DNA of 43,485 nt. Source: Succinivibrio sp. (lineage in GTDB: Bacteria; Pseudomonadota; Gammaproteobacteria; Enterobacterales; Succinivibrionaceae). Of this stretch, positions 1 through 43,485 are shown one piece after another. The number at the start of each line of letters is the position of its first letter. The first letter of the stretch is position 1. Under the pieces are notes generated by a model, which saw only the letters and a list, made by a program, of their open reading frames with translations, was not told the DNA's origin and made no database searches. The position numbers and the translations under genes were made by a program. The stretch covers positions 1 to 43,485 of the forward strand of contig JAILLS010000044.1 of NCBI GenBank assembly GCA_024693025.1, given 5' to 3'.

Positions 1-33
1 GGTGTTGTTGCTGTAATATCTCATATCTGACAT
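1..33 (-). CDS. 5' end of a gene leaving the window (product unknown)
   Basis: Eleven codons are visible on the minus strand, reading MSDMRYYSNNT, before the window ends. The ATG at 33 is preceded by a good ribosome binding site (GAGGA, about 7 bases upstream), which is why I accept it as a real start. The next Met, three codons in, is an alternative. Too little is visible to assign a product. The run MRYYSxN is reminiscent of some threonine synthase N-termini, but this is only a hint. The gene is divergent from the kinase gene at 360. Confidence 0.5.
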   Translation of the reverse strand, partial: MSDMRYYSNNT

Positions 34-359
34 TTTAAATTCCTCATCAAGGTAAGAGCTGATGGATGAACATCAGCGTAATAATCTTTAACTGTCTTTA
101 GTATAGAATATTCTATTAGAAAAAATGTATCTACAAGTATAGAATATGCTTAAGATCACAAAAAAATCGGCATAATATATTTAACTACTTAATTATTAAA
201 AAATTAATATTTTACTGAAATGTTAAACCTTGGCTTGAGATGACGGTGCACTGATTTGGGATCTGCGGTTGCTCGGATATTGTGGTGTTAGCAGTTCATC
301 TTTATAATTGCGGCATTAGCAATGTTTCCTGATGATTTGGTGTGTTAGAGGGGCCTAGA
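34..359. promoter_or_regulatory. AT-rich divergent intergenic region
   Basis: About 325 bases without a gene, separating the minus-strand gene at 33 from the kinase at 360. A hairpin with 7-bp arms (GCTGATG at 58-64 and CATCAGC at 71-77) lies just upstream of the minus-strand ribosome binding site. Positions 100-150 hold a palindrome and a direct repeat (separate entry). Positions 150-235 are very AT-rich with several TATAAT-like hexamers, so promoters for both directions probably lie here, but no single -35/-10 pair stands out. Confidence 0.4.
100..147. repeat. Direct repeat with embedded palindrome, possible operator
   Basis: The 12-mer AGTATAGAATAT occurs at 100-111 and again at 136-147, offset by 36 bases. 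The first copy is part of a perfect 14-base palindrome, ATAGAATATTCTAT (103-116). The second copy lacks the full palindromic half. Paired sites between divergent genes suggest binding of a dimeric regulator, which I cannot name. Confidence 0.4.
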
Positions 360-1187
360 ATGGAGAAGAGTATTTTACTGATTAATGATATGCCAGGCTA
401 TGGCAAGGTTGCCTTGTCTGCAATGTTCCCGGTGCTGGCGCATCTTGGTTTTCATGTCTTTAATCTTCCTACTGCTTTAGTGTCCAATACCTTAGATTAT
501 GGAAAATTTCATATCCTGGACACGACTGATTATATGCGTAAGTCCATTCAGGTCTGGCAGGAGCTGAAGTTTAAGTTTAATGCGATTGCTACTGGCTTCA
601 TTGTTTCGGAAGAGCAGGTTCAGCTTATATCAGACTTCTGCCGCAGCTCCAAAAACGAGGGGCTTAAAATTTTTACCGATCCGATTATGGGGGATGAAGG
701 CAAACTGTATAACGGGGTGACTGAACGCACCATCGATTATATGCGCAGCTTAATTGCTATGGCTGACTATATTGTGCCTAATCATACGGAGGCCTGCTAC
801 CTGACCGGCACTCCATATCCCAAGGATACCCACACGCAAAGTGAGGTGCGGGCGCTGATAGATGCCTTAAGAGAGCTATGTCCGGGGACAGTGCTCATCA
901 CTTCGGTGTCCTGTGAAGGCAGACGCGGTGTCTATGGATATGATAAGCAGAGCGGGGAATATTTTGCCTTGCCTTATTCCGAGATCCCGGTGCGTTTTCC
1001 GGGCACTGGAGATCTCTTTTCGGCTGTCTTTATCGGCTATGTGCTGCAGGGTGCGCCGCTGCAGCAATGTATTCAGGCAGCAATGGATGTGGTTGCAACT
1101 TTAATTGCCCGGAATCAGCAGCGTGAAGATAAATATGTGGGACTGCCCATTGAGAGCAATCTGGATTTAATCAAGTTGCACCTTTAA
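360..1187 (+). CDS. Pyridoxamine/pyridoxal kinase (PdxK/PdxY family)
   Basis: A 275-residue ribokinase-fold vitamin B6 kinase, expected to phosphorylate pyridoxal or pyridoxamine with ATP in the cytoplasm as part of PLP salvage. Visible family features are the N-terminal NDMPGYGKVAL segment, NLPTALVSNTLDYG, DPIMGDEGKLYNG, VPNHTEACYLTGTPY, and the C-terminal FPGTGDLFSA, whose GTGD contains the catalytic Asp and anion hole. I chose ATG 360 because AGAGG lies about 8 bases upstream. A GTG at 342 would add six residues but has no ribosome binding site. The sequence recalls the pyridoxamine kinases of Firmicutes more than E. coli PdxY, so horizontal origin is possible but untested. Its neighbour downstream is an unrelated channel gene. 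Confidence 0.85.
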   Translation: MEKSILLINDMPGYGKVALSAMFPVLAHLGFHVFNLPTALVSNTLDYGKFHILDTTDYMRKSIQVWQELKFKFNAIATGFIVSEEQVQLISDFCRSSKNEGLKIFTDPIMGDEGKLYNGVTERTIDYMRSLIAMADYIVPNHTEACYLTGTPYPKDTHTQSEVRALIDALRELCPGTVLITSVSCEGRRGVYGYDKQSGEYFALPYSEIPVRFPGTGDLFSAVFIGYVLQGAPLQQCIQAAMDVVATLIARNQQREDKYVGLPIESNLDLIKLHL

Positions 1188-1220
1188 AGTTGAGTAAAAT
1201 TACGTTTGAATCAAGCTTGA

Positions 1221-1246
1221 TCAGGAGCACCTACAGGAGCTCCTGA
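1221..1246 (+). terminator. Hairpin between kinase and channel genes
   Basis: Perfect 8-bp arms, TCAGGAGC (1221-1228) and GCTCCTGA (1239-1246), enclose a 10-base loop. The 10-base palindrome TCAAGCTTGA lies directly before it. No T-run follows, so this may be a weak terminator, a processing hairpin or an attenuator rather than a classical intrinsic terminator. Confidence 0.35.
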
Positions 1247-1281
1247 CTTGACTATTGCTCTGAGAAAGAAGTCTGTCAGCT

Positions 1282-2208
1282 GTGCATATCTATAAGTTTT
1301 TACCGGTCACCCTGTTTGCAGGTACCATGGGGCTTGGCGGTCTTGCCTTAGTAACAGGTACCTTAGTTGATAAGTTCAGGCTGCCTGTTTTCGGATTTGA
1401 ACTGCTCAGATGGCTGGATGCGCTGGTACTGATGGTGCTGGTGGTGAATCTTCTGCTGCGACTTAAATATGATAAAGCGGGACTTAGACAGGATTACAAT
1501 CATCCCGTGAAGCTTAATTTCTTTGCCGGTCTGCCCATCAGCATGTTCCTGCTCTCGGCACTGCTCAGTGAGTTTAAGCTTTTCTGCCTTAGCCTGTATT
1601 TTGGAGCACTGCTGCTGATTACGCTCTTTACGCTGCAGGTAGCTTCACTGTGGTTCAGCCGTTTTCTTGAGCTAAAATTTTTAAATCCAATCTGGTTTAT
1701 TCCGATTGTCGGCAATGTGCTGGCGATTCTGACAGCTCAGGAGCATTATGGCTTTCTCTGGTACTATTTCACGGTAGGCTGTGTGTTTTATATTCTGCTT
1801 CTTGGGATGATTTTATTTAGACTCATCTTTGCAGATCCTCTGCCGGCTGCCCTGAAACCGTCACTGTTTATTTTTCTGGCACCTCCTTCACTGTGCTTTG
1901 TTGACTATCTGAAGCTTACCGGTGAATTTGATCTGCCAGCCTTGATGTTCTTAAACCTCACCATCTTTTTTGCCTTATTGCTGATCACGCTGTGGCGAGA
2001 ATTCTGTCATCTGCCTTTCACTGCCTCCTGGTGGGCTTTCACCTTTCCTCTGGCGACCTCCTGTGCTGCCATGCTCAAAGCCTACGAGGTCACGCTGCAG
2101 CAGCCTTTTCTGCTTGCCGCACTGTGTGTCTATCTGCTTCTGGTGGTGATGGTCGTGGTGACCTTCTATAAGACTGTCTTAGCACTGCGCAACGGTACGC
2201 TTGCCTAG
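1282..2208 (+). CDS. TehA/SLAC1-family membrane channel or transporter (TDT family)
   Basis: A 308-residue hydrophobic protein with about ten predicted membrane helices, the architecture of the tellurite-resistance/dicarboxylate transporter (TDT) family that includes TehA and plant SLAC1 anion channels. Recognisable segments are the first-helix FAGTMGLGGLALV, the central NPIWFIPIVGN (family consensus close to PxWFIPxVG) and LFIFLAPPSLCFVDY. The start is GTG 1282. The first internal ATG (1327) would cut into the first helix, so the GTG is preferred although no strong ribosome binding site is visible. Function is probably passive movement of small anions or weak acids; substrate unknown. A good terminator follows at 2298-2335. 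It could share a transcript with the kinase, 94 bases upstream. Confidence 0.7.
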   Translation: MHIYKFLPVTLFAGTMGLGGLALVTGTLVDKFRLPVFGFELLRWLDALVLMVLVVNLLLRLKYDKAGLRQDYNHPVKLNFFAGLPISMFLLSALLSEFKLFCLSLYFGALLLITLFTLQVASLWFSRFLELKFLNPIWFIPIVGNVLAILTAQEHYGFLWYYFTVGCVFYILLLGMILFRLIFADPLPAALKPSLFIFLAPPSLCFVDYLKLTGEFDLPALMFLNLTIFFALLLITLWREFCHLPFTASWWAFTFPLATSCAAMLKAYEVTLQQPFLLAALCVYLLLVVMVVVTFYKTVLALRNGTLA

Positions 2209-2297
2209 AATACACAGTTAAGAGCAGGAGCTAGTGGTACAAGTGAGAGCCTGGCAGGCTTCGCGGTTAAAACTGCTTGCCGTATAAGCCTTACATA

Positions 2298-2335
2298 AAT
2301 AAAGTGTTTTTATGCTGAGAGCGCTTTATTTTTTT
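2298..2335 (+). terminator. Intrinsic terminator after the TehA-like gene
   Basis: Arms AATAAAGTG (2298-2306) and CGCTTTATT (2322-2330) pair over 9 bp with one G-T wobble around a 15-base loop. They run into a T-tract ending at 2335. This separates the channel gene from the c-di-GMP genes downstream. Confidence 0.65.
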
Positions 2336-2348
2336 GTGGTTTAGCTTA

Positions 2349-2357
2349 TGCTAAAAT
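2349..2357 (+). promoter_or_regulatory. Extended -10 promoter candidate for the c-di-GMP gene pair
   Basis: TGCTAAAAT is an extended -10 element (TGn plus TAAAAT at 2352-2357). There is no good -35; the region 17 bases upstream is the T-run of the terminator. Transcription would start near 2364 and give a leader of about 40 bases to ATG 2404. This would exclude an in-frame TTG at 2362 as the start. Confidence 0.35.
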
Positions 2358-2403
2358 ATGGTTGAGTTTTCGGCAAAAAATCGCCAAATCAAGAGGTGTA
2401 ATG

Positions 2404-5400
2404 ATGTTTAGAGCAGCAGTTACCACGGATAAGATTAGAAAAGTCATAGAAAAACAAGTAGAAGGTTTTAGTAAACTGCCTTTTGAGATCCCTGGCGGTC
2501 TGATTTTTTTCGAACTCTCCAAACCCTATAAGCTGCTTTACGCCAGCAGATATTTTCTCGAACTTCTGGGGTTTAAAAGTCTGGAGCAGTTAATTTCCGA
2601 AAATGGAGAGCAGCTGAGCGATTTGTTTATCGACACTGAAGATTACACGCAGTTTGTCGCTCCGCTGTTAAGTGCTACTGATACCAAGCTGCTCTGGGTC
2701 CCTCAGGCGGTTACACTGAAAACCAAGGATGGGGAACCTAAATCATTTACCTTTTTCCGTGCACCTTATAAGGTTAGAAAGGATTATAACTGCGGCAAGG
2801 GTTTTTTGGTCGAGCGCAAGAATACCCTGGCCATGAGCAACCCTAATTACGATACACTCACGGGGCTGCTCTCGATGATGGGCTTTTTGGAGGAGCTCCA
2901 TGACAGGCTCTCTGAGCTCTCAGATGATGAATGCTCGCAGTATGCTCTGTGCTATTTTGATCTGCAGGACTTTAAGGTTTTCAACCGGGACTATGGCTTT
3001 GAGGCAGGCTCCAAGCTGCTCACCTTTATCGGCACGGTTGTCAGGAAGGTGTTCAAGGGCTACAGCGTAGCGCGGTTTGGCGATGATCATTTCACGGTGT
3101 TTGGCAAAAACGAGCGTCTGCGTGAGCTCATCGTCAAGGTGAGCGACCTGGTCTATGAATATCAGCCGGATCTTAAGGTGGCGATCAAGGCCGGCGTTTA
3201 CGTGCTCGAATCAAAGCGGGTGCAGCCCAGCGAGGCCTGTGACAATGCCAAGGCCGCCTGCAACAGCATTAAGAATAAATTTGACTGTGTCTATGCTGAA
3301 TACGATGACAAGCTCAAACAGGAGCTCAAGAAAAAGCGCTTCTTTGTTGAGAATCTCGAGGAGGCGATTCAGAAGGGGTTTATTCAGGTTTTCTATCAGC
3401 CGGTCATCAGAATTGTTTCAGGCAAAATCTGCTCGATTGAAGCCCTGTCCAGATGGGTAGATCCGAAAAAGGGCGCTATTTCACCTTTTGAATTTATTCC
3501 GGTCCTTGAACAGTATCGGCTGATCTATAAGCTTGATCTCTATGTGCTCAAGTGTATCTGCAAGTATTATCGCAGCCGGGTCAAGAAAGGGCTGCCTGTC
3601 GTACCGGTATCGCTGAATCTGTCGCGCATAGATTTTGAAATGTGTGATATCGTCTCGGAAGTGGACAAGCTGGTTACCGAATACGGCGTGCCGCGTTATT
3701 ACGTCCATATTGAAGTGACCGAAACGGCCATCAATCAGAATGAAAAGCTGCTGGCTGAGGCTATTGCCGGTTTCAGGAAGCTGGGCTATGCCCTGTGGAT
3801 GGATGATTTTGGTTCTGGTTACTCTTCCCTGAATGTGCTTAAGGACTACGATTTTAACGTCATCAAGTTTGACATGCAGTTTTTAAGAGATCTGAACAAT
3901 GGCAAGCGCTGCGAACGCACGAAGGAGATTCTGCGCTCGGTGGTCTCGATGGTCAAACGGCTGAATATTCAGACTCTGACTGAGGGCGTTGAAACCGAGG
4001 AGCATCTGGAGTTTCTGCGCAGCATAGGCTGCGAAAAGGCGCAGGGCTATCTCTTTTCAAAGCCACTGCCTGCTGAAGAGTTTACCAGACTGAAATTTGA
4101 GTATGAGGAGCAGGAAGAGGCTCAGTATTATGATAATCTGTGCCGGGTTAACCTCGTCAATCAGGTTTCCCTCGACAATCAGGTCGGTTCGGTGGCTGAT
4201 GCTAAAGCCCTGTGTGTGCTTGAAATAGGTCAGGATAAGCAATTTAGGGTTCTGCTTGAGAATGATGCCTTCAAGGAGTTTTTAAAGACCATCGGGCATG
4301 AGAATGTCAGAGCGCTGACCGATTTTCTCAATCATGGCAAGGGACAGCATCATGAGCGTCTGATGCAGCTGTTTGACAACTGCACGGCAGAGCAGCAGAA
4401 CGGCAGTCTGAATTATATTTTCAATGGTGAGTTCTGCAATACCAAGGTGCGCTTTATTGCCGAAAACAAGCTGAATCACCATGTGATGCTGCTGCTGAGA
4501 TGCATGAATATTTCAAGATATTCTGACAAGCCTAAGGGAGATGCTGTAGAGCGCAGCCTGCTGGCTATTCTGCGCGTTTTCGATCTGGTTGGAGTATCTG
4601 ATCTCAGCAAGGAGCAGTATGAAACCATTTATGCCAATTCTCCTCATGAGAGCGTCAATGCCAGTCAGATGAGCTGTCAGAAGGCTTTTAGCAGCTACCG
4701 GGATGAGTTTATCGCCAAATGCGATCATGAGCGCTTTGATCGGTTTATGGATATGAGCACCTTGAAGCGCCGCACTCAGGATAAGAACCGCTTCTTCTCT
4801 TCGGCAGTGTTCAAGACCAGACTGCCAGGCGGCGGCTTCAGGCTGAAGCTGTATATACTCGTGCCGCATGACGTGGAGGGGCAGCGTTTCGTGCTGCACT
4901 GCAGATTTGATCCGGAGCTGCTTGGCAGTCATGTCAAACTCCTGCAGAATTCAGAGCTGATGGTGGATGCACCATACATCCATCATGCCGATCTGTTCAA
5001 CAGTCTTTTGGATCTCACCAAGACTGCAGTGTACTGGAAGGATCTTAATTCACACTTAAAGGGTGCCAATCAGGCCTTTTCCGATTTCTACGGCTTTGAA
5101 TCAGGCAGTGACTTTTTGGGCAAATCAAGCCGTGAGCTTGGGTTCAATGTGGATCTCAAGCATGCCTCAGAGCTTGAACAGCGCGTTATCTCTGAAGGTG
5201 CCATCGTTGAAGAGGACACTCAGCTGCTGGTCAAGGGTGTGGTAAAGCCGGTGCATCTGCATGAAGGTCCGCTGTTCCATGAGGGAAATCTTGCCGGAGT
5301 GATCGGCTACTTTACGGATATGAGCAATGAGCTTGCCGAGGGTGCCTTTACGGATACCGCCAGACGCACTGATGCGCAGACGGGACTGTCTGATTTAGGC

Positions 5401-5799
5401 GGTCTGCAGGAGGCCTTAATCCGGTATGAATATGCCTATGCCAATGAGCGGCGCGATTTTATGATGATGAAATTCATCTGTTTAAACCGTGAGGAGCTCA
5501 GACAGCATAACAATGAGCAGCAGCTGCAGCATCTGGAGCAGGAGCTGTTCAACGCGCTGGTTGACAGCCTGGGCAATAATGGCGTAGTGGCCCGCACCTC
5601 GGCTTTTGCCGGCGTACTGCTCAAGCAGGTAGATGATAAGGAAGATACCGACAGCTTTAAAAAGTCGGTCAAGAGTGCAGTTGCCGCGGTGCAGGATCAG
5701 CAGGGCGCATATGATGTGATCAGGCTGCGCATTGAAGTTTATAACTATAAGGATCATGAAGGATCCCGTAAGATTAGACGCTTGTTTGAAAACGAATAA
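2404..5799 (+). CDS. Multi-PAS protein with degenerate GGDEF and intact EAL: predicted c-di-GMP phosphodiesterase
   Basis: About 1131 residues, cytoplasmic, with no membrane segment. Order: PAS-like (about 25-135), GGDEF (145-300) with the signature changed to FGDDH, so cyclase activity is unlikely, then an EAL domain (325-555) followed by further PAS-like segments. A clear PAS_4-type domain (about 857-974, with AVYWKDLNSHLKGANQAF) and a vestigial second GGDEF (about 987-1131; DAQTGL retained, signature lost) close the protein. The EAL keeps every catalytic position: EALSRW, SLNLSR, HIEVTET, MDDFGSGYSSL, IKFD, TEGVET and the Q of AQGYLF, so hydrolysis of c-di-GMP to pGpG is expected. AGAGGT at 2390-2395 fits ATG 2404 best; ATG 2401 is nearly as good. 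An EAL buried in the middle rather than at the C-terminus is unusual. The 5832 gene follows after 32 bases, probably on the same transcript. Confidence 0.85.
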   Translation: MFRAAVTTDKIRKVIEKQVEGFSKLPFEIPGGLIFFELSKPYKLLYASRYFLELLGFKSLEQLISENGEQLSDLFIDTEDYTQFVAPLLSATDTKLLWVPQAVTLKTKDGEPKSFTFFRAPYKVRKDYNCGKGFLVERKNTLAMSNPNYDTLTGLLSMMGFLEELHDRLSELSDDECSQYALCYFDLQDFKVFNRDYGFEAGSKLLTFIGTVVRKVFKGYSVARFGDDHFTVFGKNERLRELIVKVSDLVYEYQPDLKVAIKAGVYVLESKRVQPSEACDNAKAACNSIKNKFDCVYAEYDDKLKQELKKKRFFVENLEEAIQKGFIQVFYQPVIRIVSGKICSIEALSRWVDPKKGAISPFEFIPVLEQYRLIYKLDLYVLKCICKYYRSRVKKGLPVVPVSLNLSRIDFEMCDIVSEVDKLVTEYGVPRYYVHIEVTETAINQNEKLLAEAIAGFRKLGYALWMDDFGSGYSSLNVLKDYDFNVIKFDMQFLRDLNNGKRCERTKEILRSVVSMVKRLNIQTLTEGVETEEHLEFLRSIGCEKAQGYLFSKPLPAEEFTRLKFEYEEQEEAQYYDNLCRVNLVNQVSLDNQVGSVADAKALCVLEIGQDKQFRVLLENDAFKEFLKTIGHENVRALTDFLNHGKGQHHERLMQLFDNCTAEQQNGSLNYIFNGEFCNTKVRFIAENKLNHHVMLLLRCMNISRYSDKPKGDAVERSLLAILRVFDLVGVSDLSKEQYETIYANSPHESVNASQMSCQKAFSSYRDEFIAKCDHERFDRFMDMSTLKRRTQDKNRFFSSAVFKTRLPGGGFRLKLYILVPHDVEGQRFVLHCRFDPELLGSHVKLLQNSELMVDAPYIHHADLFNSLLDLTKTAVYWKDLNSHLKGANQAFSDFYGFESGSDFLGKSSRELGFNVDLKHASELEQRVISEGAIVEEDTQLLVKGVVKPVHLHEGPLFHEGNLAGVIGYFTDMSNELAEGAFTDTARRTDAQTGLSDLGGLQEALIRYEYAYANERRDFMMMKFICLNREELRQHNNEQQLQHLEQELFNALVDSLGNNGVVARTSAFAGVLLKQVDDKEDTDSFKKSVKSAVAAVQDQQGAYDVIRLRIEVYNYKDHEGSRKIRRLFENE

Positions 5800-5831
5800 T
5801 CTGCGGATAAATAATAAGAAGACATACAGAG

Positions 5832-8800
5832 ATGAAACAGACAAAAGATCAAGACCCTCAGCCTCAGTCTACTGCTGATGCTTATGAGGAGTGCTCGGAT
5901 ATCATCAATGCCGCTATTGAGGAATGTCTGACGGTATCAGCCCCTGATCTGGCGGTACGTCAGCTGATTACTACGATAGGTCAGAAGCTCAGCTGCGGGG
6001 CAGCCTTTATTTATGAACGTGATGAGGAAGGCTTTTTCAAGCTCTCCTACAGCTGGGTGGCTGCTCAGACCGAGCAGGATCATTTCACGCGCAATATGAT
6101 TGATGGCACGATTCTGCATGATTTCTATGATATTCAGCATCCTGAGGCGGTAGTGGCAATCGAGAAGCTTGACCGCATCAGAGGGTGCAGGTTCATGCAT
6201 CAGGCCCTTGAGCAGATGGGGGTGACCTGCTTTGTTTCAGGCAAGCTCTCCTTTATGCAGAAGAGTCTGGGCTACTGCGGCTTTGACAATCCAGATCCGC
6301 GCTTTTATGAGCCGCTCAAAAAGCTCATCAAGCAGTTAGGTTATTTCATCTCCTCTCTCTTGCACAGCAGAAATCTTGTCAACCGTCTCGAGAAGATCGG
6401 GCTTGTCGACAAACTGACCGGCTGCAGCAATCGGCATGGGCTGTATGAGCTTGTCCATAACCTGGATTCATCCTGCAGCGTGGGAGTGCTGTATGGTGAT
6501 GTCAACGATCTTAAACTTATCAACGATGAGCACGGGCATGCCGCAGGAGATCGCCTGCTGATTGCGGTTGCAGACATTCTGACTGAAGTTTTCGGGGTAC
6601 AGCGCGTTTTCAGAATGGGCGGAGATGAGTTTTTGGCTGTCAACGTCAACCTCAGTGAAATTGAATGGGATGCGCGGGTAGGTCTGCTCAAGTCCAGACT
6701 GGCTGCAGACAAGATCTACATTGCGTTAGGCTCCTACTGGATGCCTAATTTCCATATCAGCTTTGAGGAGCTGATCCGCATGGTGGATCAGAAAATGTAC
6801 GAGGACAAGCGCTTCTACTATACCTCGGTAGTGCAGACGGATGTGGATCATTCTGGCTATTCTCCTTCCTATGATCTGATGCTGGAGATCAGGCCGCATA
6901 ACGGTGATTACAAGGTGCTTGAGGATCCGATGGGTCTGCTTGACCGCCTCAGTCTGCCGCAGAATTTCTACGAGTTTATTCAGCAGCGGCAGCAGAACTT
7001 TGTGCATCCAGATGACAAGTCCTCCTATGGCGCCTTCTGGAATCTCAATGATCTGAACATGCGCATCAAGCGGCATAAGGCCGGCAAATCCATCAGTCTT
7101 GAGTACCGCATCAACGAAAACGGCAAGTGGCGCTGGGTTGAGGACGTGCTGGTGCTCTTTGAAAACACCTATGAGCCGGTGATCATCTGTCTGTGCCGTT
7201 CTATCCATCTGCGCAAGCAGCGTGAACTGGCGCGCAATCAGAACATGGCCTACGGTCAGCCTCTGAATATGCCTCTGGATCGCAATGAGCATTTCCTCTT
7301 AAAGGCAGACGAATGGATGACCCGCACCAGTGCCAGTTCAATTGCCGTAGCCGCCGTCGATATCAATTTCTTCAAGCTCTATAACGAGGTTTACGGACGG
7401 CAGGGCGGTAATCTCTTCTTAGAGAAAATAGCTGCTGTCATCAAGGAATATGCGGCAGGGCATCAGGGTCTCGTGGGCTATATGGGAGGAGACAATTTCT
7501 GTTTTATCTTCTCCTTTGACGGCATGAGTCAGGAAATGTTTGAGCAGGAGTTCTGCAAGCACATTGCTCTGCAGCATTTCTCTCCGGGCTTCTCGCCGGT
7601 GATCGGCGTCTGTGTGACCACAGACAAGCATAAGTCGGTTCTTGCCCTGTACGATAAGGCTCTGGTGGCTGTGACCTCGATCAAGGGCAATATGTCTCAG
7701 AAGGTCTGCTTCTATGATGCCAGCCAGTTCCAGCGCATGCGTGATACGCAGATCATGCTGATTGAAGCGCAGAAGGGCTTTAAGGATGGTGAGTTTACCT
7801 TCTATCTGCAGCCTAAGGTTAACCTGCGCACCGGCAAGATTGTGTCTGTGGAAGCCCTGGCTCGCTGGATCCGCAATGACATGGTGATGTCTCCGGGGAT
7901 TTTTGTGGAGGCCATGGAAGATAACGGGTATATTTTCGCGGTGGACAGCTATATCTGGGAACATCTGTGCATCTGGCTCTCTTCGCTGATTGAACGGGGC
8001 ATTGAGCCTCTGCCGTGTTCCGTAAATGTGTCACGCATTGATTTCTTCTTCTGCGATGTGGCCAATGTCTTTATTGAACTGGTCAGTCGCTACAATATCT
8101 CGCCGCATCTCATCGAGGTTGAGATCAGTGAGCGTGCTAATGCCGATGATAATGAGCAGATCCCGGCGGCAGTCAAAAAGCTGCATAACTACGGCTTTAA
8201 GGTCTTGCTGGATAACTTCGGCAACAGTACCTCTTCGCTGAATATGCTTCGCACCATGGATGTGGATATTCTTAAGATCGACAAGAAATATCTCGATGTG
8301 GAGCATACCGGTTATCAGGATTATCTGATGCTCGAGTCCGTGATCAGCATAGCCCACATGCTCGATATGTTTGTGGTGGCTGAAGGGGTAGAAACCGAGC
8401 AGCAGGCTAACAAGCTCAAGGAGCTCAGCTGCAATCTGGGGCAGGGCTATTATTTCTATCGCCCGATGACGCAGGAGCAGTTTGAGCAGGTACTGGTGGA
8501 GCGCGACAAGATCGATCAGATGAACTGGGATCTGCGCAAGGATGTAGGGCAGCTTAATTTCAGGCAGCTGCTTAACGAGCGTATTCTCTCGGATAACAAT
8601 ATCAATTCGATCATGGGTCCGGTGGCGGTCTTTGAAATGGTTAATGATATGGTGGAGCTGGTGCAGATGAATTCTCTGTTTACCGAGCTGACCGGCATTG
8701 AGCCTAATTCTGAGGAGCAGCGCAACTGGATCAAGATTGTGCCTGGTACCACCATGTCACAGGTGGTGCAGTTCTTCACGCTCGCGGATAAACATCAGGA

Positions 8801-8939
8801 TATGGGGACCTTCAAGGAGATTGCCTGTGTCAATGGCAAGGGCGAGTTTGAGAAGCTCTGGTTTAAGGTTTATCCTCTGACCTTCAAGGAATATCGGCAC
8901 TTCTATATGGTGCTGGTGCATCGCAACGCCGAGCGCTGA
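5832..8939 (+). CDS. GAF-GGDEF-PAS-GGDEF-EAL-PAS protein: predicted diguanylate cyclase with doubtful phosphodiesterase
   Basis: A 1035-residue soluble protein. Order: GAF-like sensor (about 40-175), first GGDEF (185-340) with intact RMGGDEF and the metal-site segment YGDVNDLKLIND, PAS_3-like domain (345-465), second GGDEF (about 480-650) with GGDNF, where the metal-binding Glu is Asn, EAL (660-890), and a C-terminal PAS (about 923-1030). No RxxD inhibitory site precedes the first GGDEF. The EAL keeps EALARW, SVNVSR, EVEISER, ILKID, AEGVETE and GQGYYF, but the normal DDFGTGYSSL is DNFGNSTSSL, losing the second metal-binding Asp and altering loop 6. Hydrolysis is therefore doubtful. I infer a cyclase whose EAL may bind c-di-GMP as a regulator. 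It lies 32 bases after its neighbour, suggesting a two-gene operon of opposing activities. A strong hairpin terminator follows. Confidence 0.85.
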   Translation: MKQTKDQDPQPQSTADAYEECSDIINAAIEECLTVSAPDLAVRQLITTIGQKLSCGAAFIYERDEEGFFKLSYSWVAAQTEQDHFTRNMIDGTILHDFYDIQHPEAVVAIEKLDRIRGCRFMHQALEQMGVTCFVSGKLSFMQKSLGYCGFDNPDPRFYEPLKKLIKQLGYFISSLLHSRNLVNRLEKIGLVDKLTGCSNRHGLYELVHNLDSSCSVGVLYGDVNDLKLINDEHGHAAGDRLLIAVADILTEVFGVQRVFRMGGDEFLAVNVNLSEIEWDARVGLLKSRLAADKIYIALGSYWMPNFHISFEELIRMVDQKMYEDKRFYYTSVVQTDVDHSGYSPSYDLMLEIRPHNGDYKVLEDPMGLLDRLSLPQNFYEFIQQRQQNFVHPDDKSSYGAFWNLNDLNMRIKRHKAGKSISLEYRINENGKWRWVEDVLVLFENTYEPVIICLCRSIHLRKQRELARNQNMAYGQPLNMPLDRNEHFLLKADEWMTRTSASSIAVAAVDINFFKLYNEVYGRQGGNLFLEKIAAVIKEYAAGHQGLVGYMGGDNFCFIFSFDGMSQEMFEQEFCKHIALQHFSPGFSPVIGVCVTTDKHKSVLALYDKALVAVTSIKGNMSQKVCFYDASQFQRMRDTQIMLIEAQKGFKDGEFTFYLQPKVNLRTGKIVSVEALARWIRNDMVMSPGIFVEAMEDNGYIFAVDSYIWEHLCIWLSSLIERGIEPLPCSVNVSRIDFFFCDVANVFIELVSRYNISPHLIEVEISERANADDNEQIPAAVKKLHNYGFKVLLDNFGNSTSSLNMLRTMDVDILKIDKKYLDVEHTGYQDYLMLESVISIAHMLDMFVVAEGVETEQQANKLKELSCNLGQGYYFYRPMTQEQFEQVLVERDKIDQMNWDLRKDVGQLNFRQLLNERILSDNNINSIMGPVAVFEMVNDMVELVQMNSLFTELTGIEPNSEEQRNWIKIVPGTTMSQVVQFFTLADKHQDMGTFKEIACVNGKGEFEKLWFKVYPLTFKEYRHFYMVLVHRNAER

Positions 8940-8960
8940 TTAGGAAGCTAAGGCCGCTTT

Positions 8961-9000
8961 AAACACTAAAAGCAGGAACTATCCTGCTTTTAGTGTTTTT
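8961..9000 (+). terminator. Intrinsic terminator between convergent genes
   Basis: A perfect 17-bp stem (8961-8977 pairs with 8982-8998) with a 4-base ACTA loop runs into a short T-tract. It lies between the convergent 5832 and 9024 genes. It probably works mainly on the plus strand, because the minus-strand exit is not T-rich beyond three bases. Confidence 0.85.
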
Positions 9001-9023
9001 GAGAGCTGGTTTTTAGCCTGTGA

Positions 9024-11969
9024 TTAAGCGCTCTTGCGCTGAGAGTCAAGGAATCTCTCAAAATCACTGAGGAGCATTGGCTTAGCATAGTAGAAGCCCT
9101 GAGCCAGATCGCAGCCAAGCTTGAGCAGCAGTTCTTCCTGACTCTTCTGCTCAACTCCCTGACAGACCACCTGCATGCCAAGGCTGTGGCCAAAGTTGAT
9201 GAGATTCCTGAGCACCTGCTCAGAACGGGCGGATTTCTCAGCTTCATGGAGGATCACCCGGTTAAGCTTTAAGGTGCGGATCTTACTGTTCTGCATCATG
9301 ATCATGGAAGCATAACCTGACCACAGATCGCTGACGGCAAGGTTGAACTTGAGATCCTGCAGTCCTTTGAAAATCTGCTTGGCATCGGTAATGGCCTGTT
9401 CGTCATTCGGTGGAGGCAGGGCATTATTTTCCACGATTTCAATCTGTACACTGTTATCCGGCAGATTGTAGTTATCTGCAATCAGCTTCATGCGGCGCAG
9501 ATAGGCTTTCTCCTTCAAATGGGTGCCTGACTGATTGACAGAAACAGGCAGAATTGGTAGCCCTGCATCAAGACGCTTGCGCAGGAAGGCGCAGACTGCA
9601 TTTAGGACATAGTAATCGAGGTTATAGACCGAGCTGTTGCTCTCAAAGAGCTGAATAAAGTCTGCCGGCATCACAAAGCCAAGTTCAGGGCTGTCCCAGC
9701 GTACCAGGGCCTCTGCACCAATGGTCTGATGAGTTTTCAGATTATAGACAGGCTGCATCCAGATCTCAAACTCGCCCTTCTCAAGAGCCGAGTTCATGGT
9801 ATCCATCATCTTCAGCTGCTTGAGCAGCACTTCTTTACGATCATCATTGAAGACTTCAAGACTCTGATTATGTTCATTGGCATCATTCAGTGCAGCCACC
9901 GCGTTATCCATGACAGCGCGCAGCACATATTTCTCTTCAGAAGGGATTGGACAGATGCCGGTGACATAGTCAAGATGCACAAACTGATTACCAAATTTAA
10001 CCTGTGAGTTGGTCTGGGTCAGATTACTGACCACCTCTTCATAGCTCTTGTCTTTTGGCAGCGAGCAGAGGAAGAAGAAATGCGAATAGGCAGAAGCAAC
10101 GGCAGTCTCTAAGATCCAAGGATTTTCCTTACGGATTTTCTGCAGCAGATCGTGCAGACCATGATTGAGGATGCGCTGGGTGTAGTTCTCGCGCATTAAA
10201 GTCAGCTGCTTGACGGCCACGGCCATAATAAAGAGTCTGGAGGACTTGCGTGAAACCTTAAGCTTCTCGATGGTCTTGGGCGCATAGCGGTTAAACCAGT
10301 TGAGGTTGTACAGCTGAGTTTCATGATCGGTATACATGAGCTTCCATTTCTTCTTAACCAGCATAGCCCGTCTGATAAAGTAAAGCAGCATCAGCAGCAG
10401 TACAAAGGAGCAGCCGATCAGGGTCAGCAGCTTGCCTAGCTGTTTATTCTCAAGGAACATCCGCTTGAAGATGCTGCTGTTGACCTGATTCTTGCTAAAA
10501 TGCCTGGTCTCAAAAATGGATTCGATTTCTTTACGATCTGCATGCACAATAGCCTTGTTTAACAGAGACATGAGCATCGGATCGTTATTGGATGCCAGAG
10601 CGATTGCCAGAGGCAGACTGTAGGCTATCTCACCTGTAGAGCGTAGGGTTTCATAACCTTTATGGGTTAGAAATTCGATGGCAACAGGCTCTTTTAAGTA
10701 GGTCACATCAGCTTCGCCGTCAACTACTGCCTGCAGACATTCATCGATGCTGCTGTAATAGGCAAAGTCACCTTTAAAGTCCTTGTTCTTCTTAAGCTGC
10801 ATGGACTGATAGGTATTGTTGAGCGCAGCGATGGTCGGGAACTCTGGCAGCTCCTCATTGGCTCTTTTTACTCCGACGTAATGCACCTCGGCATACGGGA
10901 AGGAAATATTGACGTCGTTAATTCTGGCCCAGTTGAAGTCAGCAAAGAAGTCAGCCATCAGGTTGATATTGCCTTTGGCGACCTCGCGTAAACCCTCGCC
11001 ATAGGAATCGATATGCTGATATTCAAATTCCACCCCGAGCTCATCGGCAAGATATTTCATAATATCGCGGATGATGCCTAGCTGCGTACGGTCCACCTCA
11101 TAGGAGAAAGGCCGCTCAGAGGGGGAGGCGACCACCGAGATAATCGGATTGCTTCTTAAGTACTCGCGTTCTGCTTCAGACAGGACTAGCGGAGCTCTTT
11201 CAAAGCGATTCTGTCTGAGACTTTCAATATAGTGCGGATTATCGTTGAGCAGCTGAATCTCGGCATTTTCAAGCTCGTGCAGCAGCTGTTCATTACCATG
11301 TCTGACTCCGTAGAAGGTGTCAAGGGTGCCAATGGTAGTAGGGAAAGGCAGCTCTTTTAAGTCAAGCTTGTTGGAAACAATAATGCCGTCGATTTTATGC
11401 TTGCTATAGTCTGTTAGGAGCTGCTCATCCTTGTAATAAGGAATCAGACTGTAGGTCTGATTATAGACAAAACCACGCTCGGACAGAGCCTTGACTATGG
11501 CCTCACGCTGCACCGCCGTGTCTTTATAGCCTAAATACCAGAGCGGTTCATTGTTATCTTTCTTAAATGGTTTTTCATACTTGGAGACTCGCACTGAGAA
11601 TCTTGAGACTGGACGTGAGCTAAAGACAACATCCTTGTTGCTTTGACTTTTAACGACATTGAGGAGCAGATCAATATCATTATTGTTCAGCATCTTAAGA
11701 CAGCGCTCAGGTGAGCAGGGGGTAAAACTGATTCTGTAGTTGGCATAGTTAGATACCATCTGCATGTAATCTGAGATCACTCCGGTAATATCACCGTTGC
11801 GCTCTGCATATACCTCGCCCGGAATGGGAATGAAACCTGCGTAGATGGTTTTACGATCAGAATAGTTAAAGTTATAGCTAAGATCAGAAACATCCGCTGT
11901 AGCCGTATAAGAGGTGTACAGCAGCAGTGAAATCAAACTTAATTTTAGGCAAGATATGATCTGTCTCAT
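9024..11969 (-). CDS. Tandem periplasmic binding domains plus membrane-linked degenerate GGDEF-EAL: predicted c-di-GMP receptor
   Basis: About 981 residues with a signal peptide (MRQIISCLKLSLISLLLYT...). Two SBP_bac_3-like (PBP type 2) domains follow at about 45-260 and 275-495, then one transmembrane helix (about 511-535) and a cytoplasmic GGDEF (556-706) and EAL (730-976). The two-SBP layout resembles BvgS-type sensors. The GGDEF signature is absent (ASAYSHFFF in its place). The EAL keeps EALVRW and SVNQSG, but DDFGTGYSSL is SDLWSGYASM, IKID is LKLN, and AEGVE is CQGVE, so catalysis should be lost. I infer a transmembrane receptor coupling a periplasmic ligand (amino acid or similar) to c-di-GMP, in the manner of LapD. 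ATG 11969 has GGAG about 9 bases upstream; a GTG at 11999 does not. It follows bcsZ in the same direction after 207 bases. Confidence 0.85.
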   Translation of the reverse strand: MRQIISCLKLSLISLLLYTSYTATADVSDLSYNFNYSDRKTIYAGFIPIPGEVYAERNGDITGVISDYMQMVSNYANYRISFTPCSPERCLKMLNNNDIDLLLNVVKSQSNKDVVFSSRPVSRFSVRVSKYEKPFKKDNNEPLWYLGYKDTAVQREAIVKALSERGFVYNQTYSLIPYYKDEQLLTDYSKHKIDGIIVSNKLDLKELPFPTTIGTLDTFYGVRHGNEQLLHELENAEIQLLNDNPHYIESLRQNRFERAPLVLSEAEREYLRSNPIISVVASPSERPFSYEVDRTQLGIIRDIMKYLADELGVEFEYQHIDSYGEGLREVAKGNINLMADFFADFNWARINDVNISFPYAEVHYVGVKRANEELPEFPTIAALNNTYQSMQLKKNKDFKGDFAYYSSIDECLQAVVDGEADVTYLKEPVAIEFLTHKGYETLRSTGEIAYSLPLAIALASNNDPMLMSLLNKAIVHADRKEIESIFETRHFSKNQVNSSIFKRMFLENKQLGKLLTLIGCSFVLLLMLLYFIRRAMLVKKKWKLMYTDHETQLYNLNWFNRYAPKTIEKLKVSRKSSRLFIMAVAVKQLTLMRENYTQRILNHGLHDLLQKIRKENPWILETAVASAYSHFFFLCSLPKDKSYEEVVSNLTQTNSQVKFGNQFVHLDYVTGICPIPSEEKYVLRAVMDNAVAALNDANEHNQSLEVFNDDRKEVLLKQLKMMDTMNSALEKGEFEIWMQPVYNLKTHQTIGAEALVRWDSPELGFVMPADFIQLFESNSSVYNLDYYVLNAVCAFLRKRLDAGLPILPVSVNQSGTHLKEKAYLRRMKLIADNYNLPDNSVQIEIVENNALPPPNDEQAITDAKQIFKGLQDLKFNLAVSDLWSGYASMIMMQNSKIRTLKLNRVILHEAEKSARSEQVLRNLINFGHSLGMQVVCQGVEQKSQEELLLKLGCDLAQGFYYAKPMLLSDFERFLDSQRKSA

Positions 11970-12004
11970 ATCTAACAACTCCAAAATCCAAAAACTCACT
12001 AAAA

Positions 12005-12010
12005 ATTATA
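12005..12010 (-). promoter_or_regulatory. Possible -10 element for the 9024-11969 gene
   Basis: A TATAAT hexamer lies on the minus strand about 35 bases upstream of ATG 11969, in a very AT-rich segment. I see no convincing -35 at 17 bases. A TTGACA on the minus strand at 12093-12098, part of a TGTCAA-GAT-TTGACA inverted repeat (12093-12107), is too far away to pair with it. The gene may therefore have its own promoter apart from bcs. Confidence 0.3.
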
Positions 12011-12124
12011 ATGAAAAATCAAAGCAAGTATTGTTAAGTAAACCATGTTTTTTAAGATAAATATACAGTTTTACGCATTAATTTACTTTTTTTGTCAAGA
12101 TTTGACAAGAGATACGTTTCTTAG

Positions 12125-12168
12125 GACCTTGTGGTGCAGGAGCTTATGATCCTGAGCCTGACAAGGTC
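12125..12168 (-). other. Inverted repeat downstream of bcsZ
   Basis: Arms GACCTTGT (12125-12132) and ACAAGGTC (12161-12168) enclose an inner pair, CAGGA (12137-12141) and TCCTG (12150-12154). It begins 8 bases past the bcsZ stop and could fold at the mRNA 3' end. There is no T-run on the minus-strand side, so it may stabilise the transcript or terminate weakly. Confidence 0.35.
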
Positions 12169-12176
12169 TTAAGCGT

Positions 12177-13190
12177 CTAGAAATGTTTGGCGGCAAGATA
12201 GCATAACAGCTTGAGACTTGCGTTGTAATAATCATCCTTGGCGGTGATCACAGGTTCAGTGAGGGGTACCGTACCCATGACGAGATCGCGTACGGTTTTA
12301 AGCCCTGAGGTCAGATGGTATTTGGCCGTTTCCCCGGTAGCGACATTGACCCAGGCGGGAGTTTCTTTTTCAGGAAAGCGCCCGAACCAGTCCTTCCAGG
12401 GCTTTAAATGCGGATTGTGCGGATCCATCCAGTACAGATATACGGGCACGCGGATGGCATCATAGCTTGAACGGGCAGGCCATTCTACGGCCGGTATCAT
12501 TTTGCCCTGCGCATCCAGATTGAGCCAGTCAGGCGGCAGGATCACCTTCAGATCCATCTTCTCCACATTGGCCACGACCTCATAGCAGTCGTTGGAGAGA
12601 TCCTGCCAGCGTTTCAGATGGGTATGCTGAGCGATGGCCTGCATGGCCGGGAAGATGAAATAGGACGGATTTAACACCACTGAGCTGTTATAGTAAAAAC
12701 CGTTCTCGCCAGGCAGGAGAACCTGCTTGCCGGCAAACTTGGTGATGACGGTACGGATGAGACCGGTGGCAATCTGCTCGGCCTGTCTTGCGTACTGGAT
12801 GTTAGCCCATTTCTTATGAGCTTTAAGTAATGCCCAGGCGATGAAGAGATCGCCGTCGCTGGCATTGTTCTTATCCGCTGTAGGATCCTGTTCCTGTGGG
12901 CGGTAGGCCCAGTAGAACAGATTGTTCTTCGGATTCTTGATGTGAGTGTTGGTCCAGTCTAGGATCAGATCAAAGGTGGCCTTGTCATCATAGGCAAGAG
13001 CAAACATCAGACCATAGCCCTGACTTTCAGAATGGGTCATATTGTGGTTGTAGGTGTCGACCACAGCGCCTTCCTTGGTGACAAAACGGGATTTGTAGTC
13101 ATCCCAGGCGTTGGCAGATACCGCACTTGATAGCAGCAGGCCTGCCATACACAGCACGCTCTTGAGGCTGGCTTTGATTGATCTGTCCAT
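12177..13190 (-). CDS. bcsZ: Periplasmic endo-1,4-beta-glucanase BcsZ (glycoside hydrolase family 8)
   Basis: A 337-residue cellulase with a signal peptide (hydrophobic core CMAGLLLSSAVSANA). It should cut nascent or misplaced cellulose in the periplasm, which is needed for normal cellulose output. GH8 features: the catalytic acid Glu in THSESQGYGL, the GH8 signature around ASDGDLFIAWALL, and the conserved RSSYDAIRVPVYLYW near the C-terminal half. Length is close to other BcsZ proteins (about 350-370). GAGGAG lies just upstream of ATG 13190. It is the last bcs gene, starting 26 bases after the bcsD stop. An inverted repeat follows the stop. Confidence 0.95.
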   Translation of the reverse strand: MDRSIKASLKSVLCMAGLLLSSAVSANAWDDYKSRFVTKEGAVVDTYNHNMTHSESQGYGLMFALAYDDKATFDLILDWTNTHIKNPKNNLFYWAYRPQEQDPTADKNNASDGDLFIAWALLKAHKKWANIQYARQAEQIATGLIRTVITKFAGKQVLLPGENGFYYNSSVVLNPSYFIFPAMQAIAQHTHLKRWQDLSNDCYEVVANVEKMDLKVILPPDWLNLDAQGKMIPAVEWPARSSYDAIRVPVYLYWMDPHNPHLKPWKDWFGRFPEKETPAWVNVATGETAKYHLTSGLKTVRDLVMGTVPLTEPVITAKDDYYNASLKLLCYLAAKHF

Positions 13191-13216
13191 AGGTACTCCT
13201 CTCAGGGCAAGGCTGA

Positions 13217-13690
13217 TTAGGTTGCGCTGAAGTTTTTGAATCTGAAGGTTAGCTCATGCGGTGGAGTAATCTGTTCAAGACGGCAGCTCAGCTTCGCTGA
13301 GGCACCGCTCTGCTGAATCCAGCCGGTATAAAGTCCGCTTAACACAGAGCTGATGGCTTTTAAAAACATCTTATCTTGAGGATTCTGCGGATCAAGCGGC
13401 GGATAATGATGATGGATGAGCAGCGAATCCTGACAGTCTTCGATCTCAGCCACCCCCCATTTGAACAGATCGAGCCTTGAATTGATGCTGCTCTGCAGAT
13501 CTGAGAGCAGCTCCTCTTCAGGCAGCGGGTAGCGGAGCGCGACCCGATAGCCGGCTTCACAGAGAAAATCCAGCGCTACCTGCTGTTCGGCATTGGCCGC
13601 CATCATTCTGGTGAACACGAGCACCAGATCAAACCACCCGGCAGGCTGCTGCAGGTTTTCCAGATAATTGGCATATGAACTGTCTACCAT
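13217..13690 (-). CDS. bcsD: Cellulose synthase subunit BcsD
   Basis: A 157-residue periplasmic protein of the BcsD (AxCesD) family. In Komagataeibacter this protein forms octameric rings that help export and align glucan chains; here that role is inferred. Visible family pattern: FLCEAGYRVALRYPLPEEE, then INSRLDLFKWGVAEIED, LLIHHHYPP, and the C-terminal SGLYTGWIQQSGASAKLSCR. Length matches the family (about 155). There is no signal peptide, which is normal for BcsD. AGGTAG precedes ATG 13690, 12 bases after the bcsC stop. Its presence marks this as a type I operon and suggests ordered or crystalline cellulose. Confidence 0.9.
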   Translation of the reverse strand: MVDSSYANYLENLQQPAGWFDLVLVFTRMMAANAEQQVALDFLCEAGYRVALRYPLPEEELLSDLQSSINSRLDLFKWGVAEIEDCQDSLLIHHHYPPLDPQNPQDKMFLKAISSVLSGLYTGWIQQSGASAKLSCRLEQITPPHELTFRFKNFSAT

Positions 13691-13702
13691 GTCGCTACCT
13701 GC

Positions 13703-16700
13703 CTATAACACGCCCATCAGATACTTGAAGTAGAGCATCTCGCTGTATTCCTTGTAGTCGCCGAAGGTATTGTAGTTGAAGGAACCACCGACCTTGAAGG
13801 CATCGTTGACATCGTAGTCAAGCTTGACGTTGACAGAACCGCTGATGCCGCTCTTGTCATTATTGTCATAACGAGTTGCCGAGACCAGTCCGTAATTGTA
13901 GAGTTCCTCCAAGGTCTCCTGCCACAGCTTATCCTTAGGGAAGTACTCGCCGCCCTTAGCCGAGAAGGACTGATAACCGATGGAGGCGCTGGCCTCTAAA
14001 TTGAGATTCTCCCATTGTTTTGAGTAATTGACCGGAATGGCGATGGAGTAGTAGTCCTGAGGACTGAAGTACCCGCCATAGCCCATGGAGAAGCGGTTCT
14101 GGTTCTTCTGGAAGTTCATGTAGTTGATATCAAGGCCGACCGTGAGCTTCTGGGTCTGCTGATTGATGACCCTCGCATAAGCTCCGGTGTTAAAGCCGAA
14201 CATATGGTTGTCATCCACATTCTCGCCTGTGTAGTAATAGTAGGCAGGTCCTCCATAGACGCCGAAATAGCCATTGTCATAGGCCAGCTGAATGCTGCCG
14301 CCGTTTTTGGTGACCGCACCCCAGAATCTGCCGGAGTAATTATCCTTAAGACCATAATAGGACAGCACACTGTCGCGTACGGCGCGGCGCTCCACGTTTA
14401 CACGCAGCTCGGTGTTCTTGCCAATTCTTGGTCGGAAATTCCAGCCGCCCACAAAGGTGGTTCCTCTTTTACCGATTGGCGTAACTCCGATATCAGCTTT
14501 ATAAGAGCGTCCGGAGAGAGTCAGCGAGCCTTCTATACCATCCTCTCTCACGCGATGCGCACCACCCAGGTTTTTGTTCGAGGTGCCTGTGGCAGCCATA
14601 ACTTTACGCATGGTGTCAGTTTTTGTAATACCGTAAACATCTTTCAACTTAGCTTTTAATCTGCTTACATCAGATGTGGAGGTTAGATTATAGTCACCGG
14701 CATTCAAATAGTTACCTGTAACAAGAGCGTTAATTGTGCCTGAATCAATACCGTATTCAGATTCAAGGGCAGCCACGATGGAAGCCCAATTATCTACTTT
14801 AGTTACAACAGTCTTGCCGTCTACAACTTCTGTTGTGGTGGTATAACGGTTTTCGTATCTATATTTGATATCCCCCACCATGGCATTAACTGCCGTGACA
14901 ACAGAGGTGGCACCTACCGCCAGAGCATTGGTACCCATCTTCATATTGGAGTCAGCCGTAGGCGTACCGGCATCCATGAGCGTCGGTGTCACGGTGGCGG
15001 TCAGACGGTGTTCTCCTGCCAGCGGGAAGGACATGCTTATTGGGGCATTGAAACCGTTGACTTCAGACAGACCAGCCTCACCCTTTTTCTGGTTGGCATT
15101 CAGCTGAGCCTTCACATGGATGGAGGTGATCTCATAGAGCTCCTTGAGCATGCGGTTGACTTCATTTAAAGTCTCGTCATTATGAGGACCGTTATCAGCC
15201 TGGGCAAATACCGGGGAGGCATAGGTCTGCCCGTCCGGCATTTTCTCCCAAGGCATCACCGATGGATTGACGCGGTTAGGCGCAACCGTGCTGTGCTTGT
15301 TGCGGAACGGGTTGTTCGGTGAATAGTTGCCGGCATGCGAGAGGGTCGGATCGGCAGTCGGAGAGAGCGTACCCTCAAGCATCTGCTTGCTCATTCTCAG
15401 ATAATCAATGGCATCGCTGTATTTACGGTTCTGCCTGGCCACCTGTGCCTTAAGGAGCAGAGTCTGCGGATCGTTGCCCACGATATTCTGCGCTAAAGCC
15501 TCGGCCTTTTCATAATGCTTGTTGGCAAGTGCCGCATAGGCTGCACCCTGCAGAGCCGCCTGATTGTTCGGCTCAGTATAGAGGACACGATCATAGATCT
15601 TCTCCTCTTCTCTAAAGTCGTTATTGTCATGATAGAGTCTGGCCATGGCCATCATCAGATCAGGATCGTTAGGATTCTGCAGCATCTGCGAGTAGAGCAG
15701 ATCGTAGGCATCGGCATAGCGTCCGTATTTACGCAGATTGTCCGCTTCCTGAATATATTTGCCCTGATTGATGCGGTTTAAGTCCGCGCGGTTTGAATTG
15801 GCCACCAGCACATGATGCTCGGTGAGGTAACGGGCCTTGTCATAATTGCCGGTTGCATTGAAGACGGAAATCACATCGGCAAAATCACCCACGGTCGCAT
15901 TAGGCTTGACGCCGCGGCTGACTGCTCTGTCCGCAAGCTGTACGGCAGTCTGGCGATCTCCTGCCTGCAGATAGAGGTAGGCAAGATGACCTAAATCAGA
16001 GGTTTCAAGAGACTGACTGCGGCTGTTGATTGTGCGCAGCGTATTGAGCGCAGCCGGCAGCTGACCCTGACGGACATACTGTTCTGCCTTGTCCATATCA
16101 GAGCGCAGCTTGATATTGGCGCGCAGCTGTCTGACCTGATTATTGTTATAGCTTGAGCTGATGCGCTGACTGGTAGCCAGTGCTCCGCTGGCATCGCCCC
16201 ATACGCTCTGCAGGGTGGCAGCGGCATATAGTGATTCATTGGAGGCGCCCTGACGGGTCAGGTAGGCCAGTTCACGCATTGCTGACTGCTTGTCGCCATT
16301 GCGATAGAGCAGAGCGGCTAAATCATAGCGGATCCAGGCACTGTTAGGATGCTTCTGCAGCCCCTGATAGAGAATATCCAGAGCTCTGGCGGTATTACCG
16401 CTGCTGGCAGCCTGTGCCGCGCTCTTGCGGATGGCAATGGACGGGTCGACATACGCAGGTCCCTGACGGGAGGCAATAGTCTTCTGCAGCGTCGGTGAGA
16501 AGGTAGTCAGCAGGGCCTTGGCCTCCTCAGGCTTCTTGTCATCGAGCAGGGTATAGTAGAGATTCTCCTGGGCTCCCTGGTTTGACGGATGGTCAGCGAG
16601 GATCTGACGGAGCAGCTCTTCTGCTCTGGTATACTGTCTGGTCTTGCGGTAGAGATTGGCCTTAAACAGCATTATGTCGGTCGGATCCTCCATATTCATG

Positions 16701-18130
16701 GAGAGCATTTCATCAGTCAGGGTCTGCGCCAGATTGAGATCGCCATCAGCCTCGGCCTGATGAGCTGAGGCCAGCAGAGCATCATAGTGCAGCTTCTGTT
16801 TTTTAGGCGAATCTATTTCTGCTGCCTTGGAGAGGTATTCAGATGCTTCCTTATAGTGCTGCTGACGCATATACAGATAGCCTAAACCTTCGAGGGCATT
16901 GACGTTATTGGGATCCCTTGCCAGGATCTCCTGGAAGCTCTCGCGGGCAGACTGCTCGTTTTTGTTCTTGACCTCCTCATAGGCCTTGGAGGTCATGGTG
17001 CCGAGCATATTATTGCTGTAGTGCCCTATGACATCGACATCCTGAGGGTGGCGTCTGGCGTAGTCCACATAATATTTTTCATCGGCAGGCGTCGGGGTGA
17101 GCCAGAGCAGAGCTTCACGCAGGGCCGAGTCAGAATCAGGGGAGGAGTCAGCAAAATACTGCAGCACCTCAATACCCTGGCGTCTGGTTTCATCACGATA
17201 GCTGAGCAGCTTGCCGTAGGTGATCTTGGCCGAAGTATCATTAGGATTGGCTCTGATGTACTGGGCAATGCCGTTGACCGCTTCAGGGTAACGGGCAGGG
17301 TCTCCTGAGAGGGTCAGATAGTATTCTGAGACTAGGGCACGCGGAGGCAGTCCGTTTTTAAAGAGCTGCTGGTAGTTGGAGACAGCACCTGGGATATTGC
17401 CGGAGGCCGCCATTTCACGGGCGCGCTTTAACTGATCCTTGGAGAGATTGCTGAGATCTGCCATATTGTTGAGATCCTGCAGTCTGGGATCATGCGGTGC
17501 AGCTTCAGCCAGACGTTTTTTCCAGCGCTCAGCTTCACTGACTTCAGCGTTTTCCATGGACCACAGCGAGAGCAGATATAAAGCGTCGGCATTGTCAGGA
17601 TCGGCCAGAAGGACACGATTTAAGCTCTGCCTTGCAAGGTTGAGCTGCTGTTTGTCGTGCCAGAACTGGGCCTGCTTGAAGAGTGCTGTCAGCATGGTGC
17701 CCGCAGTCAGCGGAGCATCCCCGCTGCTTGCCTGTCTGTGTGCATTTCCCTGTGAGGTGGCATTTGGTTTGGGTACCGGTGCAGGAGCATGAATTTGCGT
17801 TGTGCTCTGCTGAGCCTGACTCTGAGCTGTTTGTGCCGGGACCTGAGCAGCGTTGCTGACCTGCTGCGCTGCATTATTCTGGACCACCTGCGTCTGTGGA
17901 GCTGGCTGTGCAGCTGGCTGGGCAGTCTGAGTAGCGGTGGTCTGGGCAGCAGCTGGCTGAGCGGCAGAGGCATCCTCCTGATGGAGGGTGGTACCGCGCA
18001 GCTTGCTGCGATCATCGGTCATTGCCGCCCGATCGCGCTGATAATCATTGTCATCCTGGGCCAAAAGCTGTGATGAAGCGCAGACTGCACAGAGGCAGAT
18101 GGCCAGTTTAGTCAGGGTCAAGGTTTTCAT
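13703..18130 (-). CDS. bcsC: Cellulose export protein BcsC: TPR scaffold and outer-membrane barrel
   Basis: About 1475 residues, longer than E. coli BcsC (about 1157). A signal peptide (MKTLTLTKLAICLC...) is followed by a Gln/Ala/Pro-rich linker (about 30-135), a long series of TPR repeats (about 150-930) and a C-terminal BcsC barrel (about 990-1475) that forms the outer-membrane exit pore for cellulose. Barrel-family segments include GEAGLSEVNGFNAPISMSFP, ADIGVTPIG and RRAVRDSVLSYYG. An AT-rich stretch (about 14550-14960) encodes about 120-140 residues between early barrel strands that I do not recognise in other BcsC proteins. The start chosen is ATG 18130, with GAGG about 12 bases upstream. 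An ATG at 18148 overlaps the bcsB stop and adds six residues. It sits between bcsB and bcsD. Confidence 0.93.
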   Translation of the reverse strand: MKTLTLTKLAICLCAVCASSQLLAQDDNDYQRDRAAMTDDRSKLRGTTLHQEDASAAQPAAAQTTATQTAQPAAQPAPQTQVVQNNAAQQVSNAAQVPAQTAQSQAQQSTTQIHAPAPVPKPNATSQGNAHRQASSGDAPLTAGTMLTALFKQAQFWHDKQQLNLARQSLNRVLLADPDNADALYLLSLWSMENAEVSEAERWKKRLAEAAPHDPRLQDLNNMADLSNLSKDQLKRAREMAASGNIPGAVSNYQQLFKNGLPPRALVSEYYLTLSGDPARYPEAVNGIAQYIRANPNDTSAKITYGKLLSYRDETRRQGIEVLQYFADSSPDSDSALREALLWLTPTPADEKYYVDYARRHPQDVDVIGHYSNNMLGTMTSKAYEEVKNKNEQSARESFQEILARDPNNVNALEGLGYLYMRQQHYKEASEYLSKAAEIDSPKKQKLHYDALLASAHQAEADGDLNLAQTLTDEMLSMNMEDPTDIMLFKANLYRKTRQYTRAEELLRQILADHPSNQGAQENLYYTLLDDKKPEEAKALLTTFSPTLQKTIASRQGPAYVDPSIAIRKSAAQAASSGNTARALDILYQGLQKHPNSAWIRYDLAALLYRNGDKQSAMRELAYLTRQGASNESLYAAATLQSVWGDASGALATSQRISSSYNNNQVRQLRANIKLRSDMDKAEQYVRQGQLPAALNTLRTINSRSQSLETSDLGHLAYLYLQAGDRQTAVQLADRAVSRGVKPNATVGDFADVISVFNATGNYDKARYLTEHHVLVANSNRADLNRINQGKYIQEADNLRKYGRYADAYDLLYSQMLQNPNDPDLMMAMARLYHDNNDFREEEKIYDRVLYTEPNNQAALQGAAYAALANKHYEKAEALAQNIVGNDPQTLLLKAQVARQNRKYSDAIDYLRMSKQMLEGTLSPTADPTLSHAGNYSPNNPFRNKHSTVAPNRVNPSVMPWEKMPDGQTYASPVFAQADNGPHNDETLNEVNRMLKELYEITSIHVKAQLNANQKKGEAGLSEVNGFNAPISMSFPLAGEHRLTATVTPTLMDAGTPTADSNMKMGTNALAVGATSVVTAVNAMVGDIKYRYENRYTTTTEVVDGKTVVTKVDNWASIVAALESEYGIDSGTINALVTGNYLNAGDYNLTSTSDVSRLKAKLKDVYGITKTDTMRKVMAATGTSNKNLGGAHRVREDGIEGSLTLSGRSYKADIGVTPIGKRGTTFVGGWNFRPRIGKNTELRVNVERRAVRDSVLSYYGLKDNYSGRFWGAVTKNGGSIQLAYDNGYFGVYGGPAYYYYTGENVDDNHMFGFNTGAYARVINQQTQKLTVGLDINYMNFQKNQNRFSMGYGGYFSPQDYYSIAIPVNYSKQWENLNLEASASIGYQSFSAKGGEYFPKDKLWQETLEELYNYGLVSATRYDNNDKSGISGSVNVKLDYDVNDAFKVGGSFNYNTFGDYKEYSEMLYFKYLMGVL

Positions 18131-18137
18131 TACTAAC

Positions 18138-20633
18138 TTATTCCTCATTCAAGCGTCTACGTGCTCTCTTCTTCAAATAGCTGGTAAGAATCAAACCGAA
18201 CACCAGCAGGAAGGCAAACGAGAATAGAGATAACCAAATTTCATGCGTACCGGCAAAATGCAGCAGATGGAACATGAAGCTGACATTACCGGTATAAATA
18301 GTGTCACCGACTTTGAACGATCTTACTATACCATCGCCGGTGATGATACTGACGTCACCTGAAATGCTGCGGTTGGTCTCAGGATTGTCAAGATCAGTCG
18401 AGAGCTTGCTCAGCTGCGCATCATTAGAGGCGGTGGCCAGCACCACGATATTGTTCTTGTCCCAGGGGGAGATGAAGCTCAGGTAGCCGCGCCAGTTGAC
18501 ATTAGAGACCAGATAACGGTTAGCGTCGATATTTTCCGGTCTGAAGTCACCTGAGAGCAGACGGGAGATGGAATTGGCCAGACTGCCGTCTGCACTGAAG
18601 GGACTTAAATCCTTAATGTTGAGTTCCTTGCCGTTGTATTTGAAGGCTGAATCATCAATGATGGTGCTGATAAAATCATGCTGCTGCAGGCTTGAGACGG
18701 CAAAGATGTCCTTGTCAACGAACAGGGTCGGATTGCTGTTTAAGGCGGCATAGCCCATCACCACGGTATTGTAGACCAGAGGAATGCCGGTGGCGTTGCC
18801 GGCTCTGGCTGAATGCTCAAGCATGACCTTAAGCTCAGATGCTGTAGGGTTGGCCGGAAGCAGATTGATGGTTTCACCGTAGTCAGCATATTTTGAGAAC
18901 GGGAAGCTTGCGCCCACAAAGAAGGCGAGGTTCGGCAGTTCAGCATAGTGATCGGTGTTGCTCAGATCGATATATGACTCATCGCTGATGACACTCTTGA
19001 TGTTGTAATCATGCAGCAGGGAGCAGGGGGCAGACTTCTTGAGCTTGAGGTCAAAGTACAGGCTCAGATCGTTGTCACCATAGATCATATAAGGCTGAAT
19101 CGGCAGCAGCTTCTCTTCCTGTCTGGCATCACCGCCTGTCAGACGCCACAGCGTCTCGAGAATGCCGATTTTGTTGACCGGCAGATTGTCAATGAAGTTG
19201 CCTGACATGGTAATGTTCAGCCAGGACTGCGGTTCATCCAGTTCTTTTTCCAGAGGGAAGAAGTACTTGATATACAGATCCGAAGGCTGACCATAGAGCT
19301 GATAGAGATCCGGAGCGGCACGGAAGCTGATGTGCAGCGGTGAATGCCAGATCCCGGTCTGAATCAGGCTCTGATCATCGCGCAGCAGCTCGTTGAGATA
19401 CACCTTGCGGTCAGTCGGGATCCACTTAGGTGCATCGTAGGCCTTGCGCAGTGTCACGATATGATGGGTGACCGGCAGGCTGGTGGTGTTTTCAGGGATC
19501 TTCAGCGAGGTCAGAATATTGATGTCATCACGCAGATCGGTGGCATTGTCTCCCGTCACCAGAATCAGGCGGCTGACGGAGTTATCCGGATTCGGCATGA
19601 TGCTGACTCCGGCCTGATCCGGCATGGTGATGCCGGCGACTGACTCGCCGACCTTGCCGAACAGTACAGCATGCCCTTTAGGCAGCGTATCGATATAGGT
19701 TCTGAAATTGACTCCGCGATAGTCGGCCTTGATGCCAAACCAGGAGGCCAGCTGATTGGCCGCCTGCAGAATATCCGAGCGCAGATCCTTTGGGAAGACC
19801 ATATTGATCTGGGCTTTGGTCACATCATAAGGATCGATGAACGGCAGCGGGAAAATGGCCAGATCGTTGCCGACCTCGAGCTGATGACCTTCCAGCAGCA
19901 GTGAGGAGTTAGGCAGAATTCTGGCCTGATAGATCTTGCTGTTGTCAATCAGGCAGGCAAATTCCTCATCATCGATTCTGATGGACAGATTGTTGGCCGC
20001 CGCCAGATATTCAAACGGCAGTTCCAGCTCATAGCTTGCCGTGCCGGTATTGTCTGAGAGCGGCAGTGAGCCAACCGGCTGATTGTTCAGCGTGAGCTCC
20101 AGATGGGAGCCGCGTTTTGACAGAGCATCCGAGACCGTCATATTGATGGTCATCTTGGCATGGGTGACAACCTTGTCCATCGGCAGGGTAAAGTCAATGC
20201 CGGTGGTATTCTGGCCGGCTGAGAGCAGAATGCCGTCAGTGGCACCCATCTGAGCCACGGTCAGGGTGGTGGAGAAGTTGTTGGCATCCTCGGCAAAAGG
20301 ATTGGACATCATCTCCAGCGGATTAGGGGTAGGATTGAGCTCCGCGGAGCTTAAGGCCAGGGGATCTGGCGTGCTCGGAGGCAGATTGGAACCGGCAGCC
20401 TGTTCAATGGAGATAAAGCTTGAGCCCTGATCGGTCAGGGTCTGGCCCGGGATCTGATTGAACTGTTCATTCGGCACGACAGGAGCTGCAGGATTAACGG
20501 GAGAAGCGCTGCTCTGCGTCTCAAGCGGACCAAACAGCATCTTGAGCGCATCCGGCTCTTCCTTAGGTTCGGCAAGAGCAGCAGAAAAGGTGGTCAGGGC
20601 GCACAGGGCCACAGTCAGAGTTTTATATTTCAT
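18138..20633 (-). CDS. bcsB: Cellulose synthase periplasmic subunit BcsB
   Basis: About 831 residues. BcsB is the periplasmic, membrane-anchored partner of BcsA; it guides the glucan chain and its C-terminal helix is needed for catalysis. A signal peptide (MKYKTLTVALCALTTFSAALA) starts the protein, followed by a low-complexity linker to about residue 130, paired carbohydrate-binding and ferredoxin-like modules, and a C-terminal membrane helix (WLSLFSFAFLLVFGLIL) before a basic tail. Family segments include NNQPVGSLPL, RVYL-type strand ends and SWLNITMSGNFIDNLPV. ATG 20633 starts 4 bases after the bcsA stop with AGAGG 9 bases upstream. An in-frame ATG at 20714 lies inside bcsA and would hide the signal peptide, so I reject it. 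Confidence 0.93.
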   Translation of the reverse strand: MKYKTLTVALCALTTFSAALAEPKEEPDALKMLFGPLETQSSASPVNPAAPVVPNEQFNQIPGQTLTDQGSSFISIEQAAGSNLPPSTPDPLALSSAELNPTPNPLEMMSNPFAEDANNFSTTLTVAQMGATDGILLSAGQNTTGIDFTLPMDKVVTHAKMTINMTVSDALSKRGSHLELTLNNQPVGSLPLSDNTGTASYELELPFEYLAAANNLSIRIDDEEFACLIDNSKIYQARILPNSSLLLEGHQLEVGNDLAIFPLPFIDPYDVTKAQINMVFPKDLRSDILQAANQLASWFGIKADYRGVNFRTYIDTLPKGHAVLFGKVGESVAGITMPDQAGVSIMPNPDNSVSRLILVTGDNATDLRDDINILTSLKIPENTTSLPVTHHIVTLRKAYDAPKWIPTDRKVYLNELLRDDQSLIQTGIWHSPLHISFRAAPDLYQLYGQPSDLYIKYFFPLEKELDEPQSWLNITMSGNFIDNLPVNKIGILETLWRLTGGDARQEEKLLPIQPYMIYGDNDLSLYFDLKLKKSAPCSLLHDYNIKSVISDESYIDLSNTDHYAELPNLAFFVGASFPFSKYADYGETINLLPANPTASELKVMLEHSARAGNATGIPLVYNTVVMGYAALNSNPTLFVDKDIFAVSSLQQHDFISTIIDDSAFKYNGKELNIKDLSPFSADGSLANSISRLLSGDFRPENIDANRYLVSNVNWRGYLSFISPWDKNNIVVLATASNDAQLSKLSTDLDNPETNRSISGDVSIITGDGIVRSFKVGDTIYTGNVSFMFHLLHFAGTHEIWLSLFSFAFLLVFGLILTSYLKKRARRRLNEE

Positions 20634-20637
20634 CTTC

Positions 20638-22797
20638 TTATGCCTCTTTCCTGTCTTCGCCGATGTTTTCCAGCTGCTGTTCAAATTTCTCCAGATCAAG
20701 ACTCTGATCTTCAACCTTTTTAATATCCTGACGCTCCTTGTGGCGGTTATGCATCAGAGAGTCGTGGATACAGGCCAGCACAGTAAAGAAGGACACCAGA
20801 ATGTTGTCCGGCTTGTGCATCGGCCGCTCCCAGGTATCGGCACGGGAGAAGAGCAGACGGACAATTTCACGGTGCGTGTTGACTGAGACCTCGGTAAAGG
20901 AGAAGCGCAGATAATCATCGCGTTTGCCCACGTTGTTCACCGGTACGCAGAAGGTGCCATGCTCGGTGGTGATCTCAAGATCTGTAATCGGATCCTCATC
21001 CAGATCAAGATCGCCGTTGATGACATTATCAATACGGCAGCCGGTCATGGACAGATCGCGCAGCGTGGAGCGTGACACGATGCCGCTGGCCTGATAGACG
21101 AGCACCGGACTCTCGAGGGACAGACGCTGTCTCTGGCGTTTGTTAGGCGTTTCCCGAGCCACACAGATCGCCGCCGTGATCAGAATCAGGTTAAAGGTTG
21201 CCCAGCAGATATTCAGCACCGTGGCACTGAGCTGTACCTCAAAATACTGAGGCAGGAAATATTTCACCGCACCGAAGATGATGCCGAAGAGCATGAAGAA
21301 AGCGGCAAACAGATGCGGCTTGACGGCATGGGCATCAAAATAGGCCTTGTCAATGGTACCGCCTTTGTCAGTCACGTTGAACTTGCCCTTGTGCGGGGAG
21401 AAGAAGACCACCAGGGTCGGGATCACCAGATGGAAGGAGAGCAGGATATCGTAGATCATGCCCCAGAAACTGTAGCGGTAACGTCCGGTAATGCGCGAGC
21501 TGACATAGAGCGAGAAGAACAGATGCGGCATCGCATAGGCAAAGAGCAGGGCCGCCGAGCCATGCACCACGGAGAGTCCGAAATACAGATAGACTAAAGG
21601 CAGGATCATGAAGATCACCGTCGGAATAGCCACAAAGAAATACATCATTGCGCTCAGGTAGCACAGCCGCTGCGGGAAGGACAGGCCGCGTCCGAACAGC
21701 GGGTTGTCGAGTCTGAAGATCTGAATCATGCCGCGGGCCCAGCGGTTACGCTGAATGACGTGCAGAATGGTACGCTCGGTGGCAAGACCTCCGGCCAGAA
21801 CCTTATCGAGATAGGCAGTCTTCCAGCCCTTGCGCTGTAATCTTAAAGCGGTGTGCGCATCTTCGGTCACGGTTTCTACCGCAAAGCCATTGGTCTCATC
21901 CAGGGCGGCGCGCCTAATCACGGCACAGGAGCCGCAGAAGAAGGTGGCGTTCCAGTTGTCGTTGCCGCGCTGTACCGGACCGTAGAACAGCTCACCTTCG
22001 GACGGAATATCCCGGCCAAGGTAGAGATTGCGCTCGATTGGATCAGGCGTATAGAAATGGTGCGGCGTCTGAATCAGAGCCAGCTTCGGATCCTTGATGA
22101 GAGCTCCGACGGTGGCCTGCAGGAAAATCTTGGTGCAGATAAAGTCGCAGTCAAAGACCGTGATGAGCTCGCCATTGGTCATGGTCATGGCGTGATTGAG
22201 GTTGCCGGCCTTGGCATGCGCATTGTCGGTACGGGTAATATAGCCCACGCCTGCCTCTGTGGCGAAGGCGGCAAATTCCTTGCGCCTGCCGTCATCGAGA
22301 ATATAGATGTTGAGCTTATCCTTTGGATATTCAAGACATTGGGCTGCAAGCACGGTATCGGCCACAATCTGCAGCGGTTCGTTATAGGTCGGGATGTAGA
22401 CATCCACGGTAGGCCAGGTGCTGACATCATCCGGCATCGGCACTACTGGGCGGCGCAGCGACCAGGACATCTGAAAGGAGCTGAGCAGCAGAATGATATA
22501 GACGTAAATTTCCGCGAGGAACAGGACCCAGCCTAGTATCAGCTCAATCCAGGAATGAAACTCCAGGGTCTGCGTGGTTCTGAAATACATGTAGCGGGTT
22601 GACATGACCACCGAGACCAGAATCATCATCATCGACACAAAGTGCTTTTTGGAGGCATGATTGGCCACGACCACACAGCCTATCATGACCAGTCCGAAAA
22701 TGTACTGATCATGGGCATTCATCGGGCTGATGATGGTAAACAGGGTCAGCGGGACAAACACTACCAGGATGAATAAGACTTTTAATAAACCTATCAT
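20638..22797 (-). CDS. bcsA: Cellulose synthase catalytic subunit BcsA (GT2, PilZ)
   Basis: A 719-residue inner-membrane glycosyltransferase that polymerises UDP-glucose into beta-1,4-glucan and moves the chain across the membrane. Visible catalytic elements: YIPTYNEP (about 133-140), DDGRR (about 167), DCD (about 216), TED (about 312, catalytic base), QRNRW (about 349) and the gating loop FNVTDKGG (about 474). The C-terminal PilZ domain has the c-di-GMP motifs RQRQR (about 557) and DLSMTG. Membrane helices flank the catalytic domain. Length is like Komagataeibacter BcsA (about 750) rather than E. coli (872). It starts 9 bases after the bcsQ stop. The intact PilZ residues mean activation by c-di-GMP is expected. 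Confidence 0.97.
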   Translation of the reverse strand: MIGLLKVLFILVVFVPLTLFTIISPMNAHDQYIFGLVMIGCVVVANHASKKHFVSMMMILVSVVMSTRYMYFRTTQTLEFHSWIELILGWVLFLAEIYVYIILLLSSFQMSWSLRRPVVPMPDDVSTWPTVDVYIPTYNEPLQIVADTVLAAQCLEYPKDKLNIYILDDGRRKEFAAFATEAGVGYITRTDNAHAKAGNLNHAMTMTNGELITVFDCDFICTKIFLQATVGALIKDPKLALIQTPHHFYTPDPIERNLYLGRDIPSEGELFYGPVQRGNDNWNATFFCGSCAVIRRAALDETNGFAVETVTEDAHTALRLQRKGWKTAYLDKVLAGGLATERTILHVIQRNRWARGMIQIFRLDNPLFGRGLSFPQRLCYLSAMMYFFVAIPTVIFMILPLVYLYFGLSVVHGSAALLFAYAMPHLFFSLYVSSRITGRYRYSFWGMIYDILLSFHLVIPTLVVFFSPHKGKFNVTDKGGTIDKAYFDAHAVKPHLFAAFFMLFGIIFGAVKYFLPQYFEVQLSATVLNICWATFNLILITAAICVARETPNKRQRQRLSLESPVLVYQASGIVSRSTLRDLSMTGCRIDNVINGDLDLDEDPITDLEITTEHGTFCVPVNNVGKRDDYLRFSFTEVSVNTHREIVRLLFSRADTWERPMHKPDNILVSFFTVLACIHDSLMHNRHKERQDIKKVEDQSLDLEKFEQQLENIGEDRKEA

Positions 22798-22806
22798 TTT
22801 AATCTC

Positions 22807-23610
22807 TTATCTTTTCTGATTAGGATTACGCTGCATCACAATCGTATCCTGTTTCACATCAAAGCCCAGGATGGTGGCAAGCTTGCGGGCAATAATCTCG
22901 ATATCAAAGCCGGCTGACGAGTTGCGGTTGAAGTCACTGATGGCCTGCTGCTGTGCGGCAGCCTCGATCACGCTGGTATCGGTATGGATCATACCCAGCA
23001 GCCGATCTCCGAAATTGGAGGCGGCAAATTCCTGAATCTCGCGGTTGATCTTGATGCGGTTGTCCACCTCGTTGAGAACCACAAAATAGCCGCTGCCGTT
23101 GTTGAACGGTCCCTCGAGCAGCTCTTCATTTTCGATCTGCGAGAAGAGGGCGATGGAGGCAGCATCTGCAAGCAGCGGGATCACGCTGACATCAGTCACG
23201 TCAGCCATGGCCTTCAGAGCCTGTGAGAAGCCCGGCGGGAAATCAGCAATGACGAGCACATCAGGATTGCAGAAAAGGGCGGCCTGATAGTCCTTAAAAT
23301 AATTAGGCTGCATCAGAAGGCTGTCAAGCTTTAAGCGGTCTTCCTGAGTGGAATGGCCAAACGGGAGCATATACAGATTTTTGCCGACATTTAAAGCCGC
23401 TGTAGTCCAGTCACCATTGCTCTCAATTTTTTCGATAAAGCCGCCTTCCTCAGAGAGCGGAATGCCAAAATACAGGCGCAGAGCATTCTGAGGGTCAAAA
23501 TCAATGGTAATTACCTTGGTACCTGCACGGGCAAAGGTGTAGGCAAGGTTAGAGGTTAAGGTGGTTTTGCCAACTCCTCCCTTAGGAGAACAAACGCTAA
23601 TTACTGGCAT
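22807..23610 (-). CDS. bcsQ: Cellulose biosynthesis ATPase BcsQ (ParA/MinD-like)
   Basis: A 267-residue SIMIBI-class ATPase. In E. coli, BcsQ supports assembly and polar positioning of the cellulose secretion complex together with BcsR and BcsE. The deviant Walker A KGGVGKTTLTSN is at residues 10-21, the Walker A' Asp lies in TIDFDPQN (about 37), and the Walker B region is VLVIADFPPG. The ATG at 23610 overlaps the end of the preceding gene by 10 bases, so the two are translationally coupled. No bcsE, bcsF or bcsG homologue is visible in the window. Confidence 0.93.
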   Translation of the reverse strand: MPVISVCSPKGGVGKTTLTSNLAYTFARAGTKVITIDFDPQNALRLYFGIPLSEEGGFIEKIESNGDWTTAALNVGKNLYMLPFGHSTQEDRLKLDSLLMQPNYFKDYQAALFCNPDVLVIADFPPGFSQALKAMADVTDVSVIPLLADAASIALFSQIENEELLEGPFNNGSGYFVVLNEVDNRIKINREIQEFAASNFGDRLLGMIHTDTSVIEAAAQQQAISDFNRNSSAGFDIEIIARKLATILGFDVKQDTIVMQRNPNQKR

Positions 23611-24992
23611 GATTCTATCCTTTTGAATATATCCGAAAGTCTTTGCTCATTGCGCAGTTCACGACGTGAACCGTAACGGTTTTTATTAAATAAAGACGTA
23701 TACTTCTGTGAAGAATGTTCGCTTTGACTCTGAGCTTCTGCAAGCAGAGGCTGAGTTGCAGGCTCAGGCTGTGCAGCTGCCTGCAGTTCAGGTACCATAG
23801 TATGGGGATTCAGAGAATGCTTTACCTTATCTTTAAGATCGGTGAGGATCCCGCGTTTGCTCAGATTCTGCTTGACCTGCAGGGCGCGCTGTTCCTGAGC
23901 CACTTCCGCGGCACTGGTCCGCATGACCTTAGGTGCATCCTGTTCAAAATTCCCGCTGTACTGTGCATTCTTGGTTTTGAGATTTTTCAGTTCATGCAGC
24001 ACCGGCTCCTGCGCAAATTCGCGGAACACTACACCCTCGGTCGAAGCCAGATTATGCTGCTGATTAGCCTCTATGGACGGCTTTAAGGTACTCTGATGAA
24101 TAACATTCATCAGGGAGGATTCGCTTTTTTTGGTATAGTTCTGCGAATGTCTGAAGACATCGGTGCCGCGTTTGCCCTTGCGCTGGGCAATTAAATCAGC
24201 AATGGAAGGTCGCTCTTCAATCTGAGGCCGCTGCTCAAGAGCATTGCGCAGCGAAGGCGGCAGTTCACGCAGCGCCTTAGGCTCAGGGATTCTGGCTTCA
24301 GGAACAGGGCGGGCTGCTGTTTTTTCAGCCTGAGCAAGCTTAGCCTGTAAAGTCTGAGGTTCTGAGGCGCTAAAGTTCAGACTGGACTGAACTTTCTCCT
24401 GCTCATCTCTAAGCTCTGCTTCAACAGCGCTGATCTCAGCCTTCTGCTTACCACTAAGCTCTGTTAAGTCTTCCGCAGATGGGGCGGCTTGGGCAGCCTG
24501 GCTACTCTGTGCCAGGGCAGCCTTGGCTCTTTGCGCCTGGGCAAGCAGATCGGCAGGCGTAATTCTGGCACTGCTCTGCTTGTCAGCTTTAGGCTCGCTG
24601 TCTGAGTCTGCCTTGTCCTGCGGTGTCTGCGTGGATGAGCTGAAGGTAATCTTGGTACTCATGGCAGGAGCAGATGCAGGTCTTATAGGCTGTGCCTTGG
24701 CACTGTCTAAAAGCGAAGTAAGCGAGTTTGAGCTTTTTTTAAAGAGCAGACTTGGTTCTTCCTGCTTAGGATCCTTTGGCGCAATAAAGGTGCCGTTAAC
24801 TTTTTTGGGGGCAGGATTGAATCTGTTCAGATCGTCAAGCAGACTGGATGCACCTGATTTTCTTTGCGCGTTAGGCTTCTGTTTTTTCTGAGCCTGAGAG
24901 AGCAGCGACCATCTGGTATAGTCATCGTTTCCCTGCGCATACGAAGAAAAGTCCACGTATTTAATTGGGTCTTCTGTTGATCGAGTTGCCAT
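23601..24992 (-). CDS. Disordered first protein of the bcs operon (BcsO/BcsP/BcsR-like accessory candidate)
   Basis: A 463-residue protein with no signal peptide or membrane segment, rich in Gln, Ala, Ser, Lys and Glu and apparently disordered. Its position directly ahead of bcsQ is where type I operons carry bcsO, bcsP or bcsR. The N-terminal YVDFSSYAQGNDDYTRWSLL resembles the BcsR core (DYAD...LKRWPLL), and a DLNRF segment follows at about residue 51. The C-terminus ends LSDIFKRIESCQ. The middle has Pro/Gln-rich stretches and short LLDSAK/DLLAQAQ-like segments. I infer a partner of BcsQ, BcsD or both, by analogy with proline-rich BcsO and BcsH. No strong ribosome binding site precedes ATG 24992. 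Long open frames antisense to it look like compositional shadows. Confidence 0.7.
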   Translation of the reverse strand: MATRSTEDPIKYVDFSSYAQGNDDYTRWSLLSQAQKKQKPNAQRKSGASSLLDDLNRFNPAPKKVNGTFIAPKDPKQEEPSLLFKKSSNSLTSLLDSAKAQPIRPASAPAMSTKITFSSSTQTPQDKADSDSEPKADKQSSARITPADLLAQAQRAKAALAQSSQAAQAAPSAEDLTELSGKQKAEISAVEAELRDEQEKVQSSLNFSASEPQTLQAKLAQAEKTAARPVPEARIPEPKALRELPPSLRNALEQRPQIEERPSIADLIAQRKGKRGTDVFRHSQNYTKKSESSLMNVIHQSTLKPSIEANQQHNLASTEGVVFREFAQEPVLHELKNLKTKNAQYSGNFEQDAPKVMRTSAAEVAQEQRALQVKQNLSKRGILTDLKDKVKHSLNPHTMVPELQAAAQPEPATQPLLAEAQSQSEHSSQKYTSLFNKNRYGSRRELRNEQRLSDIFKRIESCQ

Positions 24993-25066
24993 GGTATCAG
25001 TTAATCTTGAATAAGCCTTAATAATTAGTGCTCAATTAGTGTAACTATTCGCGTCACAGAAATTTA

Positions 25067-25075
25067 ATTATAACA
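25067..25075 (-). promoter_or_regulatory. Extended -10 promoter candidate for the bcs operon
   Basis: On the minus strand the sequence reads TGTTATAAT, an extended -10 (TGn plus consensus TATAAT at 25067-25072). No consensus -35 lies 16-18 bases upstream, which extended -10 promoters tolerate. The start of transcription would be near 25060, leaving a leader of about 68 bases before ATG 24992. Confidence 0.45.
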
Positions 25076-25189
25076 TAGTTTGTTTTTAGATGAGAAACTC
25101 ACATTTATTTTTTAATTACTTGATTTGTGTATACAAAAATATAGATTTGAAACCATGGTCTGTTCCATAAAACCATGTATTAAGCAGCA

Positions 25190-25291
25190 CAATCTTTAGC
25201 TTGCCGTACTAGCACCGTCGGGCTCTCAGGTCAGTTTGACAGAGTTTAACAAGCCGTGAGCAAGAAATCCCCCACCTCTATAGGTGGTGGG
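25190..25291 (+). ncRNA. IS200/IS605 end or omega-RNA scaffold remnant
   Basis: A hairpin at 25269-25291 pairs CCC and CCACCT with AGGTGG and GGG around a CTAT loop, with one bulged T. It is preceded by GAGCAAGAAAT. This pattern is typical of the 3' scaffold of TnpB omega-RNAs and of IS200/IS605 right ends. Upstream, CTCT...GTCA pairs with TGAC...AGAG at about 25222-25247. The element lies upstream of, not downstream of, the tnpB remnant, so it is either an end of a different lost copy or a left-end palindrome that looks alike. Transcription is not shown. Confidence 0.4.
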
Positions 25292-25338
25292 ATGAATTGC
25301 GATAAACACGGCGTTTTCTTGACTGTTGTATTTTATAG

Positions 25339-25838
25339 CATTACTTTGTATTCAATCTCAGGGTAAGCAAGCTGGCAAACAAGGCAATTAAGTACAGAGT
25401 ATATCCTACAACTGAACAACGTATTATGTTTGCTAAAACTTTTGGCTGTTGCCGTAAGGTTTATAATCTCATGCTTTCTGATAAGATTGAAGGATATAAA
25501 GCCACAGGTAAGTTTCCTAAAGTTACACCAGCAAAATACAAGCAGGATTATCCAGATCTTAAAGAAGTCGACAGTCTAGCTCTAGCAAATAAGCAGCTGG
25601 ATTTGCGGTCGGCATTCCGTAATACATTTAGTAAATCTTCGCAAGAAGCAAAACGGATTTCCAAAGTTCAAGTCAGCAAAACATAGTCGCAAGTCCTACA
25701 CTACCAACAATCAGAACGGCACCGTAGCTATCATAGATAATAAATATATTAAACTTCCTAAGATAGGAAAAGTAAAAGCAGTTATCCATCGCATTCCCGA
25801 GGACAAGCTAATTATTAAGTCAGCTACAGTATCTCAGG
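25339..25838 (+). pseudogene. TnpB (IS200/IS605 family) N-terminal remnant, frameshifted and truncated
   Basis: The translation gives the familiar TnpB N-terminus (NKAIKYRVYPTTEQRIMFAK, then FGCCRKVYNLML, about 25378-25470) and continues through ANKQLDLRSAFRN. Near 25640-25650 the frame shifts: the conserved GFPKFKSAKHSRKSYTTNN segment is only readable in another frame, ending with IKLPKIGKVKAVIHRIP. It stops around 25838, where the ABC transporter stop codon begins, so the catalytic RuvC part is gone. No ATG, GTG or TTG lies in frame between the upstream stop (25336-25338) and ATG 25426. A short 86-residue frame (25426-25686) is only a piece of this. The remnant is about 165 of roughly 370-400 codons and is not functional. 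Confidence 0.85.
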
Positions 25839-25839
25839 A

Positions 25840-27651
25840 TCAGATGGCAAAGCCTTCAAACTGGCTTTTGCACAGCTCATAGTATTTGCCTTTTTGGGAG
25901 AGCAGCTCGGCATGTCTGCCGCACTCTACCAGTCTGCCTTGGTCAAGTACCACAATCAGATCGGCATTGCGGATGGTGGAGAGGCGGTGGGCGATGATAA
26001 AGCAGGTGCGTCCTTCCATGATCTTCTCCACCGCATCTTCAATGGCCTGCTCTGTGAGTGTATCGACATTCGAGGTAGCCTCATCGAGAATGAGAATCTT
26101 AGGCTGGCTGACAAAGGCCCGCGCAATGGAGAGCAGCTGGCGCTGTCCCTGGCTTAAATGTCCGCCGGCATCTTCAAGCACGGTACCAAGACCCTGCGGC
26201 AGTTTATCCACAAAGCTTTTGGCATAGCTCAGCTGCAGGGCCTGCTGCAGCTCGGCGTCGCTTGCCTCCTCCCTGCCGAATTTAAGATTGTTGCGGATGG
26301 AGTCGCTGAAAAACACCGTATCCTGCAGGACGATGGCCACCAGCTCGCGCAGCGCCCTGCGGCTGTAGGTCTGAATATCCACACCGTTGAGCAGAATCCT
26401 GCCTGAGGTTACGTCATAAAAGCGCAGGAGCAGATTGGCAAGCGTGGTTTTGCCAGAGCCGGTGGCTCCTACCAGGGCAATTTTGCTGCCTGCCTTGACT
26501 TCAAGACTAAGCTCCTTTAGGACCGGCTGGCCTTCCTGATAGGCAAAGCTGACCTGCTGAAAGCTCACGGAGGCCTGCTCCTGTGGCAACAGATCCTGTC
26601 CATCCTCAGGCTCTGAGCTTTCATCGAGCACCTTGAAGACGCGCTCCGCTCCGGCTAAGGCAGTCTGAATCTGTCCGTAGATCATGCTGATCTCATTGAC
26701 AGGCCGGCTGAACTGCTTGGCATAGACGATAAAGGCTGAAATAACGCCGATGGTCAGCAGATCTTCTAGGGCAAACAGCGCACCTGCTACCGCGATGATG
26801 ACAAATTCGAGGTTGCCGATGCAGTTCATGACAGGTCCCATGATGCCGCTGTAGATCTCGGTTCTGATGCCGGCTTGCGTCAGCCGGTCCGAGGTGGTAC
26901 AGAACTGCTTTAAAGTTTCTTCCTGCCGGTTGTAGGCAGTCAGAGTTCTGACATAGGTGATGCTCTCCTCGCACTGGGCATTGAGCTCTCCTAAAAGCGT
27001 CTGCCGTTCCCTTGAATGGCTGCGGATCCTGCGGGCCAGAAATTTAGTGGCACAGACGGTGATGAAGATGGTGAGAAAAGCGAGCAGGGCCAGCTGCCAG
27101 CACAGATAGAGCATAAAGCCTGCGGTGCCAAGAATGGTGAGGCTTGCTGAGATAATGGCAGGGATGGCCTGAGAAATCGTGCCTGAGATATTCTCCACAT
27201 CGTTGGTCATTCTCGAGAGCAGATCTCCGTGCGGATGGCGGTCCAGATAACCGATCGGCAGCTTTATGATCTTGTCAAAGAGCTCGGCTCTTAAGCGCAG
27301 GATCACGCGCTGACCGAGTCTGGCGCATAACAGTCCCTGCACAAAGCTGAGCAGATTGGCGCCAAGATAGGCTCCGAGCATCCACAGCACCGCATACAGC
27401 AGCACTCCCTCACGCTTTCTGGCGATGATGTCAATGGCCTGACTCTGCAGATTGGGGGCCAGAACGGCAAGCAGGGTGGCACCGAGCACCACTGTAAGAA
27501 TCACCGTCAGGGTCAGCTTTTCCTGAAAAAAGTAGGAGGACAGGCGTCTGAGCGAGACTCCCTGCTGCTGGGCATGCTCGACCTCGGCAAACATGGCACC
27601 GGGATGGCCGCGCAGGGACTTTGCCTTTGGCTGATTAACACTCCCTGACAT
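25840..27651 (-). CDS. ABC exporter half-transporter, catalytically competent subunit (MdlB/BmrD type)
   Basis: A 603-residue fusion of a six-helix membrane domain (about 40-330) and an ATPase domain. Walker A is GATGSGKTT, the signature is LSQGQRQ (non-canonical), Walker B is ILILDEATS with the catalytic Glu, and the H-loop is IAHRLST. The partner gene at 27635-29416 has the reverse pattern, so the two should form a heterodimer with one working and one degenerate ATP site, as in TM287/288, BmrCD or LmrCD. The start chosen is ATG 27651, with GGAGG 6 bases upstream and a 17-base overlap with the preceding gene. A GTG/ATG further upstream at 27744 would lie well inside that gene. Substrate unknown, perhaps drugs or lipids. 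Confidence 0.9.
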   Translation of the reverse strand: MSGSVNQPKAKSLRGHPGAMFAEVEHAQQQGVSLRRLSSYFFQEKLTLTVILTVVLGATLLAVLAPNLQSQAIDIIARKREGVLLYAVLWMLGAYLGANLLSFVQGLLCARLGQRVILRLRAELFDKIIKLPIGYLDRHPHGDLLSRMTNDVENISGTISQAIPAIISASLTILGTAGFMLYLCWQLALLAFLTIFITVCATKFLARRIRSHSRERQTLLGELNAQCEESITYVRTLTAYNRQEETLKQFCTTSDRLTQAGIRTEIYSGIMGPVMNCIGNLEFVIIAVAGALFALEDLLTIGVISAFIVYAKQFSRPVNEISMIYGQIQTALAGAERVFKVLDESSEPEDGQDLLPQEQASVSFQQVSFAYQEGQPVLKELSLEVKAGSKIALVGATGSGKTTLANLLLRFYDVTSGRILLNGVDIQTYSRRALRELVAIVLQDTVFFSDSIRNNLKFGREEASDAELQQALQLSYAKSFVDKLPQGLGTVLEDAGGHLSQGQRQLLSIARAFVSQPKILILDEATSNVDTLTEQAIEDAVEKIMEGRTCFIIAHRLSTIRNADLIVVLDQGRLVECGRHAELLSQKGKYYELCKSQFEGFAI

Positions 27652-29416
27652 AAGCTGCCTCCGCTGCACAGAGCTCCTCTTCATCGGTATGCTGCAGCCT
27701 GCACAGCTGCTGATAGAATGCTGAGCTCTTAAGCAGGCTTTCATGGGTGCCTGCCGCCGTGATCCTGCCGCCTTCCATCACGACAATGCGATCGGCCAGG
27801 CGCGCGGAACTGATGCGCTGGGCCACCATGATGACGGTTTCACCGGCAAGGCCTGCCCTGAGCGCCTGCAGCAGCTGCCGCTCGGTCCTGACATCAAGAG
27901 CGCTGGTCGTGTCATCAAGCAGCAGGATGGGAGCATGGGTATAGAGTGCCCGGGCTATGCCCAGACGCTGACGCTGTCCGCCGGAGAGCGCCATGCCCTG
28001 CGCTCCAAGTCTGGTTTTAAGGCCCAGCTCTCGTTCGGCAATAAAGGTCTCAGCCTGCGCGGTTTTGAGCACGCTCTTAAGGGAGGATGAGTCTATCTTG
28101 TGGGTAAAGCAGATATTCTCCTCAATAGAGCGCGAGAAGATCTCGGTAGACTGCAGAGCATAGCCAAAGAGGCTGCGCAGTGCCTTTAAATCATACTCTT
28201 TGACCGGATGGCCGAAGATTTTAACTGTCCCAGAGCCTGCTTCAAAGAAGCGGGGCAGCAGGTTTAGGAGCGTAGTCTTGCCTGAGCCTGTAGCGCCTAC
28301 GATGGCAATGAACTCGCCGGTCCTGATTTTGAGGTTAAGCTCTTTTAGCACGCTCTCATTCTGTTCTGGATAGCTGAAGCTGACCTGCTCAAGCTCAACG
28401 CTGTAGGGATAAGGCTTGTGTAAAAGCTTGTCAGGTTCAGGGGCAAAGCTGCCGCCTGCAAGCGCAGCCTGAGTGCTGAACAGCTCGCTTAAACGCCGAA
28501 AGGAGATCAGTCCCTTGGAGATATGGGTGGCTAAAAACAGCAGCATCATCATGGAGTTAATCAGCATGGTGGTATAGGTGATGGCCGCCATGATGGCACC
28601 CGGGGTGGTATGTCCGTCCTCCACCCGATAGCCGCCTTCAAGCAGCAGAGCCGCAATGACCAGGTTCATTAAGGTGTTGAGCGTCGGGTTCATGAAGGCA
28701 AAGAAGATGAGAATGCGCAGCTGCGTGGCGATGAGCCTGAGATTGGCTTTTTTGAAGCGCAGCGTCTCGGAGAGCTCCATGAGATAGGCTTTGATCACGC
28801 GGATCCCGTTGAGATCCTCGATAAGCAGCGTATTGATGGCATCAAGCTCCTGCTGCAGGCGCAGGAACAGCGGATTGACCCGCAGCACGCACATGAGCAT
28901 GATGAGGAGCAGGACCGGGAAAGCGCAGATCACCAGAAGTCCGAAATCAGGACTGAGCAGGAACATGAACACAATGCTGCCGCACAGCATGATCCCGGTT
29001 CTGACCAGACCGCGGCAGACCATGGTGATCAGTCTTTCAACCTGCGTGGCATCATTGGTAAGCCTGGTGATGAGTGTACCGCTGCCGAGGCGCTGCGTCT
29101 GCTCAAAAGAGAGCTTTAAAATATGCGCAAAGAGATCCTTGCGCACGGCATTGCCAAAATTCTGCGAGGAGATCTGGACAAAGAAATTGCACAGACAGCC
29201 GCACAGCCCGCCAAGAGCTACGATAATCAGCATGGTAAGGCCGGTGCTGAGAATAAAGTCCAGGGCCTCTCTGCCCAGACTGTCAAGCCTTAAGATCCCT
29301 TCATCCACAATCAGGCTGAGGTATTTAGGCAGGCAGAGATCGGCAGTGACTTCGAGCATCATGCATAACGAAGCCAGCAGAGCATAGGGCAGATAACGGA
29401 GCAGATGTGTTTTCAT
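27635..29416 (-). CDS. ABC exporter half-transporter with degenerate ATP site (MdlA/BmrC type)
   Basis: A 593-residue membrane-ATPase fusion with about six helices (15-300) and an ATPase domain. Walker A is GATGSGKTT and the signature LSGGQRQ is canonical. Walker B, however, reads ILLLDDTTS (Asp in place of the catalytic Glu), and the H-loop reads VAQRIS (Gln in place of His). Combined with the non-canonical signature of its partner, this makes the degenerate site of a heterodimeric exporter. ATG 29416 has no visible ribosome binding site, and a TATAAT lies 7 bases upstream of it, so the message may be nearly leaderless. It overlaps the downstream subunit by 17 bases. Confidence 0.9.
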   Translation of the reverse strand: MKTHLLRYLPYALLASLCMMLEVTADLCLPKYLSLIVDEGILRLDSLGREALDFILSTGLTMLIIVALGGLCGCLCNFFVQISSQNFGNAVRKDLFAHILKLSFEQTQRLGSGTLITRLTNDATQVERLITMVCRGLVRTGIMLCGSIVFMFLLSPDFGLLVICAFPVLLLIMLMCVLRVNPLFLRLQQELDAINTLLIEDLNGIRVIKAYLMELSETLRFKKANLRLIATQLRILIFFAFMNPTLNTLMNLVIAALLLEGGYRVEDGHTTPGAIMAAITYTTMLINSMMMLLFLATHISKGLISFRRLSELFSTQAALAGGSFAPEPDKLLHKPYPYSVELEQVSFSYPEQNESVLKELNLKIRTGEFIAIVGATGSGKTTLLNLLPRFFEAGSGTVKIFGHPVKEYDLKALRSLFGYALQSTEIFSRSIEENICFTHKIDSSSLKSVLKTAQAETFIAERELGLKTRLGAQGMALSGGQRQRLGIARALYTHAPILLLDDTTSALDVRTERQLLQALRAGLAGETVIMVAQRISSARLADRIVVMEGGRITAAGTHESLLKSSAFYQQLCRLQHTDEEELCAAEAAYVREC

Positions 29417-29423
29417 GCTGTAG

Positions 29424-29451
29424 ATTATAGCCTAGTGCCTGTCTGGTGCAA
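29424..29451 (-). promoter_or_regulatory. Promoter candidate for the ABC exporter pair
   Basis: TATAAT on the minus strand (29424-29429) with TTGCAC 16 bases upstream (29446-29451). The -35 matches consensus at only three positions. Transcription would begin at or next to ATG 29416, giving a leaderless or near-leaderless mRNA. Confidence 0.4.
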
Positions 29452-29497
29452 GCCTGATAAGCAGAAGGCGGGAATGCGTTTGATAAGCTCTGGTCAT

Positions 29498-29527
29498 AAA
29501 AAAACAGGGCCGCCAGATGCGACCCTG
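29498..29527 (-). terminator. Intrinsic terminator after pgi
   Basis: On the minus strand, CAGGGTCGC (29519-29527) pairs with GCGGCCCTG (29505-29513) over 9 bp with one T-G wobble and a 5-base loop. Seven T residues follow (29498-29504). It ends pgi transcription and separates it from the ABC exporter. Confidence 0.85.
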
Positions 29528-29551
29528 CAGAGTAGCTAAAACCTTGCCAGG

Positions 29552-31204
29552 TTACTTGAGCTTCTTGTAGGCATTGATCAGGCCATTGGTAGAACTGTCA
29601 TGGCTTGAAATCTGCTCAGTTGTAGTCAGCTCAGGAATAATCTTGTTGGCCAGCTGCTTGCCTAACTCCACGCCGAACTGATCGAAGGTGTAGATATTGA
29701 GTATCGAACCCTGCGTGAAGATCTTGTGCTCATACATGGCCACCAGCATACCCAGCATATAAGGAGTGATCTCCTTGACGAGGAAGGAGTTGGTCGGACG
29801 GTTGCCGGTGAAGACCATGAACGGCACCACGTCCTTATACTGCTCCTCAGGTACCCCTTTGGCCTTGAACTGCTCGATAACCTGCTCTCTGGTCTTGCCG
29901 AAAGCTAAAGCTTCAGGCTGGGCAAAGAAGTTGGAGAGCAGCTTGACATGATGATCGCCGACCTGATTGTGGGTGCGGGCCGGGGCGATGAAGTCGCATG
30001 GGATCACCTTGGTGCCCTGATGAATCAGCTGATAGAAGGCGTGCTGACCATTGGTGCCAGGCTCACCCCAGATGATAGGGCCGGTGCTGTAATCGGTAAT
30101 GACCTGACCGTCGCGGTCAACATATTTGCCGTTGGACTCCATATTGCCCTGCTGGAAATAGGCAGGGAAGCGTGCCATATACTGATCATAAGGCAGGATG
30201 GTTTCGGTAGGATATTTATAGAAATCGTTATACCACAGACCGATCAGGCCGAGGATCACCGGCAGGTTCTTCTCAAAAGGAGTATTGCGGAAATGCTCAT
30301 CCATCGCATAGCCGCCCTTTAAGAACTGTTCAAAGTTATCATAGCCGCAGCCTAAGGCGATGGAGAGGCCGATTGCTGACCAGGAGGAGTAACGGCCGCC
30401 TACCCAGTCCCAGAATTCGAACATATTGTCAGTGTCGATGCCGAACTTGGCCACTTCCTTGGCGTTGGTGGACAGGGCCACGAAATGCTTGGCGACGAAT
30501 TTTTCCTCTTTGGCGCTCTTTAAGAACCAGTCGCGTGCGGTATGGGCATTGGTCATGGTCTCCAGAGTGGTAAAGGTCTTGGAGGCGATGAGGAACATGG
30601 TGGTCTCAGGATTTAAGGTCTTGAGGGTTTCCACAATCTGAGTGCCGTCGACATTGGAGACAAAGTGGCACTTAAGTCTTGAATGATAAGGAGTCAGCGC
30701 CATGGTGATCATGCAGGGACCCAGATCGGAGCCGCCGATGCCGATATTGACCACATCAGTGATCTCCTTGCCGGTATAGCCCTTCCATTCACCGGAAATC
30801 ACCTTGCCGGAGAATTCCTTCATCTTCTGCTGCACGCGTTTGACATCAGCCATGACATCCTTGCCGTCCACCAGCACCTCACGGCCTGAGAAGTTGCGCA
30901 GAGCGGTGTGGAGTACGGCGCGACCTTCGGTACGATTAATCTTCTCGCCCGTGAACATCGCTTCAATGTTTTCTTTTAAATGGGTTTCTTCCGCAAGCTC
31001 AAGCAGCAGCTTCATGACATTTTCATCGATGAGATTCTTGGAGAAGTCTGCCACCAGATCTCCGTCAGCCAGAGTGAGAGAATATTTACTAAAACGCTCA
31101 GGATCCTGCTTGAACAAATCCTTCAGGCATAATTTATGTTCGTTAAAGTATGCAGTAAGTTTGGCCCAAGCCTGTGTCTTGGTAGGATTAGTGTTATAAA
31201 ACAT
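29552..31204 (-). CDS. pgi: Glucose-6-phosphate isomerase
   Basis: A 550-residue cytosolic enzyme interconverting glucose-6-phosphate and fructose-6-phosphate in glycolysis and gluconeogenesis. It contains the first family signature [14 protein letters not shown] and the second, [20 protein letters not shown]. Other conserved segments are [23 protein letters not shown] and [12 protein letters not shown]. Full length compared with E. coli Pgi (549). GGAG lies 8 bases upstream of ATG 31204. It stands alone with its own terminator. Its product branches toward UDP-glucose, the substrate of the nearby cellulose synthase, but no regulatory link is visible. Confidence 0.97.
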
Positions 31205-31348
31205 CAGTTAAACTCCAAGGATAAAATAAAGCAAAAAGATTAAACAACTTTGCTATTTTACTCTCAATCACTCTCTATCAATCTAGCAGATAGAGCTCCT
31301 ACTTCACACTTTGACATTTTTGTTGTGCCTAAAGGTGCAGGACCTGAT

Positions 31349-31900
31349 TCAGCTCAACGCCGCGAGAGCTAATGGCTCATTCTTAGGCTGGCTCTGCTCA
31401 GAATGAGCTGAGCTGGGCATAAGCTCTGCAAGTTTCAGCTCTCCAAGCTTTCTTAGCGTCTCGAGGATAAACAGCTCGGTGATAAAGCCGGCGATCGCCT
31501 CATCCCCATGGCTTGTATCACAGGAGCAGGACACCGCCCCCTGATAGATCATCAGATCTCCTCTGGCGCTAAGTCTGCCCTCTGAAAGCGTCTCTCTGGC
31601 CTGCTGATTGAGCACCTGCCGATGGGCGGCATAGAAGTTTATCCGGTAGTGCCCAGCCTCTGAGATAAACTCTAAAGGAGCGTTGAGCGCATGCAGCATA
31701 AAGTTGAAGGTGAGCTCATCCTCAAGCGGAAGCAGAGCGGTGATCCGCTCGAGCAGCTTAAGTCTCGGACAGAGCGCATAGATGCGCTGCCCGAGCTTAG
31801 GATAGTCAAGCTCAAGCTGCTCTCTGCTGCAGTACTTAACCAGGTCTGTAGCGTGCCTGATGTCCCTGAGCACGCCAAGCTGTGATCTGAATTTAAACAT
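31349..31900 (-). CDS. Hypothetical protein (unrecognised, 183 residues)
   Basis: I do not recognise this protein. It has no signal peptide or membrane helix and seems alpha-helical and cytoplasmic. Recognisable points are an N-terminal FKFRSQLGVLRDIRHATDLV, a mid-protein LPLEDELTFNFMLHALNAP, a Cys-rich spot CSCDTSHGDE at about 140-150, and a low-complexity tail. The start is ATG 31900, with GAGGA directly upstream. An in-frame start at 31984 is excluded because a strong promoter overlaps it. The gene stands alone, divergent from the DotH-like gene and about 145 bases upstream of pgi. Clean ribosome binding site and promoter argue that it is expressed. Confidence 0.65.
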   Translation of the reverse strand: MFKFRSQLGVLRDIRHATDLVKYCSREQLELDYPKLGQRIYALCPRLKLLERITALLPLEDELTFNFMLHALNAPLEFISEAGHYRINFYAAHRQVLNQQARETLSEGRLSARGDLMIYQGAVSCSCDTSHGDEAIAGFITELFILETLRKLGELKLAELMPSSAHSEQSQPKNEPLALAALS

Positions 31901-31955
31901 AGTTCCTCGCATAATTTTTATCTGAAAAATTCTTATTCTTAAACCTTGTGTATAA

Positions 31956-31984
31956 ATTATATATGTATACTTAAAAGATAGCAA
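31956..31984 (-). promoter_or_regulatory. Sigma-70 promoter for the hypothetical gene at 31900
   Basis: On the minus strand, TTGCTA (31979-31984) and a consensus TATAAT (31956-31961) are separated by exactly 17 bases. Transcription would start near 31949, leaving a leader of about 50 bases that contains the ribosome binding site used for ATG 31900. Confidence 0.7.
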
Positions 31985-32243
31985 CTAAAAATTATGCTCA
32001 AGTTAAAAATTTTAAAAAAACATTTATAAAATTACCTATGGTTTAATATATATTTATATACTATCAATAATTTACGTGTGATATGTTGGAAATTCTCTCA
32101 GGATCATAGCTGCTTTGTGCCTGACTGTGGGCTGTCAGCACTGGGGAGAGTACAGAGGGAGCGCGGGACTGCCTAGCGGCAGGCAGATTAACATGCTAAA
32201 ATCAGCGCTTAGAATTTAGATGATTAAGAAAGAGGATAAGGTC
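31985..32243. other. Intergenic region upstream of the DotH-like gene
   Basis: No gene. Positions 31985-32085 are extremely AT-rich. From about 32098 the composition turns GC-rich, with a hairpin-forming sequence at 32117-32141 (GTGC-c-TGAC pairing with GTCAGCAC around an 8-base loop) and CTGCC-TAGC-GGCAG near 32169-32182. No clear promoter for the plus-strand pair is visible. An ATG at 32220 is in frame with the next gene but lacks a ribosome binding site. Confidence 0.4.
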
Positions 32244-32969
32244 ATGCCCGCACTGCTTATCGGGATATTTATGCTGCTGCTCTCAGGAGAAGCCCTGGCA
32301 GTCATCAATGCTCCTGCCCCTCCGCCGGAACTGCCGGACACCTTAACGGACTTTCGCACCAAGGAACAGCTTGAGGAGGAGAGTCTCGAGCTGTATGCCA
32401 CTTCTGAGGAGAGCGAGGAGGCTGAATTCGGCAGTGCTCCCTTTGTGCCTGGAGATGACAGTTCGGGGGTGATGCGCTATCAGACAGTCTATACCACCGA
32501 TGAGATTATCGGAGTGCCTGATCTGGGAGTCACGGTGCTGCGCTTTTATGATGTGCAGGGGATCCCCTGGGAGATCCTGCGCGTGCAGGTGGAGACACAG
32601 GGCTTCAGTGCTGAAGTGACGGCCGCCACCTCGGAGCTGGTGCTCAGACAGCAGGCCGGAGCTGCAGTGTCACGGATGGTGGTGGAGCTTGCAGGCTATC
32701 GGAGCCCGCTGATTTTTACCCTGCGTCCTGTCGTGCTCGAGCAGGGTGGCGTCAGGGTCAGTACGATTTTAAATGCCGTCAGGGTGCAGAGTCAGCAGAA
32801 TGCTGAAGGCTATATTTTCCCGCAGGTTAAAGCGGTGCCGGAGCCCAATCCGCACGCGGAAAAACCGCATTTTGACGAGCAGACTCAGGAGCAGATGGTG
32901 CACAGGCTGATCTCCGCGGTGCGCTCGCTGCAGGAGACTGCTCCCAAGGCGCAGAAGGCAGAGCCGTGA
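32244..32969 (+). CDS. Secreted DotH/IcmK (TraN)-like protein
   Basis: A 241-residue protein with a signal peptide (MPALLIGIFMLLLSGEALA), a Pro-rich start of the mature protein and acidic residues up to about 75. A beta-rich domain follows at about 85-200. That domain has the pattern of the DotH/IcmK family of type IVB secretion and IncI transfer systems: RFYDVQGIPWEIL (compare FVDxTGxPWPI), a central strand pair, then MVVELAGYRSPLIFTLRP. The start is ATG 32244 because GAGG lies 8 bases upstream; ATG 32220 has none. The gene ends in TGATG shared with the lytic transglycosylase gene. No other secretion genes are nearby, so it is either a domesticated relic or part of a reduced system. Family call is by pattern only. 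Confidence 0.5.
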   Translation: MPALLIGIFMLLLSGEALAVINAPAPPPELPDTLTDFRTKEQLEEESLELYATSEESEEAEFGSAPFVPGDDSSGVMRYQTVYTTDEIIGVPDLGVTVLRFYDVQGIPWEILRVQVETQGFSAEVTAATSELVLRQQAGAAVSRMVVELAGYRSPLIFTLRPVVLEQGGVRVSTILNAVRVQSQQNAEGYIFPQVKAVPEPNPHAEKPHFDEQTQEQMVHRLISAVRSLQETAPKAQKAEP

Positions 32970-33517
32970 TGAAAAGAATACTGCTGCTCCTGGCTGCTGT
33001 CCTGATGCTGTGCCTAAATACGCAGGCGGCTGAAATGCAGTGTCATGGCAAGGTGACGCATTGGCGGGACGTGGCCTATCGCAAGGCCCCGATGCGCAAG
33101 TATGCGGATCTGCGCTACTGTATTGCCTGGACCGCCTATCAGTTTGATCTGCCCGAGGAGCTGATGTATGCGGTGCTCTATGTGGAGCGGGGATCTGTGA
33201 ACGGCAAGTGCACCAGAAACCGTAATGGCACGCAGGACTGCGGACCGGCTCAGATCAACGACGTCAGACTTAAGGAGCTGCAGAAATTTCAGCTGACCAG
33301 GGAAGACGTCAAGAGCAGACCCTGTCATAATATCTGGGCGATGGGGTATCTGATGCGCCGTGAAATTGAAAAGGCTGACGGCAGGATCTGGCGCGGCGTG
33401 GGCAATTATCATTTTAACTATTCGGTTAACCATAAAATCCACAACCGTTATGTCAAACGGGTGATGGCGGCATGGCAGAAGCTCAATAAGGAGGTGCAGG
33501 CCTATTGCAGTGAATAG
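32969..33517 (+). CDS. Lytic transglycosylase, conjugation/secretion type
   Basis: A 182-residue secreted muramidase with a signal peptide (MKRILLLLAAVLMLCLNTQAA). SLT-fold elements: catalytic Glu in AVLYVERGSVNG, then NRNGTQDCGPAQIN in place of the usual GLMQIN, NIWAMGYLMRREI and GVGNYHF. This form is common among the small transglycosylases that open peptidoglycan for conjugation or secretion machines (VirB1/TrbN-like). Three Cys pairs may give disulfides. The ATG at 32969 shares its A with the upstream TGA stop, so the two genes are coupled; a GTG one codon earlier is possible. Its pairing with a DotH-like protein points to a shared envelope role. Confidence 0.75.
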   Translation: MKRILLLLAAVLMLCLNTQAAEMQCHGKVTHWRDVAYRKAPMRKYADLRYCIAWTAYQFDLPEELMYAVLYVERGSVNGKCTRNRNGTQDCGPAQINDVRLKELQKFQLTREDVKSRPCHNIWAMGYLMRREIEKADGRIWRGVGNYHFNYSVNHKIHNRYVKRVMAAWQKLNKEVQAYCSE

Positions 33518-33534
33518 GTGCTGCAGAACATCAT

Positions 33535-34515
33535 ATGAAGCGTTTTGAAGTTATTATTACCGTAATTGAACCGCGGCAGCTCAATCAGCCTGCCCTCGAT
33601 CGGGCCCTGTCGTTTTATCACTATATGCACCGTCATGCTCAGGAAACCGGACGGGATGTAGGCTGCAGACTGATCGCCGTGATGCCGGTCAATGAATTTA
33701 CCTGGGATCTGACCTCAATTCTCTCGGTGGAGCAGGAAGACAAGATGCAGCTGTCGGTGCAGGAGAAATATCAGAACTGGCTGGAGGCCTTTCTCAAGAT
33801 CCATGCCATGGGGATTGAGATCGAACCCCTGGTGATGTGGTCTAAGACCATCGGCAAGGATTTAACGGCACTGGCCAAGGAGCGGGGCGCGGATTTAATC
33901 ATCAAGACCGCGGATGTGCACGGCATGCTCGATCAGGTGGTGTTTACCCCGCTTGACTGGCAGCTGCTGCGTCACTCGCCGGTACCGGTGCTGATCGCCA
34001 AGGATCATATGTGGTCGCCCACCGGGACGATTGTGGTCGCTGTGGATCTTGCAGACCCTGAGAATACCAAAAAACGGCTGAGCGCCATCCGCATGCTGCG
34101 TGAAGCGCAGAAGCTCTCCCGCTTTACTCACTGCACCATTCATCTAGGCTTTGCCATCCCGCCGCTTCTGCCGCCGGCTGTGGCCGATATGTCAGCCTTC
34201 ACCAATGATACCCTGACCGAGGAGCATATTAAGAATGCGCTCAGCTGTGCGCTGGCCTTTGCCCACCGCCACAATATTCCGCCTGAATACTGTCATATCC
34301 GGGAAGGACAGCCTGATGAGGTGATCCCGCAGCTGTGTCAGGAGCTGCAGCCGACCGCACTGTTTATCGGAACGCAGGCGCGCAAGGGTCTGTGGAGTGC
34401 GATTGTGGGCAATATCTGCGAGAAGGTGGTGGACAGCCTGGACTGCGATATTGCGGTGATCACGCCTAAGAGTGTGTACTCAAGGGTGCCAACTTCTCTG
34501 CCAACCAAGCTTTAA
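33535..34515 (+). CDS. uspE: Universal stress protein E (tandem Usp domains)
   Basis: A 326-residue cytosolic protein with two Usp domains (about 1-160 and 170-315). Its length and layout match UspE of E. coli (316), which is linked to stress resistance, motility and aggregation. The conserved tail of the first domain reads LLRHSPVPVLIAKD, and of the second FIGTQARKGLWSAIVGN, then EKVVDSLDCDIAVITP. In E. coli, uspE lies near ttcA, and here ttcA follows 4 bases after the uspE stop, supporting the assignment. The ribosome binding site is weak. Confidence 0.85.
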   Translation: MKRFEVIITVIEPRQLNQPALDRALSFYHYMHRHAQETGRDVGCRLIAVMPVNEFTWDLTSILSVEQEDKMQLSVQEKYQNWLEAFLKIHAMGIEIEPLVMWSKTIGKDLTALAKERGADLIIKTADVHGMLDQVVFTPLDWQLLRHSPVPVLIAKDHMWSPTGTIVVAVDLADPENTKKRLSAIRMLREAQKLSRFTHCTIHLGFAIPPLLPPAVADMSAFTNDTLTEEHIKNALSCALAFAHRHNIPPEYCHIREGQPDEVIPQLCQELQPTALFIGTQARKGLWSAIVGNICEKVVDSLDCDIAVITPKSVYSRVPTSLPTKL

Positions 34516-34519
34516 GTTT

Positions 34520-35392
34520 ATGCAGCACGATCCATCCCTGAATGCCAAGGCCGCTGAGTATGGGCGCACGGTCAGCCCTTATTTCAACCTTGAGGATAAA
34601 CAGGAAAAATATCAGGCCGATAAACTCTACAAGCGCATCCGCCGCAAGGTAGGGCATGCGATCGGTGACTACGGCATGATTGAGGACGGCGACCGGATTA
34701 TGGTGGCCATGTCAGGCGGCAAGGACAGCTATGCGCTCCTTGATCTGCTGCTCTCCCTCAAACGCTCAGCTCCGGTGCATTTTGAGCTGATCCCGGTGCA
34801 TATCGCCTCGGGTTTTCCCAATACGCCTCTGCAGCTGTTAGAGGAGCATCTCAAGAGGGTCGGACTGCCTTATTATATCGAGCAAAGGCCCATCTATGAG
34901 ATCTGCAAGGCCAAGATCCCGGAGGGGCAGTCCTTCTGTTCGCTCTGCTCACGCCTAAGACGCGGGTATCTGTATGCCAAAGCCCGCGAGCTGGGCGTTA
35001 CCAAGCTCGCGCTTGGACATCACAAGGATGATTCCCTGTGCACCTTCTTTTTAAACCTGTTCTATTCAGGCATCCTAAAGGCCATGCCGCCGGTACTGCG
35101 TACGAATACAGACGATCTGACCGTGATAAGACCTCTCATATACTGCCGCGAGCGCGATCTGTATGCCCTGTGCAAGCTGAAGAACTATCCGCTCTTTCCC
35201 AAGGGACTGTGCGGCTTTGGTGAAAATGAGGAACGGGCTGCCATCAGGCAGATGTTAAGAGAATGGGATAAAACCGCGCCTAAACGCGTGGATATTGCCT
35301 TCAAGGCGCTTAAAAATGTGCTGCCCTCGCATCTTTTAGATCAGAATCTGTTTGATTTTACGCAGATCTCCAATGGTCCCAAGGTTAAATAG
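34520..35392 (+). CDS. ttcA: tRNA 2-thiocytidine biosynthesis protein TtcA
   Basis: A 290-residue PP-loop enzyme that thiolates cytidine 32 of certain tRNAs, using ATP and an Fe-S cluster. The PP-loop is SGGKDS (about 63-68), the Cys pair is CSLC (about 138-141), and GHHKDDSLCTFFLN follows. The late motif, usually PCNLCGSQ, reads PKGLCGFG: the first Cys is Lys and the second is kept. The C-terminal RQMLREWDK and LPSHLLD are as in E. coli. ATG 34520 follows the uspE stop by 4 bases without a clear ribosome binding site. A GTG at 34472 lies inside uspE and adds no family sequence. Confidence 0.92.
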   Translation: MQHDPSLNAKAAEYGRTVSPYFNLEDKQEKYQADKLYKRIRRKVGHAIGDYGMIEDGDRIMVAMSGGKDSYALLDLLLSLKRSAPVHFELIPVHIASGFPNTPLQLLEEHLKRVGLPYYIEQRPIYEICKAKIPEGQSFCSLCSRLRRGYLYAKARELGVTKLALGHHKDDSLCTFFLNLFYSGILKAMPPVLRTNTDDLTVIRPLIYCRERDLYALCKLKNYPLFPKGLCGFGENEERAAIRQMLREWDKTAPKRVDIAFKALKNVLPSHLLDQNLFDFTQISNGPKVK

Positions 35393-35403
35393 GCAGGAGT
35401 TAC

Positions 35404-37686
35404 ATGCCTGAGAATCTGTTAGCCGAGCTTAATGAGGAACAGCGCGCTGCGGTAACCGCCACCGAGGGCTATGTCAGAGTGCTCGCAGGCCCCGGCACGG
35501 GCAAGACCAAGTGCCTGACCTACCGTTACGCCTATCTGCTCAAGGCTCTGGGGATTTCCCCGCAGGCTATTCTCTGCATTACCTTTACCAACAAGGCAGC
35601 CGGAGAGATGAAGCAGCGGCTGCTCAAGCTGTGCGGGCAGGAGTGTGCGCCTTTTGTCACCACTTTTCATGGCTTCTGCGCCGAGTTTCTACGCGATCAT
35701 GCTGACAAGGCAGGACTGGCTAGCAATTTCACGATTCTCGATGTGGCGGATGTCAGAGATCTGCTTAAGCCTATCTATCAGGGGCTGAATATTGACGGAC
35801 GCACCTATTCGCTGCAGGATGGCTGGAACTATATCGACGCCAGGAAGAGTCTTGACTTAAGCTATGTCAGAGACCTGCTGACTGAGGATACCGAGACTCT
35901 GCGCATCAAGGCAGGAGAAGAGGTCAACGTGCAGCAGGCCATGTTCTATCTCTACCTCTATCAGCAGCGGGTCTGCCATGCGCTTGATTATGATGATCTG
36001 ATTGCGCTGACTCTGCATGTGCTCAAGGAGAATGCCGAGGTCAGACGGATGTGGCAGGAGCGCCTTGAATATATTCTGGTCGATGAGTTTCAGGATATCG
36101 ACAAGCTGCAGTATGAAATCTGTGAAATCTTAGCGGAGCTTGAGCAGAATCTGTTTATCGTCGGCGATCCTGATCAGACCATCTATACCTTCCGCGGGGC
36201 GGATGTCGCGTTCTTTACAGATTTTGTCAAGGTTCATCCTGAGGCAAAGTGCATCTATCTGAAGAGGAACTATCGCTCCACCGCAGAAATCCTGAACTGT
36301 GCCTATACCCTGATTTCACACAATCGCGACCCGGGCCGTGTGCCGCTGCAGGCTATGCTCCCCAAGCTTAAGCCTGAGGAGCTGGTGCCGCTTGTAGATG
36401 TCAATGATCAGGACAGGCTGACTGAGCCGCAGGAGCTTATGCAGCTGACTGAGCATCAGGGCCTGCTCAGAGAGTTTGTCAAACCGGGGTTTAAGGTGCT
36501 CGCTGCACCCAGACTTTCAGCCAAACCGCTGCTTGCCTATGTGAACTCCTTTGAAGAGGAGGCTGAATATGTGTGCCGTCTTCTTGAGTCGATCATGCAG
36601 ACACAGCCTAGGGCTGACTGCGCCATTCTCTACCGGGCGCATCATATCTCAAGACAACTTGAGAAGGCGCTCCTGCTGCATAAGATCCCCTACCGCATCG
36701 TCAATGATCAGGGCTTTTTTGAGTGCCGCGAGATAAAAGATCTCATCGCTTATCTGAGACTCTGCCTCAATCCTCAGGATGATGCGGCATTCAGGCGCAT
36801 CTACAATACGCCTGCAAGAGGCTTTGGCCAGAAGCGTTTTGCCATTCTGCAGCGGACGGCTGAGGAGGCAGGGCTGTCCCTGTTTGAGACCCTGGAGCTT
36901 CTAAAGGAGCAGAATGAGACGCTCTTTAAGGGTACGCGCATGTTCGATTTCTTAGACGGAGTCAGACACTGCGCGCAGCAGCTGCAGGCTCTGCTGCCAA
37001 GCAAGGCTGTAGAGCTGGTTCTGACCACCTTTGGCTATGAGGAGGTGCTCAAAAGCTCAGGCGAGAAGGAGCGGCTGCAGAATGTGGCAGGCTTCAAGCA
37101 GCTGGCGTTTGACTATGAGAATCGGGCCGGAGAGCGCACCATCATGGCGGATTTTGTCAGAGAGCTGGCGCTTGATTATGCCAGGGATGAGCAGGAGCTG
37201 CAGCCACAGGTGAAGCTTATGACGGTGCATAACGCCAAGGGTCTTGAGTTTGACTATGTCTTTGTGGTGGGGCTCAGTGAGGGCATTTTCCCTTCCTTCA
37301 AATCCACCCGTCTTTATGATCTGGAAGAGGAGCGCCGGCTTCTGTATGTGGCGATGACCAGAGCCCGCCGCCAGCTCTTTATGACCGTCCCTGAAGGCCT
37401 AAGCAGGTTAGGCAGACCGCGTGAGCCATCCCGCTTTGTGGCGGATTTTAAGGCGCAGGAGCTTGAGGTGCTGGGTGCCTCGCAGCTGCCTGGTCATAGT
37501 GCGGCAGCTGCGGCGCAGCCTGCCGCGCTCTTTGCGCCTAACGAGCAGGTCTTTCATGAGATCATGGGTGTAGGCACCGTGCTTGAGGTCAGAGAGGACA
37601 AGGGCGAATATGTGGTGAGCTTTGAGAGCCTCAAGCGTCCGCGCACCTTATCCTTCAGTGCTCCATTAAGCAGGCTGCCCCACTAG
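35404..37686 (+). CDS. UvrD/Rep/PcrA-type superfamily 1 DNA helicase
   Basis: A 760-residue ATP-dependent 3'-5' helicase. Motifs in order: Q-motif LNEEQRAAV, Walker A GPGTGKT, Ia ITFTNKAAGEMKQR, Walker B VDEFQD, III GDPDQTIYTFRGAD, IV NYRST, V TVHNAKGLEFDYVF, and VI RRLLYVAMTRARRQL. The C-terminus (GVGTVLEVREDKGEYVVSFE) resembles the Tudor-like tail of UvrD/PcrA. Between motif IV and domain 2B, about residues 319-370 form a charged insert I do not see in E. coli UvrD. GGAG precedes ATG 35404, 11 bases after ttcA, so it is probably co-transcribed. Whether it is the housekeeping UvrD or a paralogue cannot be judged here. Confidence 0.9.
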   Translation: MPENLLAELNEEQRAAVTATEGYVRVLAGPGTGKTKCLTYRYAYLLKALGISPQAILCITFTNKAAGEMKQRLLKLCGQECAPFVTTFHGFCAEFLRDHADKAGLASNFTILDVADVRDLLKPIYQGLNIDGRTYSLQDGWNYIDARKSLDLSYVRDLLTEDTETLRIKAGEEVNVQQAMFYLYLYQQRVCHALDYDDLIALTLHVLKENAEVRRMWQERLEYILVDEFQDIDKLQYEICEILAELEQNLFIVGDPDQTIYTFRGADVAFFTDFVKVHPEAKCIYLKRNYRSTAEILNCAYTLISHNRDPGRVPLQAMLPKLKPEELVPLVDVNDQDRLTEPQELMQLTEHQGLLREFVKPGFKVLAAPRLSAKPLLAYVNSFEEEAEYVCRLLESIMQTQPRADCAILYRAHHISRQLEKALLLHKIPYRIVNDQGFFECREIKDLIAYLRLCLNPQDDAAFRRIYNTPARGFGQKRFAILQRTAEEAGLSLFETLELLKEQNETLFKGTRMFDFLDGVRHCAQQLQALLPSKAVELVLTTFGYEEVLKSSGEKERLQNVAGFKQLAFDYENRAGERTIMADFVRELALDYARDEQELQPQVKLMTVHNAKGLEFDYVFVVGLSEGIFPSFKSTRLYDLEEERRLLYVAMTRARRQLFMTVPEGLSRLGRPREPSRFVADFKAQELEVLGASQLPGHSAAAAAQPAALFAPNEQVFHEIMGVGTVLEVREDKGEYVVSFESLKRPRTLSFSAPLSRLPH

Positions 37687-38405
37687 TCATGCGCCGAGAT
37701 GATCAGGGCAAACACAATGCCGCCGAGGATCAGCGTAATGCGCTTGACGACGATTTCCTTGGATTTGGAATGCTTAAGGCGCGGCAGCAGATCGGCAAGC
37801 GCCACATAGATAAAGCTGGTGCCTGAGAGACAGAGGGCAAACGGCAGCAGCTCGTGCAGCCTTTCGAGCAGGAAATAGGCGCACAGACCACCCGTACAGG
37901 TGCCAAGGGCGGCCACTAGATTGACAATATAGGCCTTCGAGGTAGAGAGTCCGAGCTCAAGCATAATCGCATAGTCGCCAAGTTCATGGGCAATTTCATG
38001 GCTTAACACTGCCAAAGTCACCGCGGTGCCCAGCTGGGTAGACTGGCAGAAGGCGCTGGCAATCACCACGCCGTCGCAGAAGGTATGCAGATAGCTGCCC
38101 AGCAGAATGCCAAGTCCTCCTCTCGTGTAGGAGTGGGAGTCAGAGTCATGTCCGTGGGTATCAAAGAACATCTCCAGACTGAACAGCACCATGATGCCGC
38201 AGAGTGCCACCAGCCCTAAAGTATGCTCATCTCCTGTGGAGAGCGCCTCCGGCAGCAGATGACCAAAGCCCAGCGCCAGCAGAATGCCCATGGCAAACAG
38301 GCTTAAAGGTTTTGCATACTGTTCAATGCGTGACGGACCAATGATGGTGCAGAGCAGGGCAGCCGAGGCGGCTGAAACCACACAGCAAAACAGAATAATC
38401 CACAT
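37683..38405 (-). CDS. ZIP-family divalent metal transporter
   Basis: A 240-residue inner-membrane protein with about seven to eight helices. The metal-site helices are visible: SYLHTFCDGVVIASAF (HxxxDG) and VLSHEIAHELGDYAI (HExxHExGD), the zinc/iron permease signatures. A His/Asp-rich loop (DTHGHDSDSHS) after helix 3 is typical of ZIP proteins. Substrate is probably zinc or another divalent metal. The gene converges on the helicase; the two stop codons overlap in the palindrome CTAG at 37683-37686. It follows folP by 8 bases and may share its transcript. Confidence 0.88.
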   Translation of the reverse strand: MWIILFCCVVSAASAALLCTIIGPSRIEQYAKPLSLFAMGILLALGFGHLLPEALSTGDEHTLGLVALCGIMVLFSLEMFFDTHGHDSDSHSYTRGGLGILLGSYLHTFCDGVVIASAFCQSTQLGTAVTLAVLSHEIAHELGDYAIMLELGLSTSKAYIVNLVAALGTCTGGLCAYFLLERLHELLPFALCLSGTSFIYVALADLLPRLKHSKSKEIVVKRITLILGGIVFALIISAHD

Positions 38406-38413
38406 TTTAAAAC

Positions 38414-39256
38414 TTAACTCCTTGCTTCTGCTTCATTACAGGCTTTAAGGACCGCGAGTGCCTGCTGCGTAGCCATTACATCATGAACTCTGAGAATTGA
38501 GGCTCCCTTCTGCGCGCAGATTAACGCTCCGGCAAGAGATCCATACAGACGCTCCTGAGGAGCGCTTCTGTGACAGACCGCGCCTATCATACTCTTGCGT
38601 GACAGACCTGTCACGAGTGGATAGCCCAGGCTTTTAAATTCGGAGAGCCTGCACAGCAGAGTGTAGTTGTCCTGCACGGTTTTGCCAAAACCAAAGCCGG
38701 GATCGAGCAGCATGTGCTCAGGCTTAAGTCCTGCCTTAAGGTAGTCCGCACACAGCTCCTTAAAGAACTGCTTTACCTCGCTGACTACTTCGGTATAGTG
38801 CGGATGATGCTGCATATTCTGCGGCGTACCCTGCATGTGCATGAGGATCACCGCACAGTCAAGGGACAGGCAGACATCAAGAGCGTGGGGGGAGCGCAGG
38901 GCGTTGATATCATTGATAAGGTGGGCGCCTGCTTCAATCCCGGCCCGCATGACTGCGCTTTTGCTGGTGTCGAGGCTGATCATGATATCGAGATTACGGG
39001 CCACCTTCTCTATGACCGGAAGTACCCGATCAAGCTCTTCTGCTTCTGAGACGCTCTGAGAGTCAGGGCGGGTCGATTCACCTCCGATGTCGATTATGGT
39101 AGCCCCCTCCTGCGTCAGTCTTGCCGCATGCTCATAGGCAGCTGCTGCGTTAAGATAGTGTCCCCCGTCTGAAAAGGAATCAGGAGTGACATTGACAATG
39201 CCCATGATGGCAGGAGTGGAGAGGTCGAGAGTCCGACCGCGTGAGGATAACTGCAT
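38414..39256 (-). CDS. folP: Dihydropteroate synthase
   Basis: A 280-residue cytosolic enzyme joining p-aminobenzoate to the pterin diphosphate in folate synthesis; it is the sulfonamide target. Features: GIVNVTPDSFSDGG, IDIGGESTRPDS, ISLDTSKSAVM, LINDINALR, LDPGFGFGKT, GLSRKSMIG and RVHDV. Length equals E. coli FolP (282). ATG 39256 has GAGGA-like sequence nearby but not an ideal ribosome binding site. It is upstream of the ZIP gene. A short antisense-free frame overlapping its start (39180-39422) is not a gene. Confidence 0.95.
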   Translation of the reverse strand: MQLSSRGRTLDLSTPAIMGIVNVTPDSFSDGGHYLNAAAAYEHAARLTQEGATIIDIGGESTRPDSQSVSEAEELDRVLPVIEKVARNLDIMISLDTSKSAVMRAGIEAGAHLINDINALRSPHALDVCLSLDCAVILMHMQGTPQNMQHHPHYTEVVSEVKQFFKELCADYLKAGLKPEHMLLDPGFGFGKTVQDNYTLLCRLSEFKSLGYPLVTGLSRKSMIGAVCHRSAPQERLYGSLAGALICAQKGASILRVHDVMATQQALAVLKACNEAEARS

Positions 39257-39583
39257 TTAAGATTTCTTGTCCGTAAAATTTACGATCTTTAGAGATTCTT
39301 AGTGTAGGGAAAACCTGCAAATATAGCAACTCATCTTCAGACAGCAGTAAAAATATAGGTAAGATTTGCATCTTGGCTGAACATGAGAAGAGCTTATAAA
39401 TTCTGTTTTTTTTGCAGTTCACTGCTTTGAAAAATATAATAATAAAGAGGTTTTGTGCATAAGATTAACAATTAGGTGGCATAGTGCATAGTTTTTTTAG
39501 GTAAAAAAGGAGAAGATAGACTATTCTTAATTAAAGAATCGATGGGCTAAAAAATCTGCGTTAAGCTTTCTTAAGGAACAGTC
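39257..39583. promoter_or_regulatory. Divergent intergenic region, folP and diguanylate cyclase
   Basis: About 327 bases with no gene. It is AT-rich, especially 39395-39560, and must hold promoters for folP (minus) and the cyclase (plus). I see no clear -35/-10 pair. An imperfect palindrome, ATTCTT-AATTA-AAGAAT, lies near 39522-39538. AAGGA at about 39572 is the ribosome binding site for the cyclase gene. Confidence 0.35.
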
Positions 39584-41143
39584 ATGCCACAGGAACAGTA
39601 CCACTCTCCTCTGCTTGCCTCGGTGCGTCAGGTTCTGCCGTATTTTATCGGGCTGTACTGGCTGCTGTTTACGCTGGGCTGCTATTTTGAGGTAGAGCAG
39701 GTACTCAGACTGCAGGATGTGATCTCGGTTGTAGTTCTGTTAGGTACGGCACAGCTGCTCGGCAGCGCCATAAGACAGATTACCCCTAAGGAGCGACTTG
39801 CCTGGCAGCTGATCTGGGTGAGTATGTATTTTCATATCATCGCCGAAGGTCTGTGGGGTTATCAGGTCCTGGTCTATGAGACCGAGCCGGAGCTGCCTTC
39901 CATCTGTGATCTGTTCTACGTCTTAGATTCCCTGCTGCTTTTAGGCAGTATGTTTGTGTATTTAAAGCAGGTGGGCAGGCAGAGAATGCAGATGTTCTCC
40001 CTCGATTTTCTCATCATTGCTGTCATTATAGTCGGGATCATCTATTATTTTCAGGTATCGCCTCTGTGGAGCAGTGAATACAGTCCTCTAGGGGTGATGA
40101 TTAAGATTTTCTATCCGATAACCGATCTGCTGCTGACTTTTGGTCTGCTCTATCTTATTTTTTTGGTAAATCATGCCCTTCTGAATTCTCGGGATCTCTA
40201 TCTGCTGGTCGGTGTGCTGTTCCTCTGTCTAGGTGATGAGCTGGATCTGGCCTCTGATCTGTATGATTTTGACTTAGACTGGTTTATCGAGCCGTTATGG
40301 TCAGTACCATATCTGTTCTTCCTGCTTGCAGCTCTGCAGCCTAACCCGCAGCGCGGAGCGGACATCGGGGACAGCAGGCAGCATGAATTCTGGCAGGGAG
40401 TGATAGAAGTTATCAGAAGCAGTCTGCCTTTTGTCGGCACGCTGGTGATTTTACTGATAGGCATGCTTAAATATAATCTGCATGATCTGCTGGTGTGGTG
40501 GGGAATGCTCCTTGTTGCACTGCTCTCTATCAGGCAGATTATGGTCATTCTGTCTAACCGCAGGCTGTATAGGGAACTGCAGCGTACCTATGCTCAGCTC
40601 AATCAGCAGAACGAGCGGCTGCAGCAGCTCAATGAGAAGATTTCCCTAGATGCTAAGACCGATTTTCTGACGGGACTGTATAACCGCCGTCAGCTCGATG
40701 AGATCTTCAGCAGGCTTTTGGATCCTAAGGCTGAGAGGCAGAGTCTGTCAGTCTTGCTCATTGATGTAGACAAGTTTAAGCAGGTAAATGATACTTATGG
40801 CCATCAGCTTGGAGATCTGACTTTAAAAGCAATTGGCCTGCTCATCAGAGCTCAGCTGAAAAATGAGGATCTGGCGGTACGCTATGGCGGAGATGAGTTC
40901 ATGGTACTGCTCACAGACTGCAGCCTTGAGCAGAGCTGCAGCTTTGCGGCCAAACTCTGCAGTCAGGTCAGGGAGCATCCGACGCTCCATAAATATCAGA
41001 TCACACTGAGCATCGGTGTTGCCAGTGCTGAAAGCAATGCTGCAGACACCAGCAGCGTCAGTCTGCTGCGCAGAGCGGATACGGCGCTGTACCGCGCCAA
41101 AGAAGGCGGACGCGATCAGTACCGGTATTTTGACGAGCCCTAA
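39584..41143 (+). CDS. Membrane-bound diguanylate cyclase (GGDEF)
   Basis: A 519-residue inner-membrane protein. About nine hydrophobic helices fill the first 330 residues, followed by a coiled-coil linker (QRTYAQLNQQNERLQQLNEK) and a GGDEF domain (about 355-515). Conserved points: DFLTGLYNRRQLDE, VLLIDVDKFKQVNDTYGHQ, RYGGDEF and LSIGVAS. The catalytic signature is intact, so it should make c-di-GMP from two GTP. The inhibitory RxxD site is replaced by KNED, so product inhibition through that site is unlikely. The sensory membrane part is unlike any MASE I can name. AAGGA lies about 9 bases before ATG 39584. Confidence 0.88.
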   Translation: MPQEQYHSPLLASVRQVLPYFIGLYWLLFTLGCYFEVEQVLRLQDVISVVVLLGTAQLLGSAIRQITPKERLAWQLIWVSMYFHIIAEGLWGYQVLVYETEPELPSICDLFYVLDSLLLLGSMFVYLKQVGRQRMQMFSLDFLIIAVIIVGIIYYFQVSPLWSSEYSPLGVMIKIFYPITDLLLTFGLLYLIFLVNHALLNSRDLYLLVGVLFLCLGDELDLASDLYDFDLDWFIEPLWSVPYLFFLLAALQPNPQRGADIGDSRQHEFWQGVIEVIRSSLPFVGTLVILLIGMLKYNLHDLLVWWGMLLVALLSIRQIMVILSNRRLYRELQRTYAQLNQQNERLQQLNEKISLDAKTDFLTGLYNRRQLDEIFSRLLDPKAERQSLSVLLIDVDKFKQVNDTYGHQLGDLTLKAIGLLIRAQLKNEDLAVRYGGDEFMVLLTDCSLEQSCSFAAKLCSQVREHPTLHKYQITLSIGVASAESNAADTSSVSLLRRADTALYRAKEGGRDQYRYFDEP

Positions 41144-41242
41144 ACTTTAGCCTGTCTGATTTTTACCTTCCTCACAGCGCTTTTGCGCAGTCAAGTCTTA
41201 GAGATTTCATTTAATAATTTGAGATCTGGTTAAAAAAAAATG

Positions 41243-41271
41243 TTGCATTAGACTAACTGTTACCCTATACT
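41243..41271 (+). promoter_or_regulatory. Sigma-70 promoter for feoAB
   Basis: TTGCAT (41243-41248) and TATACT (41266-41271) are separated by exactly 17 bases. Transcription would start near 41278, giving a leader of about 43 bases to ATG 41321. An operator-like repeat overlaps the -10. Confidence 0.65.
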
Positions 41272-41307
41272 AACGCTAGTTAGTCCAAGCTAATTTAATT
41301 GATAATA
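41250..41307 (+). promoter_or_regulatory. Operator-like repeats over the feo promoter
   Basis: ACTAAC (41269-41274) and GTTAGT (41279-41284) form a palindrome around GCTA, directly over the -10 and the start of transcription. A further ACTAAC lies in the spacer (41252-41257). TTAGTCC...GCTAA follows (41280-41293), and a partial Fur-like TGATAAT appears at about 41300. Iron-responsive control is expected for feo. These repeats look more like a DtxR-type or other dimer site than a full Fur box. Confidence 0.4.
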
Positions 41308-41320
41308 GATGGAAAATAGA

Positions 41321-41545
41321 ATGAATACACTTGATTTAGTACCGGTAGGCTCTGAAGCTGAAGTTGTAGCCGTGCACGGGCAGGGGACTTCACTGCGCCG
41401 CCGGCTTCTGGATATGGGAATTACTCCTAAAACTAGGGTTAATCTGGTTAGGACCGCTCCATTAGGTGATCCTATCGAACTGCAGGTCAGAGGCTATTCG
41501 CTTACTATCCGAAAATCAGATGCCAAACTTGTGGAGGTGGCCTAA
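41321..41545 (+). CDS. feoA: Ferrous iron transport protein A (FeoA)
   Basis: A 74-residue cytosolic SH3-like protein that supports FeoB in ferrous iron uptake. It matches the family in length (about 75) and pattern: SLRRRLLDMGITPKTRVNLV, APLGDPIELQVRGYSLTIR, then the C-terminal AKLVEV. ATG 41321 is preferred because GGAAAATAGA stands before it and the length fits; ATG 41309 would add four residues. FeoB begins at the next base after the stop. Confidence 0.93.
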   Translation: MNTLDLVPVGSEAEVVAVHGQGTSLRRRLLDMGITPKTRVNLVRTAPLGDPIELQVRGYSLTIRKSDAKLVEVA

Positions 41546-43485
41546 ATGTCCAATAAGACTATTGCGTTAATCGGCAATCAGAACTGCGGCAAGACTACCC
41601 TGTTCAATGCTCTGACCGGAGCTAATCAGTATGTGGGCAACTGGCCGGGCGTCACCGTTGATCAGGTGATTGGCAAGATGGTCAAGACCGACTGTGATGT
41701 AGTTGATCTGCCAGGACTTTATTCTCTATCTCCTTATTCAGCCGAAGAGATTGTCAGCCGCAATTTCCTGCTCTCTGACAGCTATGATGTGATTCTCAAC
41801 GTGGTGGATGCCACACATCTGGATCGTTCCCTGTCGCTGACTCTTGAGATTGCACCGATGCAGCGTCCGATGGTGATTGCTCTGAATATGATGGATGTGC
41901 TGCAGGGTACGGGCGTGGATCTCAAGGTTTCTGAGATTGCTGAACAGTTTGGCTGTGAGGTTGTGCCGGTTTCTGCTGCTACAGGAGCAGGCCTCGATGA
42001 GCTGGTGGCAGCGCTTGAACGCGCCAGGGTGCCGACTGCGGCAGAAAAGATGTTCCCTAAGTCCGTGCGTCAGATGCTCAGCGCAATTGGCGATAAGCTT
42101 GAACAGGATAAAAATCCTGCCGAGCGCTACTTTATTGCCGCCAGTCTTCTGCAGAATGATCGCGTCTATCTGAATGAATATAAGAATGCCGAGAATCTCT
42201 TGGTCGATCTGACACGTGCGCGGGCTAAACTTGAACAGGAATTCAATACCGATCCTGAGACCTATTTTGCTCAGGCTCGCTATCAGTTTATCGATGAGGT
42301 GCTGGCTAAGGCCCGTACCGTTTCCAAGGGCAAGCAGACAGCCTCAGAGTTCTCCCACAGGCTTGACAATATCGTAACCAACAAGTGGCTGGGCATTCCG
42401 CTGTTCTTCGGCGTGCTCTATGTGATCTATTATCTGGCGGTCTCCACGGTCGGTACCATGGCCACTGACTATGCCAATGATGTGATTTTCGGCGAGTGGG
42501 TACCCGGCTGGGCTAACGCGCTGTTGGACAGCGCCTTCCCTCTGGATGAGAGTGCCCGTCAGGCTGCAGAAGCTGCTCTGGCTGCAGGTGAAGAGGCGGC
42601 CACCAACAGTGCTCCTGAATGGCTTTCCTCCCTGCTCATCGACGGCATCATCGGTGGTGTGGGTGCAGTGTTAGGCTTCCTGCCTCAGATGATTGTGCTG
42701 TTCTTCCTGCTCTCCTTAGTGGAGCAGTGCGGCTATATGACCAGAGTGGCCTTTGTGCTGGATCGCGTGTTCAGACATTTCGGTCTGTCAGGCCGCAGCC
42801 TGATGCCGATTGTGATCGCCACCGGCTGTGCCGTGCCGGCTCTGATGTCCACTAAGAGCATTGATAATGTCAATGAAAGAAGAATCACCCTGATCACCGG
42901 TTCTTTCCTGCCTTGCTCAGCCAAGCTGCCGATTATGGCCATGATCTTTGCCTCCTTCTTCCCGGAGGAGACCTATATCGCTCCTTTGATTTATTTCATT
43001 GCCATTCTGTCGATTGCGGTGACCGGCATCATTCTCAAGAAGGATTCAGCATTCCATGAAGATGTCTCTCCGTTTGTGATGGAACTGCCTGATTATCACC
43101 GTCCAAGCTTAAGAAATCTGTTCAGAACCACCTATGAGCGTTCCAAGGCTTTCGTGATCAAGGCCGGTACCCTGATCTTTGCTACCGTCGTGGTGATCTG
43201 GTTCCTGTCCAATTTCGGGATGGGCGAGGAAGGCTTCGGCATGGTCGAGATTGATAATTCGCTGCTCTGCGGCATCGGTTCTGCTTTTGCCTTTATCTTC
43301 ATTCCGCTGGGCTTTGGTTCCTGGCAGGCTACGGTAGCTGCTGTGACCGGTCTTCTGGCCAAGGAAAACGTGGTTGGTACCTTAGCCGTGCTGTTAGGCC
43401 TAGGTGAAGAAGTGGCCGAAGATGATGCCACCTTGTCAGCTGCGCTGCAGGGGGTCTTCCCGGTTTCGGCTGCTGCCTTTGCCTA
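41546..43485 (+). CDS. feoB: Ferrous iron transport protein B (FeoB), truncated by window end
   Basis: The first 646 codons of a large inner-membrane ferrous iron transporter with an N-terminal GTPase domain; the rest lies beyond the window. GTPase motifs: G1 GNQNCGKTT, G2 Thr in WPGVTVD, G3 DLPGLYSL, G4 NMMD, G5 SAATGAG. Membrane features are the first Gate region (LPQMIVLFFLLSLVEQCGYM), CAVPALMS, and the second motif PCSAKLPIM. An alanine-rich loop (about 330-355) separates early helices. GGAGGTGG lies just before the ATG, which follows the feoA stop directly, so the two are coupled. No feoC is seen within the window. Confidence 0.95.
   Translation, partial: MSNKTIALIGNQNCGKTTLFNALTGANQYVGNWPGVTVDQVIGKMVKTDCDVVDLPGLYSLSPYSAEEIVSRNFLLSDSYDVILNVVDATHLDRSLSLTLEIAPMQRPMVIALNMMDVLQGTGVDLKVSEIAEQFGCEVVPVSAATGAGLDELVAALERARVPTAAEKMFPKSVRQMLSAIGDKLEQDKNPAERYFIAASLLQNDRVYLNEYKNAENLLVDLTRARAKLEQEFNTDPETYFAQARYQFIDEVLAKARTVSKGKQTASEFSHRLDNIVTNKWLGIPLFFGVLYVIYYLAVSTVGTMATDYANDVIFGEWVPGWANALLDSAFPLDESARQAAEAALAAGEEAATNSAPEWLSSLLIDGIIGGVGAVLGFLPQMIVLFFLLSLVEQCGYMTRVAFVLDRVFRHFGLSGRSLMPIVIATGCAVPALMSTKSIDNVNERRITLITGSFLPCSAKLPIMAMIFASFFPEETYIAPLIYFIAILSIAVTGIILKKDSAFHEDVSPFVMELPDYHRPSLRNLFRTTYERSKAFVIKAGTLIFATVVVIWFLSNFGMGEEGFGMVEIDNSLLCGIGSAFAFIFIPLGFGSWQATVAAVTGLLAKENVVGTLAVLLGLGEEVAEDDATLSAALQGVFPVSAAAFA

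Follow-up and report, generated by a model that had tools for sequence, protein, structure and literature searches.

The reading frame at positions 9024-11969 (minus strand) of the window, by which we mean the whole analysed stretch of 43,485 nucleotides from a Succinivibrio contig, encodes a receptor-like protein of 981 amino acids, here called REC, at a bacterial cellulose synthesis (bcs) locus. Tentatively, we read REC as a ligand-sensing phosphodiesterase that has turned into a catalytically dead regulator at this locus, signalling from the outside in and probably acting together with the neighbouring protein GE2.

The REC frame contains no internal stop, and a GGAG motif lies 9 bases 5' of its ATG at 11969, which favours this start over an upstream in-frame GTG at 11999. 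An N-terminal helix (residues 2-23), presumably a signal peptide although it stayed below the threshold of the hydrophobicity scan, is followed by two flytrap domains with approximate boundaries (residues about 26-265, 11175-11894; about 266-505, 10455-11174), the one strong hydrophobic helix of the protein (514-532, 10374-10430), a pseudo-GGDEF domain that has lost its signature (about 546-715, 9825-10334) and an EAL domain that has lost part of its metal ligands (725-964, 9078-9797), all on the minus strand. Pfam SBP_bac_3 matched two stretches of REC (59.9 bits; residues 277-485 in flytrap 2) and EAL matched strongly (179.8 bits, E 7e-53), while GGDEF remained sub-threshold (12.5 against a cut-off of 23.8 bits). 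In the AlphaFold2 model (mean pLDDT 86.8, pTM 0.47), each flytrap as well as the GGDEF and EAL domains is confident as an individual fold, their mutual placement not. Matches of the model in the PDB included BvgS and EvgS with their tandem flytraps, and PA0575, MorA and LapD with their GGDEF-EAL units. Two SBP_bac_3-like domains with a single membrane helix, as proposed in the preliminary description, are hence borne out by Pfam, helix scan and model alike, and the comparison with BvgS-like tandem sensors held as well, BvgS being also the best sequence match of the periplasmic part. REC thus has the fold content of SBP_bac_3 one-component c-di-GMP sensors of the RmcA and CdgH type, yet lacks the intact cyclase or phosphodiesterase site found in such sensors.

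The alignment confirmed every residue change that had been noted before: the missing GGDEF signature, SDLW in place of DDFG (D880S, F882L), Asn for the Asp of IKID and Gln for the Glu of GVE. Three of the seven EAL metal ligands are lost, namely D880S (codon 9330-9332, minus strand; first Asp of DDFG, RocR D295, PA3825 D160), D903N (9261-9263, minus; Asp of KxD, PA3825 D183, an M2 ligand) and E937Q (9159-9161, minus; Glu of EGVE, RocR E352, PA3825 E217), and D880, F882, D903 and E937 are invariant in all 31 other rows of the alignment (A2). On the other hand, E753, N812, E844, D881, K901, Q739, R757 and Q957 are retained, as are 23 of 31 invariant EAL columns overall. Losses were not significantly concentrated on metal ligands (3/7 versus 5/24 other invariant columns, Fisher p 0.33), so that a general relaxation of this EAL fits as well. 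Residue roles were taken from excerpts of PMC5301497, PMC7911125 and PMC12900916. The last of these, in the part available, predicts an EAL to be inactive whenever the catalytic base of EGVE is not conserved (its methods section prints 'glutamine' for this residue, its results section 'glutamate'), and this base is Q937 in REC and a Lys in the orthologue described below. By such published residue criteria the REC EAL is predicted to be inactive, and the earlier proposal of a catalytically dead GGDEF-EAL pair stands as a prediction of this kind.

REC belongs to a family that also occurs in Selenomonadaceae and Clostridia. None of the 26 members examined has a GGDEF signature, and 23 retain all eight checked EAL residues; losses are limited to the bcs-linked pair, i.e. 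REC and its orthologue in a second species (G008:C61), and one long-branched paralogue (G008:C54). The genome of REC itself also encodes paralogues with an intact EAL (G000:C3 and C83). In the tree, the pair forms a clade (100/100) within a set of 13 rows (100/100), the other 11 of which keep all eight residues. The G008 orthologue, with 39% protein identity and 48% EAL identity, has an intact frame of 998 amino acids and both SBP_bac_3 stretches intact; it carries Lys for the catalytic base and Asn for the active-site Lys, and like REC it retains Q739 and R757, which correspond to the substrate-binding residues Q161 and R179 of RocR, as well as Q957. Among the 13 rows the EAL of the window shows the longest end branch, and its rate relative to flytrap 2 is 1.42 (0.32-1.12 in the other 12 rows), whereas the orthologue's EAL is not accelerated (0.39). 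The remaining end branches of REC (flytrap 2, 0.54; GGDEF, 0.51) are not long for the family, that of the GGDEF being the shortest of the 13. A class-wide survey at E 1e-95, with at most two candidates scored per genome, found REC in one of 369 genomes, its own, and a single-protein scan of genome contigs gave no match. As for clues to the ligand, five of six neighbours of REC relatives at four loci belong to housekeeping-type families and one to no family. These five are an FtsH-like protein, a pterin-binding protein, a phosphoglucosamine-type mutase, a radical SAM protein with BATS and AsnA.

GE2 (1035 amino acids, 5832-8939, plus strand) is the convergent neighbour of REC, and the two genes lie tail to tail, 67-84 bp apart, in both species. 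Its first GGDEF is intact in both (RMGGDEF in the window, motif at residue 263; the second reads GGDNF), and judged by this motif GE2 probably makes c-di-GMP. Its EAL is clearly broken in G008; in the window DD is replaced by DN within an altered loop, but seven of eight checked residues are retained, and GE2 of the window could therefore itself be a phosphodiesterase. A GE2 relative (G008:C88) has KAL for EAL and retains DDFG, KxD, EGVE and QG. Among 56 family genomes, with up to 14 candidates scored in each, full-length GE2 occurred in two, each time beside REC. Conservation does not reach further: none of five open reading frames of at least 200 amino acids beyond GE2 in G008 matched the window, and GE1 (1145 amino acids, 2362-5799, plus strand), phosphodiesterase-like by its intact EAL residues and with a GGDEF reading GDDHF, is absent beside the G008 pair.

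This retained pairing would also suit a REC whose EAL binds no c-di-GMP at all and which serves as a ligand-gated tether, acting through contact with GE2 alone. The loss of three metal ligands and the fast evolution of the EAL in the window lineage point the same way, and DdpA-BdcA provides a precedent (excerpt of PMC12805831). However, the substrate contacts Q739, R757 and Q957 and most of the invariant EAL columns have been kept, and we consider such a pure scaffold unlikely, if the best placed of the alternatives. Slightly less probable still is a specific elaboration in which REC, converted from a nutrient-sensing phosphodiesterase into a non-hydrolysing c-di-GMP receptor, and GE2, as a dedicated cyclase with a fading EAL, would form a complex on cellulose synthase that delivers c-di-GMP under ligand gating; signal made at BcsA would then be read and not destroyed. 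The chances of this elaboration are lowered by the window GE2, which has lost just one of the eight checked EAL residues.

The preliminary description had likened REC to LapD. In an inside-out receptor of this kind, the degenerate EAL would bind c-di-GMP and alter the periplasmic part, which would in turn affect ligand binding or a Bcs component in the periplasm. REC shares with LapD the degeneration of both GGDEF and EAL, its substrate contacts are retained, and the c-di-GMP-bound GGDEF-EAL of V. cholerae LapD is among its structural matches (TMt 0.68). Yet the periplasmic part shows SBP_bac_3 and a sub-threshold relative in Pfam where LapD has its own domain type, and no HAMP follows the membrane helix: Pfam gave no match there, and in the model a single predicted helix (509-546) enters the GGDEF. 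Besides, LapG (PF06035) had no match in the same genome at E 0.001, an absence that is not certain since the assembly is 88% complete, and REC scored 38.5 bits against the NCBIfam LapD equivalog, far under the cut-off of 1020. Membership in LapD was rejected on these grounds, and inside-out signalling of the LapD type was not borne out. The flytraps themselves, and the intact EAL residues that follow the same sensors in relatives, suggest that the direction in the REC family is outside-in, and we regard the inside-out alternative as quite unlikely.

That REC is still a weak phosphodiesterase under flytrap control appears improbable. E753, N812, E844, D881 and K901 are retained and some class II EALs with deviating residues are functional according to the available part of PMC12900916, yet the catalytic base is gone, for which the same source predicts inactivity, and D880 of DDFG and D903 of KxD are missing too. 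Just as improbable is a decaying sensor phosphodiesterase nearing loss and without a role in cellulose control, for although the EAL is accelerated in the window lineage and REC is narrowly distributed, the 981-codon frame is intact, the flytrap 2 and GGDEF branches are not long, and an orthologue with 48% EAL identity sits at the same place.

The place beside bcsZ, as originally described, is indeed shared with the second species. On the minus strand, REC is preceded by bcsZ (GH8, 12177-13190), bcsD (13217-13690) and bcsC (13703-18148), all assigned by Pfam, by bcsB (18138-20714, a frame from a TTG whose true start is not fixed), by bcsA with the PilZ-type motifs RxxxR and DxSxxG (20638-22797) and by a bcsQ-like gene (22807-23610; TIGR03371 at 146.1 bits, below the cut-off of 157.85). 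Despite their 39% identity, REC and G008:C61 both lie downstream of bcsC-bcsD-bcsZ. Co-transcription with bcs is putative, since an AT-rich gap of 207 bp precedes REC and a MatE gene stands between bcsZ and the orthologue in G008; Rfam had no match in the window, and promoter-like (8 versus 5.5) and terminator-like sites (4 versus 3.4) were near chance. A survey for the architecture beside bcs genes, as envisaged in the preliminary description, recovered the same arrangement in a second species and otherwise showed it to be narrow: REC adjoins bcs at two of 18 strong bcsZ loci, or at two of the 12 whose flank exceeds 5 kb, and these two loci belong to a single genus. It was missing from the fetched flank of all 16 other strong loci, six of which had 5.5-14 kb of downstream flank with no EAL gene, four a different protein (1460-1473 amino acids) separated from bcsZ by two genes, and six a contig end within 3.4 kb. 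These loci do not support a general link of the REC architecture with bcs. A tblastn search (E 1e-8) with BcsA, BcsB, BcsC, BcsD, BcsZ and two further operon proteins hit L042 alone among 126 loci (L039-L164), many of them with short flanks. Being known in two related species, the REC-bcs arrangement may be a single inherited one.

If REC is a former phosphodiesterase turned regulator, ligand would close the flytraps and the change would travel along the one membrane helix into the GGDEF-EAL unit, from the outside in; this unit would no longer cleave c-di-GMP and would instead bind c-di-GMP, its partner GE2 or both, and REC would thereby raise or lower the local supply of c-di-GMP to the PilZ domain of BcsA. 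Gene order and domain content suggest that REC may couple the making of cellulose to an extracellular cue; if so, an external small molecule would directly control cellulose secretion in these bacteria. REC and its relatives form a natural before-and-after series, with the same sensor and membrane parts and an EAL intact elsewhere and degenerate at bcs, which allows testing of how a sensor phosphodiesterase converts into a receptor and whether such a receptor cooperates with a neighbouring cyclase.

The preliminary description knew of no system with this combination. Titles and abstract beginnings in the literature contained no paper on it among the matches listed, and none of the 20 papers listed out of 315 carried the word Succinivibrionaceae, which does not prove absence; its parts, on the other hand, have precedents in CdgH, RmcA and pdeK beside bcsC. 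The GGDEF-EAL structure of RmcA (PA0575, P. aeruginosa), which like REC carries an SBP_bac_3 periplasmic sensor on such a unit, is the top Foldseek match of REC; 7ejg, which we take to be RmcA, matches the sensor part weakly in sequence (E 0.026), and 5gzs, presumably CdgH, is a structural match. RmcA combines one flytrap with PAS domains, whereas in REC the flytraps number two and the EAL is degenerate. The accessible text of PMC8846402 presents RmcA as an L-arginine-sensing phosphodiesterase. CdgH of V. cholerae shares the tandem periplasmic binding domains with c-di-GMP output but is a diguanylate cyclase, with no EAL domain described in the excerpt of PMC5431781. Tandem flytraps are also common to REC and BvgS-type sensor kinases, and BvgS (E 2.8e-11, mainly in the flytrap 2 region) and EvgS (E 0.005) match its periplasmic part in sequence, yet REC has no Pfam kinase domain to provide a histidine kinase output. 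PdeK of E. coli, encoded beside bcsC where the bcs operon ends, is likewise a GGDEF-EAL protein. Its sensor differs from that of REC. PdeK has a degenerate GGDEF, like REC, and a canonical EAL, unlike REC (PMC5635695, in part). A dead dual-domain protein serving a cyclase is known from DdpA-BdcA and LapD-GcbC: DdpA of Bordetella bronchiseptica is a membrane protein without catalytic residues on which the cyclase BdcA depends, though with a BaeS-like sensor and no tie to cellulose described in the available portion of the source (PMC12805831). The parts of REC are known from RmcA, CdgH, BvgS and PdeK; their combination appears to be new.

The minus-strand frame at 9024-11969, with a GGAG motif 9 bases ahead of its ATG at 11969, translates into a 981-aa protein (hereafter REC). 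Pfam recognized two SBP_bac_3 stretches (flytraps) and an EAL domain (179.8 bits), the GGDEF domain remaining below threshold (12.5 bits vs a cut-off of 23.8). A hydrophobicity scan returned a single strong membrane helix (residues 514-532); an N-terminal helix below the scan threshold is presumably a signal peptide. The AlphaFold2 model, computed from the window protein and 31 relatives from named contigs, had a mean pLDDT of 86.8 and a pTM of 0.47, so its single folds are reliable and its relative domain placement is not. Foldseek matches included the GGDEF-EAL units of PA0575 (RmcA), MorA and LapD as well as the periplasmic domains of BvgS and EvgS, and BvgS was also the top sequence match of the periplasmic part searched alone (E 2.8e-11), which bears out the BvgS-like tandem sensors of the preliminary description. 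Frame, Pfam, model and a 32-row alignment (REC and the 31 relatives) likewise agree with its reading of domains, helix and lost residues.

The EAL domain of PA3825 binds metal M1 through Glu39, Asn98, Asp130 and Asp160, and M2 through Asp161 and Asp183 with Mg, Glu217 making contact in the Ca form (PMC5301497); in RocR, E175, N233, E265, D295, D296 and E352 are metal residues and Q161 and R179 substrate residues (PMC7911125). Combined, both lists define seven metal-ligand positions. By spacing, PA3825 160/161/183/217 (constant offset 720) correspond to REC 880/881/903/937 and RocR 295/296/352 (offset 585) to REC 880/881/937. REC has S880, D881, N903 and Q937 there, while D880, D881, D903 and E937 are present in 31/31 other rows, confirming the SDLW, Asn and Gln substitutions noted earlier. 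E753, N812, E844, K901, Q739, R757 and Q957 are likewise present in all 31. REC has thus lost three of the seven metal ligands and kept Q739, R757 and Q957. Non-conservation of the EGVE catalytic base predicts phosphodiesterase inactivity (PMC12900916, whose methods print the base as 'glutamine' and whose results print it as 'glutamate'; we take it as glutamate).

Among 40 relatives searched, full-length homologues were found in REC's own genome (contigs C15, C3 and C83; 30% identity) and in G006, G007, G014 and G018 (29-31%), the closest lying on contig C61 of genome G008 (39%). When 56 family genomes were searched with the resulting nine-row alignment, the same nine came back above 1300 bits, all being its own rows. 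A named-genome scan, limited to the best 80 of its 593 loci, extended the family to Selenomonadaceae, Clostridia and others. Two complete flytraps are not universal in this family, since flytrap 1 is short by about 100 profile positions in L082, L088a, L088b and L090, and the profile match starts only at position 88-91 in L089 and L091. Of 26 family proteins, including rows from those best 80 of 593 loci, none carries GGDEF or GGEEF anywhere in its sequence, and in 23 of them the eight EAL residues examined (E753, N812, E844, D880, D881, K901, D903, E937) are all retained; the exceptions are REC, its G008 orthologue and a long-branched G008 paralogue (contig C54). REC and the orthologue form a 100/100 clade nested in a 100/100 set of 13 rows, some of whose inner forks fall below the starred support level; the nearest rows by path are the orthologue, L082 (Selenomonas ruminantium), C15, and L081 and L084 (Selenomonadaceae, Selenomonadales). 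Besides, the grouping of the genus's proteins (own-genome and G006-group rows) with those of Selenomonadaceae (Bacillota; L081-L084) suggests transfer between phyla, and a Veillonellaceae MAG contig (L088:3037-12522) holds several family frames in a row, two long and two partial overlapping.

In the orthologue, the base is replaced by K and the active-site Lys by N, both Asp of DD and the KxD Asp being retained; the residues lost besides the base therefore differ between the two proteins, and the base may have been lost either once or twice. On a fixed topology of 13 rows, REC had the longest EAL end branch (0.77) and an EAL:flytrap-2 branch ratio of 1.42 vs 0.32-1.12 in the other twelve, the orthologue standing at 0.39. 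This pattern fits lost catalytic constraint in the window lineage. REC lost 8 of 31 invariant EAL columns, without significant enrichment for metal ligands (p 0.33), which counts against a finely tuned conversion.

Ahead of REC on the same strand lie bcsQ-like, bcsA, bcsB, bcsC, bcsD and bcsZ genes in order, with 207 bp between bcsZ and REC; BcsA has PilZ-type motifs. Adjoining the bcsQ-like gene, a 463-aa protein (23601-24992, minus strand) matched no family in Pfam or NCBIfam and is possibly an unrecognized accessory Bcs protein. On the far side of the operon, 39584-41143 (plus strand) encodes a 519-aa protein that has some eight hydrophobic segments and whose GGDEF is intact (144.7 bits); 32220-32969 (plus strand, 249 aa) weakly matches T4BSS_DotH_IcmK (27.2 bits vs a cut-off of 25). 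G008 keeps the order bcsC-bcsD-bcsZ, a MatE gene (454 aa), REC and, tail-to-tail, the convergent neighbour GE2 (5832-8939, plus strand, in the window); beyond GE2, 0/5 ORFs of at least 200 aa match the window. Near-full-length GE2 occurs in these two of 56 family genomes (up to 14 candidates per genome scored). Both copies have RMGGDEF in the first GGDEF domain and GGDNF in the second. The window GE2 EAL keeps 7/8 residues, with Asn for the second Asp of DD and an altered loop (DNFGNST), which makes phosphodiesterase activity uncertain; that of G008 is clearly broken (EAL changed to DAL, Asn to Thr, the metal Glu to Lys, DD to HN, Lys to Met and QG to SG). A relative on G008 contig C88 has KAL for EAL and keeps DDFG, KxD, EGVE and QG; EAL decay is graded across the GE2 group (window 5832-8939, L042:8938-12030, L047:1039-2757). 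GE1 (2362-5799, plus strand), next beyond GE2 and absent beside the G008 pair, has GDDHF and intact EAL residues. By these motifs, the three neighbours in the window are phosphodiesterase-like (GE1), cyclase-like (GE2) and degenerate (REC); the 2.13-Mb genome has nine EAL matches.

The proposed link of this architecture with bcs loci held for the window and G008 and in none of the 16 other strong bcsZ loci as far as their flanks were fetched. Of the 56 family genomes, 20 have a BcsZ match (E 1e-10 or better; 18 of these strong) and 20 a BcsA match (E 1e-30); flanks, mostly downstream, fetched for the other 16 strong bcsZ loci contained no REC. In G004, G010, G011 and G015, two genes separate bcsZ from a GE1-like GGDEF-EAL protein of 1460-1473 aa (L193, L196, L197 and L199, four other species; 28-29% to GE1 over ~890-920 residues). 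Six genomes (G002, G006, G013, G014, G016, G018) have 5.5-14 kb downstream of bcsZ without an EAL gene, and in six (G003, G005, G007, G012, G017, G058) the contig ends within 3.4 kb of bcsZ. The link thus stands at 2/18 strong loci, or 2/12 testable ones. In seven genomes of the genus (G002, G005, G007, G012, G013, G014, G016) there is an additional BcsA-like synthase with a longer frame (about 850-930 aa) and 41-47% identity to the window BcsA.

The sequence establishes how REC is built, which residues it has lost, its relationship to proteins with an intact EAL and its pairing with GE2. REC may bind c-di-GMP without hydrolysis, be controlled outside-in by an external ligand, contact GE2 and act on local c-di-GMP near BcsA. 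Such a local module at the cellulose locus is a defensible hypothesis. In E. coli, pdeK adjoins bcsC, so this position by itself is not unusual, and local c-di-GMP signalling to cellulose synthase has been argued for DgcC (PMC5635695). Membership in the LapD family fails on the features tested (HAMP, periplasmic domain, LapG in the 88%-complete assembly, NCBIfam score), which lowers the claim that REC is a LapD more than the claim that it binds c-di-GMP as LapD does. Dead dual-domain proteins serving a cyclase are described in DdpA with BdcA and LapD with GcbC (PMC12805831, PMC6050961), and RmcA (PMC8846402) and CdgH (PMC5431781) provide precedents for flytraps on c-di-GMP proteins. The parts of REC are known; they are combined here in a new way.
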